Below, in pieces: positions 1-64,000 of a DNA stretch of 64,000 bases (within the stretch, counting starts at the first letter, position 1; every line of letters begins with the position of its first letter). The stretch spans positions 62,001-126,000 of the forward strand of contig NZ_AP017655.1 of NCBI RefSeq assembly GCF_002355855.1, given 5' to 3'. Below the pieces are notes generated by a model, which was not told the origin of the DNA, did no database searches, and saw only the letters and a list, made by a program, of their open reading frames with translations. Source of the DNA: Sphingobium cloacae. Lineage in GTDB: Bacteria; Pseudomonadota; Alphaproteobacteria; Sphingomonadales; Sphingomonadaceae. The position numbers were made by a program, and so were the translations under genes.

Positions 1-737
1 CGCTCGACGGCGTTGAGGAACTTGATGAACTCCTGGTGCCTGTGCTTGGGCATGCAGCGACCGACGACTGTGCCGTGGAGGACGTCGAGCGCGGCGAACA
101 GGGTGGTCGTGCCATTGCGTTTGTAGTCGTGCGTCATTGTTCCGCATTTGCCCGGCTTCAACGGCAGACCGGGTTGGGTTCGGTCGAGGGCCTGGATCTG
201 GCTCTTCTCGTCGATCGAGATGACGACGGCGTGAGCCGGCGGGGCCATGTAGAGACCGACGATGTCTTCGACCTTGGCGGCGAAGGCGGGGTCGCTCGAT
301 CTCTTGAAGGTTCGCAGACGGTGGGGTTGGAGGTGATGGACCTGCCAGATGCGCTGGACGGTTCGGAGCGAGACGCCGAAGGCTTTGGCCATTGCGCGGC
401 CGGTCCAATGGGTCACGGCACCGGGCGGTTCGGAGCAGGTCAACGCAACGATCCGTGCGACGACGGGCGCGGCGATCGGCGCCGTACCGGGCTTGCGCGT
501 CTTGTCGCGGAGAAGACCATCGACGCCTTCCTCAGCGAAGCGCTGTTGCCAGCGCCAGACCGCAGGTCGGCTGACGCCGGCGCGGCGGGCCACTTCGAGC
601 ACCGGCAAGCGGTCGCTGGAGAGCAGCACGATCCTGGCGCGCAGCACATGCTTGAGCGGGCAGTTGCGGTCGCCGACGATTTGTTCAAGCCGAGCACGGT
701 CGGCGGCGTTCAAGAGGATGTTGACGGTCTGGGCCAT
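1..737 (-). CDS. IS630 family transposase (3' part outside window)
   Basis: The frame opens with ATG at 737 and runs off the window edge, leaving about 245 of the 356 residues seen in the complete copy. The N-terminal half is a winged-helix/HTH DNA-binding region. The first catalytic Asp (SIDEKSQ) of the DDE nuclease is included, while the later Asp and Glu lie outside. It should catalyse cut-and-paste transposition at TA sites. Its long plus-strand antisense frames are shadows and are not annotated. Confidence 0.88.
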   Translation of the reverse strand, partial: MAQTVNILLNAADRARLEQIVGDRNCPLKHVLRARIVLLSSDRLPVLEVARRAGVSRPAVWRWQQRFAEEGVDGLLRDKTRKPGTAPIAAPVVARIVALTCSEPPGAVTHWTGRAMAKAFGVSLRTVQRIWQVHHLQPHRLRTFKRSSDPAFAAKVEDIVGLYMAPPAHAVVISIDEKSQIQALDRTQPGLPLKPGKCGTMTHDYKRNGTTTLFAALDVLHGTVVGRCMPKHRHQEFIKFLNAVE

Positions 738-796
738 GACGGGAGAGTCGCATGTCCTAGACGATTTGTGAATCTCCCGTCTGCGTCATTGCACTA
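1..796 (-). mobile_element. IS630-family element, cut by window edge
   Basis: This is a second copy of the IS630 element at 16631-17772, in the opposite orientation. Every stretch I could compare is identical. The visible end carries the terminal repeat CTAGTGCAATGACGCAG, read on the minus strand and ending in the CTAG at 794-797, consistent with IS630 insertion at a TA dinucleotide. About 350 bp of the element lie outside the window. It truncates the small secreted-protein gene at 786-923. Confidence 0.9.
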
Positions 797-923
797 GCGT
801 CCTCGCTCCACGCCGCCGCGTCGACGCAACTCGTTTCCGATCGGCATGGGCGATTGACGGAAGCGCGACGCTTGCGCCCAGCATCAGTATGGCCAGGACC
901 GAGGCCCGGAAACCATGCGTCAT
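786..923 (-). pseudogene. Small secreted protein, truncated by IS630
   Basis: Starting at ATG 923, the first 26 residues form a plausible Sec signal peptide (hydrophobic core SVLAILMLGASVALPS, cleavage near AHA). A short basic tail follows. The frame crosses into the IS630 terminal repeat at 796 and stops at 786, so the native C-terminus is lost. Its start overlaps the stop of the chimeric gene upstream (ATGA). No family recognised. Confidence 0.45.
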
Positions 924-1297
924 TCCGGCTGCGGCGTCTCGGCGGCTTTCTTGCGGGCACGGCGGATGTGCGCAGCCTTGGCGGGTTTGACGGCTTCCGG
1001 GCTTGGTCTGGCTACCGACGCTTTCGTTTCCGGTTTGTGGCCCAGGCCAATCGTCTTGGCCAAAGTGCTGCGCTGCTCGGTATAGCTGGGTGCGACCATC
1101 GGATAGGCGCCAGCGGCGTCCAATGCCCGATTGGAAATAGGAGCGGCCCGCAGTTCGGGCCGCATCCATTGGTTGATTTCCTGTCGGAAGAATATGGCTG
1201 TACCGAACAGGACTATCAGGAACAGCAACCACCCGGGCAGGAGACCCGCCCAGGTGTGAAGCTGCGCCATGGATTGCCGAAACCCCGGCCTTTTCAT
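920..1297 (-). pseudogene. Chimeric ORF: PepSY membrane protein N-terminus fused to MucR C-terminus
   Basis: This 125-residue frame joins two unrelated proteins. Residues 1-64 resemble the start of an iron-uptake-associated PepSY/TM protein (HTWAGLLPGWLLFLIVLFGT is a typical first membrane segment). From about residue 65 the sequence YPMVAPSYTEQRSTLAK matches the tail of MucR/Ros regulators; the MucR-like protein at 54429-54926 has YPMVAPNYAEQRRSLAK. The junction is near 1105. A deletion has probably fused the fourth gene of the iron operon to a distant mucR. The MucR zinc-binding region is missing, so neither parent function is expected. It follows the TonB receptor on the same strand. Confidence 0.7.
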
Positions 1298-1351
1298 CTC
1301 GCCACTTTCAAAATGGCCGGGGATGAGCGAGGCAGGGCGCTCCTATCCGGA

Positions 1352-3829
1352 TTACCATTTGTAAGTGAGTCGTCCGATTATGCTACGGACTTCGCCAATA
1401 TTACAGAATTCCAAAGCCGTGCACGATGCCACATAATATTTATCGAAGAGGTTGCGCGCATTGACGGCAAGGTTCCATCCGGAAAGGGCCGGACTTGCCT
1501 CACCCAGATCATAGTTGAACGCGGCATCGACAAGCGTAAATCCCGGAACCTTGAACGTATTGAGGGCATTTCCATATGTCGGGCCGACATAACGCGCGCC
1601 CATGCCAATTCGCACACCCTTGAACACACCTTCACGCTGGCTATAGTCGGCCCAAAGCGAAGCCAGATGCCTGGGCACGCGAGCGGGTGACATGCCCACA
1701 TAATCGACCCCGGCGGCATTTGGATTGTCCTTGGTCGTTTCGACTTCATTATAGGTATAGGCCGCAATGACATTAAGGCGGTCCGCTATCTTGACGGTCG
1801 TTTCGATTTCTACCCCGCGAGAGCGCTGCTCGCCTGTCTGAACGGTGTATCGCGTGTCATCCGGATCGACGGTCGAAACATTCTGTCGGCGCAGGTCGAA
1901 CAGCGAGATGGTGACAAGGTTGGGAGACCCTTCCGGCTGGAATTTCAGCCCGATTTCCCATTGCTTCGCTACCTCGGGATTGAATGGCGCGCTTCCCCTC
2001 GCCGGTGAGGTCGTGCCACTCACCGGCAGGAAAGATTCCGAATAACTTGCATAAGGCGCGAGGCCGTTGGGAAAGATGTAGGTCAGCCCTGCCCTGCCGG
2101 AGAAAGCCTTGTCCTTCTGCTTCGTGAGAACCCCAGTGCCGATATTGAGCGTGCGCTGCCTTGCCCAATCCTGTCGCCCGCCGATCGTCAATACCCAGCC
2201 ACCAGACCGGATCTGATCCTGGAAATACAGGCCGGTTTGATGGTTCGTCTGCCGCGTCTGGAAAGGGGCGCCGTAAACAGGTGCGATCGATTGACCGTAA
2301 ACGGGATCGTAGAGATCGATGCCGGATGCGGGCGCATCGATGCTCAGAACATTCGTGGTTCTGCGGATATAGTCCAACCCGAACAGGACGGTGTGCGAGA
2401 GAGCCCCTGTCCGGAATTCGCCGGTCATGGCGTTATCCGTCCCTATGCTGTCTCCTGTGATCTTTCGCAAATTGTAGGAACGCCCCACAGTGCGATTATT
2501 TGTGAGCAAGCCCAGCTTATAAAGCCATTGGAAATAATCGTCCGCATGGGAATAACGGACGGTCTGTTTGAAATTCCAATGATCGTTCAGGCGCTGTTTG
2601 AGTTCATAGGAGAAGGAATAGACTTCCATATCCCCGCGATCATAACCGGGTTCCCCCATGAACCTGCTGCGAGGAATACGGCCGTTGGGATTTGAACCAT
2701 CCATCGTCTGATAAGGAAATAACGGAAGGTAGAGGGAATGATCTTTCTGATAGGAAGCCTGCACTAGAAGGGATGTGGCCTCTCCGGGGTGCCAGGCGAT
2801 ACTGGGCGCAATATAAACCCTGTCGTCTTTCAGATAGTCGATTTGCTGGTCAAGATTGCGCGCCAATCCGACCAGACGATAGAGAAGGGCGCCATCGCTT
2901 GTGACCGGGCCACTAACGTCGAGCGTGCCCTCCAGCCTGTTTTGCGTTCCGGCAAGAATTGCAACCTCGCCCCGGCGGTCCTCTGTCGGACGCTTGGTCA
3001 CGAGGTTGATCAAGCCGCCCGGCGCATTCTGACCATAGAGAACGGATGAAGGCCCCTTCAAAATCTCTATACGTTCAAATCCATAGGGTTCCTGACTGAA
3101 ATAGGACGTCGTGGGCAGCAGACGCACGCCATCCACATAGAAATTTGACGTGAACTGCGAGAATCCACGGATGATCAGCGCGTCGTCTTTGGGATTTGCG
3201 CCCGCGAAGTTTGAACGAACGCCCGCAGTATAGCGCACGCTGTCATTGATGCTCTGCCCACCCTGGGCTTCGATCCTGTCCCGGGTGAGGATGGATATGG
3301 TTTGCGGAATTTCGAGGATCGAACTGTCCGTCTTGGACCCGGTAGCCGTCCGGGTGGCGACATAGCCTGTCACGGGGCCGGTGGCCGTCTCCGCTATGCC
3401 AGAGCCGCCACGGCCAGCGCCTTCCCCCTCGACCCGCACCGGCCCGAGCTGGATCGCGCCGTCCGCCGATTGCGGGGCGGGTTCCAGCGTGAAGATATTG
3501 GGGCCGGTCTGCCGGAAGGTTATGCCCGACCCGGCCAGAAGCCGGGAAAGCCCTTCAGCGACGCCGAAGCGTCCCTTCAGCCCCGCCGAATCGCGGCCCT
3601 GAGTCAGCGCCGCGTCATAGAGGATTTGCGCGCCGCCCTGTTCCCCGAAACTGTTGATTGCGTCAGCCAGCGAGCCAGCGGGAATGTCAAAAACATGGAC
3701 GGCCTGCGCCGCTGCCGCGCCGGGAAACGCGAATGCGGTCGTGGCAAGGCCTGTAGTGGTCAGAAGGATCGCCCCCAGCGCCGAGCGCAAGGGACGGATA
3801 TGGGCGGTTTGGCTATATTTGGAATTCAC
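1352..3829 (-). CDS. TonB-dependent siderophore receptor with STN signalling domain
   Basis: This 825-residue outer-membrane receptor is of the FecA/FpvA transducer type. Residues 1-42 are a signal peptide. A secretin/TonB N-terminal (STN) domain spans about 45-118 (VHVFDIPAGSLADAINSF) and would touch the anti-sigma factor in the periplasm. A plug domain follows (about 160-280, with RDRIEAQGGQSINDSVRYT), then a 22-strand-type barrel ending in an aromatic residue (LTYKW). It should import a ferric siderophore using TonB energy and report ligand binding to FecR. Gene order sigma-FecR-receptor on the minus strand supports cell-surface signalling. The siderophore cannot be told from sequence. Full length for the family. 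Confidence 0.93.
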   Translation of the reverse strand: MNSKYSQTAHIRPLRSALGAILLTTTGLATTAFAFPGAAAAQAVHVFDIPAGSLADAINSFGEQGGAQILYDAALTQGRDSAGLKGRFGVAEGLSRLLAGSGITFRQTGPNIFTLEPAPQSADGAIQLGPVRVEGEGAGRGGSGIAETATGPVTGYVATRTATGSKTDSSILEIPQTISILTRDRIEAQGGQSINDSVRYTAGVRSNFAGANPKDDALIIRGFSQFTSNFYVDGVRLLPTTSYFSQEPYGFERIEILKGPSSVLYGQNAPGGLINLVTKRPTEDRRGEVAILAGTQNRLEGTLDVSGPVTSDGALLYRLVGLARNLDQQIDYLKDDRVYIAPSIAWHPGEATSLLVQASYQKDHSLYLPLFPYQTMDGSNPNGRIPRSRFMGEPGYDRGDMEVYSFSYELKQRLNDHWNFKQTVRYSHADDYFQWLYKLGLLTNNRTVGRSYNLRKITGDSIGTDNAMTGEFRTGALSHTVLFGLDYIRRTTNVLSIDAPASGIDLYDPVYGQSIAPVYGAPFQTRQTNHQTGLYFQDQIRSGGWVLTIGGRQDWARQRTLNIGTGVLTKQKDKAFSGRAGLTYIFPNGLAPYASYSESFLPVSGTTSPARGSAPFNPEVAKQWEIGLKFQPEGSPNLVTISLFDLRRQNVSTVDPDDTRYTVQTGEQRSRGVEIETTVKIADRLNVIAAYTYNEVETTKDNPNAAGVDYVGMSPARVPRHLASLWADYSQREGVFKGVRIGMGARYVGPTYGNALNTFKVPGFTLVDAAFNYDLGEASPALSGWNLAVNARNLFDKYYVASCTALEFCNIGEVRSIIGRLTYKW

Positions 3830-3957
3830 GCTCCTGGTTCCCCCGAATCTGCAAAAAACTGTCGGGGCCTTTCGCTAATGCGAATTGCCCTCATTAATGC
3901 AGACTGCCGGGATCGCAATTTGGAAACCTGAAATAGGAAATTTTTTTCCAACGGCTG

Positions 3958-4917
3958 TCAGCAGTGGAGGAGAATCATCCGGTCGGTGAGCCGGGTCGAA
4001 CCAATCCCAAGCGTCCGCTGGATCATGTCGATCGTGCCCACGGGATCGCGCACGTCGAAGGTTCCGCTGACGGGGCGCTTCGCCAGATCGTCGCCGATCA
4101 CCCGGATATAGCCGCGATGATAGCGGCCCAATTCCGCCACGACCTCGCCCAGCGGACGGTTGACGACCCGCATGCGCCCTCTTGTCCATGCATCGGCATC
4201 GGCCACCGAAACGGGCCGGGAGGCGCCGAGACGGTCGGCGTCATAGTCGATCGCTTCGCCCTCGCGCAGCACGGCTGATTTCCGCGCCAGCGCGACGCGC
4301 ACGCTATGTTCCGTCACGGTGACGCGCGCGCCGTCGCCAAGCTGGCGGACGATGAAGCGCGTTCCCAGCGCCGTGCTGGCGCCCTTCCCCGCCTTCACGG
4401 AGAAGGGGTGGGCGGGATCGGGCGCGACCTGAAACGCGGCCTCCCCCTTCAACAGCGTCACCGTTCGCCCATCGGGCGCGAACGCTATGGCGCTGCCGGT
4501 GTTGAGCATCGCGGTCGAGCCATCGGGAAGCCTGATTTCCCTGATCTCGCCCGTCGCGGTCATGACGTCGGCCCGCCAGCGTGTCGGCAGGTCGCTCTCG
4601 ACGGCGATGAACAGGGCGAGGCTGGCCGCAATCGCCGCGCCGATCCATTGCCGCCTGTGGCCGCGCGCCGGTTGCATCCGCCGCCCCGGTTCGCGACGCG
4701 CCGGGCGAGGGATCGGGGCGAGCATCGGCGCATCCATGGACTGCCAGACGGCCGCCGCCCTCTCGAACGCGCGGGCGTGCCGCGGATCGGCCGCAAGCCA
4801 TTGCCGAAAGCGGGCTTCATCCTGCGCCGTCATGTCGCCCGATTCGCGCTCGGCGAACCATTGCGCCGCTTGCCTGTTGACCTGCTTCGGGATTGGCCGC
4901 TCTCCACCCATCGTCAT
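3958..4917 (-). CDS. FecR family anti-sigma factor
   Basis: The 319-residue inner-membrane regulator has a cytoplasmic N-terminal DUF4880 segment (AAQWFAERESGDMTAQDEARF) that binds the sigma factor. One membrane helix lies near residues 88-105 (WIGAAIAASLALFIAV). The periplasmic FecR domain (about 115-210, TGEIREIRLPDGSTAMLN) and a C-terminal STN-like domain follow. It would hold the ECF sigma factor inactive until the receptor at 1352-3829 signals. It sits between the sigma and receptor genes, with 129 bp before the receptor start. ATG at 4917 and 4911 are both possible starts. Confidence 0.93.
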   Translation of the reverse strand: MTMGGERPIPKQVNRQAAQWFAERESGDMTAQDEARFRQWLAADPRHARAFERAAAVWQSMDAPMLAPIPRPARREPGRRMQPARGHRRQWIGAAIAASLALFIAVESDLPTRWRADVMTATGEIREIRLPDGSTAMLNTGSAIAFAPDGRTVTLLKGEAAFQVAPDPAHPFSVKAGKGASTALGTRFIVRQLGDGARVTVTEHSVRVALARKSAVLREGEAIDYDADRLGASRPVSVADADAWTRGRMRVVNRPLGEVVAELGRYHRGYIRVIGDDLAKRPVSGTFDVRDPVGTIDMIQRTLGIGSTRLTDRMILLHC

Positions 4918-5007
4918 TTCTCCGCCAGCGAAGCGCCGTTTGCGCTCAGCCTGCTCTCACTTCTTATGACGACCGAAGAGGGAAAATGGAAACCTGTCCG
5001 CCCGGAT

Positions 5008-5517
5008 TCATTCATCCGTATCGAGCCGATCGAGGCAATGCGCCATGGCTTGCGCGATATAGCGCGTCACCATCTGGCGGCTGATTCCAAGGCGGGATGC
5101 GATTTCACTTGCGGTCAGGCCCTCGACGCGGCGCATGTGGAGAATCGTGCGGCACCGGGGCGACAATTCCCGCACCGCCGATTGCACCAGCCCCAGGGCC
5201 TCGCGATCGAGCAGCATCCTTTCCGCCAGCGGGCTTTCATCCGCCACGTCCTCGGAAAGCGGCCCGTCCTCGAACAACGCGTCATGACGGCGCTCGGCCT
5301 TCGCGCGGTCCACGGCAAGGTTGGTGGCCAGCCTGAACAGATAGGCCCGCTTGTTGCTGATAGGCGGATCATCCTCGACCTGCTGGACGCGGAACCACAG
5401 GCTTTGTGTCACGTCCTCGGCCGCCGGAACACTACCGACGATGCGCTGCACGAGCCGCACAAGCGAAGCGCGCTCGGCGAGCAACAGGCGAGTCAAGGCA
5501 ACGGCGTTCGTCGTCAT
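5008..5517 (-). CDS. ECF sigma-70 factor, FecI-like
   Basis: The 169-residue sigma factor has region 2 (residues 10-75, with YLFRLATNLAVDRAKAERR) and region 4 (about 108-160, LSPRCRTILHMRRVEGLTA, SRLGISRQMVTRYIAQAM). I chose the internal Met at 5517 (MTTNAVALTRLL) because the frame upstream to 5616 has no sigma-like sequence. It should direct RNA polymerase to the downstream receptor gene under iron limitation. It is the first gene of the minus-strand FecIRA-type unit, 90 bp from FecR. Confidence 0.92.
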   Translation of the reverse strand: MTTNAVALTRLLLAERASLVRLVQRIVGSVPAAEDVTQSLWFRVQQVEDDPPISNKRAYLFRLATNLAVDRAKAERRHDALFEDGPLSEDVADESPLAERMLLDREALGLVQSAVRELSPRCRTILHMRRVEGLTASEIASRLGISRQMVTRYIAQAMAHCLDRLDTDE

Positions 5518-5624
5518 CGCCAAGGCCTTAGCGCAGCTTGAGAACCATTCGCAACAACTGGGAGTAACTATGTAGAGAATATCCCGTGGTGAAAATACTC
5601 TGCGTGGCGATGCCATGCCCGCCC

Positions 5625-5741
5625 ATGGACATACGGGACATGTTGGCGCGGAACATCAAGCGCTCCCGGCTTGAACGGGGATTGTCGCAGGAGGAACTTG
5701 CCCGCCGGGCAGGATCGACCGCACCTGCATCAGCGCGCTGA
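5625..5741 (+). pseudogene. Xre-family HTH regulator fragment, frameshifted
   Basis: The frame opens MDIRDMLARNIKRSRLERGL and continues SQEELARRAG, a textbook Xre helix-turn-helix start. After RAG the expected IDRTCISAL appears in another frame, so one base (probably a C) is missing near 5713. The sequence then ends in IS1595 territory. It is divergent from the sigma-factor gene. Non-functional. Confidence 0.7.
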
Positions 5742-5838
5742 CTTCCGGCCAGCCTCCGGCATCGCAATTGTCAATTGACTCATAAATGATCCCGTTTATC
5801 CCTTTGACGCATGTATGATGTTCTGCCATTAAGATGGC

Positions 5839-6567
5839 ATGAGCAAGAAAAGCCCTTCCGCCACTCCTGAGTTCTCGGTTCGCGAGTTCTTCCAGCGGTT
5901 CCCCGATAATGATGCCTGTATCGCGCACATCATGCAGGTGCGGTTCGGCGGCACGCGCTTTGAGTGCAGCGCCTGCGGCAAGGAAGCCACGCATCACAAG
6001 CTGGCAACCCGCCGCACGTTCGTCTGCGCCAACTGCGGTCATCATGTGAACCCGACCGCCGGCACGATCCTGCATGACACGCGCACGCCGCTGGTTTCGT
6101 GGTTCTACGCCATGTATCTGTTCTGCACGACGCGCCATGGCGTGAGCGGTAAGGAACTCCAGCGCCAGCTTGGCGTGACCTACAAGACCGCTTATCGCAT
6201 CGGGCAGCAAATCCGCGACCTGACCGCCAAGGCGCAGTCCTTTGACGCGCTGCTGGCCGGTCACGTCGAACTGGACGAAGCCTATGTCGGCGGTCGCCGT
6301 TCGGGCGGCAAGCGCGGTCGCGGCGCTCCGGGTAAGACGATCGTCATGGGCCTGGCCGAACGCGGCGGCAACATGAAGGCTGTCGTTATTCCCAACGTCA
6401 AGAAGGACACGCTGCGCGGCGTGGTGCTGGACAATGTGGAAGCGGGTTCGGTCGTCTCGACCGACGAACTCTACAGCTAAAACTTACTGACCGGCGACGG
6501 CTTCGAGCATGGCCGCGTGAGCCACGGGAAGGGTGAGTATGCGGTTTACGTGAAGCGCTTGGGGTTG
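5839..6567 (+). pseudogene. IS1595 family transposase, nonsense mutation and 3' truncation
   Basis: The N-terminal zinc ribbon (CSACGK ... CANCGHH) and the DDE start (HVELDEAYVGGRR) identify an ISXO2/IS1595-type transposase. The open frame stops at TAA 6478 after STDELYS, where family members read Tyr. The homology continues in frame after the stop (LLTGDGFEHGRVSHGKGEY), so this is a point nonsense mutation. The 3' end is then replaced by the IS3 element. Inactive. Confidence 0.85.
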
Positions 6568-6584
6568 GTGGTTCAGGTCGAGCG

Positions 6585-7430
6585 TTAGCTTCCGACTTGC
6601 ATTGACCCCATGGGGTCAATGCAAAAACTTGATCCGGCAAGGTATTCCGCCGGGGTCAGATTGCCAAGAGCCGAGTGAGGACGGCTAACGTTATAGTCCA
6701 TCCTCCAGGCCTCGATCAGCCGCCTGGCCTCGGGGATCGAGGCGAACCAGTGGATGTTCAGGCATTCATCCCGCAACGATCCGTTGAACGTCTCGATATA
6801 CGCATTATCCGTTGGTTTTCCGGGCCGGCTGAAGTCGATCCGAACGCCATGGTGGTAAGCCCACAGATCAACGAGACGACCGGTAAATTCTGCGCCATTG
6901 TCGGCAAAAAGATACTTTGGCGCTCTGCGCTGGCGCACGAGGCGATTGAGAACTTCAGCGACATTCTCTCCGCGCAGGCGCTGCCCCACCTCAATCGCCA
7001 GGGCCTCCCGGCTGAACACATCGACCACCGTCAACATCCGGAACTTCTGCCCGCTACTCAACTGGTCATGGACAAAATCCAGGCTCCAGGCCTCGTTCGG
7101 GCGTTGTGGTTTACACCGCGCCTCCCGATGCACGACCATCTTGCGTCGGCGCGGCTGCTTCGTGCGCAAAACCAGGCCTTCCTCGCGGTAAAGCCGGTAG
7201 ACAACGTTCCGCCCAATCTGCCAACCTTCGCGCTTCAGCATTACATGCACACGCCGATAACCGTACCGGATCCGTGTCGCGACGATCTCGTGCATCCGTT
7301 GCCGAACCGCCGTGCGCGGGTCTCGCATACTCGGCTTGCGCTGGGTCGAGCGATGCTGCGTCGTGACAAGGCAGGCCCGGCGCTCGCTGTAACCGTGCGA
7401 CGACACGACATAAGCTACAACTTCCTTCAT
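6585..7430 (-). CDS. IS3 family transposase OrfB (integrase core)
   Basis: 281 residues with the rve-type DDE core: AWSLDFVHDQL (D), LFADNGAEFTG (D), and the Glu in DNAYIETFNGSLRDECL. An HTH_21-like region precedes it (RYGYRRVHVMLKREGW). It is normally made as an OrfAB fusion by -1 slippage. A run of seven A on the coding strand lies at 7448-7454, in the OrfA/OrfB overlap. Confidence 0.9.
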   Translation of the reverse strand: MKEVVAYVVSSHGYSERRACLVTTQHRSTQRKPSMRDPRTAVRQRMHEIVATRIRYGYRRVHVMLKREGWQIGRNVVYRLYREEGLVLRTKQPRRRKMVVHREARCKPQRPNEAWSLDFVHDQLSSGQKFRMLTVVDVFSREALAIEVGQRLRGENVAEVLNRLVRQRRAPKYLFADNGAEFTGRLVDLWAYHHGVRIDFSRPGKPTDNAYIETFNGSLRDECLNIHWFASIPEARRLIEAWRMDYNVSRPHSALGNLTPAEYLAGSSFCIDPMGSMQVGS

Positions 7431-7708
7431 GAGCGCTGGCCGGGGAATTTTTTTGACAAGACATCCTGCAATACTGCCTTGTCGAGGCTCAACTCAGCGA
7501 CCAGCTTCTTGAGCCGCGCGTTCTCCTCCACGACCTGCTTTAGCTCGCGGACCTGATCCGATTCCAGGCCACCATATTGCCGCTTCCAGCGGTAAAAGGT
7601 TTGTTCGGTTATCCCGATCTGCCGGATCAAATCCGCTACCGGCAAGCCCAACTCCGCTCGCTTCAACACCGCCACGATCTGCTCTGTAGAAAACCTCTGC
7701 TTCTTCAT
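7427..7708 (-). CDS. IS3 family transposase OrfA (HTH)
   Basis: The 93-residue DNA-binding subunit starts MKKQRFSTEQIVAVLKRAEL and has an HTH (GITEQTFYRWKRQYGG) plus a leucine-zipper-like tail (LKQVVEENARLKKLVAELSLD). I prefer the ATG at 7708 because a GAGGAG Shine-Dalgarno sits 8-9 bases upstream; a GTG at 7717 is the alternative. It overlaps OrfB and carries the slippery A7 site near its end. Confidence 0.88.
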   Translation of the reverse strand: MKKQRFSTEQIVAVLKRAELGLPVADLIRQIGITEQTFYRWKRQYGGLESDQVRELKQVVEENARLKKLVAELSLDKAVLQDVLSKKFPGQRS

Positions 7709-7811
7709 CGACGTCACTCCTCAAAAGGGAAAATCCGTCGGAAATACTAACTTTGCAACTGGACCACTTTCGCCGTGTCACCTCACCACGCTTTCATCAT
7801 CCGATAGTACT

Positions 7812-8708
7812 TTATATCGGAGGCCGTCGGGTCTGTCTTACCTTCAGCGTGGAACGCGATGTAGGTACCCGCTGCTTCCTTCTATGGTCAAACCAAATCG
7901 CCTTGCGTGTCCGCTCCGACGACGCTTCGTCTTTGCGCCGAATGATCAGACGTGCCCCGAATGTCGAATCGCCGGGCGCTCCTCGCTTACGGCCGGAGTG
8001 ATCGACCAGCACCTCGTGTTCGGCTATTTGTCCCGGCTGCATTCCTGCGTAAAGCGCGTTCCAGTCCAGCCGCGCGCCGTTCGGTGTCAGCAATCGGATT
8101 GTCGACCAGCCGATCCGCATGATGAAGTCCGCGCCCATCTCGCGCACATGTAGCAATCCCGGCGTCCGGGCATATCCTCGGTCCGCCAAGACGAGATCGC
8201 CCTTCTCAAATGTGTGGCGCGACAAGCTCTCACCACCGTGCGTATCGCTGATCTCAAGTTGGCTGAATCGCCCTTCTGCTGGATCGTATGTTGCGTATAG
8301 CCGCCAGTTCGTGCCGCCCTTGCCCGACGATCGGATCACGCTGCCGTCCACTACCCGCAGCCGTCGCGCAGCATGCCGGCCGCGGATATTGTCGTTGAGC
8401 AAGGATGCGGCAACATGGCTCAGCCAGTCACTTGCCCCTTTAAGGCGCTTCAACAGCCCGACATCCGACAAATGCGCAATATCGCATCCAGCCGCCCATG
8501 CCGCTGCAGACCGTAGACTCATCCCGCCCGGCCCATAGGCCAACGCCAGTCGAAGCATAGTCGCGCCATCCCGCACTACCCGCCTGCGCTTCAAAGCGCC
8601 ATATTCTCGCGCGCTTTGATCGAGATCCAGATTGGCCGGCAAACGCGACAGCAAATCACGCCATGCAATGTCGGAATAGGGATGGGTGTTTGAGTCCATC
8701 CTCCTCAT
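7812..8708 (-). pseudogene. IS4 family transposase, C-terminal truncation
   Basis: About 298 residues. The first two catalytic aspartates are in place (RVVDGSVIRSSG and LADRGYARTPGLL). Homology stops around residue 268 (ERTRKAI), before the Y-(2)-R-(3)-E-(6)-K motif that carries the catalytic Glu. The last 30 residues look like random sequence. The usual length is about 430-450 residues, so it is inactive. The IS3 element lies directly beyond. Confidence 0.8.
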
Positions 8709-8872
8709 GAATCACAGACCGATTCCTGCCGTCCATCGCAAAGTTAGCGCTTATGGGAAGGCTTTCCCCTCCAGCGAAGTCGATGAGCCGCGTCGCCCCG
8801 TCCCCGCCATGACGAAGATCGCGAACGCTAGTGCCTCCTTTCACCATATGTTAACCATCCCGCGATAGCCCT

Positions 8873-9349
8873 ATGATTATGTCTATCACGGGAATCAGCG
8901 GTTACATGCCGGGAGCTTTCAACCGGCAAATTGCCGATCCGGGCCGCGCAAGCGGGGCCGCTTTTAGTGAAGCTCTTGCCACCGCCAATAATCAGGCCGT
9001 CGTATCGCCTAGCGAAAGTGATGCTACGGCTCCCGCCGTTCGGACGTTCACGACAGAGAAGGGCACCGTCTGGACTATAACCGATATTGCGGCGTCTCTC
9101 ACCGATAGCGACAAGCGCATTTTGGGATGGCCCTCTACCGACCCGGCGACCGGAATGCTTGCGGCCATGGTTGCTCAAGACCGTAATGACGGTTTCCTCA
9201 ACGGTCCCATGACGAACGACTACATTGTCGGCAATCCTGCCAAGGGCATACCCGGCCTTGTGGACCGCCAACCCAGCGCGGTTATGACACAAGAGCGGGT
9301 AGCGGCGCTGCTGGATCGCTTGTCGCAAGGCGTATCTCGCTTCGCTTGA
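8873..9349 (+). CDS. Hypothetical protein (158 aa)
   Basis: No family recognised. It is a soluble-looking protein without signal peptide or membrane helix. The N-terminal half is small-residue rich (SITGISGYMPGAFNRQ), and a more structured part follows (WTITDIAASLTDSDKRILGW). ATG at 8873 or 8879 could start it. GC-rich third positions support real coding. It is flanked by the IS4 scrap and a convergent pseudogene. Confidence 0.6.
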   Translation: MIMSITGISGYMPGAFNRQIADPGRASGAAFSEALATANNQAVVSPSESDATAPAVRTFTTEKGTVWTITDIAASLTDSDKRILGWPSTDPATGMLAAMVAQDRNDGFLNGPMTNDYIVGNPAKGIPGLVDRQPSAVMTQERVAALLDRLSQGVSRFA

Positions 9350-9352
9350 GGC

Positions 9353-9657
9353 TTATTCCTTCCCGCGCGCACCCAACACCATAGCTGCGCGGACCCGAAC
9401 ATGATCATAGCTTGCGCTGCCCAACCTGACCGTGCCGCGCGAACCTCCAAGGAGCGCGACCAGGGCCCGCAACGCCTGATCGCCGGTGGCGGTGGGGCAT
9501 GGATGGCCTGCGCGGCAGAGGTATTGTCGCGCTCGCGAGCCGCGATCCCGGCGACGCGGACGCGCGGACCTTCGGCGCAAAACATGGGTCCGTCGCCATC
9601 ACAGACCAGGGTGGGCGTGCAGGCGAACAGCGCGCCGGCGACAATGATTGCGGGCAT
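9353..9657 (-). pseudogene. SNase/thermonuclease-like small secreted protein, frameshifted
   Basis: The first frame gives a hydrophobic leader, then VCDGDGPMFCAEGPRVRVAG, which resembles small sphingomonad thermonuclease-family proteins. After AARERDNT the expected CRAGHPCP continues in a different frame, so about two extra bases near 9520 break the gene. The second frame runs on to LGARGKE. Not expected to be functional. Confidence 0.55.
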
Positions 9658-9665
9658 GGCCGACC

Positions 9666-9812
9666 CTACATCATGCCGCGAGCGAAACGAATGACGGGCG
9701 GCCCGAAGGCCATCCCGAAACCGATCGCCGTGAACACCGCAAGCACCCAGACTTCGAGATGGAAAAGTAGACGCGAGCCTTTCGGCTCATCGGGATCGGG
9801 CCAGTCTTTCAT
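9666..9812 (-). CDS. Small single-pass membrane protein (48 aa)
   Basis: The frame MKDWPDPDEPKGSRLLFHLE leads into one membrane helix (VWVLAVFTAIGFGMAFGPPV) and a short basic tail (IRFARGMM). No function can be assigned. It sits between the DksA-like gene and the broken thermonuclease gene on the same strand, 25 bp downstream of the former. Small size limits confidence. Confidence 0.5.
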   Translation of the reverse strand: MKDWPDPDEPKGSRLLFHLEVWVLAVFTAIGFGMAFGPPVIRFARGMM

Positions 9813-9837
9813 TATATCAATGCTCCCGGCCCTTGGC

Positions 9838-10101
9838 CTAGCGCAACTGACTATCCTTGCTTCCCCGGCGATTGATCCCGGAGAAAGTCGGACGGCGGTC
9901 CCGTTGGCTCTGGCATTCCACGCATGTCGTGACGCCGGGAACGGCCTGACGGCGCCTGGCGGGGATCTCGTTTCCGCACACCTCGCAGTCGAGAGTGCCT
10001 TCGCCCGAAGGCAAGCGGGCTCGCGCGGCGGAGACCGCGTCCACAATGGTGGCATCGATCTGATCCTGCACCGCGCTGTCGGGCGCCCATCCATTAGCCA
10101 T
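9838..10101 (-). CDS. DksA/TraR family C4 zinc-finger protein
   Basis: 87 residues. The C-terminal zinc finger is clear (DCEVCGNEIP ... TTCVECQSQRDR), with spacing like TraR/DksA proteins that enter the RNA polymerase secondary channel. The N-terminal coiled coil is short, as in TraR/YbiI types. I chose the ATG at 10101 (MANGWAPDSAVQ), because sequence upstream to 10200 is not family-like. A 17-bp palindrome lies 120 bp upstream. Likely role: transcription modulation by RNA polymerase binding. Confidence 0.85.
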   Translation of the reverse strand: MANGWAPDSAVQDQIDATIVDAVSAARARLPSGEGTLDCEVCGNEIPARRRQAVPGVTTCVECQSQRDRRPTFSGINRRGSKDSQLR

Positions 10102-10220
10102 CGCTGCAGGCTCCTTCGATTTGGCGTCTGCGGGATCGGATGGCCGGGATTGTGGCCCGTCATTCCGCGCGACCCGACCGTCTCGCGACGGCGACACCAT
10201 ACTGACTCAAGCAATATAAT

Positions 10221-10237
10221 ATACTCCCGAGGAGTAT
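10221..10237. promoter_or_regulatory. 17-bp palindrome in the dksA-like/frmR intergenic region
   Basis: Arms ATACTCC and GGAGTAT are separated by CGA. It lies in a divergent intergenic region and shares ACTCC/AGTAT elements with the FrmR-type operator at 10348, so it could be a second regulator site. The function is inferred. Confidence 0.4.
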
Positions 10238-10347
10238 CAAGGCATGCAGGCCAATGGCTGATCGCGACATCTCCCCGACGCACGCCAGAGATACATCGCC
10301 CGCGCAGAATTCGGGCGGCCGTCAACCGGGCGCCAAGCAGGGTTGAA

Positions 10348-10367
10348 ACTCCCCCCCTGTATAGTAT
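10348..10367 (+). promoter_or_regulatory. Probable FrmR-type operator
   Basis: A C7 tract flanked by ACT and GTATAGTAT lies 28 bp before the frmR-like start. CsoR/RcnR/FrmR repressors bind G/C tracts with AT-rich inverted flanks of this form, so autoregulation is likely. Confidence 0.6.
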
Positions 10368-10394
10368 GGAGAGGTAATTGTTCAGGAAAGCGCG

Positions 10395-10685
10395 ATGCCA
10401 CATTCACCGGAAGAGAAGAAGCGGGCGGTCACACGTCTGCGCCGCATCAGGGGGCAGGCGGAAGCGCTGGAACGGGCAATCGAAGCCGGAACCGACTGCG
10501 GCCCGCTGCTCCAGCAAATCATGGCGATGCGGGGCGCTCTCAACGGATTGATGGCGGAGGTGATGGAGAGTCATCTTCGAGAGACGTTCGGTCCCGGGCA
10601 CGCTCCGGCAGACCAGAAGCAGGATAGCGACCCCGATGGCGCCATCGACGGCGTGATGAAGATCTTGCGCACGTATCTGAGGTAG
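10395..10685 (+). CDS. frmR: FrmR-type formaldehyde-sensing repressor (CsoR/RcnR/FrmR family)
   Basis: 96-residue all-helical repressor starting MPHSPEEKKRAVTRLRRIRG. Pro2, Cys35 and His60 are all present. In E. coli FrmR formaldehyde cross-links Pro2 to Cys35, so formaldehyde sensing is more likely than Ni/Cu sensing. A C-tract operator lies just upstream. Normally a formaldehyde dehydrogenase or metal-efflux gene follows. Here the gene is followed by 190 bp and the tRNA-Lys attachment scar, so its target operon appears lost or moved. Confidence 0.82.
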   Translation: MPHSPEEKKRAVTRLRRIRGQAEALERAIEAGTDCGPLLQQIMAMRGALNGLMAEVMESHLRETFGPGHAPADQKQDSDPDGAIDGVMKILRTYLR

Positions 10686-10876
10686 TCTCTCCGCGAGATT
10701 CCCGTCTCGGTGTTCGCGCGCGCACCTGGGTCCGCGTCATCATATGGTGGGAGTGGAGCCGCCGCACGAAGCCCCCGCTGCCTTTTGCTCGAATGTGAGG
10801 GTGATTACGTGGCGATTACGCGGGCGCTCCCGGCACTCTTCGATGCCACGTTATCAATGCTAAGTTATTGAAAAGG

Positions 10877-10921
10877 TGGTGGACGCACTAGGGCTCGAAC
10901 CTAGGACCCGCTGATTAAGAG
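10877..10921 (-). repeat. 45-bp tRNA-Lys(CUU) 3'-half, attachment-site scar (left)
   Basis: Read on the minus strand, this is the anticodon loop (CTCTTAA), the T arm (CTAGG-TTCGAGC-CCTAG), the acceptor strand TGCGTCC and CCA of a tRNA-Lys. The 5' half is absent, so it is not a tRNA gene but the duplicated att core left by a tRNA-targeting integrase. An identical inverted copy is at 31690-31734. The surrounding gene-free stretch (10686-11172) shows nothing else except the promoter region of the next gene. Confidence 0.85.
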
Positions 10922-11172
10922 TTTCACTAAGTCTCTGATTGTACTGTATTATTATGTCCAATCTTGTAGCGTAACGCATTGGGAGTGCGAATCTTTGGTG
11001 TAGTGACGCGTTCGGATCGATTTCACCCTGTTTCATTCAATTGCACGCGTCTGATGCCCTAAAAATGCCCCGTTTGGATAGCTGCAAAGGAGGCTTGGGA
11101 GCGCCATATCGATGGGTTACCACAAATGCACATTTGTGGTAATGTGGGGATCAAGCCATATGCGAGGTTCCC

Positions 11173-11427
11173 ATGAGTCGCCTGACCATAGATATTACCG
11201 ACCAGCAGCACCAAAGCCTAAAAGCCTTGGCGGCGTTGCAGGACAAGACGATCAAGCAATATGCCATTGAGCGGCTGTTTTCTGCCGATGTGGGCGAAGA
11301 TACCGCATGGCAAGAATTGAAAACTCTGCTGGGAAAGCGGATTGCCGAGGGCTTGGCAGGCGGCGTGTCCACCAAGAGCATTGATGCCATCGTTGACGAA
11401 GAGCTGGGAAGGGATAGCCGCGCTTGA
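11173..11427 (+). CDS. Ribbon-helix-helix antitoxin (ParD-like)
   Basis: 84 residues. The N-terminal MSRLTIDITDQQHQSLKALA and the following helix fit an RHH antitoxin, and the C-terminal tail would wrap the toxin. It overlaps the next frame by four bases (TTGA), a typical toxin-antitoxin layout. The toxin partner is broken (see next entry), so this may persist as an orphan antitoxin or repressor. Confidence 0.8.
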   Translation: MSRLTIDITDQQHQSLKALAALQDKTIKQYAIERLFSADVGEDTAWQELKTLLGKRIAEGLAGGVSTKSIDAIVDEELGRDSRA

Positions 11428-11735
11428 CCGCCAGCTATGTCCTGACGTTGGCGGCGGAAGCCGACCTGCGCGACGTTATCCGCTATACACGCAAGCAATA
11501 GGGCGATGCGCAGACCCGTAGCTATGTGGTCAAGCTGCGAGCTGGCATGGAAAGCGTTGCGACGGGAGAGGGCTTTTTCAAGGACATGTCTGCGCTCCAT
11601 CCGGGCTTGCGAATGGTCCGTTGCGAGCATCACTATGTCTTCTGCCTTCCGCGTGACGACGCGCCCGCCCTCGTGGTGGCGATTTTTCACGAGCGCATGG
11701 ACCCGATGGTGCGACTGGCTGACCGGCTGGAATAG
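11424..11735 (+). pseudogene. RelE/ParE family toxin with in-frame amber stop
   Basis: From TTG 11424 the frame reads TASYVLTLAAEADLRDVIRY and then TRKQ-stop. The stop is TAG at 11500-11502, where ParE proteins have Trp (KQWGDAQT). Homology resumes directly after it (GDAQTRSYVVKLRAGMESV ... LVVAIFHERMDPMVRLADRL) to a normal C-terminus. A single TGG to TAG change disarms an otherwise complete toxin. Confidence 0.82.
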
Positions 11736-11852
11736 ATGCCTTGCGCTCAATCCCCCATAGTGGGCAAGCGGCGCCTGCGGTTTGAAGCCGCTCCATCGGG
11801 AAGGCGAGACATCTTTTGCGTCTTCGGTTAGGAAGTTGGGATCGGGGGACGA

Positions 11853-12020
11853 ATGGACTCGCTCAATTTCGGTTTTCTGTCCACGCATGATGGACGACTG
11901 GTAACGCTGGGAGGACTCGCGGAACGCTATTTCCGCGACGATCCTTCCACGGCCATCGTCAAGCTGCGCCAGTTCGCCGAGTTGATGGCCAAATTGACCG
12001 CGGTCATCCACGACCGGTGA
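11853..12020 (+). pseudogene. Type I restriction HsdR-like N-terminal fragment
   Basis: The 55-residue frame MDSLNFGFLSTHDGRLVTL ... STAIVKLRQFAELM resembles the extreme N-terminus of HsdR-like or DUF4145-containing restriction subunits (AE-rich helix, DP, KLRQ). It stops where the integrase fragment begins, so it is the stub of a much larger gene lost in a deletion. Family assignment rests on a short match. Confidence 0.5.
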
Positions 12021-13168
12021 AGCGCGGGGTGGAAAAACTCACGCTCGAAGCGGCCCGGGCAAAAGCGCGGCAGTGGAAGGCGGCGATCGCGAATGGCATT
12101 GATCCGACGAAACCGGATCCTGCGGGCGACAGCCAGGAAGGGGCGGATGATGAGAGCGGGGCCGAGCTTTTCGAGTCGGTCTATGGGGAGTTCATGAAAC
12201 GGCATGTCCTGAAGGAAGGACAAAAAGACTTTCGAGGACGCCCGGTGCCGCCGCTGCGTTCGGCCCGGGAAATCCAGCGCCTGTTCGAACGCTATATTCT
12301 CGATGACGCCGACGGCCACCCCCGATGGCGCGGCCGGGATATCAGAAGCATCCGGAGAGCCGATGTCACGGCGCTTATGGACGATGTCCAGGACAAGAGC
12401 GGGACGGGGCAAGCGGACGCTGTGCTCGCCCAGATCTCATCGCTCTGCAATTGGTATGCGGCGCGGGCTGACGGCTATGTCTCGCCGATCATCAAAGGCA
12501 TGAAGCGCGCCGACGGCAGTGCCCGCGCCCGCAAGCGCATTCTGGACGACCGCGAGATCTGGCTGCTGTGGAAAGCCACAAGCGGAGCCGATCCCTTCAA
12601 CGGGCTTGTCCGGATGGCCTTGCTGACCGGGCAACGCCGGGCGAAGCTCGCGGACATGCGGCATGCGGACCTTTCCCCGGACGGCGTCTGGACGATACCG
12701 GCAGAGGACAGGGAAAAGGGTAATGCCAGCTTTCTGAAGCTGCCGCCGCTGGCGATGGACATCATTCGGGCCCAGCCGCGTCACGCGTCCAGTCCCTTCG
12801 TCTTTCCGGGCCGTTTCGACGACCGACCTCAAAATGGGTTCAGCAAGGCGAAAGCGCAACTCGACGCCGCGATTGCGAAGAAAGGCGGGGACGCGATCCC
12901 GCGCTGGGTTATCCACGACCTCAGAAGAACGGCGAAATCGCTGATGGCAAGGGCAGGCGTGGATTCGCATATTTCCGAGCGGGTGCTCGGGCATGCGATC
13001 CCCGGCGTCGAAGGGACCTATGATCGCCATCATTATCTTGAGGAGAAGGCCGCCGCCCTGCGGAGCCTAGCCAGGCTCATAAATGGCATCGTCACGAAAC
13101 CGACGCCCCCTGAGAAAATCCCGCCAGCGCCCCGCCGCCGGCTTTCGACGAAGAAGGGAGATTCCTGA
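12017..13168 (+). pseudogene. Tyrosine integrase lacking its N-terminal domain
   Basis: 383 residues beginning inside the conserved linker motif of P4-type integrases (KLTLEAARAKARQWKAAI). The core-binding domain and the full catalytic domain are present: Arg in LLTGQRRAKLAD, HDLRRTAKSLMARAG, LGH, and a Tyr near GTYDRHHY. The DUF4102-type arm-binding domain (about 90-100 residues) is missing, so arm-site recognition is probably lost though the active site is intact. It lies 1.1 kb inward of the left attachment scar and points inward. Confidence 0.8.
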
Positions 13169-13171
13169 AAT

Positions 13172-13228
13172 TTGTCCATATAAGGACAATTATATTGTAT
13201 TTCTTGTGATATGGGGCCATATATGGCC
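13172..13228. promoter_or_regulatory. HipB operator region (two palindromes)
   Basis: TTGTCC-ATATAA-GGACAA (13172-13189) and the perfect palindrome GGCCATATATGGCC (13215-13228) lie just before the hipB start at 13230. Spacing and symmetry suit dimer binding by an Xre-family antitoxin, so hipBA autorepression is likely. Confidence 0.65.
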
Positions 13229-13229
13229 A

Positions 13230-13547
13230 ATGTTCGAGACACCCATCGAAATGGCCCAGGCAATCGGCCACCGCATTCGTGCACGCCGCCTCGCGTTTGG
13301 CTGGGGGCAGGTTGAGGCCGCGGATCGCGCCGGGGTATCTTATCGCACATGGCGGCGCCTGGAAACCGAAGGGAAAGCGTCGATCGACGATCTAGTGCGC
13401 GCCGCGATCGCGCTTCGCTGCGAGCAGGATTTGAAGGCGTTGTTTCCGGAACCCCCGGCGGTCAGCATGGACGAGCTGCTCGAGCGCCAGAAGAAAGCTG
13501 GGAACGGCGCGGAACGTCGCATTCGGGCGCCGCGGCGGTCCGTATGA
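13230..13547 (+). CDS. hipB: HipB-like Xre antitoxin
   Basis: 105 residues with an HTH (IRARRLAFGWGQVEAADRAG, VSYRTWRRLETEG). The basic, flexible C-terminus (GAERRIRAPRRSV) resembles HipB tails. ATG 13230 is preferred because the palindromic operators end two bases upstream. It overlaps hipA by four bases (ATGA) and should repress the operon and neutralise the kinase. Confidence 0.85.
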   Translation: MFETPIEMAQAIGHRIRARRLAFGWGQVEAADRAGVSYRTWRRLETEGKASIDDLVRAAIALRCEQDLKALFPEPPAVSMDELLERQKKAGNGAERRIRAPRRSV

Positions 13548-14794
13548 AGCTTGCTGCGGGCACGCCGCTGCAGATCGGGCTGTGGCAGGATGAAGGAAGC
13601 CCGGCCGAACCGGTAGGCCGATTGGCAATGGGGCGGGGGCGTGCCGTGCTCGAATGGTCATCGGAAATGGTGGCGGGCAAGCGCCCGATCGCCCCCGCGC
13701 TCTACCCGGCCGAACCCGGTCTCCACGAAGCCCGCAGCCGAGACTTCGAAGGTCTGCATGGGTTTCTTGCCGACAGTCTGCCCGAGGGGTGGGGCGCGCT
13801 GCTGATGAAACGGCGCCTCGCGAAACTCGAGGTCCGGTGGGAGGGTCTGGACGGTGTCGACCGTCTGGCGCTGGTCGGTCGGCAGGGGCGCGGCGCCTTG
13901 ATCTACGAGCCTGCCACCACACCAGCCGAGGAAGTGGCGACGCTCGACCTCGATGCGCTGGCGGCGGAGGCGCGTTCGATCCTGCTGGGAGACGAGGCGC
14001 GGCTGGCTGACACGCTGGCGACGCTCGCGGGTGCTTCGGGTGGCGCCCGCCCTAAGATCCATGTCGGTTTTTCGCCAGATGGAGACATTCACGTCGCCGA
14101 AGGCGAGGTTGCCGCCGGGTTCGAGAGCTGGATCGTCAAGTTCCGGGCGCTGACGGACCCCATCGATATTGGCGCTGTCGAGGAAGCCTATGCGCGTATG
14201 GCGCGGGCTGCCGGTATCGTCATGGCGCCGTCGCGCCTGTTGCCGGCGAAGGATGGCCCAGGCTATTTTGCGACCAGGCGTTTCGACCGGCCTCAGCCGG
14301 GACGGCGCGTGCATATGGTCTCGCTGGCCGGGGCGATCGAAGCGCCGCCCCATGCGCCGAGCATAGACTATGATGGCTTTCTTCGCGCCGTGCAGGGCAT
14401 AACCCGGCATGCGGACGACCTGGACCAGGCTTTCAGGCGCATGCTGTTCAATATTCTGGCGTACAACAGGGACGATCATACCAGGCAGCATGCGTTTCTG
14501 CTCGGCACCCGGGATCAATGGCGTCTCGCCCCTGCCTATGACCTCACCTTCTCCCATGGTCCGGGCGGTGAACATTATCTCGCGGTCGAAGGGGAAGGGC
14601 GGACGCCAACCCGCGCACATGTCGAGCGGCTCGCGAAACGTCACGGACTATCGGACAGTTCGGTGTCGGACATGATTGACGCAGTCCGAGCGAGTCTTGC
14701 CCAATGGCCGGTCCATGCGGAAGAATTGGGGGTCACTGCTTCGCGTGAGGAGGTCGCCGAACGGCTCGCGCATATGAACAGAATATTCTTCTGA
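13544..14794 (+). CDS. hipA: HipA family serine/threonine kinase toxin
   Basis: 416 residues. The HipA N1 domain (LQIGLWQDEGSPAEPVGRL) is followed by the kinase fold with the ATP-loop-like LAGASGGARPKIHVG, the catalytic NRDDHTRQHAFL and the metal-binding PAYDLTFS. HipA kinases phosphorylate an aminoacyl-tRNA synthetase (GltX in E. coli) and cause dormancy; the target here is unknown. It is translationally coupled to hipB. All catalytic residues are present, so it is probably active. Confidence 0.88.
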   Translation: MKLAAGTPLQIGLWQDEGSPAEPVGRLAMGRGRAVLEWSSEMVAGKRPIAPALYPAEPGLHEARSRDFEGLHGFLADSLPEGWGALLMKRRLAKLEVRWEGLDGVDRLALVGRQGRGALIYEPATTPAEEVATLDLDALAAEARSILLGDEARLADTLATLAGASGGARPKIHVGFSPDGDIHVAEGEVAAGFESWIVKFRALTDPIDIGAVEEAYARMARAAGIVMAPSRLLPAKDGPGYFATRRFDRPQPGRRVHMVSLAGAIEAPPHAPSIDYDGFLRAVQGITRHADDLDQAFRRMLFNILAYNRDDHTRQHAFLLGTRDQWRLAPAYDLTFSHGPGGEHYLAVEGEGRTPTRAHVERLAKRHGLSDSSVSDMIDAVRASLAQWPVHAEELGVTASREEVAERLAHMNRIFF

Positions 14795-14920
14795 GCCCGC
14801 TTGGCGGCGGCCGGCTCGGTCGAATGCGCGAGCGATGCTGTCGCGACCAAAGGTTGGTCATGGACGCTGACCAAGTGAAGCTCTTAATGAGCAAAACGCC
14901 GCCGGTTTGAGGAACGCGCC

Positions 14921-15136
14921 ATGGGAATGTACGATCGAGTCTATTGCGAAGTTCCGTTGCCGGATGGCTTCATGGGAGAAATGCAGACCAAGGATTTCGA
15001 CTGTGCGTTGGATAATCGCTATCGCTACGACCCGGAGAAGCGGAAGACGCTCGATACGTGGGCGGCCCATCTGCAAAATCTGATCGAGGGGCGCGAACCT
15101 ACGACCAATGTGGTGCCGTTTGCCCGATACGCATGA
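14921..15136 (+). CDS. Small conserved hypothetical protein (71 aa)
   Basis: The sequence begins MGMYDRVYCEVPLPDGFMGE and is acidic in the centre, with a conserved-looking NLIEGREPTTNVV stretch. The MGMYDRV opening recalls small phage/plasmid proteins. It has no membrane helix and no known domain. It is flanked by hipBA and higBA. Confidence 0.55.
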   Translation: MGMYDRVYCEVPLPDGFMGEMQTKDFDCALDNRYRYDPEKRKTLDTWAAHLQNLIEGREPTTNVVPFARYA

Positions 15137-15183
15137 GGCTAATGGCGAAATGGGTTGCCGCTGTTGACCGACCTTCTTGAAAT

Positions 15184-15202
15184 TATAGCTCTAAGGACTA
15201 TA
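15184..15202. promoter_or_regulatory. Putative operator of the higBA-like module
   Basis: TATAG and CTATA arms enclose nine bases, ending 31 bp before the toxin start. The position suits autoregulation by the HTH antitoxin. Inferred from symmetry only. Confidence 0.45.
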
Positions 15203-15233
15203 GTATGAAGCGTTTCGCTGCTTGGGTGCTGCC

Positions 15234-15629
15234 ATGAGCGTGTTCATGACCAAAGGGTTCGCCCGGTTTGCGCGCAAGGCAGGGGTGGCAGGCGAGAGCC
15301 TGTACCGAGCTGCGGTAGAGGTTGCGGCCCGGGAATATGACGCGGACCTGGGCGGAGGTGTGTTCAAGCAGCGCGTCGCCCGACCGGGTGGCGGCAGATC
15401 GGGAGGCTTTCGGACGATCATTCTGTTCAAGGCTGGCGGGCACAGCTTCTTCGCCCACGGCTTTGCCAAGAATGAGAAGGCCAATGTGAACGCGAAGGAG
15501 CTAAGGGCGCTGAAACAACTGGCGACCATATATTTGGGTCTTTCCGACGACCAGATTGAGGCCGCTGCGACGGCCGGAGAATTGATCGAGGTATCGAGTG
15601 ATGACGAAGACGAAGGGCAAGCGGGCTGA
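15234..15629 (+). CDS. RelE/HigB-like toxin
   Basis: 131 residues (MSVFMTKGFARFARKAGVAG). It contains the typical FKQRVARPGGGRSGGFRTII strand pair and HSFFAHGFAKNEKANV, as in COG4737-type toxins that cleave mRNA on the ribosome. The ATG at 15234 is used; a TTG at 15222 is possible. It overlaps the antitoxin gene by 29 bases, toxin first as in higBA. Confidence 0.82.
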   Translation: MSVFMTKGFARFARKAGVAGESLYRAAVEVAAREYDADLGGGVFKQRVARPGGGRSGGFRTIILFKAGGHSFFAHGFAKNEKANVNAKELRALKQLATIYLGLSDDQIEAAATAGELIEVSSDDEDEGQAG

Positions 15630-15930
15630 AAGCCTGATACTGGCATCGGTCCACGAGGCGGCGGCAGGACTCCATCGAGTAGGCTTGGTGGACAAATCGA
15701 CCATGCGCGAGTTCGATGCGTTGTGCCTTACGCCGGTGGAGCCTTTGGCACCGGAGGAAATCCGGGCGTTGCGCGAACGCGAAAAGGTGTCGCAGCCGGT
15801 TTTCGCTCACTATCTCAATGTCAGGAAAGATGCAGTCAGCAAATGGGAACGTGGCGAAAAGCGCCCCGATGGTCCTTCGCTCAAGCTGCTCAATCTGGTG
15901 AAAGCGAAGGGGCTGCAGGCGATCGCGTAA
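15601..15930 (+). CDS. HigA/NadS-like Xre antitoxin
   Basis: 109 residues. The C-terminal HTH (REREKVSQPVFAHYLNVRKD, AVSKWERGEKRPDGPSLKLL) is of the HigA type. The N-terminal part would bind the toxin. It follows and overlaps the RelE-like toxin and should neutralise it and repress the operon through the palindrome at 15184. Confidence 0.85.
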   Translation: MTKTKGKRAESLILASVHEAAAGLHRVGLVDKSTMREFDALCLTPVEPLAPEEIRALREREKVSQPVFAHYLNVRKDAVSKWERGEKRPDGPSLKLLNLVKAKGLQAIA

Positions 15931-15993
15931 GCGCGGTGCGTTAGGAAATCCGCCGTGATGAACATGGTGCGCTGCCTTTGTGCGAGGCGCCAG

Positions 15994-16275
15994 CTACAAG
16001 CCGTTGCTTCTATTCGTTCCGGCGAACAATTCCGCATAGCGAGTGGCGGCAACCCATTGGGCGCGTTTCAAATGGCTGGACCAGCAACGCCGCGCGCGTT
16101 CGGTATCGGCCGCAGGATCGCGGTTCAGGACGATCCGGGCCACTTCCCGCCAGTGCGCACCATCGGCTTCTGCATCGAGGAGCCGTAGATAAAGGCACAG
16201 CCTTTCCTCATCGTAGGGCGTCAGCTTGTCTTCGGAAGGAGCATCATCGGCAACTGCGGGATCAGGCTCGACCAT
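15994..16275 (-). CDS. DUF2285-like protein of integrative elements
   Basis: 93 residues (MVEPDPAVADDAPSEDKLTP ... LYLRLLDAEADGAHWREVAR). This resembles small proteins annotated near DUF2285 regulators in alphaproteobacterial integrative elements, where the motif YLRLLDA-(D/E)-(A)-(x)-G-A-(x)-WREVARIVL is recurrent. No enzyme signature. It is divergent from the Xre gene at 16379, sharing an operator-like region. Role unknown, possibly element regulation. Confidence 0.6.
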   Translation of the reverse strand: MVEPDPAVADDAPSEDKLTPYDEERLCLYLRLLDAEADGAHWREVARIVLNRDPAADTERARRCWSSHLKRAQWVAATRYAELFAGTNRSNGL

Positions 16276-16311
16276 CTTCGATCCTCCGGGATAGGCACGT
16301 TGAACGGTTCA

Positions 16312-16342
16312 ATCCCGTTATGGGATAATCCGAATTTGGGAT
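16312..16342. promoter_or_regulatory. Tandem operator-like repeats ATCCC/GGGAT
   Basis: ATCCC-GTTAT-GGGAT (16312-16326) is followed by ATCC-GAATTTG-GGAT (16328-16342) in the divergent region between the DUF2285-like gene and the Xre gene. The symmetry fits binding by the Xre regulator encoded just downstream. Confidence 0.5.
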
Positions 16343-16378
16343 CAAAGAAAATACCGGCCTTTCATTTTGCCGGATTCC

Positions 16379-16633
16379 ATGACCAGTTCCCTTCGCTCCC
16401 CTCAACATCATAAACTTCGGGAAATCCTGATTGAAAGCCGCAAGTTTGCCGGGTTGACGCAGGCCGTTCTTGCAGCCCACCTGGACCGGCCGCAATCCTT
16501 TGTCGCCAAATATGAACTTGGCGAACGGCGGGTTGATGTTGTGGAGTTTGTCGCGGTGGCGAAGGCTTTGGGCCGCGATCCGACGGAATTGCTGGCGGTT
16601 TATCTGGACGCTTGTGGGGCCGACGGTATCTAG
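16379..16633 (+). CDS. Xre family regulator, 3' end altered by IS630
   Basis: 84 residues with an HTH (AGLTQAVLAAHLDRPQSFVA, KYELGERRVDVVEFVAVAKA). The last bases of the gene meet the IS630 terminal repeat, and the TAG stop is supplied by the CTAG at 16630-16633. The length is about normal for this group, so only a few native residues are lost and the protein may still work. Tandem operator repeats lie upstream. Confidence 0.75.
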   Translation: MTSSLRSPQHHKLREILIESRKFAGLTQAVLAAHLDRPQSFVAKYELGERRVDVVEFVAVAKALGRDPTELLAVYLDACGADGI

Positions 16634-17772
16634 TGCAATGACGCAGACGGGAGATTCACAAATCGTCTAGGACATGCGACTCTCCCGTCATGGCCCAGAC
16701 CGTCAACATCCTCTTGAACGCCGCCGACCGTGCTCGGCTTGAACAAATCGTCGGCGACCGCAACTGCCCGCTCAAGCATGTGCTGCGCGCCAGGATCGTG
16801 CTGCTCTCCAGCGACCGCTTGCCGGTGCTCGAAGTGGCCCGCCGCGCCGGCGTCAGCCGACCTGCGGTCTGGCGCTGGCAACAGCGCTTCGCTGAGGAAG
16901 GCGTCGATGGTCTTCTCCGCGACAAGACGCGCAAGCCCGGTACGGCGCCGATCGCCGCGCCCGTCGTCGCACGGATCGTTGCGTTGACCTGCTCCGAACC
17001 GCCCGGTGCCGTGACCCATTGGACCGGCCGCGCAATGGCCAAAGCCTTCGGCGTCTCGCTCCGAACCGTCCAGCGCATCTGGCAGGTCCATCACCTCCAA
17101 CCCCACCGTCTGCGAACCTTCAAGAGATCGAGCGACCCCGCCTTCGCCGCCAAGGTCGAAGACATCGTCGGTCTCTACATGGCCCCGCCGGCTCACGCCG
17201 TCGTCATCTCGATCGACGAGAAGAGCCAGATCCAGGCCCTCGACCGAACCCAACCCGGTCTGCCGTTGAAGCCGGGCAAATGCGGAACAATGACGCACGA
17301 CTACAAACGCAATGGCACGACCACCCTGTTCGCCGCGCTCGACGTCCTCCACGGCACAGTCGTCGGTCGCTGCATGCCCAAGCACAGGCACCAGGAGTTC
17401 ATCAAGTTCCTCAACGCCGTCGAGCGCGCCGTTCCTGCCGGCAAGGTGATCCACGCCGTCCTCGACAACTACGCCACCCACAAGCATCCGAAGGTCCTGG
17501 AGTGGCTCGCCGATCATCCACGCTGGGTGTTCCATTTCACCCCGACCTCGGGCTCATGGCTCAACGCCGTCGAGAACTTCTTCTCGGCGCTCACCCGAAG
17601 GGTCATCCGGCGCGGCGTCTTCACCTCCGTCGTCGACCTCCAGGACACCATTAGCGCTTACATCCGAAAGCAGAACGCCGACCCTAAGCCCTTCGTCTGG
17701 ACCAAGCCGGCCGAGACCATTCTCGCCAAACTCAGGCGGCTGCCTGTACCAACCGACTGAGTCAGTGCACTA
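16631..17772 (+). mobile_element. IS630-family element, complete
   Basis: About 1.14 kb. Terminal repeats are CTAGTGCAATGACGCAG at 16630 and, on the other strand, CTAGTGCACTGACTCAG from 17773. Both ends have TA within CTAG, the expected TA target duplication. It carries one transposase gene. The right-hand CTAG is also the left flank of the IS5 element. Confidence 0.9.
16690..17760 (+). CDS. IS630 family transposase (full length)
   Basis: 356 residues. It has an N-terminal HTH (VLEVARRAGVSRPAVWRWQQ), a second HTH (AMAKAFGVSLRTVQRIWQ) and the DDE catalytic core: ISIDEKSQIQAL (D), VIHAVLDNYATHKH (D) and SGSWLNAVENFFSAL (E). All three acidic residues are intact, so it is likely active. It is nearly the only gene of the element. 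Confidence 0.93.
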   Translation: MAQTVNILLNAADRARLEQIVGDRNCPLKHVLRARIVLLSSDRLPVLEVARRAGVSRPAVWRWQQRFAEEGVDGLLRDKTRKPGTAPIAAPVVARIVALTCSEPPGAVTHWTGRAMAKAFGVSLRTVQRIWQVHHLQPHRLRTFKRSSDPAFAAKVEDIVGLYMAPPAHAVVISIDEKSQIQALDRTQPGLPLKPGKCGTMTHDYKRNGTTTLFAALDVLHGTVVGRCMPKHRHQEFIKFLNAVERAVPAGKVIHAVLDNYATHKHPKVLEWLADHPRWVFHFTPTSGSWLNAVENFFSALTRRVIRRGVFTSVVDLQDTISAYIRKQNADPKPFVWTKPAETILAKLRRLPVPTD

Positions 17773-17773
17773 G

Positions 17774-18619
17774 GTTTCGTGGACAAAGCTTGACTGGGGA
17801 CTCGGTCGCTGATTCAAGGCTGGCTTTTGGAGGCAGCCTTGGGCGAGCGGATCGGCGTTACGGACGAAGAATGGGAAGTGATCGGGCCGCTGCTGCCGCC
17901 TGAGCACGGTCGTGGATGCCGCCCGGCGCAGGATAATCGCCCTTATTTCGAGGGCATGATGTGGATTGCGCGGACCGGCGCGCAATGGCGGCACCTGCCG
18001 GACGAGTATGGCAAGTGGAACAGCGTGTTCCGGCGCTATCGACGATGGGTCACGACCGGCGTGTTCGATGCCATGCTCGAGACGCTGGCCGAACTGGCGG
18101 GGCGCGACGCGGCCGCCGACATGATCGACAGCACGGTGGTCCGGGCACATCATTGTGCCGTCGGCATAAAAAGGGGACTCAGCAAACCGAGGCGCTTGGC
18201 CGATCGCGAGGCGGCTTCACGACGAAGCTCCACGCAAGGTGCGATGCCAGGGGCCTCCCCCTCGGCTTCGTGCTGACACCCGGACAGGCGCACGATGTGC
18301 AGGGCTTCGCCCCACTGTTCCGTATGATAACCGACCGGATCAAGGCCTTCCTGGCCGACCGGGGCTACGATGCCGATGCGATCCGCGAAGAGATCGAGGC
18401 GGCGGGTGTCGAGGCGGTGATCCCTGCCAAGGTCAACCGGCGCAATCCCGCCCCGCACGACCGCGCGAAATACAAATGGCGCAACCTGATCGAACGCCTG
18501 TTCAACAAACTCAAGAACTGGCGGCGCATCGCGACCCGCTACGATAAAACCAAAGAATCATACCTCGGCTTCGTAGCGCTCGTGTCAGTCAAACTCTGGA
18601 TACCCTTTGTCCACGAAAC
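17774..18619 (+). mobile_element. IS5-family element (IS427-like group), complete
   Basis: 846 bp bounded by perfect 15-bp inverted repeats (GTTTCGTGGACAAAG) and flanked on both sides by CTAG. It encodes a two-frame transposase. It directly follows the IS630 right end and truncates the amidohydrolase gene on the other side. Confidence 0.9.
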
Positions 18620-18623
18620 CTAG
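17827..18623 (+). CDS. IS5 family transposase, expressed by programmed frameshift
   Basis: The first frame (17827-18276) holds the N-terminal DUF4096-like part (VTDEEWEVIGPLLPPEHGRG) and the first Asp (ADMIDSTVVRAHH). The second frame continues KKGTQQTEALGRSRGGFTTK, then the second Asp (AFLADRGYDAD) and Glu (NLIERLFNKLKNW). The switch lies at the slippery AAAAAGGGG (18168-18176), the usual frameshift site in this group. The stop TAG is in the flanking CTAG. Catalytic residues are complete. Confidence 0.88.
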
Positions 18624-19363
18624 GTCTGGGCGGTGATGTTGCTGGCGCTTGTTGTGCGATCATCTCTACCGCCGACTTGTTGAGCGAGAGCGTTGGCAGT
18701 GTCCTTGACGTGCATATGGCTGCGTCAAGCCGGTTCCGGGGCGTTCGGCATCTAACAGCCTATGATGAACAAGTCGGTCCGGGCTTTGGTGCGGCGGAAG
18801 CAGGCATTATGCGCCGCCCGGAGTTTGCGCGTGGCATAAGAGAGCTTCGCGAGCGAGGGCTCATTTTCGAGGCCTGGACCTTTCAGTCCCAATATCGAGA
18901 AGTTGTGGAACTGGCGAGATCTGAGCCGGCGATGACGATCGTTCTTGATCACTTCGGTGGCCCGGCAGGTGTTGGAGGATATGCGACCGACAAACGTCGA
19001 TCCATGGCCGAGTGGAAGACTGGTCTTCGAGAGGTGGCTCGATGCGAAAACGTCTATCTCAAGCTCGGCGGCTTAAACCAGGGCTTTACTGGACTGGTAG
19101 ATGTTGACCAGTCTCGTCCTCTCACTTCTCTCGAAATGGCGAAGCAACAAGAAGAGTATTTTAGAGAGGCGATCAATATATTTGGCACAAAGCGTTGTAT
19201 CATGGAAAGTAATTTTCCAGCCGATATGATCTTTACGTCTTATACGATAATATGGAACGCCTTCAAAATCATGACATCTGATCTCTCCGATGAGGAAAGA
19301 TTGGACCTGTTCATGCATAACGCGATGAGAGTGTATAATATCGACGCTCCAATCGGCAATTAA
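18620..19363 (+). pseudogene. Amidohydrolase-2 family protein, N-terminus removed by IS5
   Basis: The open frame begins at the IS5 border (GLGGDVAGACCAIISTADLL, then VGSVLDVHMAASSRFRGVRH) and continues to a normal C-terminus with TIVLDHFGG and MESNFPAD, which carries the conserved metal-site Asp. About 80-100 N-terminal residues with the HxH metal motif are gone, so it cannot be a normal hydrolase. The related family includes 2-pyrone-4,6-dicarboxylate lactonase and decarboxylases. It was probably the first gene of the catabolic cluster downstream. Base composition is lower in GC than the flanking backbone. Confidence 0.8.
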
Positions 19364-19385
19364 GATATCGGAAGAGGAGATTTAA

Positions 19386-20654
19386 ATGCTTGTGAACCAT
19401 CCCCAACGGCAGTTCGAGCGCCAACCAGCGCCCGAGAAGCTGTGCAATATTCCTCGTCTGGTCGAAGTGATGGAGGAGCGGGGAGTCGACGGCATTGTCG
19501 CGTTGTTCGGTACAAATCAATACTATATGAGCAGCTTTAGCAAGCACTCCTCCCTGCCAGAGACGACAGGTTCTTTGCCTGTTATCTTCTCACGCCATGA
19601 TCCTGAGCATCCAATCTTGGTCATGTCTGAAAGCGAACTGATGCGCTTGCAGGTCCAGCCAACGTGGATCAAAGACATCAGGCCCTTTGCTTCGTCGAAC
19701 CTACCGTTCCACCGGGAGGCGAACTTCGAGGAGCTTGCTCGGTTTGCGGGTCAGGAGGTGCTTGAGAATTCGACTTGGGGACGCCAAGGCGCAGCCACTT
19801 ACTATTCGAATATGGGCCAGGCGATCGTGGCGGGCTTGCGCGACCTTGGGCTGACGCGCGGTCGCGTTGCGTTTGATAACTATGAAATGGGCGTGCTTTT
19901 TGCATCAGCTATTCCTGAACTGGAAGCCGTTCCTGGAGAAAACCTGTTCCGGCATGTACGTGCAAGAAAGACGGATGTCGAAATCGAGCTCTTGCGGAAG
20001 GCGTCGTGGATCAATCAGACGTCGCTGGAGGGTGCTGTCCGGAACTGGCAGAAGGGAATGAGCTGGCACGATCTCATCTTTGAATACCAGATCAATGCTC
20101 TCACGCATGGCGGGTCTCCAAATCTTCCTGATACAAACGCACCGGATAACGGATTGAGTCCATATTTCCATGCTGACCTTGAGGTCGTGGATTTTGAGCT
20201 TCGCGAGGGTATGAACATCATGTTCGATCTTCATGGCCGGTATAACGGCTATTGCTGGGATGGTGGAAAGAGCTGGACGGTGGGAGGCAACCCGAACCCC
20301 GTCACAGAGAAGAACTGGGAAGCTACTGTTGCTGCAACACGCGAAATGGCCAATGCTTCGCGGACAGGTACGAAGATCAGCGAGCTCTCGCGCATCGGAT
20401 TTGAAACGTTTGCAAAGTTTGGCCATGACGAGAAGGGACTAATTATCTTCTTCCACAGCCTTGGTCTCGATCATATTGATCAGGATCTATCGCACGGCAT
20501 GAAGGATTGGGCGCTTCAACGTGATATGGTATACTCGATCCACATCGCCTTCCCCGGCGATGAAAACCAGCGCCTGTTTATCGAAGATATCCTTCACGTG
20601 AAAGATGACTGCTCGGATCGCATTTTTACTTGGGATGATCAATTGCTCTCCTGA
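19386..20654 (+). CDS. M24 family metallopeptidase (Xaa-Pro peptidase/creatinase-like)
   Basis: 422 residues. A creatinase-type N-terminal domain (about 1-190) precedes a pita-bread M24 domain. Visible metal-site candidates are FDLHGRYNGYCWDGGKS (D), IIFFHSLGLDHID (H) and the Glu in RLFIEDILHV. The second Asp is embedded in an atypical context, so the true reaction could be amidino- or C-N hydrolysis rather than dipeptide cleavage. A strong ribosome site (AGAGGAG) precedes ATG 19386. It follows the amidohydrolase remnant by 22 bp. Confidence 0.8.
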   Translation: MLVNHPQRQFERQPAPEKLCNIPRLVEVMEERGVDGIVALFGTNQYYMSSFSKHSSLPETTGSLPVIFSRHDPEHPILVMSESELMRLQVQPTWIKDIRPFASSNLPFHREANFEELARFAGQEVLENSTWGRQGAATYYSNMGQAIVAGLRDLGLTRGRVAFDNYEMGVLFASAIPELEAVPGENLFRHVRARKTDVEIELLRKASWINQTSLEGAVRNWQKGMSWHDLIFEYQINALTHGGSPNLPDTNAPDNGLSPYFHADLEVVDFELREGMNIMFDLHGRYNGYCWDGGKSWTVGGNPNPVTEKNWEATVAATREMANASRTGTKISELSRIGFETFAKFGHDEKGLIIFFHSLGLDHIDQDLSHGMKDWALQRDMVYSIHIAFPGDENQRLFIEDILHVKDDCSDRIFTWDDQLLS

Positions 20655-20902
20655 TGTCTGGATGCCGGCGTCTCGGAGATTGTATCTGAGGTGCCGAACC
20701 CATCGCGTGCCGAAAATGCTTGATATTTTGCTCAATTAAATAGGCTTAATTGGTGGAGTTCATCTCTACTGTGATGGGTCAAATATAAAATGTCTTATTA
20801 TATCATTTGAATTGATGTTTGCTTTCTTGGGGTGTGCCCGAATGCTTGTCATTAATGATTGGCGCAGGGGTATAATATTAGAATCTCTACAGGGAGAGGG
20901 CT

Positions 20903-23389
20903 ATGTTTAAGTTCCACGGAATAAACCAAACCGCGTCTTGTCGTGCGAGGATGCGCAAGCGTGTACTCATCTGCACAGCGGCCGTCGTTGGTATTGCTTC
21001 AACATCCGCTCGAGCGCAGGAGGACCCAGCGAAGGCGGCTCCTGTTCGTGACACTGGCGAAATCGTGGTTACGGCGCGGCGCGTTAGTGAGAGTTTGTCG
21101 AAAGTTCCGGTCGCGGTCAGCGCGCTTAGCTCAGAGCAGCTTGCGGCGCGCGTGGTACTGTCCGACTCTGATCTCCAGAAAAACTTTTCAGGTCTTATCG
21201 TTCGCACAGCCCAGACCAACAATGCCGTGAACTTTGCGATACGGGGACAAAGTATCGATATCTATACCGGCTCACAACCTGGAGTTCTGCCATATTTCAA
21301 TGATGTGCAGATTTCCTCCTTTAATAGCTCGGGCTATTATGATCTTGGCAATATACAGGTTCTCAAGGGCCCGCAGGGAACTTTGTTTGGCCGAAATGCA
21401 ACCGGGGGCGCCGTTTTGTTCAATTCGGCTAAGCCGACAGATAAATTCGAGGGCTTCCTAACGGGGCGCCTTGGCAATTACAGCCGCCGTCAGATCCAGG
21501 GTGCTATCAACGTTCCTATTGTCGATGACAAGGTCCTACTGCGTGTCGCGGGTGACCTCGAGCGGCGCGACGGGTATCAGTATAATGTGTATAAGCATGT
21601 GAATGAGGGGGCGGTAGACCGAGAATCCGGCCGTGTATCGCTTACGCTGCGTCCGACTGAACGCCTGACGAACGAGACGGTTTTTCAATATTCACGGGCG
21701 CGCGGTACAAACGTGCAGATTGAGGCATTCTCGGCCTATGCGTGTGGTACGCCTGGTGTCAGCAGCACTGTCGCATGCCTTTATTCCCCATCGTTTCTAA
21801 ACCAATTTCCTGGCGGGTATGCTGCATATCAGGCGTTGCATCCCGGCTCCGAAGCGATGCCCAATGGCTATATTGACCAGATTGCCTTTCAAAAGGTGCT
21901 GGGTCCTTGGAAGGTGAACACTTACGCGCCATCCGTTCACCGTGGGAAGGATATCGTTCTAACGAACAGCACGGCATTCGAACTGACGGACGACGTGACG
22001 ATTAAGAACATTTTTGGCTTTGCTAGGACGAAAACCTTTGATTTATACGATGGCGTGAATGGTGGTCCCTTTACGTTGCAATCCCTTGACAGTTCGATGG
22101 CTAGCACGGCTCAGCCGGCATATACCGGCGAGTATAAAGGTCTTTCTACCAAAGTTCGCAGTATTTCTGAGGAGCTTCAGGTCATTGGATCCATCGGTTC
22201 CTTGAGCTATATTGTTGGGGGATATTATTCTAAAGAGAGAAAGTCTTCTTCTTCACCTATTGCCTATCTGGAAATCGCACCCTTTGGTCAGTATCTGGGC
22301 TATCCTGCAGGATATCAGCAGAGCGTCCAAATGAACGATTTCGGAACTGCCGATATCAGCAAGGCGCTTTACGGTCAGCTTACCCAAGATTTTTCGTCAA
22401 TCGGCTTGGAAGGCCTGAAGCTAACCGGTGGCTTTCGTTACACTTGGGAGAAGTTCTCTCTGACTCAGGGGGAGCTAGCAACATCGCGACTGTATACCAA
22501 TGCTGCGGTCAATCCATCAGTTATTTTCGAAACGACTTCGTTTAGCAAGCCGAGTTGGAACGTAACAGTTGATTATCAGGTGACGCACTCGCTGCTCGTA
22601 TATTTTGCCCAGCGTGGCAGTTGGCGGGCCGGTGGCGTCAATGGTCAAGGACCTGCTCGGTACTTCTATGCCAGTGAAGGAGGCAATCGATTCAAACCTG
22701 AAACGACATATGATTTCGAACTTGGCATGAAGTTCAAGGGCGATGTAGGCATGATTCCCGTTAGGGCAAATCTTGCACTCTACAATCAGATTGTCAAGGA
22801 TGTGCAACGGGTTATCTATGCCACAGCGCCTGCAGCGTTTGCTGTTGGTGGTGTTTCGAGCCTTTTGGCTCTGACTGTGAACATACCTAAGGCGCGGGTA
22901 CGCGGCTTTGAGTTTGATCTGGCGTTGAATCCGACCAACTGGCTTGAGATTGGTGGCACCCTTGTTCACACCGATGCGGAGTTTTTGAATGGGAAGACGA
23001 CGCTTTTTGGTCAGGAGGCGATATACGGAACCTATGCTGACACGCCGCGCTGGAGCGGATCTGTTTACGGCGCGGTTACCGTTGGCCTTCCGAACGATCT
23101 AGGCGCGCTGTCCCTGCGGGGTGATCTCTATGCCCAAACCGGCCAGTGGTTCTCCAGCCAAGGTACTACCGTGGCGCCGGATACATATTTGCCGTCCTAC
23201 AAGTTGGTGAACGCCCGTTTGGAATGGAAGGATATTGTTGGATCTCCAATGTCCTGGGCTCTCTTCGTCAAGAACCTTACCAATCAGGGCTATTACACTG
23301 GCGGTAATGCACTAGTGCCTTTTGGAACCAACGGTGCTGTTCCTGGTGAACCTCGGATGTATGGATTTGAGGCGACTGTGCGCTTCTGA
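20903..23389 (+). CDS. TonB-dependent outer-membrane receptor
   Basis: 828 residues. The signal peptide ends near STSARA (about residue 38), followed by a TonB box (EIVVTARRVSESLSKVPVAV). The plug domain contains GPQGTLFGRNATGGAVLFNS, and the barrel ends in Phe (MYGFEATVRF). There is no STN domain, unlike the receptor at 1352-3829. The sphingomonad IDEN-like PLUG motifs and the catabolic neighbours suggest uptake of an organic substrate rather than iron. A GGAGAGGG ribosome site precedes the start, with 248 bp of promoter region upstream. GC content is visibly lower than in the 36-64 kb backbone. Confidence 0.92.
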   Translation: MFKFHGINQTASCRARMRKRVLICTAAVVGIASTSARAQEDPAKAAPVRDTGEIVVTARRVSESLSKVPVAVSALSSEQLAARVVLSDSDLQKNFSGLIVRTAQTNNAVNFAIRGQSIDIYTGSQPGVLPYFNDVQISSFNSSGYYDLGNIQVLKGPQGTLFGRNATGGAVLFNSAKPTDKFEGFLTGRLGNYSRRQIQGAINVPIVDDKVLLRVAGDLERRDGYQYNVYKHVNEGAVDRESGRVSLTLRPTERLTNETVFQYSRARGTNVQIEAFSAYACGTPGVSSTVACLYSPSFLNQFPGGYAAYQALHPGSEAMPNGYIDQIAFQKVLGPWKVNTYAPSVHRGKDIVLTNSTAFELTDDVTIKNIFGFARTKTFDLYDGVNGGPFTLQSLDSSMASTAQPAYTGEYKGLSTKVRSISEELQVIGSIGSLSYIVGGYYSKERKSSSSPIAYLEIAPFGQYLGYPAGYQQSVQMNDFGTADISKALYGQLTQDFSSIGLEGLKLTGGFRYTWEKFSLTQGELATSRLYTNAAVNPSVIFETTSFSKPSWNVTVDYQVTHSLLVYFAQRGSWRAGGVNGQGPARYFYASEGGNRFKPETTYDFELGMKFKGDVGMIPVRANLALYNQIVKDVQRVIYATAPAAFAVGGVSSLLALTVNIPKARVRGFEFDLALNPTNWLEIGGTLVHTDAEFLNGKTTLFGQEAIYGTYADTPRWSGSVYGAVTVGLPNDLGALSLRGDLYAQTGQWFSSQGTTVAPDTYLPSYKLVNARLEWKDIVGSPMSWALFVKNLTNQGYYTGGNALVPFGTNGAVPGEPRMYGFEATVRF

Positions 23390-23577
23390 GATTGTCTCTA
23401 CCTCTGAAAGGAATGCTTAGGTATCACCCAGGGTTAGGCGTGGCCCTGCCCTGGATGATATGCTTGGCCCGGGCGATGAGAGATGGCCCCAGTTCGCTGG
23501 CTTAGTGCGAATTGGTGGCAGCCGGCAGAAGCTTTCATGACGAGAACATGAATTCTCATTGGATCGGACTGAGGTGG

Positions 23578-24205
23578 TGAGGTGGTCCCGCCTTCTTGGA
23601 CAGTTTGGCGGCTAAGTTAAGCTAATCCCGTTTGTCGTTCATGCCGCCTGTCTGATTGCCCGATCCGCCGATAGGCCTCTTTCGGGGTTCTCCCGGCAAG
23701 GCCTGAGTGCGGACGCTGAGTGTTGTAATAGGTGATCCACCGCCCAAGGCCAGCCTTCAGCTCCGATCCGGTCTCGAAGGCATGGAGGTAGACGCACTCG
23801 TATTTCAGAGAGCGCCAGAGTCGCTCGATGAAGACGTTGTCCATCCACCGGCCCCTGCCGTCCATGCTGATGCGGACTTCGGCGTCACGCAGCACGCTGG
23901 TGAAGGCGAAGCTGGTAAATTGGCTGCCTTGTCCGTGTTGAAGATCTCGGGCCGGCCGAAGCGGGCCAGCGCCTCCTCCAGTGCCGTGACGCAGAAGCCC
24001 GCATCCATCGTGTTCGACAGCTGCCAGGCCAGGACCTTGCGCGTCGCCCAGTCCATGATCGCCACCAGATAGAGGAAGCCGCGCCGCATCGGGATATAAG
24101 TCACGTCAGCGCACCACACGTGGTTGGGCCGCTCGATCACCAGCTTGCGCAGCAGATACGGATAAACCCGGTGCCGCGGGTGCGGATCCCGCAGACGCTG
24201 GTCTA
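23578..24205 (-). pseudogene. IS3-family OrfB remnant, frameshifted
   Basis: The conserved pieces are ERPNHVWCADVTYIPMRRGF, FGRPEIFNTD, then (in another frame) RISMDGRGRWMDNVFIERLW and YYNTQRPHSGLAGRTP. A base is missing near 23935 compared with the related fragment at 34947-35360. The terminal sequence TGAGGTGGTCCCGCC at 23578 is shared with that fragment (34947), marking a true IS end. The upstream half of the element is gone. Confidence 0.85.
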
Positions 24206-24249
24206 TCCTCAGCGTGTATCATCGTTCGTGACCATGTATCGGTGGTGGG

Positions 24250-24600
24250 CGGAAAGGGGGGGCGGGGGTTTTTGCGCAGGCTTTTGGATGCGCGGCAGCT
24301 TTACGTACAAAGTCCACGCCCGTTGCGACAATAAGGGGGCGCTCTCGGCTTCATCCTGATTGGCGGTGCGGCATACTTTTATGGCGCCGTGGATGCTCTG
24401 ATCGCGATATCCGTCATCAAGCCCAAGGCTCTGATTGCCGACAATGGCCATGATCGCGACGTTGTTGGCCAGTAACTTCCAATGCAGGGCATCCTGCCTA
24501 TCATTGCGCCTAAGTCCAATCGCTGAGAGCCCATTCCAAGCGACTTTGCGCCGTTAATGGGTATTGCGACAGCATCAAGCGCATATTCGGCATTTCAAGC
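24250..24600 (+). pseudogene. IS5-family transposase remnant, heavily decayed
   Basis: Scattered matches to IS5/IS1031-type transposases are visible: FTYKVHARCDNKG (homologous to FTTKLHARCDARG in the intact IS5), IADNGHDRDV and ILPIIAPKSNR. They are separated by frameshifts and stops. The region 24600-24834 shows no gene and would contain the promoter of the next operon. Confidence 0.6.
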
Positions 24601-24807
24601 GATTTCCACTGTGGTGCCGATGTTACGGCAGCATGACTCTAATATGGCGCCAACTCCCTCAACATCGCCGCGATCCGCAATCGGTTGCCCCACATTGTCA
24701 ACGCGGCCCAGATAGGTTGGCTGGCGCCAGTAATGCAGTCCTGCGCAATAGTCTGTGCACTTCAGGAAAGGTGAAACTTGGCGGCCCGTGTAAGCCAGTC
24801 TTCATAG

Positions 24808-25857
<1,050 letters not shown>

Positions 25858-25872
25858 TTGGGGGCTCAGCAA

Positions 25873-27102
25873 ATGCAAGAAGCGTGGATCATCGATGCGG
25901 TTCGCACGCCGCGAGCTGTCGGAAAAATCGGCAAGGGGGCGTTCTCTGATACGCACCCTCAGCGGCTTCTGTCCGCCGTCCTGGCGGCTCTTTCTGAGCG
26001 CAATAGCCTCAATGTCGCGGAGATCGACGAGGTCATTGCCGGATGCAACAATCAACTGGGGCGCCAAGCTTACTGTATCGCCCGTGCATCGCTGCTTGAT
26101 GCGGGCTGGGACCCCATCGTTCCGGGCATGACCGTGCAGCGCTTCTGTGGCTCGGGGCTGTCTGCTGTCAATTCTGCGGCGATGGGCGTGATGTCAGGCG
26201 TGCAGTCATTGGTCGTGGCTGGTGGCGTCGAGTCTATGTCGCACGTGTCGACCCACCAGCTTTATCCGCTGGTGGACGCCGGCAATGCCCATCTTCGTGA
26301 TCTTCACCCTCAGCCGCACCAGGGTATTTGCGCGGATGTCATCGCCACGATTGAAGGTATTGCGCGAGATGACGTGGACGCCCTTGCGATGGAAAGCCAG
26401 CGTCGGGCTGCTGAGGCCATAAGGGAAGGCCGTTTCAGTCGAGGTGTAATCCCTGTATATGATTATGATGGCACGCTTATTCTCGACCATGAGGAGTTTC
26501 CGCGCCCGGGCACGACACTTGAGGGGCTGGCCACGTTGGCCCCTGCATTCGCTGGCCGTTATGATGCACATCTGACGGATGACGGAGTTACGTTCAGGCA
26601 ATTGGTTGAAAAGACCTTCCCCGGGATGGTGGTCAATCATGTCCATCATGCTGGTAACTCATCCGGCGTCGTCGACGGAGCTGGCGCGATCGTTGTCGCG
26701 TCATCGGACTATGCGAGAAGTCGCGGGCTCAAGCCGCGAGCCCGCATCAGGGCAATGGCTACGGTCGGCGATTCTCCTGAGTTGATGCTGAATGCGCCCG
26801 TGCCGGCGGCACGAAAGGTGCTGCAAAATGCAGGGATGTCGGTCGGTGATGTCGACCTTTTTGAGGTAAATGAGGCCTTCGCGGCCGTGCCCATTAAGTT
26901 CATGCGCGATCTCGATGTGGATCCTGCTAAAGTCAATGTGAACGGCGGCGCTATTGCTCTTGGGCATCCGATCGGTGCTACCGGCGCGATGCTCATAGGT
27001 ACACTGGTTGACGAACTCGAGCGACGCGACCTGAACACCGGACTTGTTACGATGTGTACAGGCGGCGGAATGGCGCCTGCTATGATCATTGAGCGGATCT
27101 GA
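25873..27102 (+). CDS. Acetyl-CoA acyltransferase (thiolase)
   Basis: 409 residues, full length. The active-site Cys92 lies in MTVQRFCGSGLSAVNSAAMG, His365 in AIALGHPIGATGAM and Cys395 in TMCTGGGMAPA. It cleaves 3-ketoacyl-CoA with CoA, giving acetyl-CoA or propionyl-CoA. The start ATG is 15 bp after the previous stop, and four bases separate its stop from the next ATG, so it is tightly co-transcribed. It fits the last step of the beta-oxidation set encoded here. Confidence 0.93.
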   Translation: MQEAWIIDAVRTPRAVGKIGKGAFSDTHPQRLLSAVLAALSERNSLNVAEIDEVIAGCNNQLGRQAYCIARASLLDAGWDPIVPGMTVQRFCGSGLSAVNSAAMGVMSGVQSLVVAGGVESMSHVSTHQLYPLVDAGNAHLRDLHPQPHQGICADVIATIEGIARDDVDALAMESQRRAAEAIREGRFSRGVIPVYDYDGTLILDHEEFPRPGTTLEGLATLAPAFAGRYDAHLTDDGVTFRQLVEKTFPGMVVNHVHHAGNSSGVVDGAGAIVVASSDYARSRGLKPRARIRAMATVGDSPELMLNAPVPAARKVLQNAGMSVGDVDLFEVNEAFAAVPIKFMRDLDVDPAKVNVNGGAIALGHPIGATGAMLIGTLVDELERRDLNTGLVTMCTGGGMAPAMIIERI

Positions 27103-27105
27103 CGC

Positions 27106-28293
27106 ATGGGAAGTGATGCGCCATCCGATAGGCCTGGGGTTCTGTCCGGTCTCCGGATCATTGAAATGGGCGGTATAGGGCCTGGCCCATTTGCAGGAAT
27201 GATGCTTGCCGACCACGGCGCAGAGGTCATCAGGATCGATCGTCCCGGCGGCGGGGCCTACTATTCTCCGAAGGACGTATTGAACCGCTCACGTCGTTCC
27301 ATTGCCATTGACCTCAAATCTCCCGCCGGCGTTGAAGTCGTTCGTGATCTGTGCAGGTCTGCCGAGGGATTGATCGAGGGCTTCCGGCCGGGCGTTATGG
27401 AGCGTATGGGGCTCGGTCCCGAAGTTCTTCGGGCTGACAATCCTGCGCTTGTCTATGGCCGCGTAACAGGTTGGGGGCAATCGGGCCCCTACGCCCAAAT
27501 GGCTGGTCACGATCTCAACTATATTGCCATTACCGGCGCGCTGCATGCCTGCGGCGCGGCAGGAGGAAAGCCTGCTGTGCCCTTGAACCTCTTCGGAGAC
27601 TTTGGGGGTGGAGGAATGATGCTGGCTTTTGGCATGGTGAGCGCGATCTTGCAGGCCCGGGCGACGGGCAATGGTCAGGTCGTCGATTGCGCCATGGTGG
27701 ACGGCGCATCGACGTTGATGGCGATGATTTGGAGGTTCCGGGCTGAAGGACGCTGGAACGACGAGCGTGGTACGAACTTCCTCGATGGCGGTGCCCATTA
27801 TTATGACAGCTTCGAGACCGCCGATGGGAAATATGTGTCCATCGCGGCAGTCGAGCCGCAATTCTATGCTCTGCTACGCGAAAAGCTTGGGCTTCTAAGC
27901 GACGAGGAGTTCGATGCACAGAACGACAAAGCGCGCTGGCCATATCTGAAAGCAAAGCTTGAGGCGATTTTCAAGAGCCGGACGCGCGCCCAATGGTGCG
28001 ATGTCTTTGAAGGCACTGACGCGTGCTTTGCGCCGGTTTTATCCATGGCCGAAGCGGCTGGCCATTCTCATCTCGCTCAACGTGAAACGCTCGTTGATAT
28101 TGACGGCATCGTGCAACCTGCACCTAGCCCAAGATTTGATGGGACGCCTGCGGCGACCCCAATACCCGCTCCGATTCCTGGCGCGCACAGCAGGGCCGTG
28201 CTGGAGAGCATAGGCTACTCGCAGGAACAGATCGCCGATCTCGTTGCCCAAGGGACGATCGCGACGCCCAAACTTGAATCCGCAACGATCTAA
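27106..28293 (+). CDS. Class III CoA-transferase, alpha-methylacyl-CoA racemase-like
   Basis: 395 residues of the CaiB/BaiF family. GPFAGMMLADHGAEVIRIDR is the hallmark N-terminus. His135 (AGHDLNYI) and Asp165 (LFGDFGGGG) are 30 residues apart, matching the catalytic His126/Asp156 pair of mycobacterial Mcr, so racemisation of 2-methylacyl-CoA is more likely than CoA transfer. That fits a pathway in which an acyl-CoA dehydrogenase needs the 2S isomer. It lies between thiolase and acyl-CoA dehydrogenase genes. Confidence 0.88.
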   Translation: MGSDAPSDRPGVLSGLRIIEMGGIGPGPFAGMMLADHGAEVIRIDRPGGGAYYSPKDVLNRSRRSIAIDLKSPAGVEVVRDLCRSAEGLIEGFRPGVMERMGLGPEVLRADNPALVYGRVTGWGQSGPYAQMAGHDLNYIAITGALHACGAAGGKPAVPLNLFGDFGGGGMMLAFGMVSAILQARATGNGQVVDCAMVDGASTLMAMIWRFRAEGRWNDERGTNFLDGGAHYYDSFETADGKYVSIAAVEPQFYALLREKLGLLSDEEFDAQNDKARWPYLKAKLEAIFKSRTRAQWCDVFEGTDACFAPVLSMAEAAGHSHLAQRETLVDIDGIVQPAPSPRFDGTPAATPIPAPIPGAHSRAVLESIGYSQEQIADLVAQGTIATPKLESATI

Positions 28294-28315
28294 CGCAGCC
28301 AGAAAGGGCATTTGC

Positions 28316-29473
28316 GTGTCTAGCATTACCGTCGAGAAGCCTGATTTCATGATAACCGAAGAGTTGGCCATGTTCGAGGACATGGTCGAGCGCTTTCTGC
28401 AGCTGAATGCTTCTCCGTTCCAGGCTGCGTCGTGGCGTGACGAGGGCAGTGTGCCTCTTTCACTTTGGCGGGAGGCGGGGGCTGCGGGTCTTCTTGGAGC
28501 GTCGCTGCCGGAAGCCTATGGCGGCAGCGATGGAGACTTTCGGTTCGACGTCGTCCTTATGCAGATGCTGGGCAAGCATAATGCGCTGAACTTTGCCTTG
28601 CCGCTCCACAGCGCTGTCATAGCGCCTTACATCGCACAATATGGCACAGAGGGGCAGAAACGCCGCTATCTTCCCGAGGCCGCGAGTGGAGAACGCATTC
28701 TAGCGATTGCCATGACTGAGCCGGCGGCGGGCTCTGATCTCCAGGGCATGCGCACGACGGCGCGCCGCGATGGAGACGACTATATCATAGATGGGCAGAA
28801 GACTTTCATTTCAAACGGTGAGGTCGCTTCTACCGTGATCGTTGCGGCCAAGACCGATCCGGCAGCGGGTGCCAAAGGCATTTCACTCTTCATCGTTGAT
28901 ACGGATACCCCGGGGTTTCAGCGTGGCGCTCCGCTGCACAAGCTCGGACAGGCGGGCAGAGATACGGTCGAGCTCTTTTTTAGCGACATGCGTGTCCCCG
29001 CGACAGCAATGCTCGGCCGAGAAGGCGGCGGCTTTGCGATGCTGATGGAGAAGCTTCCGCAAGAGCGCTTGGTCATTGCGTGGCAAGCTATGGCGATGAT
29101 GGAGGCCGCGATCGATACGACGGTTGCCTATGTTAAGGAACGCAAGGCATTTGGCAAAAGCCTGTTCGATTTTCAGAACACTCAGTTCAAGCTTGCCGAA
29201 TGCAAGACACAAGCGACGATCGCCAAAGTATTTCTGTACGACTGTACCAGGCGTCTGCTCGAAGGGAAGTTGGACGCGGCTACTGCGTCAATGGCTAAGC
29301 TGTGGGTATCGGAAGCTCAGGGTAAAGTTATAGACGAGTGTCTACAGCTCCACGGCGGATATGGCTATATGGCGGAGTATCCAATCTCGGACATGTACCG
29401 CGATGCGCGCGGATATCGCATTTACGGCGGCGCTAACGAGATCATGAAGTTACTGATTGCACGCTCGCTATGA
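28316..29473 (+). CDS. Acyl-CoA dehydrogenase
   Basis: 385 residues with the three-domain FAD fold: LAIAMTEPAAGSDLQGMRT (substrate/FAD loop), DGQKTFISNG, RKAFGKSLFDFQNTQFKLAE, LHGGYGYMAEYPISDMYRD, and RIYGGANEIMK with the probable catalytic Glu375. It oxidises an acyl-CoA to the 2-enoyl-CoA and passes electrons to ETF. I chose GTG 28316 because AGAAAGGG precedes it and the frame upstream lies inside the previous gene. Confidence 0.92.
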   Translation: MSSITVEKPDFMITEELAMFEDMVERFLQLNASPFQAASWRDEGSVPLSLWREAGAAGLLGASLPEAYGGSDGDFRFDVVLMQMLGKHNALNFALPLHSAVIAPYIAQYGTEGQKRRYLPEAASGERILAIAMTEPAAGSDLQGMRTTARRDGDDYIIDGQKTFISNGEVASTVIVAAKTDPAAGAKGISLFIVDTDTPGFQRGAPLHKLGQAGRDTVELFFSDMRVPATAMLGREGGGFAMLMEKLPQERLVIAWQAMAMMEAAIDTTVAYVKERKAFGKSLFDFQNTQFKLAECKTQATIAKVFLYDCTRRLLEGKLDAATASMAKLWVSEAQGKVIDECLQLHGGYGYMAEYPISDMYRDARGYRIYGGANEIMKLLIARSL

Positions 29474-29522
29474 AATCGTTGGGCTTCGTTGATAAAATTT
29501 CAGAACGAGAGGAAATGGAACT

Positions 29523-29795
29523 GTGAATATTCAAGGTATGGGGGCGCTCGTGACGGGAGGCGCGTCGGGTCTTGGACGGGCAACCGCAGAATTGCTTGCC
29601 TCTAAAGGCGCGAAGGTCGTCATTCTAGATCTGCCAACTTCCAATGGTGAAGCGGTTGCAGCGGAAATCGGAGGTGACACGCAATTCGTCGGCGCAGATG
29701 TCACGAACGAGGACCAGGTGAATGCTGCGATCACTGCAGCAAGTGAGAAGGCTCCCTTGCGCGCTGTTGTCAATTGCGCAGGTCGCGGCCATACC
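29523..29795 (+). pseudogene. Short-chain dehydrogenase (HSD10-type), N-terminal fragment
   Basis: From GTG 29523 the frame shows the SDR nucleotide site (LVTGGASGLGRATAELLASK), the acidic NAD-selecting LDLP and VVNCAG. About 90 residues match 3-hydroxy-2-methylbutyryl-CoA dehydrogenase-like enzymes (full length about 255). The catalytic S-Y-K part is missing. The sequence then joins the reverse strand of an integrase gene, and the chance frame ends at 29846. It was the hydroxyacyl-CoA dehydrogenase step of the operon. Confidence 0.85.
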
Positions 29796-30113
29796 CTCGG
29801 CGATTATCGCCTTCCATTCGCGCGCCTTCTGGCGAGCGGCGTCTAGTGTGAGTCTACAGACGCCCTTAGCGACGACATACACGCGGTCCTTCGCGTCAGC
29901 CGGGCAATAATCTCCGAGAACACGCCGGCTAGCGTGCAGCGTTGTGCCATCACCTCCTGGAAATCGCGCCATGAGAAGAAACGACACCCGGCGCTTCGGA
30001 TTGACGCGAACGATCAACCCAGCCTCGATTTCGTCCATCCACTCATCGCGAGACCCAGGCTCAGCAGCTTTCAGCCCTCGGAGCCACGGATCAGAGAATT
30101 TTTTTGTAGCCAT
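29796..30113 (-). pseudogene. Tyrosine integrase, N-terminal (DUF4102-type) fragment
   Basis: From ATG 30113 (MATKKFSDPWLRGLKAAEPG) the sequence contains the arm-binding domain of P4-type integrases (AGLIVRVNPKRRVSFLLMAR) and the linker (CRLTLDAARQKAREWKAIIA). Homology then stops at the SDR junction near 29795. The catalytic domain is absent. It points inward from the right attachment scar, mirroring the left integrase that lacks exactly this domain. Confidence 0.8.
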
Positions 30114-30400
30114 AGCAGCCTCATATGTGGACGACCCCCTCTTACAAGGTCTTTCTTGGGCATTAATTTGATCAGATCGCTTGCTTCCATATGTCCGGCC
30201 TTTTTGCGCGCTCGAGTGAACGCTGGCCAAGATGGTTTCCGCGACGTCGGTTCCAGCCAAGTGTGCGACCTCGAAGGCCATTGGGGCTACCGGATTTTCC
30301 TACGTCGGGATCGATCGATCACACCATCTGCTTTTTCCTTGCAAGTTCGGGCATCGGCTCAGCGCGGTTGCATCTCTTTGCTCCCCGCGTTGGCTGACCT

Positions 30401-31447
30401 CTATGCGGCGACGGCTATCTCGACCGGTGCAGTCTTGCCGGCGTAGCTTTGGCCGGTAACCATCAGCTTCCAGGCTATGCGAGCCATCTTGTTGGCGAGA
30501 GCAACGGCGACGAGTTTGGGAGCCTTGCGCTTGAGCAACTGTTCCACCCAAGGCGCGAAGGCATTTTTGCTGGTGCCCGCGGCGACGTGCCTGACGACCG
30601 CTGTGGCGCCCGCCACCAGGACGCTGCGCAACCCTTCATCGCCTGCGCGGGTGATGCCGCCATGCCTGACTTTGCCGGCGGTGGAGTGATCTTTCGGTGT
30701 CAGGCCGATCCAGGCAGCGAACTGGCGCCCTGAGGCAAACCTCTCTGGTGCCGGCGTCTTCATCACGAGCAATGCGGCGCCGATCGCTGCGATACCGGGG
30801 ATCTTCGCTAGGCGATTGCAGTGAGGCTCAGTTTTCTGCCAGGCTGCCAGCTTGGCATCGACCTCCGCGATTTTTGCCTGAAGCTGCTTATATTCTTCCG
30901 CGTGGGCCGCGAACAATTCGCGGGCCAATGAAGGAAGGCTGTTGTCGGCTTGCAGCTGATCAAGCAATCGACCGAGATGATCGATACCCCGGGCGGCCGT
31001 CAGCCCGAACTCTGCAGCAAAGCCGCGGATAGCGTTCGAGAGCTGCGTCTGGTTGCGGATCAACCGGTCACGCACACCCATCAGCATCAACACGGCCTGC
31101 TGATCGGCCGTCTTTACTGGCACAAACCGCATAGTCGGTCGGCTCATTGCTTCGCACAGGGCCTCGGCGTCGGCTGCGTCATTCTTCCCACGCTTGACGT
31201 ACGGCTTAACCAGCTGTGCGGCTATCAGCTTCACCTCGTGACCGAATGAGGTGAGCAGGCGCGCCCAGTGATGCGAGGCACCGCACGCCTCGATCGCCAC
31301 GACGGTCGGCGGCAGTTTTTCGAAGAACGTCACCATGTCCTTCCGACGCAGCTTGCGACGAAGAACGACCTCCTCGGCCGCATTCACTCCATGAAGCTGA
31401 AAAACACTCTTCGACGTATCCATTCCGATTCTGATAAGCTGTTCCAC
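30401..31447 (-). CDS. IS110 family transposase (IS1111-like)
   Basis: 348 residues. The RuvC-like DEDD domain has RIGMDTSKSVFQLHG (D), VVAIEACGASHHW (E) and KNDAADAEALCEA (DxxD). The C-terminal transposase_20 domain contains IPGIAAIGAALLV and the conserved Ser region (LTPKDHSTAGKVRHGGITRAG). These enzymes act as RNA-guided or site-biased recombinases without long inverted repeats, so element ends cannot be placed exactly. Complete length, probably active. The 287 bp between it and the integrase fragment hold no gene I recognise. Confidence 0.93.
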   Translation of the reverse strand: MEQLIRIGMDTSKSVFQLHGVNAAEEVVLRRKLRRKDMVTFFEKLPPTVVAIEACGASHHWARLLTSFGHEVKLIAAQLVKPYVKRGKNDAADAEALCEAMSRPTMRFVPVKTADQQAVLMLMGVRDRLIRNQTQLSNAIRGFAAEFGLTAARGIDHLGRLLDQLQADNSLPSLARELFAAHAEEYKQLQAKIAEVDAKLAAWQKTEPHCNRLAKIPGIAAIGAALLVMKTPAPERFASGRQFAAWIGLTPKDHSTAGKVRHGGITRAGDEGLRSVLVAGATAVVRHVAAGTSKNAFAPWVEQLLKRKAPKLVAVALANKMARIAWKLMVTGQSYAGKTAPVEIAVAA

Positions 31448-32092
31448 GGGCGGCTCCCTTGTTTGAGCGTTGACAACTCATTCTGGCACATTCGATGCCG
31501 CTGGGGGTCGTCCACTCCAACAAGTGTGCAGCAAACTGTGCAGCAAATCGGAAGTAATGCCCCATTTCAGCTTGCTCAGGATATTGCCGGGAAAAGGTAG
31601 GAAAATAAAGGGAAATCATAGACTTCATAGGTGACACGATGTGCCCCAAGGTTACTCCATGTTCCACCGCGAGACGCCGAATCCAATTTCTCTTAATCAG
31701 CGGGTCCTAGGTTCGAGCCCTAGTGCGTCCACCATTTTTTCACTATATATCAAGCTTTTAAGTTACTTCCAGAAGTGGGCTTTTCGTTCGCTTCCAGGGC
31801 TAGGTAGCTTTCTAGGTAGCAGGCAAGATTTCCGCATATCCTAAAGCGGCGCTCGTTTGGCCGATGTCTATCGAACGCGGTGGTATGTGGACTTTTGTGG
31901 AAGCGTGCGGATGGTAGCGGAGGAGGAGTATTTTTTAGACATTTATCATACTGATATATAATGCTTTCCGTGAGGGTCGCGCCCCAAATACCCCCACTGA
32001 TACCCCCAGAATTTCGATGCGGCGAAGCGCATATTTTATGCGGCGATTTGCCGAGTCTTCAGCGCCAGTCACCGCACCTTCCGCCTCGACAA
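31448..32092. other. Gene-free stretch containing the right attachment scar
   Basis: No credible coding frame is present in 645 bp. It contains the flank of the IS110 element, the 45-bp tRNA-Lys scar at 31690-31734 followed by a T6 run, and an AT-rich segment around 31920-31970. The latter may hold promoters but shows no clear consensus. Otherwise I see nothing in it. Confidence 0.6.
31690..31734 (+). repeat. 45-bp tRNA-Lys(CUU) 3'-half, attachment-site scar (right)
   Basis: Identical to 10877-10921 but in inverted orientation. It starts CTCTTAATCAGCGGGTCC and ends GTGCGTCCACCA, covering the anticodon loop to CCA of tRNA-Lys. The preceding bases do not form a D arm or a 5' acceptor strand (GGACGCA expected), so no functional tRNA is encoded. 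It is the distal att site of a tRNA-Lys island. Confidence 0.85.
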
Positions 32093-32521
32093 TCACCCAC
32101 CAGCGCATTCGGCTTCCAGGTAGCGCCGGACACGTATGATGTCCGCCAGCTCGCCGTTCAGCATGAGATGAAGTGCGCTCACGCCATCAAAAGCGGCATT
32201 GTCCATTCGTATCCACGAATAGGCTCGCTCCGGCTTCCGGAAGATTGTCATGAGCGCCTCCTGGATGCCCATCAAATTCGACAATCGAGCATGGCACTCT
32301 GAAGAGCACTTCGCTAAGCTCTTCTCCTTCCATTGCCGATAGGTCCGCAACGGCAAATCCAGCAGCATGGCCGCCTGCTCCTCCGTCACGCCCCATTTCT
32401 CGAAAAGGTTCAGGCTCGTACGAAAGAACGCGGCAGCTTCCTGCTGGGCATCGATGGCATAAACTTCGCCGAGCATTTGCTCCAAATCCTCGCAAAATCG
32501 AAATCTGCTCGGAGACTTCAT
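32093..32521 (-). CDS. Orphan DUF2384/MbcA-ParS-Xre type antitoxin
   Basis: 142 residues. An N-terminal HTH-like region (WGVTEEQAAMLLDLPLRTYR) is followed by the toxin-binding DUF2384 domain (MGIQEALMTIF, DNAAFDGVSALHLMLNGELA, DIIRVRRYLEAE). These antitoxins normally precede a RES-domain NAD-degrading toxin. Nothing like RES lies downstream toward 31448, so it is an orphan. I start at ATG 32521 (MKSPSRFRF) because the upstream extension is not family-like. Confidence 0.8.
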   Translation of the reverse strand: MKSPSRFRFCEDLEQMLGEVYAIDAQQEAAAFFRTSLNLFEKWGVTEEQAAMLLDLPLRTYRQWKEKSLAKCSSECHARLSNLMGIQEALMTIFRKPERAYSWIRMDNAAFDGVSALHLMLNGELADIIRVRRYLEAECAGG

Positions 32522-32621
32522 AACATGAGGGCATGGTGTGATCCACACGGCGGCGGCCACCCGCCATTCCCATAAACTGTAGCCATTGACTACATATAAG
32601 CCATGAGCTACACTGCAGGAA

Positions 32622-32873
32622 ATGAAACCAGTCACCTACACGCGGGCTGCGTTGAAGGCCCTTCGCAAGATGCCCGTGGACATAGCCGAACGGATCATAA
32701 GGAAGATCGAGCAATATGCCGCCGACCCAACCTCGCAGGCCAACAATGTCACGGCTCTTAAGGGGCGGGAAGGTATCCGTTTAAGAGTGGGTGATTGGCG
32801 CGTGATCATGAATGATGAAGGCGTTGTTCTGACGGTTCTCGATATAGGACCACGTGGCAGCATCTACGGTTGA
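32622..32873 (+). CDS. RelE/ParE family toxin
   Basis: 83 residues (MKPVTYTRAALKALRKMPVD). The typical RelE ending is visible: LKGREGIRLRVGDWRVIMND, then VLTVLDIGPRGSIYG. Arg residues in RLRVGDWRVI correspond to the catalytic/ribosome-contact strand. It is followed by, and coupled to, an Xre antitoxin. Likely a translation-dependent mRNA interferase. Confidence 0.87.
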   Translation: MKPVTYTRAALKALRKMPVDIAERIIRKIEQYAADPTSQANNVTALKGREGIRLRVGDWRVIMNDEGVVLTVLDIGPRGSIYG

Positions 32874-32884
32874 TGGAGGCAGAT

Positions 32885-33226
32885 ATGGGTGAAATGATTT
32901 CGATCCCGCTTGAGGAATACCGTAGCTTGCAGGCCGCCGCCGAACAGCTGGCCGATCTGCAAGCCTATGACCGTGCTCTGGCGCAGTTGGCAAACGGCGA
33001 TGAGGAAATGCTCCCTACCGAGTTCGTGAAGCGCATGCTCTCCGGCGAAAGTCCTCTGCGCGCCTGGCGCGAGTTTCGTGGCCTCACCCAGACCGCCCTC
33101 GCCGAAGCTTCGAGCGTCAACCGCGTGCAGATCGCGGATATCGAATCCGGACGGAAGAGCGGTTCAATCGAGACCGTCAAGAAGCTGGCCGAAGCCTTGG
33201 GCATTACTCTCGATGAACTGATTTAA
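32885..33226 (+). CDS. Xre family antitoxin
   Basis: 113 residues. The N-terminal toxin-binding helices (IPLEEYRSLQAAAEQLADLQ) precede a C-terminal HTH (FRGLTQTALAEASSVNRVQI, ADIESGRKSGSIETVKKLAE). GGAGG six bases before ATG 32885 decides the start over the ATG at 32873 that overlaps the toxin stop. It should neutralise the RelE toxin and repress the pair. Confidence 0.88.
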   Translation: MGEMISIPLEEYRSLQAAAEQLADLQAYDRALAQLANGDEEMLPTEFVKRMLSGESPLRAWREFRGLTQTALAEASSVNRVQIADIESGRKSGSIETVKKLAEALGITLDELI

Positions 33227-33472
33227 AGGCACCGCAGGAAACGCTAACTTTGCGGACGTTCCACCGTTCAAGATGGCTCCCTGAAACCTGCCCTTCATTC
33301 ATCAAGCTGACGTGCGGTAGCGAGCGACCTGACTTGGGACAAGTACGAACCCGCTGGCGCGGGAGTGGCGTTTGTTTTGAGGCCTGGTCAGTGATCGGCG
33401 GTCTGGGTCTAAGTTGAGGTCTGGGCCAGGTAGGCAGACGATTGCGGCTCCTTTCAACCAAGGAGTCGTATC

Positions 33473-34381
33473 ATGACCAATGTTCTATCTGATGCCCCCG
33501 TCACTTCGCTGCGTCAGCGCATGATCGAAGACATGAATATGCGCCGGTTTACGCGGAAGACCCAGTTCGACTACGTGCGGCATGTCGCGAGGTTCGCTAC
33601 ATATCTTGGGCGCCCTCCCGATACTGCGACTGTTGAAGAGCTCCGGCAATTCCAGGTCGAACAGCGCGAAGCGGGTATAGGGATCCCGACCATGAACAGC
33701 ATCGTTTCTGCGCTGCGTTTCTTTTTCACTCACACCATTGATCGCCCGGATCTGTCCCGCAAGCTCTACACGGTCAAGAATCCGCGCTCCTTGCCCATTG
33801 TCCTCAGCCGCGAAGAGGTCGTGCTTCTCCTCGGCGCGACCAACTGCCTGAAGCACAAGGCTGCACTGTCCGTTGCGTATGGCGCTGGTTTGCGCGCCGC
33901 CGAAGTGACGATGCTGAAGGTCCGCGATGTAGACAGCAAGCGCATGCTCCTGCGAGTGGAGCGCGGTAAAGGCGGGCGCTATCGCAATGCGCTCCTGCCC
34001 GCTGACCTTCTTGCTCTTTTGCGTGAGTGGTGGACGGTGGGCCGCAAGCAAGGCGTCATGCACGCCGATGGCTGGCTGTTCCCGGGAATGCACTATCTCA
34101 AGCCGCTGAGTACCCGACAGCTCCATCGCATTGTTGTCGATGCTGCAGAGGCCGCAGGTATCAAGAAGCGGGTCGGCCCTCACACCCTGCGGCACAGCTT
34201 CGCCACGCATCTGTTGGAAGACGGCGTCGATATTCGGATCATCCAGGCGCTGCTGGGGCATGCGAACCTTGAGACCACCGCCTTCTACACTACGGTCGCA
34301 ACTCGAACCGTGCGTGCGGTCATCAGTCCGCTGGACAAGTTGACGACGCTGCTCGAGGCGCAGGTAGCGCCGCCCGGCTGA
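33473..34381 (+). CDS. Tyrosine recombinase associated with IS91-type element
   Basis: 302 residues, XerC/D-like. A SAM-like N-terminal domain (MNMRRFTRKTQFDYVRHVAR) precedes the catalytic domain: Arg in YGAGLRAAEVTMLKV, HTLRHSFATHLLEDG, LLGHANLETTAFYT with the nucleophilic Tyr. All key residues are present. Such genes regularly precede IS91-family transposases, and a broken one follows at 34386. An AAGGAG ribosome site is 8 bp upstream. Confidence 0.9.
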   Translation: MTNVLSDAPVTSLRQRMIEDMNMRRFTRKTQFDYVRHVARFATYLGRPPDTATVEELRQFQVEQREAGIGIPTMNSIVSALRFFFTHTIDRPDLSRKLYTVKNPRSLPIVLSREEVVLLLGATNCLKHKAALSVAYGAGLRAAEVTMLKVRDVDSKRMLLRVERGKGGRYRNALLPADLLALLREWWTVGRKQGVMHADGWLFPGMHYLKPLSTRQLHRIVVDAAEAAGIKKRVGPHTLRHSFATHLLEDGVDIRIIQALLGHANLETTAFYTTVATRTVRAVISPLDKLTTLLEAQVAPPG

Positions 34382-34385
34382 GCCG

Positions 34386-34946
34386 TTGCGCGCCTCGCTC
34401 GAGGTCGCCGATATCTTTCGTAGCGCCGGGCCCGCCTATCGCGCGGCCCATGCCGGGCATCTCAACCTCGGCCAGCTCAAGGTCATGACGGCCATCGAGA
34501 ATTGCCGCACCGCCGCGCTGGGCGGTCACGTCGAGGCCTGCGACGACTGCGGGCACTGGCGGATCGCTTACACGGCATTGCCCTAAATGCCAGGGCGCTG
34601 CGGCGCGCACGTGGCTGGTGGTGGCATCGCGCTCGACGGCACGCGATGGATCTCATCGCGCCCCGCGTTCCTGCTGCCGGTGCGTGTGCTGGGCGCCTTG
34701 TTCCGCCGACTGTTCCTCATCCGCCTGCTGGCGCTGTTCGACGCCGGCAAGCTGGGCTTCTTCGGCACCATGGCTGACCTCACGACACGCAAGGCCTTCC
34801 TGCGGTATCTGTCGCCAATCCGGAGGAAGCGCTGGATGGTCTATGCCAAGCCGCCCTTTGCCGGACCACAGGCCGTACTGGCCTAACTCTCGCGCTACAC
34901 GCACCGCGTTGCCATCTCGAACCGGCGCCTCATTGCCTTCGACGAG
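34386..34946 (+). pseudogene. IS91 family transposase, internally deleted
   Basis: The N-terminus (RAAHAGHLNLGQLKVMTAIE ... GGHVEACDDCGHWRIAY) carries the first zinc pair. A short deletion near 34573 shifts the frame (RHCPKCQGAAARTW follows in another frame), and several hundred bases of the middle are gone. The homology then resumes at GGGIALDGTRWISSRPAF. A second nonsense codon (TAA) replaces Tyr near 34884 (LA-stop-LSRYTHRVA). The HUH/Tyr catalytic centre is lost. Truncated at 34947 by an IS3 end. Confidence 0.85.
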
Positions 34947-35360
34947 TGAGGTGGTCCCGCCTTCTTGGACAGTTTGGCGGCTGAGTTACGCTAGTCCCGG
35001 TTGTCGTTATGCCGCCTGTTTGATCATCAGATCATGGTGGGCATGCCCCCCATGATCTGATTGCCCGATCTGCCGATAGGCCTCGAGCGGGGTTCGCCCG
35101 GCTAGCCCCGAGTGCGGGCGTTGGGTGTTGTAATAGGTGATCCACCGGGCAAGGCCAGCCCGCAACTCTGAACCGGTCTCGAAGCCGTGGAGATAGACGC
35201 ATTCGTACTTCAGGCTGCGCCAGAGCCGCTCGATGAAGACATTGTCCATCCACCGGCCCCGGCCGTCCATGCTGATGCGGACCTCGGCCTCGCGCAGCAC
35301 CGTGGTGAAGGCCTGCGACGTGAACTGACTGCCTTGGTCGGTGTTGAAGATCTCGGGCTT
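34947..35360 (-). pseudogene. IS3-family OrfB C-terminal fragment (second copy)
   Basis: The IS end at 34947 (TGAGGTGGTCCCGCC) matches that at 23578. The remaining OrfB reads KPEIFNTDQGSQFTSQAF, RISMDGRGRWMDNVFIERLW and YYNTQRPHSGLAGRTPLEAY. The frame is intact where the other copy is shifted, but the element is broken off near 35360 by IS21 sequence. A direct repeat of about 400 bp with the 23.6-kb copy. Confidence 0.85.
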
Positions 35361-35426
35361 GCCTGTCATCGGTCGTGCAATTCTCCGCAAAAGTGGGCTT
35401 TGAAAATTCCCTAGTTGGTGGCCCCT

Positions 35427-35468
35427 TCATCTCATTCTGCCGGGGCTAGCCCCGGCAGAATGAGATGA
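35427..35468. repeat. 42-bp perfect palindrome, probable abutted IS21 ends
   Basis: The 21-base arm beginning TAGCCCCGGCAGAATGAGAT is mirrored exactly around the GCTAGC centre (35447/35448). To the right it leads into istA. To the left the sequence reads like the downstream end of an IS21 element in the same orientation, so the palindrome looks like a right end joined to a left end. IS21 is known to transpose through such tandem junctions, which can also create promoters. A plain stem-loop is the alternative. Confidence 0.65.
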
Positions 35469-35513
35469 GCCGACATTGTCCTCATCTCCTTTGCAGACGC
35501 GGAGACGGGGCCG

Positions 35514-36935
35514 ATGATCCGACTTGGAGAATTGATGATGATCCTCGAACTACATCGGCAGGGCGTATCGATATCCGCCATTGCCCGACGCACTGGTCGC
35601 GATCCCAAGACCATCCGAAAATATATCGAACGGGGCATCGAGGCCCCGGTTTACGGCCCTCGCATGCTGGGTCGACCGAACAAACTGGCACCCTATCTGG
35701 AATTTTTGCGTGAGCGAGTGACGGCCTTTCCCGATCTGACTGCGGCGCGCCTGACGCGGGAAATCCGTGAGCTGGGATATATGGGCGCCTATACCGCGGT
35801 AAAGCGGTTCCTGGCAGCGATCCGGCCGGAAAACGGCCCCAAGCCCTTTGAGGTTCGGTTCGAGACGCCGCCTGGCGTGCAGGCACAGGTCGACTTTGCC
35901 CGGTTCGTCGTCGAATTTACCGATGAGCCCGGCGTCAGCCGGATCGTCTGCCCGTTCAACTCGGCCACGCAGCGCGCGCTTTTCGAAACTCATGTCGACG
36001 ACGGCTATTGCACCAACGCGGCGTGCTTCGAACTCAAGACCGAAGCCGCCGAGGTGATCCGTTTCGAACAGGAAGAACGCGCCGCGAAGGCCGCACGGGC
36101 CGCGGCTCCACCCCCCGTCGAGACGGACGACGGTGACGATCATAGTGATGGGATCGAGGACACCACGTCATCGCCCGACACTCAGCCGCGTTCCGACGCT
36201 ACCACCTTGAACTTGGATGGCGCCGGTACGCGCGCCGCGACGCCCGCCGCCCCGGTCAAGCCCGCAACCAGCGCCAGTGCGGCGGACAAGCCAGCTGTCA
36301 CCGCCAGGTCGATCGCAGCCCGCACCACCGAGCTTCGCGAGGCGATGTGGCGAACCGCGCTTGCCCGGGCGCTCGCCGGCAATGCCGAGCAGGCTCGCAC
36401 GACCATCCTTGTCGCGGCGATGTCGGGCACGCTCTCGCAGATCAAGTCCAATACGCTGACGTCGCGCGCCGGCCTGCTGGTCGGCCCCGAGTTTCCGGAG
36501 CTCGACTACAGCGCCCAGATCACCGCGATCCGCGCGCTGCCCGACGCCCGCGCGGCGAATGTGCTGTCCGTCATCGGCGCCGCCTACGCCAAGGATGTGG
36601 TCAGTTTCGGCCATGTCGCCGATCTCGCCAGGATGTTCGAGGTCGACCTTCGGCCAAGCTGGCAGGTCGATCAGTCGTTTCTCGAGCGATACACGAAGGG
36701 CGAGCTCAAATTCATCGCCCAGGAATGCGGCCTTGTCGCACATGTAGGCGAGAAGCGGTTCGCGAAGATGCTCGCCTCAAAGAAGCCCGAGCTGATTACC
36801 GGCATGCTCAATCGGATCGGCTTCGATTGGGCCGGGCGCCTGCCGAGCGCCATTACCCTCGACGGCACTTATGGTGCGCCCCCGGACCGCGGTGCCCACC
36901 AGGCCGAAGCGCCGATCGCGGAACTCGCTGCCTGA
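35514..36935 (+). CDS. In-frame chimera: IS21 IstA N-terminus fused to PRTRC ParB-family C-terminus
   Basis: Residues 1-145 are IstA: an HTH (ILELHRQGVSISAIARRTGR) and the first catalytic Asp region (VQAQVDFARFVVEFTDEPGV). From residue 146 the protein is the C-terminal two thirds of a PRTRC-system ParB-family protein, with a Cys cluster (C146PFNS, C166TN, C171F), an Ala/Pro-rich linker (about 190-275) and a helical C-terminal domain (TLSQIKSNTLTSRAGLLVGP ... GHVADLARMFEVDLRP). The ParB nuclease/partition N-terminus is lost. The frame is open throughout, so a 473-residue hybrid with a new DNA-binding head may be made. It heads the PRTRC operon. Confidence 0.8.
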   Translation: MIRLGELMMILELHRQGVSISAIARRTGRDPKTIRKYIERGIEAPVYGPRMLGRPNKLAPYLEFLRERVTAFPDLTAARLTREIRELGYMGAYTAVKRFLAAIRPENGPKPFEVRFETPPGVQAQVDFARFVVEFTDEPGVSRIVCPFNSATQRALFETHVDDGYCTNAACFELKTEAAEVIRFEQEERAAKAARAAAPPPVETDDGDDHSDGIEDTTSSPDTQPRSDATTLNLDGAGTRAATPAAPVKPATSASAADKPAVTARSIAARTTELREAMWRTALARALAGNAEQARTTILVAAMSGTLSQIKSNTLTSRAGLLVGPEFPELDYSAQITAIRALPDARAANVLSVIGAAYAKDVVSFGHVADLARMFEVDLRPSWQVDQSFLERYTKGELKFIAQECGLVAHVGEKRFAKMLASKKPELITGMLNRIGFDWAGRLPSAITLDGTYGAPPDRGAHQAEAPIAELAA

Positions 36936-36971
36936 CCGGCTTCCCCACACTCCCAGACAAAGGATACCGAC

Positions 36972-37406
36972 ATGCTTGTTACAAGCCTGCTCCCGCTGCT
37001 CGTCCGCTATTCGCTCGGTCTCGACATGGTCGCCGGACCCGACGAGACCGTCACCCTGACGATCATTCCGCGTAAGGCGGGCCCAAAGTCTGCCGCGCTC
37101 GACGGCAGCGAGACCCGGCCAATCTCGATCACGGCCAGCGCCGAGGAGATCGATGCCGAATTGGCGCGCGGCGCGAACGGCGCGCTCGGCCAGCTCATCG
37201 CCACGCGCAGGACGCTCGCGGACCAGATTGCCGAGCAGCGGCAGGCGGACGAAGACGCCAGGGCCGCCGCGGCGGAAGCTGCGAAGGCAAAGGCCGCCAA
37301 GGCTGCGGCGACCAAGCCGCCCGCTCCGACCAGCCCTCCGAAGATCGAGACGCCGACCAGTCCCCCGGCTGACGCCAAGGCAGATGAACCCGCCACCCTG
37401 TTCTGA
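36972..37406 (+). CDS. PRTRC system protein E
   Basis: 144 residues. The conserved start MLVTSLLPLLVRYSLGLDMV and a beta-rich region (TVTLTIIPRKAG, RPISITASAEEIDAELA) identify PRTRC protein E. A helical segment and a low-complexity Ala/Lys/Pro tail ending in DEPATLF follow. Molecular role unknown. It starts 36 bp after the ParB-like gene and is followed 47 bp later by protein C. Confidence 0.85.
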   Translation: MLVTSLLPLLVRYSLGLDMVAGPDETVTLTIIPRKAGPKSAALDGSETRPISITASAEEIDAELARGANGALGQLIATRRTLADQIAEQRQADEDARAAAAEAAKAKAAKAAATKPPAPTSPPKIETPTSPPADAKADEPATLF

Positions 37407-37453
37407 GCCGATCCGCTCGACCCGTTCCCTCATCACCAACCCGGAGATCTCAT

Positions 37454-37660
37454 ATGCAGGTTAATCAACTCACGCGCGCCTATCGCTACGACGGTATCGA
37501 CCTTCCGGTGCCGCCGCATCTCGCGGGTGACCCGGATGCCCTGCGCGCCTATCACGCCACCCTCTACCCGGCGATAACAAACGCCGAGATGATCGACGTC
37601 GGCGTTTCGGGCACGGCGCACGTGACCGAATATCGCCGCGCGGTCGGCACCAAGGGCTGA
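37454..37660 (+). CDS. PRTRC system protein C (ubiquitin-like)
   Basis: 68 residues (MQVNQLTRAYRYDGIDLPVP ... TEYRRAVGTKG). The family is classified with prokaryotic ubiquitin-like proteins of predicted beta-grasp fold. The protein ends exactly in Gly68 after the conserved RAVGTK, as expected for a modifier whose C-terminal Gly is adenylated by an E1. That fits the ThiF, E2-like B and JAMM A genes in the same operon. Whether it is ever conjugated is not known to me. Confidence 0.85.
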   Translation: MQVNQLTRAYRYDGIDLPVPPHLAGDPDALRAYHATLYPAITNAEMIDVGVSGTAHVTEYRRAVGTKG

Positions 37661-37663
37661 CCC

Positions 37664-37885
37664 ATGCCGCACGCTAAACGCGCGGCTATCCCGGCCGCAC
37701 CCCGCAAAAGCCTCATCGAATGGATCGAGAACGATGGCAACTCGGCTGATATCTCCCAACCTGCCTGCAGCAGTCAGGCCAAGGCGCTCCATGCGCGGAT
37801 CCTCTCCGACCCCTATGACGGGAACCGCGAAACCCCGGAACCGCTTGCATGCCCGGCCGGCTTGCCCCTCCCGCCGCTCGGCTGA
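37664..37885 (+). CDS. Possible N-terminal part of PRTRC protein F in another frame
   Basis: ATG 37664 lies three bases after the protein C stop, the position expected for the next operon gene. The 73-residue frame (MPHAKRAAIPAAPRKSLIEW) has better codon use than the overlapping start of the F frame, yet it stops at 37885 where F homology begins. Either it is a separate small gene or F has a frameshift near 37880. Confidence 0.35.
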   Translation: MPHAKRAAIPAAPRKSLIEWIENDGNSADISQPACSSQAKALHARILSDPYDGNRETPEPLACPAGLPLPPLG

Positions 37886-38825
37886 CCTCGCGGGGCGCGC
37901 CGTCGCGATCTCGGCGGATGTCCCCGCGATATTCGATGCGCCGCTGCCGCCGCATCACAAGCTGATCGGCCGCTGGGTCGCCGCGCGGGAAGCGTCGTCG
38001 GGATTATACACGCGCGCCGCGGCCCGTCAGCATATCGAAGGCATTTTCAACGCCGCCGTGCTCGAGATCCTCGATCCCATCGAAATCGCCGACTTCAGGG
38101 TCGCCGTCATTCTCAAGGAGGGGGACGGCACGCCGGCGATTGCCGTGATCTGCCAGAACTTGGGCCAGATCGAACTGGGATGGATCGAAACCGGCGATGC
38201 GCCCATTCCCTGGCGCGCCGCCGCATACAGGGCGCTCGAGCAGTGCCTCGGCCGCGTCCTTCCGATCTTCAGCTACGAGGATCTCTTCAACGAGATATCT
38301 ATCTACTATTGGGATGGCGAGACCGACGACGAACGCGCGCGGCAAAGCCTGATAGCCTATCACGGCGCGGACGCGGACGAGCTCGACGAACTTACGCTGC
38401 CGTCCGAAATGAACGCGCGTCGGCCCGAATGGATGATCAAGGAAAACGCGGCGCCTTCAGCGCGGCTCCCATCAGGCCTGCGGCAGAAACTCAAGAGATT
38501 TCACGCCGCGCACAAAGCTGTCGGCTCTCTCCGGCCCGAACGCAACGCATGGGACTTCGATCTCGAGGTCGCCTACGACTATATCCCCGGCATCGAGGAA
38601 TGCTCGTCCCTTCCGCCGCTCACGCTCGTTCCCTTCGATCACTTCGCGCGCGAACTCGATGATGTCGCCCGCAACGGCATGGAGATGGGCTTCATGGAGG
38701 TCGCCGGGCTGTGCCCGCTGCGGGATGCACACCACATCGACGACTGGTTCGCGTCCGTACGGCTCGGCGCGGAATTCCTGCTCGCAGCACAAGAGCTGAT
38801 CCAGGTCGATCCAGCCAAACTCTGA
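37734..38825 (+). CDS. PRTRC system protein F
   Basis: The family-like part begins about residue 52 (GRAVAISADVPAIFDAPLPP) and runs to the end, giving roughly 310 residues of PRTRC F. Recognisable stretches are IEIADFRVAVILKEGDG, NLGQIELGWIE, LPIFSYEDLFNEISIYYWDG and the acidic C-terminal third. No catalytic motif is visible. The first 50 residues from ATG 37734 are Arg/Pro rich and may not be native (see the 37664 frame), so the true start is uncertain. It lies between C and B. Confidence 0.75.
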   Translation: MATRLISPNLPAAVRPRRSMRGSSPTPMTGTAKPRNRLHARPACPSRRSADLAGRAVAISADVPAIFDAPLPPHHKLIGRWVAAREASSGLYTRAAARQHIEGIFNAAVLEILDPIEIADFRVAVILKEGDGTPAIAVICQNLGQIELGWIETGDAPIPWRAAAYRALEQCLGRVLPIFSYEDLFNEISIYYWDGETDDERARQSLIAYHGADADELDELTLPSEMNARRPEWMIKENAAPSARLPSGLRQKLKRFHAAHKAVGSLRPERNAWDFDLEVAYDYIPGIEECSSLPPLTLVPFDHFARELDDVARNGMEMGFMEVAGLCPLRDAHHIDDWFASVRLGAEFLLAAQELIQVDPAKL

Positions 38826-38833
38826 GGTGTCCA

Positions 38834-39649
38834 ATGTCCGAACATTCTACCCAGTTCGAAGCCGCTGGCGGCGGCCTGGTCCTGAGGGGCGCGATCCTGC
38901 TCTACCGCAGCGAAGGGCCGCGCAATTTCAGCTCCTATGGTGCCCACCGCGGGGATGCGGGGGCGTTCGCCAGCATGCACGCGGTCGAGCATGACGACGA
39001 GGGCCGGCCGACGATAGCCGCGGGCGTTCCGCTCTCTCGCGCGCATCTGCGGCAATGGACCGAAGCCCTCGGGCGGACAGTCCGACCCGAACTCCTGCCC
39101 GAAAACATACTGGTCGCTCACCCCGACATGCTTGTCTGGTGGGTTCCCGAACAGGTGCGCCCCGCCTATTTCAACCTGTCGACGCGTTTGGCGGGGCTTC
39201 AGGTCCTGACGGAACGAACGGTCGTGCCGGTGCCCTATCCCGCACATCTGTTCATCGCCACCGGGTCGCGCCTCGGTGTCTACGCGCTGCCCGTGAACGA
39301 GCGTCCGACCGCCGACACGCGCGTGCTGCACTCACCGATCCTCAACGTCTTCGTCAATGGATCGCTTTGCTGGGGCAATATCCCGACACCGCGCGCGCTC
39401 GCCATTTCGTCCATCCCGGAGTTCGAGCGGGCGGTGTTCGACAGTTGGTCGACGCACCCAAATCCGGGACAGGAGTTCACCATCAGCGGCAAGGGCGGCC
39501 TCGTCCGGCTCTGGGACGGTCTTGCCGCCCGCCGTGCGAAGCGCTTTCCGATCAAGCGCCTCAAGCCGTTTGGCGCCGGCGCCCGGCAGGGACGGCGCTC
39601 ATCGACCGAACCAGTAACCGTTGGCAGAATCATCGGAGGCGCGAAATGA
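38834..39649 (+). CDS. PRTRC system protein B (E2-like)
   Basis: 271 residues. PRTRC B belongs to the prokaryotic E2-like group (Prok-E2 type D). The stretch HSPILNVFVNGSLCWGN mimics the HPN-G-x-(I/V)-C segment of ubiquitin-conjugating enzymes, making Cys179 the candidate thioester residue. Upstream are a beta-meander (LVWWVPEQVRPAYFNLS) and PYPAHLFIATGSRLGVYAL. The start ATG is eight bases after F, and the stop overlaps the start of A (ATGA), so translation is coupled. Confidence 0.85.
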   Translation: MSEHSTQFEAAGGGLVLRGAILLYRSEGPRNFSSYGAHRGDAGAFASMHAVEHDDEGRPTIAAGVPLSRAHLRQWTEALGRTVRPELLPENILVAHPDMLVWWVPEQVRPAYFNLSTRLAGLQVLTERTVVPVPYPAHLFIATGSRLGVYALPVNERPTADTRVLHSPILNVFVNGSLCWGNIPTPRALAISSIPEFERAVFDSWSTHPNPGQEFTISGKGGLVRLWDGLAARRAKRFPIKRLKPFGAGARQGRRSSTEPVTVGRIIGGAK

Positions 39650-40308
39650 CCGCCTTGCTCGCCGACGATCCCACGGCTGCCGCGCTCCTTGCCGATGTGC
39701 CCTGCTATCCGGTCCCGCTGCATGGCGGATCGCCGGCGCTCGACGCACTACGCGCCGCTCGGGTCGGGCGCGGCCTCGCTGTCGGGACGGATGGCGTCCT
39801 CCTGATCCTGCGCCGTCCATGGCTCGCGCTCGACATTCCGGTCACACGGCCGATTGCGGCGCACCTGCCTTATGGTAGCGTCGGCGGCCCAAAGGCAGAC
39901 CTGCGCTGCGGGTTCATCCCCGCGGGATTCCTCACATCAGTCCTCGAGTCGCTGCGCGCGGCCCTACCGAATGAAAGCGCGGCTTTTATTCTCTGGAACG
40001 AGGCCTCGCGCGAGTTCGCCCTGGACTTTCCCGTCATCGACGAGGCCACGCCCTCGCGCCTTGTCTATCGCACGCCGGTCCTGCCGCCCGATTGGCACAT
40101 GATCTGCGACATCCATAGCCATGGCACCGGGCCGGCCTTCTTCAGCGCCACCGACGATGCCGACGACGCGCACGCGACGAAGATATCGCTCGTGTTCGGC
40201 CGGTTGGACCAGCTCGACGGTCCCACAAGAGCGTCGCGCCTCTGCGCCGGCGGCATGTTCCTGCCGCTGCCGCGCAGCCCATTTGCAGGAGACCATCATG
40301 CCGCCTGA
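39646..40308 (+). CDS. PRTRC system protein A (JAMM-type isopeptidase fold)
   Basis: 220 residues. The C-terminal half carries a perfect JAMM/MPN+ zinc motif, His157-Ser-His159-(7)-Ser167-(2)-Asp170 (DIHSHGTGPAFFSATDDADD), with Glu110 or Glu119 as the upstream catalytic Glu. Proteins of this fold remove ubiquitin-like modifiers from targets or process their precursors. The N-terminal 90 residues are specific to the family. It overlaps B at its start and ThiF by 11 bases at its end, supporting one protein complex or pathway. Confidence 0.88.
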   Translation: MTALLADDPTAAALLADVPCYPVPLHGGSPALDALRAARVGRGLAVGTDGVLLILRRPWLALDIPVTRPIAAHLPYGSVGGPKADLRCGFIPAGFLTSVLESLRAALPNESAAFILWNEASREFALDFPVIDEATPSRLVYRTPVLPPDWHMICDIHSHGTGPAFFSATDDADDAHATKISLVFGRLDQLDGPTRASRLCAGGMFLPLPRSPFAGDHHAA

Positions 40309-41056
40309 CACCAGCGCCCGCCACTATCTTCCAGCCGCATTCGGCGACCGCACGCTCAAGGTTCTGCTCATAGGCTGCGGCGGCAACGGCGCGCAGATGC
40401 TTATGGGACTCGCCTCGCTCGACATGGCGCTGCGCGAGATCTCCTCGCGATCGCTGCACGTCACCGTGGTCGACGACGATATCGTCACCGAGGCCAATCT
40501 CGGCCGGCAGCCCTTCTTTCGCTGCGATCTCGGCAATTCAAAGGCGCGGACGCTCATCGAGCGCATCAACCTTGCGCATGGCCTCGCCTGGAAGGCGGTT
40601 CACGGACGCGCGCCCGGCAAGGTCGGCGTCGACGGCGCCGATATCCTCATCACCTGTGTCGACACGGCCTCGGCCCGCCGTGCGATCGGAGCGGCGCTTG
40701 CTGATGAACGGAACGGTCCCGCCTATTGGATGGACCTCGGCAATCGCTCGAGTGACGGACAGTTTCTGGTTGGCTGCCCCGCACGGGCCGGCGCCAAGGT
40801 TCGCGCACGGCTTCCGACCGTACTCGAATATTTCCCCGAACTCGCCGACGACAGCGTGCCTGACGACAACGCCCCGTCCTGTTCTGTTGCCGAGGCGCTT
40901 GAACGCCAGTCGCTGTTCGTCAACCGCGTCATGGCGAGCCACGCCCTCGCGCTGCTGTTCGACCTGCTCGGCCGGGGCTCGATCGGCCATGCGGGCGGTT
41001 TCATCAATCTTGCCAGCGGGCAGGCGGTCCCGATTCCGCTGCCGCGCAACGACTGA
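40298..41056 (+). CDS. PRTRC system ThiF family protein (E1-like adenylating enzyme)
   Basis: 252 residues. The Rossmann ATP site reads VLLIGCGGNGAQMLMG, the conserved ANLGRQPFF (Arg/Gln contact ATP) follows, then ITCVDTASARRAI. Cys195 in APSCSVAEALERQ is in the position expected for the family's thiol. It should activate the C-terminal Gly of a ubiquitin-like protein, most simply PRTRC C (68 residues, Gly-ended, same operon). It is the last PRTRC gene here; the ParM-like PRTRC D is not found in the window. Confidence 0.88.
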   Translation: MPPDTSARHYLPAAFGDRTLKVLLIGCGGNGAQMLMGLASLDMALREISSRSLHVTVVDDDIVTEANLGRQPFFRCDLGNSKARTLIERINLAHGLAWKAVHGRAPGKVGVDGADILITCVDTASARRAIGAALADERNGPAYWMDLGNRSSDGQFLVGCPARAGAKVRARLPTVLEYFPELADDSVPDDNAPSCSVAEALERQSLFVNRVMASHALALLFDLLGRGSIGHAGGFINLASGQAVPIPLPRND

Positions 41057-41224
41057 AGCCGTATTCGCTCGGACGGCATGTCTTCGACGGCCTGCCGACG
41101 GCTCACCATCCGGAAACCGGCCGCCTTTGGGCAACAGCGCATCGGTGCCGCCGCTTTTTACCCCCGAGATGGCGCACTCACGGGTCGCGTTGACACCGCT
41201 GAGCGAGACTAAAGGAGAACAAAT

Positions 41225-41446
41225 ATGCCTCAATTTGAAGTCCAGGTGATCGCGCGGCTGTGGGTCAATCAACGTATCGTGATCAACGCACCAAATGCGG
41301 AAATTGCGGCGCAACAGGCAATCGAGACGGCCCGGGAAAGCCCCGCTGCTTGGGAGGTTCCCGGCGCGAAAGATTTCACCGAGATACTGATCGACCCGGA
41401 AGAACTGACTGATTTCGACACGGACGAAATCACGGTTGAAGGATAG
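41225..41446 (+). CDS. Small conserved plasmid protein (73 aa)
   Basis: The sequence MPQFEVQVIARLWVNQRIVI then INAPNAEIAAQQAIETA suggests a small beta-beta-alpha domain. The protein at 41782 has a similar layout (VYTTIRVKVAVTAEDHADAM), so the two may be paralogues. The tail is acidic (LTDFDTDEITVEG). AAGGAG precedes the start. The 168 bp between ThiF and this gene contain no frame I support. Confidence 0.65.
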   Translation: MPQFEVQVIARLWVNQRIVINAPNAEIAAQQAIETARESPAAWEVPGAKDFTEILIDPEELTDFDTDEITVEG

Positions 41447-41509
41447 CGGCTAGCTCCGCCCAAGTAGTCCCACCCGTCCCTGTTTCTCTCTTTTGGAAGG
41501 ATAGTGTGC

Positions 41510-41785
41510 ATGACGCCTATTACTGACGATAACTGGACACTCCACTATACGATTGGCCGCGTTCTCGCCGCCAAGGTCAAACCCGGCGATGTGGTTCACA
41601 TGCCGGGCGGGGGCGGCGACCTGATCGTGCTCGGCGGAAGAGCGCCGCTGCGCGCCAACGACCGCGGCAGCATCATCGTCCGCTATGCCCTCGCCGGGGA
41701 TAGTGACAGGTTCGAGACGCGTCCCGGCGCGGTTGGGATGGTCTGGATCAGCGCCGCCGGTGGCTGGTCGGAGCTACCGGCATGA
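41510..41785 (+). CDS. Hypothetical protein (91 aa)
   Basis: The frame starts MTPITDDNWTLHYTIGRVLA. The centre (VKPGDVVHMPGGGGDLIVLG) looks like a small beta-barrel, and RGSIIVRYALAGDSDRFETR follows. No family recognised. ATG 41510 is preferred over a GTG six bases upstream (TTTTGGAAGG ribosome site). It is coupled to the next gene by an ATGA overlap. Confidence 0.65.
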   Translation: MTPITDDNWTLHYTIGRVLAAKVKPGDVVHMPGGGGDLIVLGGRAPLRANDRGSIIVRYALAGDSDRFETRPGAVGMVWISAAGGWSELPA

Positions 41786-42054
41786 AACCGCACCATGTCC
41801 ATGTCTACACGACGATCCGGGTCAAGGTCGCGGTGACCGCGGAAGATCATGCGGACGCCATGCGGCAAGCGGCAGCGATCGTCGGGACAGGGATTTTCCC
41901 TGTTCGTCTCCTTCCCAACGCTGCGGCGGTGCTCGACGCGCAGCCAGCCGAAGAGATCACCAGCTTTCTGGTGGACGAAGCGGACGATCCGGAGTTCGAG
42001 AACAGCTGCTTCTACGATGCGGAATACCGCAGTCGCGAGGACTGCCCAACATGA
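41782..42054 (+). CDS. Small conserved plasmid protein (90 aa), possible paralogue of 41225
   Basis: Begins MKPHHVHVYTTIRVKVAVTA with AEDHADAMRQAAAIVG, the same strand-strand-helix plan as the protein at 41225. An acidic C-terminus (DEADDPEFENSCFYDAEYRS) follows. It overlaps the previous stop by four bases. No function known to me. Downstream is a purine-rich leader of the next gene. Confidence 0.65.
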   Translation: MKPHHVHVYTTIRVKVAVTAEDHADAMRQAAAIVGTGIFPVRLLPNAAAVLDAQPAEEITSFLVDEADDPEFENSCFYDAEYRSREDCPT

Positions 42055-42118
42055 CCGAATGAAGGGGAGGAGGAAGGGAAAGGCGCTCCGTTTGGTGGAG
42101 CGGTCTGGAGCATCCCCC

Positions 42119-42598
42119 ATGAAAATCGAACTACGGCGCATCTCCTACAATGCCGCGCTCTCGCAGGAAACCGCCGCTTTTGCAGCCGAGGTCTGGATCG
42201 ACGGCGAGCTTGCCTTCCACGCACGCAACCAGGGAACGGGCGGGGCGGACTTCTATCGTCAGGTCGGCCGATGGACCGAAGCTGAAGTCAATGCCTGGCT
42301 GACGGCCAATAGACTCCCGCGCAGCCTTGGCGACGACCTCGCTTGCGATCATGATCTTGAGATCGAGGTGAGCGACCTTCTGATGCGCGCCGTCGAAGGC
42401 AAACGCCTCAAACGCCTTCTCCGCACCAATCTGATCGCGATCGAACGCGATCAGATCCTGCAATATCCGCTCCGCAAGCGGCCACTGGCGATCGTCACCC
42501 GCGCCGTGCGCGCCACCAATCCCGATGCCGTCATTGTCAACGACGCCGGCGACGATGTGTTCGCGCGCGCCCTGGACGTGCTGCTCGCCAGCCGCTGA
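42119..42598 (+). CDS. Hypothetical protein (159 aa)
   Basis: The N-terminal part (MKIELRRISYNAALSQETAA, EVWIDGELAFHARNQGTGGA) resembles plasmid-borne proteins of unknown function. A helical C-terminus (LMRAVEGKRLKRLLRTNLIA) follows. ATG 42119 is used. A purine-rich GAAGGGGAGGAGGAAGGGAA leader lies 40-58 bp upstream. Good third-position GC supports coding. Confidence 0.65.
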   Translation: MKIELRRISYNAALSQETAAFAAEVWIDGELAFHARNQGTGGADFYRQVGRWTEAEVNAWLTANRLPRSLGDDLACDHDLEIEVSDLLMRAVEGKRLKRLLRTNLIAIERDQILQYPLRKRPLAIVTRAVRATNPDAVIVNDAGDDVFARALDVLLASR

Positions 42599-42618
42599 CA
42601 GCCCGGATCGGAACGCCG

Positions 42619-43857
42619 ATGACCAACGACTTCGATCCCGCCGATGCGGGATGCTGGATGGCGCAAGGCCGTCCGGCCCACCACGCGCATGCGCTCGCCG
42701 ACGCTTGGCGCCGCTTTCCCGACCTGCCGAACGACGCGCCCCTGGACGAGCGCATGGCGCGTGCCCGCGAGCGTGTTCAGGCGCTTCGCCCGCTCAACGA
42801 AGCGATCGGACTGGAGACCGAACGCCAGCGCCAATTCGCGAACTTCGCCTGCATCGAACGCCAGATTGCCGAGGGCAGCACCGACAGCCGCAATGCCTTC
42901 ATCCTCCATGCCCGCGACGTTCGTGGTTATGATTGGGACGCCTCTTACGCCTATGCTGACGGTCGCTATGCTGCGGAGGCTGGATGGGAATCGCGTCCAC
43001 CGTCACCATGCCGCGCGGGGGAACAGGACGTCCGCCGACCCGCCTACCACCAGGGCTTTCTGGATGGCGGCGGTCAGCCCGACGACATCTTCGATGCCGC
43101 GCGGCGGTCCTTGGCGGTCACCCCATCCGAGATCGCGCACCCTGAAAACCCGCGCGCCGCCCGGCCGCTTCCCAGCCAATGGCCAGGCCCGACCGATACC
43201 CCGGCGCCCGTGTCATGGCATCGCCGCCTGCTGCTGCTCGGCGCTTCGGAGCGCGAGACAGGCGCGATCGGCATCCTCGCGATGCTGAGCGAACGGCCCG
43301 GACATGAGGCTGCGGCCCAATATGTCATCAGCGCCGAAACCGGGCTGCATCCGCTATCCGGCTTGTCGGCCCCGCCACCCGGCGATGGCGCCGCGCTCCG
43401 CCAGATCCTGCGCCAGGGCGACTATACGGACATCCTGATCGTTGCCGACGATGCGGAACTCGACCGGCTCGATGCCGATGCCGATATCCTGCCGCTCGCG
43501 CGAACGATGGAGCGGACCCGCAATTCGGTGCTCCAGCAGCGCGCGCAGTTTCGCCTCTGGCTCGCCCGGGGCCGCGCGCCCGGCGACCAGTTCGCCGCCG
43601 GCCATATCCGGTGGTCCAAAATGGCGGCCGGGCTGTCGGGACGCCTCGGGGATTTCACCGCGCGCTATGCCGGTCCGGCGCGACCTCGCGGCCACCGCAT
43701 CGTGATCGAGGATGCGAGCGGCGATCTCGCCCATGGCTATCGCACGCCGTTCGGCGAGAAACTCCATCCCGAGATCGTGATCGGCAACAAGGCGCATGCC
43801 CGAACCGCGATGGCCGACCTGCTGCGGCAATATGCGGCTTCGCTTCGCCTGGGCTGA
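42619..43857 (+). CDS. Hypothetical protein (412 aa)
   Basis: No family recognised. Three parts can be seen: an N-terminal helical segment (to about 75), a repeated Tyr/Ala-rich segment (DVRGYDWDASYAYADGRYAA), and a C-terminal half with LILGASERETGAIGIL-like and DILIVADDAELDRLDADADI features. The last part ends in an Arg-rich basic region. The name-free conservation of order with other PRTRC-linked genes is only my impression. It follows the 159-residue gene by 20 bp. Confidence 0.6.
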   Translation: MTNDFDPADAGCWMAQGRPAHHAHALADAWRRFPDLPNDAPLDERMARARERVQALRPLNEAIGLETERQRQFANFACIERQIAEGSTDSRNAFILHARDVRGYDWDASYAYADGRYAAEAGWESRPPSPCRAGEQDVRRPAYHQGFLDGGGQPDDIFDAARRSLAVTPSEIAHPENPRAARPLPSQWPGPTDTPAPVSWHRRLLLLGASERETGAIGILAMLSERPGHEAAAQYVISAETGLHPLSGLSAPPPGDGAALRQILRQGDYTDILIVADDAELDRLDADADILPLARTMERTRNSVLQQRAQFRLWLARGRAPGDQFAAGHIRWSKMAAGLSGRLGDFTARYAGPARPRGHRIVIEDASGDLAHGYRTPFGEKLHPEIVIGNKAHARTAMADLLRQYAASLRLG

Positions 43858-43972
43858 TCCCGCATTTCCGGCCCGGCGGGACATAAACGCAGATGCCGCC
43901 TTTCGAGCAGACGCGTCATGGATGGGAAGGGGGAGGAGGATTGGCGGTATTTTCGACGAAGGACTTCCGCCA

Positions 43973-44299
43973 ATGAACTCTGCCCTTGCCAACGAGCTTG
44001 ACGCCCGAGCCGCCGAAGGCCGGCATCCGGTCACTCTCAGCCAAATCAAGCAGCAGTTGCGCGATCTGGGATACGCGCTCGATCGCACCCTCGACTGCCG
44101 CTCAATCGCCCGCATCATGACGGGGCCCCGCGCCGGACAAACCTACCCCAGTCTCTCGACGGGGATCAAGGAAGCGGACACCGGACGTAGCGCTTTCCAC
44201 GTCGATGCCCGCCGCGACACCAAATTCCGGATGCTTCAAAAGCTTCGGTTTGAGGTCGGCCTCTATACCGTCCTCAAAGGGGCGATCCTGGACCTCTGA
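43973..44299 (+). CDS. Hypothetical protein (108 aa)
   Basis: The frame MNSALANELDARAAEGRHPV contains a helical region (TLSQIKQQLRDLGYALDRTL) and PRAGQTYPSLSTGIKEADTG. No family recognised. It is preceded by the purine-rich leader GATGGGAAGGGGGAGGAGGA at 43921-43940, also found before other genes of this block. The 178 bp after it contain no gene. Confidence 0.6.
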   Translation: MNSALANELDARAAEGRHPVTLSQIKQQLRDLGYALDRTLDCRSIARIMTGPRAGQTYPSLSTGIKEADTGRSAFHVDARRDTKFRMLQKLRFEVGLYTVLKGAILDL

Positions 44300-44477
44300 T
44301 CGAAACCGCCCGGCCTCCCATCGATCACGCAGCGCCAGGGGCAGTCAGCCAAATCATTGCCAACCGCGCACGTAACAAGCCCGCTTGAGCCGCCGCTCGG
44401 CGTGAGGCCGCAGCCCCCCTGACATCCGACCGGGCCGCCACGCCGCGCCCGCAAGACCACCGAAAAGGAAGCATTCC

Positions 44478-47400
44478 ATGCGAAACAGTGCATCCGCGCT
44501 GGCTCTCCAGCTGTGCCTCGACTTCGACCAGCCGGTCGCGCCCGCCAAGCCAGCCGCCCCCGTCGATCCGGAGCCGACGCTCTTTTCGGCAACCATCGTC
44601 GACACCGCCCGGCCGCCAGTCGAGGCAGCTATTGATTTCTCCCTATCGGCGGGGCGGACCCTGGCGTCCTCATGGAAGGAACGCGCACGCGACAATGTCG
44701 AGGCGATCCGGCTGCTGAACCTGCTCGACCGCGAAGGACGGTCCGCATCACCGGCCGAGCAGCAGGCGATTTCCAGGTTCATCGGCTTCGGCGCGTCGGA
44801 ACTTGCCAACAACATGTTCGCCCGCCGCGGGAAAGAATATCGCGAGGGCTGGGAGGAACTAGGGCAGGCCCTGGTCGCCGAGACGACCGATGTCGAACTC
44901 CAGTCTCTCAAACGCGCGACGCAATATGCGCATTACACCCCCGAATACATCATCCGCGCCATGTGGGACGCTGCCCGGACCCTCGGCTTTACCGGTGGGC
45001 AGGTTCTGGAACCGGGGTGCGGCAGCGGCCTCTTCATGGGGCTCCGGCCGGATGCATTGTCGCAGGACACGCTGTTCGTGGGCATCGAGAACGATCCCGT
45101 CACCGCTCGCGTCGCAAAAGCGCTCTATCCCAATCAGGTCATCCGCTGCGTCGATTTCGACAAGGCGCCCCTGCCCGCCGACTTCGACCTCGCGATCGGC
45201 AATCCGCCCTTCTCGAACCTCACCATCCAGAACCGGACCGAACTCGGTAAGCTCGGCCTGTCGCTTCACGACTATTTCATCGCCAAATCGCTCGAGCATC
45301 TACGGCCCGGCGGCATCGCCCTGTTTGTGACATCGCGCTATTCGCTCGACAAGAGCGATCCCAAAGCCCGCCACCATATCGACGGCATTGCCGATTTCCT
45401 CGGCGCGGTGCGCCTTCCGGGCAAGGCCATGCGGCAAGAGGCGGGCACGGACGTCGTCGTCGATATCCTGCTTTTCCAGAAACACACCCCCGATGCCCTT
45501 CCACGCACGCAGAACTGGATCGAGCTGGCCGAGATCCCCGACAGCGACGAAGGTTTCGGGCCGCTGCGGATCAACCGCTATTTCCTCGACCATCCCGATC
45601 ATGTGCTGGGGCGTCACGAATGGCGCAGCGGCCAGTTCGGCATGGACTATAATTGCGCGGCCGACCCCGACGCAGACCTCCCGGTCGTCCTCGCGGCCAC
45701 CTTGTCCGCGATCGCATCGAAGCACGCGGGCGCCTGCAAGCCGCTCGAGCGCACCACATCCCTGCGCGACATGCCAAGCGCCACCCTGGATGTGCAAGTC
45801 GGCACCGCCGCGGACGAAGCCGAGTTCAAGGAAGGCAGCTATCTGGTTTCCGGCGGTGTCCTCCACCAGATCATAAATGGCACCCCGACCGTGGTCGGCG
45901 TCAAATCCGGCCGCGGCGGCGCTGGTCTGTTTCCCAAGCACGCGGCTATCATCAAGGCCCTCATCCCGATCCGCGATACGGTCCGCGCGATCCTGCGCGC
46001 GCAGTTGGGCGACCGGCCCTATGATGCCCTTCAGCAGGCGCTGTTCACCCACTACCGGCAGTTCGCGAAAAAATACGGTCCGATCAACCGCACCATCACC
46101 AGCATCCGCACCGATCCGGAGACAGGGGCCGAGAAGGAGTATCAGCGCCGCCCTAACCTTCAGCCCTTCCTCGATGACCCCGACGTCTGGCTGGTCGCTT
46201 CGATCGAGACCTATGACGAGGCGAGCGACACGGGCACGCCCGGTCCGATCTTCACCGAATGCGTCGTCAAGCCGCCGGTAACCCATGAAATCCATTCGGC
46301 GCAGGATGCCCTGGCGCTATCGCTCCATGACCGCGGCCGCGTCGATTTGCCCCTGATCGCTCAGATGCTCGGCGTTACCGAAACCGAGGCGCTCACCGAT
46401 CTTGCGGGGGACATCTATCTCGACCCCGTCCGCAGCACACCGCATTTCGATCACTGGGTCACGGCCGACGAGGTCCTTTCCGGGCCGGTTCGCACCAAGC
46501 TCGCCCTCGCGCGCGAGAAAGCCGGGACCGATCCGCGATTTTCTGCTGTCGCCACCGCGCTCGAAGCGGTCCAGCCGGTCGATCTGAAGCCCAGCGAGAT
46601 CACCGCGCGTCTCGGCGCGCCCTGGATTCCGGTCGATGTCATCGAGGCGTTCATCCTCGAAATCATGGAGGTCGAGACCCGGATCCTCCATACGGTGGAG
46701 CTGGCGAGCTGGACGGTCGACAAGGCCCCGTTCGCCGGGCACGTCAGTTCCTCCTCGACCTGGGGCACAGCCCGCCGGAGCGCGGCGGACCTGCTCGAAG
46801 ACGCGCTGAACTCCCACATTCCCAAGATCTACGACGTCCACCGCGACGCCGACGGTTCGGAACGCCGCGAGCTCAACGTCGTCGACACCGAAGCGGCCAA
46901 AGAGAAGCTGGCGAAGATCAAGTCGACCTTCGAGACCTGGGTCTGGCAGGAGAGCGAACGCGCCGATCGGTTGGTCCGCATCTACAACGATGCCTACAAC
47001 AATCTCGTGCCCCGGAGCTTCAGCGGCCAGCACCTGAAGCTGCCGGGCGCGTCGACGACGATCCGCATGCGCGATCACCAGAAGCGCGTCGTCTGGCGGA
47101 TCATCGCGTCGGGCTCGACCTATGTGGCCCATAGCGTCGGCGCGGGCAAAACCTTCAGCCTCTGCGCCGCAGTGATGGAGCAGCGGCGTCTCGGCCTCGC
47201 CAACAAACCGATGATCACGGTGCCCAACCATTGCCTCGCGCAGATCGCGCGCGAGTTCCTGATGCTCTATCCCACCGCGCGCATCCTGGTCGCCGACGAC
47301 ACGAACTTCGTGAAGGAGAAGCGGCAGCGGTTCCTGGCGCGCGCGACCACGGGCAATTGGGATGCGATCATCATCACGCATGATGCGTTCAAGTTCGTGC

Positions 47401-49634
47401 CCACGCCGTCATCTTTCGAGAAGCAGCTGATCGAGCACCAGCTCGACAGCTACGAGGTGCTGATCACCGGCATCGACAGCCAGGACCGCGTGTCGCGCAA
47501 ACGCGTCGAACGCCTGAAAGAAGGACTGAAGCAAAGGCTGGAGAATCTCCAGTCCCGCAAGGATGACCTCGTCCATATTGGCGAGATCGGCATCGACCAG
47601 ATCGTCGTCGACGAGGCCCAGCAGTTCCGCAAGCTGACCTTCGCCACCAATCTCGGCGACCTGAAGGGCGTCGACCCGGTCGGCTCGCAGCGTGCCTGGG
47701 ACCTGTTCGTGAAGAGCCGTTATCTCGCCGGGACCAATCCCGGACGCGAACTGATCCTGTCATCGGGCACGCCCATCACCAACACGCTGGGCGAGATGTA
47801 TACGCTGCAGCGCTTCATGCAACCCGACGAGCTTCACGCCAAGGGCCTGCACGAATTCGACGCCTGGGCGTCTGCCTTCGGAGACACCCGCACCGAACTC
47901 GAACTCCAGCCGAGCGGCAGCTACAAGCCCGTCACCCGCTTCTGCGAGTTCGTCAACGTCGCCGACCTGATGGCGATGTATCGCAGCGTCGCCGATGTCG
48001 TCTTGAAGGATGATCTGCGCCAGTACGTCAAGCTCCCCACCATCAGGGGCGGCAAACGGCAGATCGTCGTCGCGAAATCCGGCGCGCCGTTCAAAGCCTA
48101 TCAGCGGGTGCTCGCCAAACGCATCCAGGCCATCGAGACCCGCGGCGGCCGGCCGCAAAAGGGCGACGACATCCTGCTGTCGGTGATTACCGATGGCCGC
48201 CACTCGGCGATCGACCTGCGGTTCGTCGACGCGGATGTCGGCAACGAGGAGGGCAACAAGCTCAATCTCCTGATCGAGAATGCTTATCGTATCTGGGAAG
48301 AGACGGCCGACTATCGCTACATCGATCCGGAAACCGGCAAGCCGTATCCGCTCTCAGGCGCGGTGCAGATGATCTTCTCCGATCTCGGCACCGAGGCCGC
48401 GCTCGAAACGCGCGGCTTCTCCGCCTATGTCTGGATCCGCGATCGGCTTGTCGCGATGGGCGTGCCGGCCGAGCAGATCGCCTTCATGCAGCATTACAAG
48501 AAGAACAGCGCCAAACAGCGCCTGTTCAACGATCTCAACCAGGGGCGCAAGCGGTTCGTTCTGGGATCGACCGCGACCATGGGCACCGGCGTCAACGCGC
48601 AGCAGCGCCTGAAAGCCCTGCATCATCTCGACGTTCCCTGGCTGCCATCCGATATCGAGCAGCGGGAAGGGCGCATCGAGCGCCAGGGCAACCAGAATGA
48701 CGAGATCGAGCTTTACGGCTACGCCACCAGCGGCTCGATGGACGCGACCAACTGGCAGATGCTCGAGCGCAAGGCCCGCTTCATCAACATGGCCATGTCG
48801 GGTGACCGCTCGATCCGGCGGATCGAGGACGTCAGCTCCAACGTCAATCAGTTCGCGCTGGCCAAGGCTCTCGCGTCGGGCGACGACCGCCTGATGAAGA
48901 AGGCCGGGCTCGATGCCGAGGTCGCACGGCTCCTGCGCCTGCGCGATGCCCATGTCGACGACCAGTATAATATCCGCAGGACCATCACGCGAACGACGCG
49001 CGAGATCGAGGACTGCCACAAGCAGATCGCCAGGCTCGAGGCCGATCTTGCACATCGTGTTCCCACGAAGGTGGATGAGATCCTCTTCGATTGCGACGGC
49101 ACGATGATGACCGATCGCAAGGCTGCCGGCGAACGTCTCCTCGGATATGCGCACCGGGTGCGGAAAGGTCGCGCCGAGGCGCGCTGGACGCTCGGCACCT
49201 TCAACGGCATCGGCCTGGAACTCTCGGGCTACGAGGCCCTCGACCCCGATGGACGGCGCTACCTCTGCACCGTGATCGCGATGCAGCATCACGGCGAGCA
49301 CGCCGACTTCGAGGTGACCGAGAAGACGCGGCCGAGCACGGTGATCGGCCGGATCGAGTCCTCCATCCGCGATCTCGACACGGATCTCGCCGTCGTCAGG
49401 GCCAGTCTCGAAGCCAACGAACGGCGTCTTCCCGCCTTCGAGGCTCGCTTGGGGCAAGCATTTCCCGACGCCGCCCTGCTCGACGAAAAACTCAACGAAC
49501 TCGCCGAGCTCGAGGCCGAGCTGGCGAGCACCAAGGGCGAGTTCAACGCGGACAATGACGGTGACGCGCCGCTGCCCCCGCTTTTGGACGGCGCAGGCAC
49601 GCCGGTGCCACAAGAAGCCGCCGTTGCTGCCTGA
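44478..49634 (+). CDS. Giant N6-adenine methyltransferase-like / SNF2-type helicase fusion (1718 aa)
   Basis: The N-terminal third contains an adenine methyltransferase fold: motif I LEPGCGSGLFMG (from 177) and catalytic motif IV NPPF (from 242). The middle is a superfamily-2 helicase: HSVGAGKTF with Lys891 (Walker A), DEAQ from 1045, ELILSSGTPITNT, and the C-terminal motifs STATMGTGVNAQQR and QREGRIERQGNQ (around 1395). A coiled-coil tail (ANERRLPAFEARL, LDEKLNELAELEAELAS) closes it. Such proteins occur on large plasmids, ICEs and phages and are thought to protect or remodel incoming DNA; the exact role is unproven. All visible motifs are intact. Confidence 0.88.
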   Translation: MRNSASALALQLCLDFDQPVAPAKPAAPVDPEPTLFSATIVDTARPPVEAAIDFSLSAGRTLASSWKERARDNVEAIRLLNLLDREGRSASPAEQQAISRFIGFGASELANNMFARRGKEYREGWEELGQALVAETTDVELQSLKRATQYAHYTPEYIIRAMWDAARTLGFTGGQVLEPGCGSGLFMGLRPDALSQDTLFVGIENDPVTARVAKALYPNQVIRCVDFDKAPLPADFDLAIGNPPFSNLTIQNRTELGKLGLSLHDYFIAKSLEHLRPGGIALFVTSRYSLDKSDPKARHHIDGIADFLGAVRLPGKAMRQEAGTDVVVDILLFQKHTPDALPRTQNWIELAEIPDSDEGFGPLRINRYFLDHPDHVLGRHEWRSGQFGMDYNCAADPDADLPVVLAATLSAIASKHAGACKPLERTTSLRDMPSATLDVQVGTAADEAEFKEGSYLVSGGVLHQIINGTPTVVGVKSGRGGAGLFPKHAAIIKALIPIRDTVRAILRAQLGDRPYDALQQALFTHYRQFAKKYGPINRTITSIRTDPETGAEKEYQRRPNLQPFLDDPDVWLVASIETYDEASDTGTPGPIFTECVVKPPVTHEIHSAQDALALSLHDRGRVDLPLIAQMLGVTETEALTDLAGDIYLDPVRSTPHFDHWVTADEVLSGPVRTKLALAREKAGTDPRFSAVATALEAVQPVDLKPSEITARLGAPWIPVDVIEAFILEIMEVETRILHTVELASWTVDKAPFAGHVSSSSTWGTARRSAADLLEDALNSHIPKIYDVHRDADGSERRELNVVDTEAAKEKLAKIKSTFETWVWQESERADRLVRIYNDAYNNLVPRSFSGQHLKLPGASTTIRMRDHQKRVVWRIIASGSTYVAHSVGAGKTFSLCAAVMEQRRLGLANKPMITVPNHCLAQIAREFLMLYPTARILVADDTNFVKEKRQRFLARATTGNWDAIIITHDAFKFVPTPSSFEKQLIEHQLDSYEVLITGIDSQDRVSRKRVERLKEGLKQRLENLQSRKDDLVHIGEIGIDQIVVDEAQQFRKLTFATNLGDLKGVDPVGSQRAWDLFVKSRYLAGTNPGRELILSSGTPITNTLGEMYTLQRFMQPDELHAKGLHEFDAWASAFGDTRTELELQPSGSYKPVTRFCEFVNVADLMAMYRSVADVVLKDDLRQYVKLPTIRGGKRQIVVAKSGAPFKAYQRVLAKRIQAIETRGGRPQKGDDILLSVITDGRHSAIDLRFVDADVGNEEGNKLNLLIENAYRIWEETADYRYIDPETGKPYPLSGAVQMIFSDLGTEAALETRGFSAYVWIRDRLVAMGVPAEQIAFMQHYKKNSAKQRLFNDLNQGRKRFVLGSTATMGTGVNAQQRLKALHHLDVPWLPSDIEQREGRIERQGNQNDEIELYGYATSGSMDATNWQMLERKARFINMAMSGDRSIRRIEDVSSNVNQFALAKALASGDDRLMKKAGLDAEVARLLRLRDAHVDDQYNIRRTITRTTREIEDCHKQIARLEADLAHRVPTKVDEILFDCDGTMMTDRKAAGERLLGYAHRVRKGRAEARWTLGTFNGIGLELSGYEALDPDGRRYLCTVIAMQHHGEHADFEVTEKTRPSTVIGRIESSIRDLDTDLAVVRASLEANERRLPAFEARLGQAFPDAALLDEKLNELAELEAELASTKGEFNADNDGDAPLPPLLDGAGTPVPQEAAVAA

Positions 49635-49696
49635 TGCTCACATCGGTCTGGCTATCAATGGCAATTTGTGCCATTATGACCTCAGGAGATACGTCA

Positions 49697-49978
49697 ATGG
49701 CGTCCATGAATGTTTCATTGCCCGATCCGATGCGCGATTATGTCCAGAAGCGCATCGACAAGGGGCACTATGCAAGTGTCAGTGACTATGTGCGCGATCT
49801 AATCCGTCGTGACCAGGCGGACACGGAGAATGAACAGCGCTGGCTGAGCTCGCTTGATGCTTCAGTCGAGGAAGCGGTAGAGGAACTGGAGAGCGGCGGC
49901 GGCCGTGAGCTCGGGGCCTTCTGTCGGGAGCTCACCTCCGAAATCGAAGCTCAAGGCCACCAGACCCCGCTTCAATGA
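49697..49978 (+). CDS. ParD-like antitoxin (CopG/RHH)
   Basis: 93 residues (MASMNVSLPDPMRDYVQKRI). The RHH motif SVSDYVRDLIRRD and an acidic tail are typical of type II ParD. CAGGAGAT precedes ATG 49697. It overlaps parE by four bases (ATGA). It should bind ParE and repress the operon, stabilising the replicon. Confidence 0.9.
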   Translation: MASMNVSLPDPMRDYVQKRIDKGHYASVSDYVRDLIRRDQADTENEQRWLSSLDASVEEAVEELESGGGRELGAFCRELTSEIEAQGHQTPLQ

Positions 49979-50271
49979 TTGTCATACTGGCGTCGGCCGC
50001 CCAGCGCGATCTACGCGCGATCGGCCGCTACATCGCGCAGGATAATCCCTTGCGCGCAGTCTCCTTCATCGCAGAGCTCGAGAGCGCCGCACAGGGCCTT
50101 GCCGAGATGCCACAGGGCTTTCCGCTGGTTCCGCGTTACGAACGATACGGTATCAGACGCAGGTCCTATCGCGGCTATGCTTTACTCTATCGTGTCGCAG
50201 GCGATCGGATAGGTGTCGTCCGAATCCTTGGACCAGGACAGGACATCGACCGGGCCTTGAACCTACTTTGA
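49975..50271 (+). CDS. ParE-like toxin
   Basis: 98 residues (MIVILASAAQRDLRAIGRYI). Typical ParE features are PLRAVSFIAELESA, FPLVPRYERYGIRRRSYRGY and LLYRVAGDRIGVVRILGPGQ. ParE proteins poison DNA gyrase. Unlike the toxin at 11424, the frame is intact. The 291 bp after it hold only the purine-rich leader of the next gene. Confidence 0.9.
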   Translation: MIVILASAAQRDLRAIGRYIAQDNPLRAVSFIAELESAAQGLAEMPQGFPLVPRYERYGIRRRSYRGYALLYRVAGDRIGVVRILGPGQDIDRALNLL

Positions 50272-50562
50272 GATGAGCGGCGCGCACGAAGCGCCCGTGC
50301 TGTCTGCTGTCAATGCTGCGGTTTGTCGGCATGAAACATTATGCAGCCACCCCCAACGGACGGCGCCGAGCGCGGTATCATCAATAGGCTCCAGTCGTCC
50401 TGGCGACTGCGGAGCATATTGACACACAGGTTCACGCGCCTGGTCTTCGGCGCATGGGAAGGGGAGAGGGGAGAGAGCAGGCGAGGCCTGTTCAAATGGA
50501 CCGCAGACCATCACGACCGCGGTTGCTCCAGGGCAGGCGCTCCTAGCACCGGAGTCCTTCCC

Positions 50563-51783
50563 ATGACCATCCCAAGATCCGCGCCATGGACGGCGCAGGA
50601 AATCGTTACGCTGCGTGCCTGTTATCCTGCCGAAGGACACAGCGTCGCGCAGCGGCTTCCGGGCCGAAGCGTCCATGCCTTGCAGGTCAAGGCTCACAAG
50701 CTCGGCCTGAAGACAGCCCATAGAAATCCCGCGCCGAGGCCGCGCCTTGGCGGTGAGAACCTCGACGAAGCCATCCGGCTGCGTGAGGTCGAGAACTGGT
50801 CGTTCAGCGCGATCGGCACACATTTCGGTATCTGCGAAGCCAGCGCCTGCAACGCGGTGACGATCGCCCTTTGTGTCCGGCGCGGATACCGTCCGGCAGA
50901 GCGCGATCAGCATGGGCGCCTGACGGCTGAGGGTATCGAGCGACTGCGCTATGCGTTGAAGAAGGGTTACAAGGGCATCGACATTCAGTTGCGTCTTGGC
51001 GTCTCGGCCGCCTGCGTTTCCGAGCAGCGCCGGCGATATAATCGTGAACTGCTCGCACGCGGCAAGGCCGCGCTGCCCCCGCCGGGCGGCGGCGAGGCTT
51101 ACAGCGGCGTCAAACTGTCGCCGGCAAAGCGCAGGCAGGTCGAGGAGCTGTTCCTGCAGGGGCTCGGCACACAGAAGATCGCCGAGCGCACCGGCGTGTC
51201 GAAGACGAGCTGCACCAGGATCAGGGGGCGCCTTATCCGAAGTCTGCGCCGCAAAGGGGAGTCGCTTCCTGGATGCGATAGCTGCGGGGTCCGTCATGTG
51301 CATGCTGAAAGCGCGCGTTTCGTAACCGATGAACAGAAAGACCTTCTGCGCGCGATGCTCCTCGATCGGGTGCCCGTCCAGCGAGCCGCGCGCGAACTCG
51401 CGATTGGCGCCTCGACAGCCTATCGGCTTCGTGACGCCTTCGCCGCCGAACTGGCGGGCGAAGGCCGGGCCCTGCCGCCTCCAAGGCGTCCTGGCCGGGT
51501 TCGCCACGCGCCCATGCGCAATTCCTGCTGGCCTCCGGCTTCGCCTCAGGAGATCTACGCGTTCCGGCGCCTCCTCGGCTGTATGGGGTTCGCTGAGGCG
51601 AAAGCACATTGGCAGGACACGCGGCGAGAGGAGGCAAGGATAGCACGAGAAGCGGCCGCGACGCACAAGCTTACTTTCGAGGAGCAGCTTGCCAAGGTCG
51701 CGTCCGGCGAACTGCGCATCACACGCGGCTTCGTTCGCAACCATCTCGAGCCGCGGCTTCCCGCACAAGCCGTCGACGCGTGA
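50563..51783 (+). CDS. Multi-HTH/Myb-like DNA-binding protein (406 aa)
   Basis: The N-terminus reads MTIPRSAPWTAQEIVTLRAC, a SANT/Myb-like helix triplet ending in HALQVKAHKLGLKT. Three further HTH-like segments follow: NWSFSAIGTHFGICEASACN, GYKGIDIQLRLGVSAACVSE, and LGTQKIAERTGVSKTSCTRI. This suggests tandem recognition of a long DNA site. The ATG at 50563 is preferred because the upstream frame is not structured. Possibly a plasmid regulator. It has a purine-rich leader at 50456-50478. Confidence 0.7.
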   Translation: MTIPRSAPWTAQEIVTLRACYPAEGHSVAQRLPGRSVHALQVKAHKLGLKTAHRNPAPRPRLGGENLDEAIRLREVENWSFSAIGTHFGICEASACNAVTIALCVRRGYRPAERDQHGRLTAEGIERLRYALKKGYKGIDIQLRLGVSAACVSEQRRRYNRELLARGKAALPPPGGGEAYSGVKLSPAKRRQVEELFLQGLGTQKIAERTGVSKTSCTRIRGRLIRSLRRKGESLPGCDSCGVRHVHAESARFVTDEQKDLLRAMLLDRVPVQRAARELAIGASTAYRLRDAFAAELAGEGRALPPPRRPGRVRHAPMRNSCWPPASPQEIYAFRRLLGCMGFAEAKAHWQDTRREEARIAREAAATHKLTFEEQLAKVASGELRITRGFVRNHLEPRLPAQAVDA

Positions 51784-51884
51784 TCGCGCGCGGCACCGGC
51801 GCGCTGGGGCGGCCGGAATCTCCTGGCATGATCGATCCCGGGCAACCGCCGGTCGCCCAGCCTCTGGCGGCGACGGCCTGACCG

Positions 51885-51946
51885 AAGAGGAGAGGGAGGG
51901 TTTGAGGCGGGCGTGCTGATGCGCCCGGACGGCAGGAACTGGCCTC
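51885..51946 (+). repeat. Purine-rich leader with TGATGCGCCCGGAC, copy 1
   Basis: GAAGAGGAGAGGGAGGG is followed by TTGAGGCGGGCGTGCTGATG and CGCCCGGAC. Nearly the same sequence is at 56315-56377. Both sit directly before genes whose proteins start M-x-YDI. GGCGGGCG and CGCCCG can pair, so a small regulatory hairpin is possible. Confidence 0.6.
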
Positions 51947-53062
51947 ATGCCCTATGACATCCCCTCTCGCTTCCAGCAGCCGCCCGCCGGCTTGTCCCAG
52001 GCGGACCGATCACCGGTGTACTCTTCGAACGTTGCCCCTCGGTTGGCCGCGGGCACCCCCATCGAGATCATCGTCGGCCTTCCCGGCCTGTCGGAGGGGC
52101 CCTTGCTCGCCCGCGCGCGCGCGTTGCAGCTTCCCGTCCTCATCTCCGCGAACAGCCTGTCACGCTGGCGGCAATGTGACGGCGGGCGTGAATGGGCCGG
52201 TTGGCGGTTGAGGCAGCTTGCCAACGCCCATGGCCTCGCTTCGATCATGCTCGATTCCGCCGGATTCGTCCTCGCATCAAGATATCGAGGCCTCCCATGG
52301 ACCGTCGAGGATTATGTCGAAGGGCTGGCGGCCGCCTACCCCTGGCGGCTCTGGGCAAGCCTCGATCATTGCGTCGAACCCGAGATCGCGCGCGACCGTG
52401 AAGAAGTGCTCGATCGGATCGCGCGCACTGTTCGCCTCAACATCGAATGCCATGCCCGCGCACTCGACGCCGGTATCGTCTCGAATTTCATGCCAGTTTT
52501 GCAAGGCCGCCGACCAGGCGATTATGTGCGCTGTCTCGATGGCATCGCCCATATCCTGCGTCCGGGACAAACGGTTGCGATCGGATCGACCTGTCGGCGC
52601 GCCGTGCACGGGGAGGATGGCCTTCTCGCCGTGTTCGAAACACTCGACCGCCATCTCGATTCCACGCACCCGCTCCACGGTTTCGGGATCAAAGGCCCGG
52701 CTCTTAGTCATTTGCGCGCTTTCGAACATCGCAAGATCACGGTCGACAGCAGCGCATTCTCCTATGCGGCGCGTATGTCCGCGCTGTTCGACGGACACGC
52801 CAAGACCAACCACTTCGTCGCCGACCACATGGAACGCTGGACCGAACGGCAATATGCCCGGCTCGCGCGTCCTCGGAACGGGTTTCAATCGTCATTGCCG
52901 CTGCCGTTGCCTGCGGAACCCCTTCCGACAGGCTGGGAAGCCGCCGTTGCCGCCGCGCGAGAGGAGATTCGGGCGCTCGTGATGGACGGCGAAATTTCCC
53001 ACGATCAAATTACCGACGCCTGGATCGCCGAGTGGGCGGCCGATTTGCTGGGGACCGCTTGA
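51947..53062 (+). CDS. DpdA-like protein (tRNA-guanine transglycosylase fold)
   Basis: 371 residues. The TIM-barrel transglycosylase signature is visible: IMLDSAGFV with Asp103, where TGT has DSGGF; WASLDHCVEPEI with Asp140; and GFGIKGPALSHLRAFEHRKI leading to VDSSAF with Asp267. This pattern fits the DpdA family, which inserts 7-deazaguanine bases into DNA of phages and bacterial islands. No zinc-binding Cys cluster of true tRNA TGTs is present. None of the DpdB/C helpers or queuosine-precursor genes are in the window. A role in DNA base modification is inferred. Confidence 0.7.
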   Translation: MPYDIPSRFQQPPAGLSQADRSPVYSSNVAPRLAAGTPIEIIVGLPGLSEGPLLARARALQLPVLISANSLSRWRQCDGGREWAGWRLRQLANAHGLASIMLDSAGFVLASRYRGLPWTVEDYVEGLAAAYPWRLWASLDHCVEPEIARDREEVLDRIARTVRLNIECHARALDAGIVSNFMPVLQGRRPGDYVRCLDGIAHILRPGQTVAIGSTCRRAVHGEDGLLAVFETLDRHLDSTHPLHGFGIKGPALSHLRAFEHRKITVDSSAFSYAARMSALFDGHAKTNHFVADHMERWTERQYARLARPRNGFQSSLPLPLPAEPLPTGWEAAVAAAREEIRALVMDGEISHDQITDAWIAEWAADLLGTA

Positions 53063-53160
53063 CCGACCGCTCCGCACCAAAGTGAAGCGTCAGACAGAAT
53101 GCTGGTTGAATTGGTCGCGATAATCCGCTAAATGTAACTCATTAAACTAGGAGTGCCCCC

Positions 53161-53742
53161 ATGTCCCGTCCCGCCAGCACCGCAACCGTCGATGTCGATA
53201 GCATCCTGCGCGACCGGATAATGGCGAGCGCCGACCGCATCATCAAGATGATGCCGCCCGCCGCCAAGGCGGCCGCGATCGGCAGCGTCGATGTTGCGGC
53301 GCTCGTCTTCAATATCGCGCGCGGAATCCCATCGGTCGAAACCGATGATCCCGACAAAGCGGAGGACATCACACGGGCAATCGCCTTCAAGCGCCGGCTG
53401 ATCGACGAAGCGGGCGGCGCGTTCGACGCCGAGGCGGTGCGCAAGCTTCTCGGCCACAAGACCGTGCAAGCCGTCTACAAGGCCGCCCGCGATCGCCGCC
53501 TGCTGATGGTCGAAGACAATGGCGCCAAGCTGTTTCCGGCATTCCAGTTCGACGGCGACACCATCCGTCCTGCAATGTCGCGCATTCTTGCCGCCGCGCC
53601 CGGCGCCGGCGGATGGGCCGTGCTGCAATATCTGGTGAGCGGCGATGGAGGTCTGGGCGACGCGCGGCCGATCGACCTGATCAAGGGCAATGAGGCGGAC
53701 GTCGATCGCGTCATACGCTTCGCCGGTACGCTCGACGACTGA
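53161..53742 (+). CDS. Xre/MbcA-ParS type antitoxin of a RES module
   Basis: 193 residues. An N-terminal helical region (DRIMASADRIIKMMPPAAKA) is followed by a winged-helix-like part (DAEAVRKLLGHKTVQAVYKA) and a C-terminal toxin-binding segment with GGWAVLQYLVSGDGGLGDAR. The start ATG has AGGAG ten bases upstream. It precedes the RES toxin by two bases. The length is somewhat greater than classic antitoxins of this class. Confidence 0.78.
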   Translation: MSRPASTATVDVDSILRDRIMASADRIIKMMPPAAKAAAIGSVDVAALVFNIARGIPSVETDDPDKAEDITRAIAFKRRLIDEAGGAFDAEAVRKLLGHKTVQAVYKAARDRRLLMVEDNGAKLFPAFQFDGDTIRPAMSRILAAAPGAGGWAVLQYLVSGDGGLGDARPIDLIKGNEADVDRVIRFAGTLDD

Positions 53743-53744
53743 CG

Positions 53745-54332
53745 ATGGTCGCTCGCGCTACTATGCCGGTGGCGACCATCGCCGCCGGGCAAACGCTCCA
53801 CCGCGTGCACGGCGCATCCGTTCCCGCGCGCTGGTATGGGCGCAAGGACGCGACATGGCGCTGGGACGACCCTCAAGGGCGCTACGGCGTCCTCTATCTC
53901 GGCAAGAGCTTGACCGGTCCATTTACCGAGAGCCTGCTGCGGACACCAGGCGACCGGGACGTCCTATGGGACCGCGTCCAGCAGAAGCGCGCCGCCGCCT
54001 TCGTCACCACGCGAACGCTCCGCCTCGCAAAGCTGCATGGCCCTGGCCTCGCCTGGTTCCAAACGACGGCCGCGGGCGTTTCGGCGGACTTCGATCCCGC
54101 AATCCATCGGGATGCCTATGCCACGACGCAGACGATCTCCGCGTTCGTCTACGCTGACACCGCGCTTGACGGCATCCAGTACCGTTCACGCTTCGATACC
54201 GATCAGCTTTGTGTCGCATTGTTCGAACGCGCCGATTCCGCGATTGACCTGGTCAGCGAAAACCTGCCGATCGGCAAGGACTGGACCCGGAAGATACTGA
54301 AGCCGAGAGGCTACGAATTGATTGAGCTATAG
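53745..54332 (+). CDS. RES-domain toxin (NAD-degrading)
   Basis: 195 residues. The RES signature residues are visible in order: LHRVHGASVPARWYGRK (Arg), YGVLYLGKSLTGPFTESLLR (Glu of the active site) and a Ser-containing core (GIQYRSRFDTDQLCVALFER). RES toxins deplete NAD(+) by phosphorolysis or hydrolysis. It is paired with the antitoxin at 53161. Confidence 0.85.
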   Translation: MVARATMPVATIAAGQTLHRVHGASVPARWYGRKDATWRWDDPQGRYGVLYLGKSLTGPFTESLLRTPGDRDVLWDRVQQKRAAAFVTTRTLRLAKLHGPGLAWFQTTAAGVSADFDPAIHRDAYATTQTISAFVYADTALDGIQYRSRFDTDQLCVALFERADSAIDLVSENLPIGKDWTRKILKPRGYELIEL

Positions 54333-54428
54333 AGTCCCGTTTCAACTTCGAAGGCGCCTCCCAGGCGCTGACCTATCCGAGGCGTCGTCACCACCGGGGC
54401 GCGAAGAGCGGCGCCCTGCGGCTTCATG

Positions 54429-54926
54429 CTATGCTGACTGCTCTGCCTCGGTCGGCTTCTTGCGCGGTCGCCGGGTTGTCGGCGTTTTCTTCGCCTTAGG
54501 GGCCGGAGCGGTTTCCACCGTCCTTGGCTTACGACCAAGCCCGATTTTCTTGGCGAGCGACCGGCGCTGTTCGGCGTAATTGGGAGCAACCATCGGGTAA
54601 TCGGAAGGCAAATTCCACTTGGTCCGATAGTCGGCAGGGCTCATCTGATAGTGTGTCATCAGATGCCGCTTGAGCATCTTCAACTTCTTGCCGTCTTCGA
54701 GACATACGATGTAATCGGGCTTGACCGAAGCACGGATCGAAACCGCCGGTTCAGGTTTGATGTCCGGCAGCACTGCCGGCTCCCGAAGACTGTTCAGCGC
54801 ACCGTGAATATTCTGGATCAACACGGGTAAGTCACCAACGGCGACGCTGTTGTTCGAGACATGCGCGGCCACGATATCGGCGGTAAGCGTTATGAGTATT
54901 TCTGCCGTATCGACCTTCTCTGTCAT
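54429..54926 (-). CDS. MucR/Ros family transcriptional regulator
   Basis: 165 residues. The zinc-finger region is IVCLEDGKKLKMLKRHLMTH, where the second Cys of Ros is replaced by Asp as in many MucR proteins. It continues QMSPADYRTKWNLPSDYPMV, then a basic Lys/Pro/Arg tail. MucR binds AT-rich promoters and often silences horizontally acquired genes. It is the only minus-strand gene between 35.5 and 64 kb. The related tail is found in the chimera at 920-1297. Confidence 0.9.
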   Translation of the reverse strand: MTEKVDTAEILITLTADIVAAHVSNNSVAVGDLPVLIQNIHGALNSLREPAVLPDIKPEPAVSIRASVKPDYIVCLEDGKKLKMLKRHLMTHYQMSPADYRTKWNLPSDYPMVAPNYAEQRRSLAKKIGLGRKPRTVETAPAPKAKKTPTTRRPRKKPTEAEQSA

Positions 54927-55151
54927 GTCGTTCTTCCTTGTCGTGAGGAATAATGCGGCTGCGAAGACGGACACCCGATAGCAAGTCGTTGCGGGCACGG
55001 CCAGAGCTTCCATGCGCCCCACTTGCCGGGCCAGTGACCCGGCTTGCCGCCGGACGGGCTACGCATCCGAAAATGGCCGACCGCCGTCGCCGCGACGGGC
55101 CGGAGGAGAGAAGGGGGTGGTTGATGGTGATCCAATAGGGAGGCTATAGCC

Positions 55152-55670
55152 ATGACCGCCGTTCACATGATCGCGCCCGACCGTCGTCGGCACGCAGAGC
55201 CGATTTTCGTATCCGGCTCGCTTTCCATCCGGCAACTTCCCCAGGCAGTGAAGGCTCGCCTCGGCAAGATTGTCGACGACGGCGTCCCGGTGCTGGTCGG
55301 CGATGCCCGCGGCGTCGATACGGCCGTGCAGCTCTATCTTTCGGATTGGAACGTCGACGCGGTGACCGTGTTCTGCACCGGATCCACGCCCCGGAACAAT
55401 ATCGGAGGCTGGCCGGTCACGCGCGTAAAGTCCGATGCGCGTCCGGGCACACGCGAGTGGCATAGCGCGAAAGACCGCGAAATGTCGCTCCTCGCAGGCG
55501 CCGGTCTCGTGATCTGGGATGGCACAAGCAAGGGCAGCGGCTTCAATATTCGACGACTGTCCGATCGCGGCTGTCCGGTCATCATCTATCTTCATCCCGC
55601 CGGTCGCTTCGTGCAGCTGAGCACCGACGCCGAGCGAAATGCCTTCTTCTCTCGCTACCTCCCGGGCTGA
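55152..55670 (+). CDS. SLOG-like nucleotide-binding protein
   Basis: 172 residues of Rossmann-like fold. PIFVSGSLSIRQLPQAVKAR, DGVPVLVGDARGVDTAVQLY, VTVFCTGSTPRNNIGGWPV and LVIWDGTSKGSGFNIRRLSD match the pattern of SLOG/DprA-related nucleotide sensors (GS start, GDARGVD phosphate loop, T-S-K-G end). Such proteins bind nucleotides or derivatives and occur in stress or defence contexts. The actual ligand is unknown. A purine-rich leader lies at 55101-55120. Confidence 0.7.
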   Translation: MTAVHMIAPDRRRHAEPIFVSGSLSIRQLPQAVKARLGKIVDDGVPVLVGDARGVDTAVQLYLSDWNVDAVTVFCTGSTPRNNIGGWPVTRVKSDARPGTREWHSAKDREMSLLAGAGLVIWDGTSKGSGFNIRRLSDRGCPVIIYLHPAGRFVQLSTDAERNAFFSRYLPG

Positions 55671-55743
55671 TGGGGCTCCGATCAATAGAAGCCGACCACC
55701 TTCATCGCTGTCGCCTCAACACGATAGACCAGGATTCAAACCC

Positions 55744-56280
55744 ATGATCTTCTACACCGCCGTCGAACCCGGCACGCTTCACACCAGGATAGTGGGAACC
55801 CAAGCCGATGCCCGCGCCATCAACCGGGAGTTCACCCAGATCGATATCCCGATCGGAAAGCCGGAGCTGATGGCTTGGGCGAACGACATGCAGCGTCAGA
55901 TCGACGAATTGCGCGACGCTCTCGGCCGTGCCGCGGCTGATGAGCCGAGCGGGACTAGCGCAGAGACCCTCGAACCCGCGCCGCTCCCACACCGGACGAC
56001 TTCCAGCGATGACCGGCCGATGGAAACGGCCCCGATACGCGCTGAACCGCCAACGGAGATCATGGCACTGGACGCGGCGCGGCTCGCTCCGATCGTCGAA
56101 CAGGCGGTCGAGCGCGTCGGCGAATTGGGCCAAACCGCGTTCGAGGCGATCGACGCCTACCAGGCCCGGGACGGTGTCGGTGGCTCTTTCAGCCGCGGCG
56201 TCCATATCCTGTCGGTGCTCTGCGCCAGCGAGCATCAATTGACCCGGCTGCTATTCCGGGCGCGCGCAAAAAGAACCTGA
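55744..56280 (+). CDS. Hypothetical protein (178 aa)
   Basis: Opens MIFYTAVEPGTLHTRIVGTQ, followed by a helical stretch (KPELMAWANDMQRQIDELRD) and a disordered Pro/Thr-rich linker. The helical C-terminus contains VEQAVERVGELGQTAFEAID, resembling the VLYAALQRLGQLGRTGAVAL segment of the protein at 59968, so a shared small domain is possible. No function known. Confidence 0.6.
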   Translation: MIFYTAVEPGTLHTRIVGTQADARAINREFTQIDIPIGKPELMAWANDMQRQIDELRDALGRAAADEPSGTSAETLEPAPLPHRTTSSDDRPMETAPIRAEPPTEIMALDAARLAPIVEQAVERVGELGQTAFEAIDAYQARDGVGGSFSRGVHILSVLCASEHQLTRLLFRARAKRT

Positions 56281-56314
56281 TCCTCGGCCGCGGTGCTGCC
56301 GCGACGCCCGACTG

Positions 56315-56377
56315 GGGAGGAGGGGGAAGGATTGAGGCGGGTGTGTTGATGCGCCCGGACCTCAGGAGCCTGACCCC
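56315..56377 (+). repeat. Purine-rich leader with TGATGCGCCCGGAC, copy 2
   Basis: GGAGGAGGGGGAAGGATTGA is followed by GGCGGGTGTGTTGATGCGCC and CGGAC. It matches 51885-51946 at almost every position from the TTGAGGCGGG onward and again ends at an ATG whose gene begins M-S-YDI. Confidence 0.6.
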
Positions 56378-57025
56378 ATGTCGTACGACATTGCCTTTCG
56401 CTTTCAGCAGGCGCTCGATCCCTCGGCGCTGATCACGCTGCCGACCGCCTTGCACGCCCTCAATGCCGCGATCACGGATTGCCGCAACGCCGGGCGGCCT
56501 CACGAAAGCGATCCCGCCGTAATTCTGCTTGCACGTCACCTCGGCGACATCGCCTCTCGGATCGAGCGTCCCAATGTCGAACTGCGGCGCGCCTGCATGG
56601 ATGCCATTGCCGATCTCAGGCGCAAGCCCGCGCTCATCGCGCTGGCTCACAAAGGCGTTGCCTATGACGAGGCCGCCAAGAAGCTGTTCCACTCGGACGC
56701 GCGCAAGGCGCTCCGCCGGTTGGCCGACGCGCTTCGCCTGCCCGAAGACAGCTTCGATATTCGTTCGGTGCAAGGAGGAATCTCGGTGTCGGGCGAGATC
56801 ATTCTGCACGGCGAACAGATATACGTCCAGATCAGCCTCGGCTGTATGGGGCGCGGCCGCGAGATCATGTTCCGCCGTGTCACCGGCCGCAAGGACTATT
56901 GCGGCGATCGCAACCATTGGGGGGACATCGCTGACCTGATGGCGCCCGACACCCTGGCACGACGCATCCGCCGCGAACTTCATCTTTCCGAACCTGACAC
57001 ACCGCCCTCGCGGCTCGTCGCCTGA
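56378..57025 (+). CDS. Hypothetical protein (215 aa)
   Basis: Starts MSYDIAFRFQQALDPSALIT. The first 11 residues are nearly those of the DpdA-like protein (MPYDIPSRFQQ), while the rest is unrelated. The middle has KGVAYDEAAKKLFHSDARKA, and the C-terminal half looks like a beta-sheet domain (QGGISVSGEIILHGEQIYVQ, FRRVTGRKDYCGDRNHWGD). No family recognised. Its last 60 bp are partly duplicated at 57861. Confidence 0.6.
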   Translation: MSYDIAFRFQQALDPSALITLPTALHALNAAITDCRNAGRPHESDPAVILLARHLGDIASRIERPNVELRRACMDAIADLRRKPALIALAHKGVAYDEAAKKLFHSDARKALRRLADALRLPEDSFDIRSVQGGISVSGEIILHGEQIYVQISLGCMGRGREIMFRRVTGRKDYCGDRNHWGDIADLMAPDTLARRIRRELHLSEPDTPPSRLVA

Positions 57026-57036
57026 GGAGCTGCGTC

Positions 57037-57717
57037 ATGGAAATCATTGCTGCCCACGCGTGCGTCCTCGCGCGCCCGAAATCCGTGTCACGGGGGCGTC
57101 TCTTCGTCTGCGGTGATATTCACGGCTGCTACGATGAATTGATGCAGCAGCTCCGGCTTGTTGGCTTCGACACGGGACGCGATCGGCTGGTTGCCCTCGG
57201 TGACCTCGTCGACCGCGGCCCCAAAAGCGCTGAGGTCCTGGCGCTGCTCACAGAACCCTGGTTCACCAGCATTCGCGGCAATCACGAGGAGCTGATGATC
57301 CAGGCCGTCAACGGCGATCCCACCATGCACATCATCAACGGCGGGATCTGGCTTGCCCATCTGCCTGCCGACGAAAGGAATCGTCTCGCCGCCTTGGCGA
57401 TGGCGCTTCCGGTCGCGCTTACCGTGATCTCACCCTCGGGCCGCAAGATCGGCTTCGTCCACGCCGACGTGCCGGGCGACGATTGGGACGCGTTCATCGA
57501 ACGTCTCGACTGCCCCCAGGTGCAGGAATACGCCATGTGGACGCGCGATCGCGTGCGAACCGCGAAACGTAACCTCCCCCTGCCGCCGATCCGCAACGTC
57601 GATCATGTCTATTTCGGCCACACGCCGCTCGCCGAGTCCGTCACCGCCGCGAACATGAGCTGGATCGATACCGGATGCTTCGCCACCGGCAGGCTGACGC
57701 TGGAAGAAATCGCATAA
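57037..57717 (+). CDS. Metallophosphoesterase (PrpA/lambda phosphatase-like)
   Basis: 226 residues. The calcineurin-like motifs are complete: VCGDIHGCYDEL, ALGDLVDRGPKS, SIRGNHEELMI, FVHADVP and VYFGHTPLAES. These bind two metals and cleave phosphomonoesters; lambda-type members act on phosphoproteins or cyclic/dinucleotide substrates. AGGAGC precedes ATG 57037, 11 bp after the previous stop. Its start region is duplicated imperfectly downstream. Confidence 0.9.
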   Translation: MEIIAAHACVLARPKSVSRGRLFVCGDIHGCYDELMQQLRLVGFDTGRDRLVALGDLVDRGPKSAEVLALLTEPWFTSIRGNHEELMIQAVNGDPTMHIINGGIWLAHLPADERNRLAALAMALPVALTVISPSGRKIGFVHADVPGDDWDAFIERLDCPQVQEYAMWTRDRVRTAKRNLPLPPIRNVDHVYFGHTPLAESVTAANMSWIDTGCFATGRLTLEEIA

Positions 57718-57860
57718 CCGTCCTTGTCGAACCCGGCCCCCGCTCGATGGGGCGGGCCGCAAGGTGATGTCCCGCAAGGTCGCGGACCGCAACGACCATG
57801 TTAGCGGCTCGTACGCGGGCACCGGTCCACGCGCTTGCCCGACCTGCGAGGCGCGCTGAG

Positions 57861-57945
57861 CGCATCCACCGCGAACTTCCCTTTTCGAACCCGACACCCC
57901 GCCCACGCGACTGGCCGCCTGAGGAGCAGCATTATGGAAATCATC
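57861..57945 (+). repeat. Imperfect duplication of the 56.4-kb gene end and phosphoesterase start
   Basis: GCATCCACCGCGAACTTCCC through CTGAGGAGCAGCATTATGGA AATCAT repeats 56962-57049 with about 80 percent identity. After the ATG it reads MEIIVTTT and stops. It is the only structure I see in the 374-bp gene-free stretch 57718-58091, and it suggests a tandem duplication that has decayed. Confidence 0.65.
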
Positions 57946-58091
57946 GTCACGACGACCTGACCGCCGCGTTCGATCGTCTCGAACCCCGGTCCGACCTTCT
58001 TACCGTCGCCGATCTCGGACTTCGGCAGGACGACGGCCGGCGCGCCGCCTGATCGCCGCCACCTGACATTCGTCATCGCCATTGGAGACCC

Positions 58092-58850
58092 ATGATGGAT
58101 ATTTATGTCGTCACAACATTCCATTTCTCGCAAACGCCGGCGTCCATCAGCTATCACGCCAGCGAACGAGAGGCGTGCATCGCCGCGGCAGAGCGCGTGA
58201 ACGCGTTTCGCGCCGATCTCGATCCCGTATCCCTGTCGCTGGTCGATGGGGACTGCTGGCAGCTTGGGTTGGCCGCGGCGCAGTTGGTCCAGCTCGCGGT
58301 GTTCGGCCTCAATGTCACCGACGTCGATGTCAGCAAGCTTGCCGATGCCTCCGGATTCGATGTCCGGCTCGAAAAGTCCGAACTTCAGGGCATGACCACC
58401 CTGGCGCTCGACGACCGCGAGCGGTCGACCGTTCTTGCGGCGCTTCGCGGATACCAGCGGCACCACTGTCCGTCCGATCTTGCCGATACCGGCAGCAACC
58501 TCGGCCGTCACAAATCGCTATCCCCGGATGCAATCGATGATCTCTGCACGCGGATCAATTGCGACACCCCGTTCCCGGTCGAAGCCAATATCGTCGTCAC
58601 GCTCGACGGCGGTCTTGTCCAGGGTATCGCCGCCGACCGGCCTATCACGGTTCGCGTGGTCGACTACGACGTCGAGGGCGCCGATTCCGGTGACCTCGTC
58701 ATGATTCCCCGAGACCAGGGTGAACCGGTTCCCGCATCCGTCAGCGGTTGGGCGGTGGACAGCGTCTGTATCGATCCGGAATGGATCGCCAACGTCGACG
58801 CGGCCTGCGCTTCGGAAAGTCGGGCGACCGCGCTGATGGCAGGAGCATGA
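58092..58850 (+). CDS. Hypothetical protein (252 aa)
   Basis: Begins MMDIYVVTTFHFSQTPASIS, with a helical stretch SEREACIAAAERVNAF, central DVSKLADASGFDVRLEKSEL, and a C-terminal segment rich in Val/Asp (IAADRPITVRVVDYDVEGAD, SGDLVMIPRDQGEPV). No known domain. Coupled to the next gene by an ATGA overlap. Confidence 0.6.
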   Translation: MMDIYVVTTFHFSQTPASISYHASEREACIAAAERVNAFRADLDPVSLSLVDGDCWQLGLAAAQLVQLAVFGLNVTDVDVSKLADASGFDVRLEKSELQGMTTLALDDRERSTVLAALRGYQRHHCPSDLADTGSNLGRHKSLSPDAIDDLCTRINCDTPFPVEANIVVTLDGGLVQGIAADRPITVRVVDYDVEGADSGDLVMIPRDQGEPVPASVSGWAVDSVCIDPEWIANVDAACASESRATALMAGA

Positions 58851-59320
58851 CCGCCATGAACCGCATCCGCAGGGTCGAGAACTTCGACCGCTATGAGATC
58901 CTCGCCCATCCTCTTCCCAGCCGCGAAGATCGCGTCTTCCATCCCGGCGACACAGAAACCTCGCGCGCTTCGATCACCTACGCATCACACGATGTTCGGA
59001 TCGCCCGACCCACGGGTATCGGCAGCAAAGGCCGGGTCGCCATACTGATGCATCATGGAGGCGGGCGACACGTGCTCGAATTCAACGAGACCGCCCTGCC
59101 GATCGCCACCGCGCTCCTGGCCCTGCCGGAAAGGCAGCAATATGCCCTCGCATATGCGATCTTCGAGCAAGCCGATGAGTGCGCCGGCGGCGCCCGTGCG
59201 GCGGAGGCGGAGCGATGGGCCGATGCGTTTCTCGATGGCCGGATCCGCAAGCGCCGTAGCGGCGGCAGGCGCTACGCCCAAATAGAAACGCCGGATGAAA
59301 AGGCCTGTCGCCGCTCCTGA
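58847..59320 (+). CDS. Hypothetical protein (157 aa)
   Basis: Starts MTAMNRIRRVENFDRYEILA. A beta-rich centre (SRASITYASHDVRIARPTGI, GRVAILMHHGGGRHVLEFN) is followed by a helical C-terminus (LLALPERQQYALAYAIFEQA) and a basic tail. No family recognised. The ATG at 58847 overlaps the previous stop. Confidence 0.6.
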   Translation: MTAMNRIRRVENFDRYEILAHPLPSREDRVFHPGDTETSRASITYASHDVRIARPTGIGSKGRVAILMHHGGGRHVLEFNETALPIATALLALPERQQYALAYAIFEQADECAGGARAAEAERWADAFLDGRIRKRRSGGRRYAQIETPDEKACRRS

Positions 59321-59410
59321 TCTCGCTGCGGGTTTCCGCCGGAACAAATGATCGCCTGGTCGCCGCCAGGCGAGCTCCCAGACCATCACAGCAACCTAGG
59401 GGACATTCGC

Positions 59411-59812
59411 ATGGATCACCAACCTTCACCGGCGAGCATCACCCAATTGCCCGTCATGACCAGCGCCGATGCCGAGAACGTCGGCTTTGCCATCTTCAAC
59501 CATGTCCCGACGTTGCCGATCGACATTCCCGACGGGGGCTTCACGGTGAGCGCGAAAACGAGCGAGGGGCTGCGCGTCACCTTCTATTTCGGTCCTTACC
59601 GCACCGGCGGACCGCCACGCTGCATCGACATTTGCTACCACGATGCGAGCATGACCGTGCCCGATGGCGGAGGTTCACCAGTCCCGGTGTTCGACATGTT
59701 TACGATCGCGGAGGAAGGCCGCCACCCCTACGACAGCCGCAAATCCGATGTGTCCGAAAAACCGTCGATCGCGGTCGTGCTACTCGACAAGCCCGAGAGA
59801 GCGGGCGGCTGA
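59411..59812 (+). CDS. Hypothetical protein (133 aa)
   Basis: MDHQPSPASITQLPVMTSAD opens the frame. A beta-rich segment follows (TVSAKTSEGLRVTFYFGPYR, GPPRCIDICYHDASMTVPD). No known family. The following 155 bp contain no gene but end with CAGGAGCATTTGC before the next start. Confidence 0.55.
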   Translation: MDHQPSPASITQLPVMTSADAENVGFAIFNHVPTLPIDIPDGGFTVSAKTSEGLRVTFYFGPYRTGGPPRCIDICYHDASMTVPDGGGSPVPVFDMFTIAEEGRHPYDSRKSDVSEKPSIAVVLLDKPERAGG

Positions 59813-59967
59813 TCGTGCCGAACATGGCCCGCCTATCGGCCGCCACACTTACGGAATGACCCCGATTTTCCGGAATTTCCGGTGCGAATGGTCGGGAGCA
59901 CCGGATCGTATCGCCCGCGCCGCGGGCTGTCCCCGACCGCCATCCCTCCATAATCAGGAGCATTTGC

Positions 59968-60162
59968 ATGAACACGGACGATCTCGACACCGCAACACCC
60001 GAGCAGCTTGCGCCGGTCCTCTATGCCGCCCTCCAGCGTCTCGGTCAGCTCGGCCGGACCGGGGCTGTCGCGCTCGCGGCGCTGGTCGATGAAGACGATC
60101 CCGATTTCGAGGAAGCTGCGTCCTGGGTCGGCGACGTAGCCGCCGGAGACCTGCGCGAATAG
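59968..60162 (+). CDS. Small helical protein (64 aa)
   Basis: MNTDDLDTATPEQLAPVLYA then ALQRLGQLGRTGAVALAALV, with an acidic end (DEDDPDFEEAASWVGDV). It shares a helix pattern with the C-terminus of the protein at 55744. An AGGAG ribosome site is nine bases upstream, and a strong hairpin follows at 60191. Confidence 0.55.
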   Translation: MNTDDLDTATPEQLAPVLYAALQRLGQLGRTGAVALAALVDEDDPDFEEAASWVGDVAAGDLRE

Positions 60163-60190
60163 TTCTCCACCACCGACATTTCTACCCACG

Positions 60191-60222
60191 CACGAAGCCC
60201 GGCCATCGCGCCGGGCTTCGTG
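60191..60222. terminator. 12-bp perfect hairpin, probable terminator
   Basis: CACGAAGCCCGG and CCGGGCTTCGTG enclose an 8-base loop, 28 bp after the stop of the 64-residue gene. There is no U tract, so it may act as a transcript-stabilising or factor-assisted end. Confidence 0.55.
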
Positions 60223-60292
60223 ATTCCGGGACATGCAAATGCACCGATCCGCCCCGGCACAGGATGCTGGCGGGCGTTTGAAAGGACCATCA

Positions 60293-61777
60293 ATGATCAG
60301 CTTCACCGCGACATACAGCCCGGAGGACAACAAGATCCACCTCTACGCATCGTCCCGCCTCGATGCCGAGACCTATGCCCGTGTCAAGGAAGCGGGCTTC
60401 AAATGGGCTCCGAAACAGGAGCTTTTCGTGGCGCCGAAATGGACGCCGCAGCGCGAAGACCTCGCCATCGAACTGGCCGGTGAGATCGAGCCCGAGGAAA
60501 TGACGCTGGCCGAGCGCGCCGCCATCAAGGCCGAGCGGCTCGAAGATCTTTCCCACAAGCGGCACGCCCAGGCCAATGCCTTTTCCCGGCGCGCCGATGA
60601 ACTCTCGCAAGCCTTCTACATGGGCCAGCCCATCCTTGTCGGCCATCATAGCGAACGTCAGGCGCGCCGGACGCAGGAGCGCATGCATTCGGCATCGAGC
60701 GCCGCCGTGAACGCCGAAAAGGCCGCGACCTACTGGCTGGGTCGCGCGAGCGGCGTCGAGCATTTCGCCAACATGAAGAACAACCCGCGCACGCGGGCCA
60801 ACCGGATCAAGACGCTGCTGGCCGAACTGCGCGACCTTCAGCGCGGCATCAACAGAGCCCATGCGGCACTGGCGATCTGGGAGGATATCACGAGCGACGA
60901 ACAGATCCGCCACGCGCTCGGCAACATGGATTCCCGCACGATCTGGGCGAGCTGCGATCTCTATTACAAGGTCGACAATGGCGAGATCACGCCCGCCGAT
61001 GCCCGGCAGCAGTGTGTCGAGGGCGCCAAGCTTGCCGCGGGCGGCCCCAACCGCCGCCGTTGGATCGAACATATCCTGCACCGGCTCGCGTTCGAGCGGT
61101 CGATGCTCGGCGACGTGCCGCGCTATGACGGCGAGCTGACCCCGGTCATCATCCAGGCCTTCGCCCGCGAGCATGGCGCCGAAAGTCCCAAATCCACAGC
61201 AATCGACGCCGGACGGTTCCGGCTCGAAAGCCCGGTCCCGCTCCCGGCGCATATCGCGTCGGAGAATTCCCTCGAGCTCAGCGAGGGCGACTGGCGCGAC
61301 CTGATGCAAGCGTGCGGATACACCGTGCCGGAAAAGAAGGCCCGTCAAGCCTCGGCCAAACCGGACACCGTGCCTCTGATCAATCCATCGCGCGAACAGG
61401 CCGAGCAACTCCAGGCGATCTGGAATCTGCGCATGGTTGCGGCCTGCATCGGCAAGCGCAGCACCGCCAGGGCCAACGCGGTCTACGCGACGACACAGGC
61501 CACCTATTCGGCCAATGCGAAGGGCGACTATGACCCGTTCAAGACCGTCGAGATCGCCGCCGACGGGCACCGCGTGCGAATGGAATGGAAGGGCAATGAG
61601 CGTGTGCGGTCCGGCGAACCTGTCGCCCGCATCCGTATCTCAACGATCGGCGGTGAATTCTACAAGCCCGACGCGGTGGTCATCATCACCGACAAGCCCG
61701 CCAAACCGCTGCCGATCGACCTCGACACCCTGGAGGAGGGCGCCCGCCAGGCCGCGAACGAGGAGGCCGCAGCATGA
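60293..61777 (+). CDS. DUF3560 domain-containing protein
   Basis: 494 residues. It begins MISFTATYSPEDNKIHLYAS with the DUF3560 opening RLDAETYARVKEAGFKWAPK QELFVAPKWTP, then a coiled helical region (KRHAQANAFSRRADELSQAF, SSAAVNAEKAATYWLGRASG VEHFANMK). The C-terminal half carries another beta-rich domain. DUF3560 proteins are common on large plasmids and ICEs and have no established role. ATG 60293 is chosen over the upstream in-frame ATGs because family similarity starts there. Confidence 0.85.
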   Translation: MISFTATYSPEDNKIHLYASSRLDAETYARVKEAGFKWAPKQELFVAPKWTPQREDLAIELAGEIEPEEMTLAERAAIKAERLEDLSHKRHAQANAFSRRADELSQAFYMGQPILVGHHSERQARRTQERMHSASSAAVNAEKAATYWLGRASGVEHFANMKNNPRTRANRIKTLLAELRDLQRGINRAHAALAIWEDITSDEQIRHALGNMDSRTIWASCDLYYKVDNGEITPADARQQCVEGAKLAAGGPNRRRWIEHILHRLAFERSMLGDVPRYDGELTPVIIQAFAREHGAESPKSTAIDAGRFRLESPVPLPAHIASENSLELSEGDWRDLMQACGYTVPEKKARQASAKPDTVPLINPSREQAEQLQAIWNLRMVAACIGKRSTARANAVYATTQATYSANAKGDYDPFKTVEIAADGHRVRMEWKGNERVRSGEPVARIRISTIGGEFYKPDAVVIITDKPAKPLPIDLDTLEEGARQAANEEAAA

Positions 61778-62292
61778 CGACCGGCAGCAACACTCCGCCC
61801 GATATCCCATCGCCCATCGACGTCCCGTGGCCCGGCGATTTCGAGAAGGTCGAGATCGCGCCCGCTGCGCAAAACCGGAGCGGCGTCACGCAGACGGACA
61901 CGCTCGAATTCGCGCTCGAAACCGCCGCCTGCCTCTGGGAGGGGGTGCTGACATTGCGCGACCGTCCCGCCACCGATCCGGATGCCATCGCCCTGGCACT
62001 CGCTATCCGCGAAACCTGCAATGCCGTCGGCACCGCCGACCTGCGCTTGACCGTCGTGGGCTGGACCGGCGCCGTCGAGGCGGCCTGGAGCGCGGTCGCC
62101 GACGGCTACGACCTCTGTTTCGACTGGGACTTCGTGCCGGGCTGGATCATCGACCATATCGACTGGTCCGATCCCGCTCATCCGACGATCAGGCCGGAAT
62201 CCCTGCGACAAGATCCCGAATCCGCTGCGAACGGCGGACCAGTCGCCACGCGGCCGACCAGCGTGCAGCCGCCTTCCGACGAGGAGAGCTGA
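61774..62292 (+). CDS. Hypothetical protein (172 aa)
   Basis: MTTGSNTPPDIPSPIDVPWP opens the frame with a disordered start. A compact part follows (TLEFALETAACLWEGVLTLR, LRLTVVGWTGAVEAAWSAVA, FDWDFVPGWIIDHIDWSDP). No family recognised. It overlaps the DUF3560 stop by four bases (ATGA), so the two are coupled. Confidence 0.6.
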   Translation: MTTGSNTPPDIPSPIDVPWPGDFEKVEIAPAAQNRSGVTQTDTLEFALETAACLWEGVLTLRDRPATDPDAIALALAIRETCNAVGTADLRLTVVGWTGAVEAAWSAVADGYDLCFDWDFVPGWIIDHIDWSDPAHPTIRPESLRQDPESAANGGPVATRPTSVQPPSDEES

Positions 62293-62294
62293 CG

Positions 62295-62735
62295 ATGGGG
62301 CGCTCGGTATCCTATCCCAGCGAGGCGTATGTCGCCTTCTCGCAGTGGGACGCGGGCTGGATCGAAGACGACGACGAGCCCTATACCCGCCATTTCAGCC
62401 AAGTCGCGGCCCAGGACGATTGGGACTTCATCGTCGAGGATTTCCGCGAACAGGTGCTCGCGCTCTATCCTTCGGCATGGACCGCGACCGGCTGGATCGA
62501 CCGCGAAGACCGTATTGTCGCCATGAACCGCTACGCCCGCTTCGGCATCTCGGAATATTGCGGCTGCATCGCATATTGGGTGGTCCTGCGCCACGACATC
62601 CATCCCGGTCAGGAAGGGTTGGCGCAACGCTGGGTCGACCAGATCGCGGTCGGTTTCAAGAAGCGGTTCGCGACCCTCGTCCGCTTGGACGTGTTCTCCA
62701 ACGGCGAGGCTATTTTCGAGCGAACTGCCCCCTGA
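62295..62735 (+). CDS. Hypothetical protein (146 aa)
   Basis: MGRSVSYPSEAYVAFSQWDA opens an acidic and aromatic-rich protein. The C-terminal part has RYARFGISEYCGCIAYWVVL and VGFKKRFATLVRLDVFSNGE. It resembles small plasmid proteins of unknown function whose hallmark is MGRSVSYP. AGGAGAG precedes the ATG, two bases after the previous stop. Confidence 0.65.
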   Translation: MGRSVSYPSEAYVAFSQWDAGWIEDDDEPYTRHFSQVAAQDDWDFIVEDFREQVLALYPSAWTATGWIDREDRIVAMNRYARFGISEYCGCIAYWVVLRHDIHPGQEGLAQRWVDQIAVGFKKRFATLVRLDVFSNGEAIFERTAP

Positions 62736-62786
62736 CCGCGCGGCTCCCCGATCGCGCCCCTCCTAACATCCGACACCGGCATGATC

Positions 62787-62811
62787 CCGCCGAGCGGCCA
62801 CCGCTCGGCGG
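62787..62811. terminator. 11-bp perfect hairpin after the 62.3-kb gene
   Basis: CCGCCGAGCGG and CCGCTCGGCGG with a CCA loop, 52 bp after the stop. No U tract follows. It separates the 146-residue gene from the GHKL ATPase gene and could be an intrinsic-like terminator. Confidence 0.5.
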
Positions 62812-62884
62812 CGCGGCCCGGCCGTGGAGCGAAGGGAGAGTGATGGGGTGCGGCGATGAGGTCGCGGCAACCCAGGAGGCTCAC

Positions 62885-64000
62885 ATGACATTTCCCACCA
62901 CGATCCACGCCAGTGTCGGCGAGTCGATCATCCACAAGGCGACAAGACTTTTTGCCGGCTGCGTCGCCGACGCGCTCCACGAGCTCCTCCAGAACGCCCG
63001 CAGAGCAGGTGCCACTCGCGTCGACATCCGCCGGTTCGACCGGGATAGCGCCACGATCCTGCGCATCCGCGACGATGGCAGAGGCATAGCCGATCCGACC
63101 AAGCTTCTCGCGCTCGGCGACTCAGGCTGGGACAGCGACATTGCCCGCAGCGAGGATCCGGCGGGCATGGGTGTCTTCAGCCTTGCCGGTCGCCATGTCG
63201 TCATCCGGTCGCGCCCCGCCGACGCCGAGGACGGATGGCAAGTGACGATCCCGCCGCAGGAGTGGGAGAGCGGGGAGCCGCTCGAACTTGTCCCGGCAAT
63301 AATCGCCAAGGGCACCGAAATCGAAATCGAATTGTCCAAGGCGTGGATCGACGAGCTTGGAGAAGCGGTGAAAAACGCGGCGCGCTTCTATCCGCTTCCG
63401 GTCTTTTATGGCGAGGAGCGGCAGGCCCATGAAGCCTTTTTGAAAGAGGCCGTGCGCGTCGAAAACTGGAACGGGTGCAGCATCGGCGTTTTTCTCGACA
63501 AATACACGCCCCACCGCGAGCAGGCCCGAATCAACTTCCATGGCCTCACCGTCCCGTGCCGCCTGCCGCATGTCCATGACGCCGATGGCGGGCGCGGTTG
63601 GTATGCCAAGGTCGACATCGTGGACGCGAAAAATTTGCAGTTTGTGCTTCCGGCACGCAAGGAAATGGTCCAGAATACGGCGCTCGACGCCCTGCGCGAA
63701 GCCTGCCAAGCGGCGATTTTCCGCACCATCGCCCGTGAGGGCCATCATCGGCTTTCCTACACACAATGGCTCCGCGCGCGAGAACTCGGCATCTCGCTGC
63801 CCGAGGCGGCGCCCTTCCTGCACCTCTGGACACCCCGCATCGCCGAAACGAACGACATCTTTCCGGGTGAGCGGATCGCCGGGGAACCGATGGTCATCAT
63901 GCCCACGCTATCCGCGAACATCGAGCAGTGCGTCGACCGCGCGCTGAAATCCGCAGATGGTCTCGGCGGCTCGCCCGTTCGCGCGATGCTCGAATTCGCC
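62885..64000 (+). CDS. GHKL-type ATPase (HSP90/MutL-like), partial
   Basis: 372 residues are visible before the window ends. The Bergerat ATP fold is clear: DALHELLQNARRAGATRVDI (N box), IRDDGRGIADP (G1 box) and DPAGMGVFSLAGRH (G2 box). HSP90-like middle-domain sequence follows (KGTEIEIELS, RINFHGLTVPCRL, VDAKNLQFVLPARKEMV). Such plasmid-borne GHKL ATPases are of unknown function; stand-alone relatives include chaperone, mismatch-repair and antiphage proteins. AGGAGG precedes the start by six bases. It probably has a C-terminal part outside the window. Confidence 0.85.
   Translation, partial: MTFPTTIHASVGESIIHKATRLFAGCVADALHELLQNARRAGATRVDIRRFDRDSATILRIRDDGRGIADPTKLLALGDSGWDSDIARSEDPAGMGVFSLAGRHVVIRSRPADAEDGWQVTIPPQEWESGEPLELVPAIIAKGTEIEIELSKAWIDELGEAVKNAARFYPLPVFYGEERQAHEAFLKEAVRVENWNGCSIGVFLDKYTPHREQARINFHGLTVPCRLPHVHDADGGRGWYAKVDIVDAKNLQFVLPARKEMVQNTALDALREACQAAIFRTIAREGHHRLSYTQWLRARELGISLPEAAPFLHLWTPRIAETNDIFPGERIAGEPMVIMPTLSANIEQCVDRALKSADGLGGSPVRAMLEFA

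Follow-up and report, generated by a model that had tools for sequence, protein, structure and literature searches.

Here we report that the PRTRC cassette in the window (the whole 64,000-nucleotide stretch of DNA analysed here) is probably a ubiquitin-like protein-modification set of mobile DNA, belonging to operon type 6d, in which a small modifier, C, would be activated by ThiF, passed to the E2-like protein B, attached to a target and processed by the JAMM protein A. Iyer, Burroughs and Aravind described the combination of Ub-like, E2-like, JAB and E1-like proteins as operon type 6d in 2006, and also predicted that the JAB proteins process the Ub-like ones (PMC1779556). The initial annotation had put forward such a cycle as undescribed; its protein families stand, while its novelty gives way to the 2006 prediction (sections 14 and 16 of PMC1779556). 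What is new here, and suggestive on comparison of the encoded proteins, is the co-occurrence of C-terminal tails on C with the presence of A. A search of the open-licence literature found no experiment on the PRTRC reaction.

The genes follow the order E-C-F-B-A-ThiF with their catalytic residues intact, together with a truncated ParB. All seven families of the NCBIfam PRTRC set (TIGR03734-TIGR03738, TIGR03741 and TIGR03742) are recognised, in order and on a single strand, but ParB is represented by its C-terminal part only, and C, F and ParB score under the curated cut-offs. Above them are B (154.3 bits against a cut-off of 131.45), A (145.4 against 101.8), ThiF (266.8 against 144.75) and E (76 against 37.95); C (41.0 bits, cut-off 45.95) and F (20.4 bits, cut-off 58.4) both fit by position and order. 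The NCBIfam and Pfam profiles bear out the families originally assigned to C, B, A and ThiF, and the reported overlaps, of 4 bases between B and A and 11 bases between A and ThiF, are correct. The traits of type 6d are likewise present: a JAB-N domain with its Arg and Trp, a Ub-like protein with C-terminal Gly and modelled beta-grasp, an E2-like protein with Cys and His, and an E1-like ATP site.

Protein C (37454..37660, + strand) is a putative Ub-like modifier of 68 residues that, as first described, ends exactly at Gly68 before a TGA codon, without a tail. It matches Pfam Prok_Ub (8.6e-18; 64.3 bits, cut-off 25) and NCBIfam PRTRC_C (1.5e-10), and Gly68 is invariant (47/47) among the 80%-nonredundant relatives that form the basis of the residue-conservation counts. 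An AlphaFold2 model (pLDDT 86.2) has the arrangement ββαββ. Foldseek with this model returned nothing at E 0.001, and comparing the sequence of C with those of solved structures gave no convincing match; a second structural comparison placed ubiquitin, SUMO and ISG15 nearest. C is thus modelled with a ubiquitin-like fold, for which the fold matches are weak. The initial annotation had staked its proposal on a beta-grasp C and on conservation of Gly68 and of Cys179 in B, and the model has that fold and both residues are conserved.

Protein B (38834..39649, + strand; 271 aa) matches PRTRC_B (3.1e-45) and Prok-E2_D (1.1e-29). The segment earlier likened to the E2 HPN motif is present and contains the candidate thioester Cys179, but the His of HPN is replaced. 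Asn171, Cys179 and Gly181 are found in 91/91 relatives, and His208, downstream of the cysteine, in 88/91. The spacing of Asn171 and Cys179 is that of the E2 Asn and Cys. Foldseek with the B model returned nothing at E 0.001, and a sequence search of solved structures with B nothing convincing; the catalytic half of B weakly resembles E2. The downstream His of this E2-like family was already pointed out by Iyer et al. in 2006 (PMC1779556).

The E1-like adenylating enzyme ThiF (40298..41056, + strand; 252 aa; TIGR03736 1.5e-79) retains the ATP site and Cys195 originally ascribed to it, and Gly26, Gly28, Gly29, Asp59, Asn67, Arg70, Lys82, Asp122 and Cys195 each occur in 69/69 relatives. Its profile matches solved E1s, ThiF, MoeB and Cap2. 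The matches to ThiF and MoeB would also suit a sulfur carrier, in which a ThiS/MoaD-like C, its Gly converted by ThiF to a thiocarboxylate, thiolates a nucleic acid or metabolite, with regulatory and scaffolding roles left to A and B. Sulfur-carrier systems also contain JAMM proteases, which counts for this alternative, as do four of 21 plasmid regions (L009, L010, L016 and L178), where a PAPS-reductase-family gene is annotated nearby; the other 17 carry no such label, L013 having 'hypothetical' labels only. We nevertheless consider a sulfur carrier unlikely: it has no need of the invariant Cys179 of B or its E2-like surroundings, NCBIfam and Pfam profiles recognise neither a rhodanese nor a sulfurtransferase family in any protein of the set, and the window ThiF scores 29.7 against a ThiF equivalog cut-off of 275.25.

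Returning to protein modification, protein A (39646..40308, + strand; 220 aa; TIGR03735 1.5e-42, with DUF2016 and Prok-JAB matches) joins a JAB-N domain (DUF2016) to a JAMM metalloprotease domain. The motif residues H157, H159, S167 and D170 are present as annotated and invariant (69/69), as is Glu110, which the annotation had missed; in JAB-N, Arg57 is kept in 64/69 and Trp59 in 68/69 nonredundant relatives. A sequence search of solved structures with A gave nothing convincing.

The relation of A to C was followed across 189 loci with ThiF, of which 15 yielded no C, leaving 174 with both; two with frameshifted C (L018 and L116) were excluded from the tail counts, leaving 172 usable loci. L001 and L002 (pieces of the window genome already covered) and L015 (a distant cyanobacterial region) were excluded from all HMM scans, and the C of L183, which ends in Gly and whose profile match stops 7 positions short, was added by hand. 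Because the 172 loci contain near-duplicates (the window, L097 and L098; L185 and L189, which are one plasmid), nonredundant tables were used.

A tail follows the C glycine at 77 of 151 loci with A and at 0 of 21 without it, as expected if A matures C, and the long tails fall into 17 mutually unmatched groups. The tail has 5 residues in Cupriavidus metallidurans pMOL28, for instance, and 76 in the Dechloromonas set of L161. One parsimony reconstruction yields 8 tail gains, all on A-bearing lineages, and the phylogenetic tail test gives p 0.016 by branch length and 0.115 by branch count; A changes state only 5 times, the ThiF tree is poorly supported in its deep branches, and an independent-pair test had too few pairs. 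With phylogeny considered, the association is suggestive. Tails could have arisen in a few lineages that happened to carry A, an accident favoured by the branch-count p value, the weak deep branches and short tails on two context-free C proteins of Acidobacteria type; the A-less types also have context-free C proteins, of which P0202 and P0204 run 8 and 5 residues beyond the Gly, P0201 ends in Ala and P0294 in ...KGGE. We hold such an accident to be rather unlikely, as the eight gains are separate, none of the mutually unmatched groups occurs at an A-less locus, and the A-less loci are spread over Pseudomonas-type, Vibrio/Aeromonas-type, Acidobacteria and Bacteroidetes groups. The idea that tails simply come with loci of ParB type, or with those lacking ParB, was rejected: a 30-locus list (60% nonredundant, containing neither L018 nor L116) shows tailed and untailed C in both kinds. 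The 95% and 80% tables of that comparison, and possibly others, do contain L018 and L116, each with a spurious tail. The data suggest, then, that A trims C to its active Gly end; since 74 A-bearing loci have C without a tail, maturation cannot be the sole job of A.

The initial annotation had treated the cassette as a complete conjugation and deconjugation set, which it need not be: the A match is missing at 29 of the 189 ThiF loci, 21 of them with C, and the deconjugase is therefore dispensable. Twelve A-less plasmid records, searched whole, contain no PRTRC-A elsewhere at a credible score and no other JAB-family protein above cut-off, a result that covers the plasmids alone. A hidden JAMM protein near the A-less sets was rejected after a six-frame motif scan of the 29 loci, which turned up four stray strings (L158, L168, L175 and L179) not accepted as JAMM. 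In 7/8 A-less genomes searched, JAB proteins of other kinds exceed the cut-off, so an unrelated JAB could replace A; the same family occurs in 8/14 control genomes.

Of 398 genomes sampled from the phylum of the window, 5 carry the PRTRC set, the window's own genome included, as do 2 of 369 from the class of G206, both already in the sample; the second copy, on C2 (L003), matches ParB over a long stretch (459 bits). Among IMG/VR contigs, 273 stretches encode a ThiF relative (80 kept), and an isolated Burkholderia phage carries the full set. A viral scan with an A-less gamma ThiF as query found no locus, and one with an Acidobacteria ThiF found two, neither with a recognisable C.

This distribution bears on a role against phage, which the initial annotation had hinted at by pointing to Bil operons; the cassette would then act like Bil or type II CBASS, with C tagging phage proteins. 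The enzyme classes are indeed those of antiphage conjugation systems (PMC10097602; Bil via the review PMC11354881), and many PADLOC models are matched in part by a 1718-aa helicase/methylase encoded in the neighbourhood (mad2 at 5.2e-15 and DrmD at 8.3e-15 being the best). Those matches, however, fall on generic helicase and methylase parts, the other neighbours are DpdA and DUF3560, and a phage itself carries the set, as do viral stretches a ThiF relative. In PADLOC-DB 2.0.0, which may miss systems described after 2023, B, A, C, E and F are unmatched and ThiF alone of the six set proteins has E1-E2 hits, which are weak and partial (best E 4.8e-5). We found nothing that links the set directly to phage defence, and we judge a defence role improbable.

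The target of C had been sought in ParB, or in E or F. In the window, the 5' part of an IS21-family transposase ORF (35514..35947, + strand; NCBIfam IS21 2.5e-29, aa 11-140) continues in frame into the ParB remnant (35948..36935, + strand; best stretch of TIGR03734, profile 339-553/555); the transposase part marks the ParB truncation and is itself outside the PRTRC system. The remnant scores 149.1 bits against a cut-off of 278.6, its N-terminal half having been replaced by the fragment, and homology to the intact loci L097 and L098 begins at 35948. In the intact ParB ORF of L097, ParB_N (49-129) and HTH_ParB (137-230) both precede the position of the break; the window ParB has thus lost its DNA-binding half and would be a poor target. 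Of the 174 loci that encode both C and ThiF, 110 have a ParB-profile match, which lies upstream of C at 107 of them, and 64, including the phage (L005) and Acidobacteria, have none; in 3 of these 64, ParB could lie outside the sampled stretch, because fewer than 1500 bases precede the C frame. The ParB-less loci and the truncated ParB of the window led us to reject ParB as the general target. They likewise tell against a partition module with ParB as its core, in which C, B, A and ThiF regulate plasmid segregation, for example by modifying ParB: the frequent ParB matches, the name PRTRC and its listing as a partition system or next to one (PMC7466150, PMC3826726) speak for such a module, but the other genes of the window stay open although ParB has lost its DNA-binding half, and we find it very unlikely.

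Protein E (36972..37406, + strand; TIGR03741 1.9e-21) has an Ala/Pro-rich tail with the end ...PATLF, and is matched at 170 of the 174 loci; a Leu-aromatic tip ends 43 of 69 nonredundant E proteins. E is, weakly, a better candidate for target or adaptor than ParB. Protein F (37734..38825, + strand; start not certain) matches TIGR03742 partially (2.1e-4), scores 530 bits against an F profile built in this analysis that includes the window F itself, and probably corresponds to the helical protein in type 6d operons.

In the cycle we envisage, ThiF would adenylate the C-terminal Gly of C and may hold C on Cys195, before C is handed to Cys179 of B and attached to a target. A would cleave after the conserved Gly, in relatives first stripping the tail of the C precursor, as the co-occurrence hints, and probably also detaches C from targets; the window C being tail-less, A would here act mainly as a deconjugase. 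E may be the target or adaptor in place of ParB. A bolder reading, tentative and on balance doubtful, is that the tag is often made fused to interchangeable C-terminal tails and freed by its own JAMM protease, protease-less lineages encoding the mature tag, and acts via E, whose Leu-aromatic tip resembles sliding-clamp/SSB-type docking peptides, on the machinery that replicates or repairs the element's DNA; this would be the bacterial equivalent of the ubiquitin/SUMO signalling linked to the clamp.

In the available parts of the papers that mention it, PRTRC is named only in passing, for example among features of plasmid partition or of the plasmid backbone: it is marked on a map in a Pseudomonas plasmid paper (PMC12420198), and in a Bacteroides transcriptome PRTRC genes appear among the changes at p 0.35 to 0.44 (PMC10434189). 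In two further papers the word belongs to the name of a plasmid or promoter. A natural tailed C with its neighbouring A offers a ready protease assay that makes the 2006 prediction directly testable, natural A-less sets would separate conjugation from deconjugation, and interest now falls less on ParB and phage defence than on E, F and the DNA metabolism of the element itself.

Among known systems, type 6d is exactly the window's set: a JAB protein with JAB-N, an E1-like and a helical protein, a small Ub-like protein with a conserved Gly at its C-terminus, and an E2-like protein that has a conserved Cys and a His downstream of it (PMC1779556). There the JAB protein is described as always fused or adjacent to the E1-like one, whereas 21 C-bearing loci here lack A, and the available part of that paper makes no mention of variable tails after the Gly or of the Leu-aromatic tip of E. 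Bil operons (BilABCD; solved structures 8tz0 and 8tyx) likewise combine a Ub-like modifier, E1, E2 and JAMM protease, and the C model resembles the Ubl chains of both structures; BilA, however, has two Ub-like domains (PMC11354881) against one in C, PRTRC adds E and F, and a defence role for PRTRC is conjectural. In type II CBASS, Cap2 and Cap3 supply E1, E2 and JAB activities acting on a C-terminal Gly, as here, but the modifier is the cyclase itself rather than a dedicated Ub-like protein (PMC10097602). The CBASS work used the same type of comparative argument, the C-terminal Gly/Ala being conserved only in operons with the enzymes (PMC10097602). In PRTRC, it is the protease rather than the ligase on which the dependence was found. 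In the archaeal ubiquitin system, encoded by a separate archaeal operon and established by experiment where PRTRC processing is inferred, the JAMM protease Rpn11 processes a ubiquitin precursor, much as A would act on a tailed C (PMC6043591).

Profile searches with NCBIfam and Pfam models matched the PRTRC cassette set E-C-F-B-A-ThiF in that order at 36972-41056 of the window, and the open reading frames, residues, and gene overlaps described in the initial annotation were borne out when the sequence was checked. C and F scored below their own NCBIfam cut-offs, and C scored above the cut-off of Pfam Prok_Ub. Related loci were collected from plasmid records, one isolated phage, IMG/VR contigs (273 stretches encoding a relative, 80 kept, with two added in a second scan), named genomes (at least 422 stretches with a relative, 80 kept), and further genomes; profiles built from these loci detected ThiF in 189, A in 160, and C in 174. 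Residue conservation was counted at 80% nonredundancy, in a set taken before later plasmid, genome, and viral loci joined. Gly68 of C and Cys179 of B, the residues expected to carry the conjugation chemistry, proved invariant among the relatives (47/47 and 91/91), as did Asn171 and Gly181 of B (each 91/91), the five residues of A's JAMM motif (69/69), and, in ThiF, Cys195 and the ATP-site residues (69/69), with His208 of B kept in 88/91. The window set is, on the sequence, conservation, and co-occurrence observed here, a real member of the predicted ubiquitin-like modification family, and a ubiquitin-like biochemical reading is likely, with each chemical step one that we infer.

Among the collected loci, C often runs on beyond the conserved Gly, and such tails were seen only where the JAMM protein A was encoded. 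Across 172 usable loci, tailed and untailed C numbered 77 and 74 in A-bearing loci versus 0 and 21 in loci lacking an A match (A-less). The pattern held at 80% nonredundancy (29/26 versus 0/20; Fisher 8e-6), at 60% (14/6 versus 0/10; p 3e-4), and at 50% (9/3 versus 0/9; p 1.1e-3). In one parsimony reconstruction on the ThiF tree, A changes five times and tails show eight gains and three losses, with all gains falling where A is present. Since A-less lineages make up 27.2 of the 67.2 units of tree length, this gives a p of 0.016, or 0.115 when counted by branch number; the independent-pairs test could draw on too few pairs, and no pair ran against the link. The link between tails and A is therefore strong in the raw counts and suggestive once phylogeny is considered. 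PRTRC-A was not found elsewhere in 12 A-less plasmid records, eight genomes, and one virus record, apart from one chance-like match (E 0.004), and the same search found it in 4/4 A-bearing plasmid records and in the window's own genome. Other JAB proteins exceeded the cut-off in 7/8 A-less genomes and in 0/12 A-less plasmid records.

Tails 25 or more residues long, 63 in all, fell into 17 groups with no BLAST match between groups at E 1e-3. Tails of 25 loci in the largest group, including L005, L040, and L042, have in common a motif around AHVCPLLDEE, which gives some tails the look of conserved domains and not of junk sequence. Loci L116 and L018 have A and ThiF in one reading frame and a frameshifted C, which would reflect a sequencing error or else a natural JAB-E1 fusion whose C has decayed; in L145 (5191-6999), a partial B and A share one open frame, possibly an E2-JAB fusion or an assembly error.

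Termination at Gly is also common among C proteins seen without their gene neighbours. With an Acidobacteria-like query, 83/87 stop exactly at the Gly motif; the other four end in Gly (P0209) or Ala (P0201) or extend 8 and 5 residues past Gly (P0202 and P0204). Of the Pseudomonas type, 78/85 end in Gly, the exceptions being two short fragments (P0256, P0265), four proteins running into other sequence (P0279, P0281, P0282, P0293), and P0294, which ends KGGE. Among window-type relatives, 116/120 stop at the motif, three carry 2 to 4 extra residues, and one ends in Ala. C-terminal Gly is rare in the other proteins of the PRTRC set.

ParB and E/F had been proposed as candidate targets. A ParB match was present in 110/174 loci (107 upstream of C, three as a ParB-like gene downstream), and the profile search gave none in the remaining 64/174; E was matched in 170/174, not always adjoining C. 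The E C-terminal tip, Leu/Ile/Met plus an aromatic with at most one residue after, occurs in 43/69 filtered nonredundant E proteins (0.2 expected from shuffles), specifically in 43/54 from A-bearing loci versus 0/15 from A-less ones; acidobacterial E proteins have SLF-like strings internally. We take this tip to resemble docking peptides for the sliding clamp or SSB, and our guess, by analogy, is that it might dock there. Annotations place a gene for DnaN, the DNA polymerase III beta clamp, near the set in 6/21 plasmid regions (L011, L014, L177, L179, L182, L185), and a PAPS-reductase-family gene in 4/21 (L009, L010, L016, L178).

The window lies on a 3.77 Mb contig, and a second full PRTRC set is carried on a 375 kb contig of the same genome, with a ThiF 76% identical to the window's. 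The block at 35948-48053 is 99.97% identical to a Novosphingobium silvae locus and 99.95% identical to a Sphingomonas laterariae locus, each match reaching the end of the stretch compared, which points to recent transfer between genera. Both loci have a long ParB frame that includes the ParB_N and HTH domains. The window has lost the first, DNA-binding half of ParB, and a truncated IS21-family transposase is fused in frame to the C-terminal part (35514-36935), directly downstream of a tyrosine recombinase and apparent transposase remnants (33473-35430). The sole copy of the lost half in the genome is the one on the 375 kb contig, 75% identical. Downstream of the set, a 1718-residue SNF2 helicase/methylase (44478-49634), with partial matches to many PADLOC models, is followed by a DpdA-like gene of the 7-deazaguanine DNA modification family (51947-53062; 1.1e-18), and the two may form an anti-restriction neighbourhood.

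A ThiF relative occurs in 371/72,556 plasmid records (E 1e-5; some distant). The isolated Burkholderia phage BgVeeders33, whose record annotates genes for capsid, portal, terminase, and tail proteins, encodes an E-C-F-B-A-ThiF set (L005, 16240-20747; E by profile match, F weak), all labelled 'hypothetical' except ThiF; its C carries a 62-residue tail, and no ParB match lies within the stretch examined around the set. All three IMG/VR loci checked have integrases, and one of them additionally has a reverse transcriptase and a methyltransferase; some IMG/VR loci may thus belong to integrative elements and not to viruses. PHROGs gave no match at E 0.01 for window B, A, C, E, or F. The antiphage role suggested by the initial annotation's comparison with Bil operons found no direct support in PADLOC, where the set's proteins match nothing except, for ThiF, weak E1-E2 models.

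Searches of the open-licence literature yielded no work that examines the PRTRC reaction experimentally. Iyer et al. 2006 (PMC1779556) describe the same operon type, predict conjugation and JAB processing, and propose addiction or protection roles, and Jenson et al. 2023 (PMC10097602) offer a parallel for the C-terminal Gly logic.
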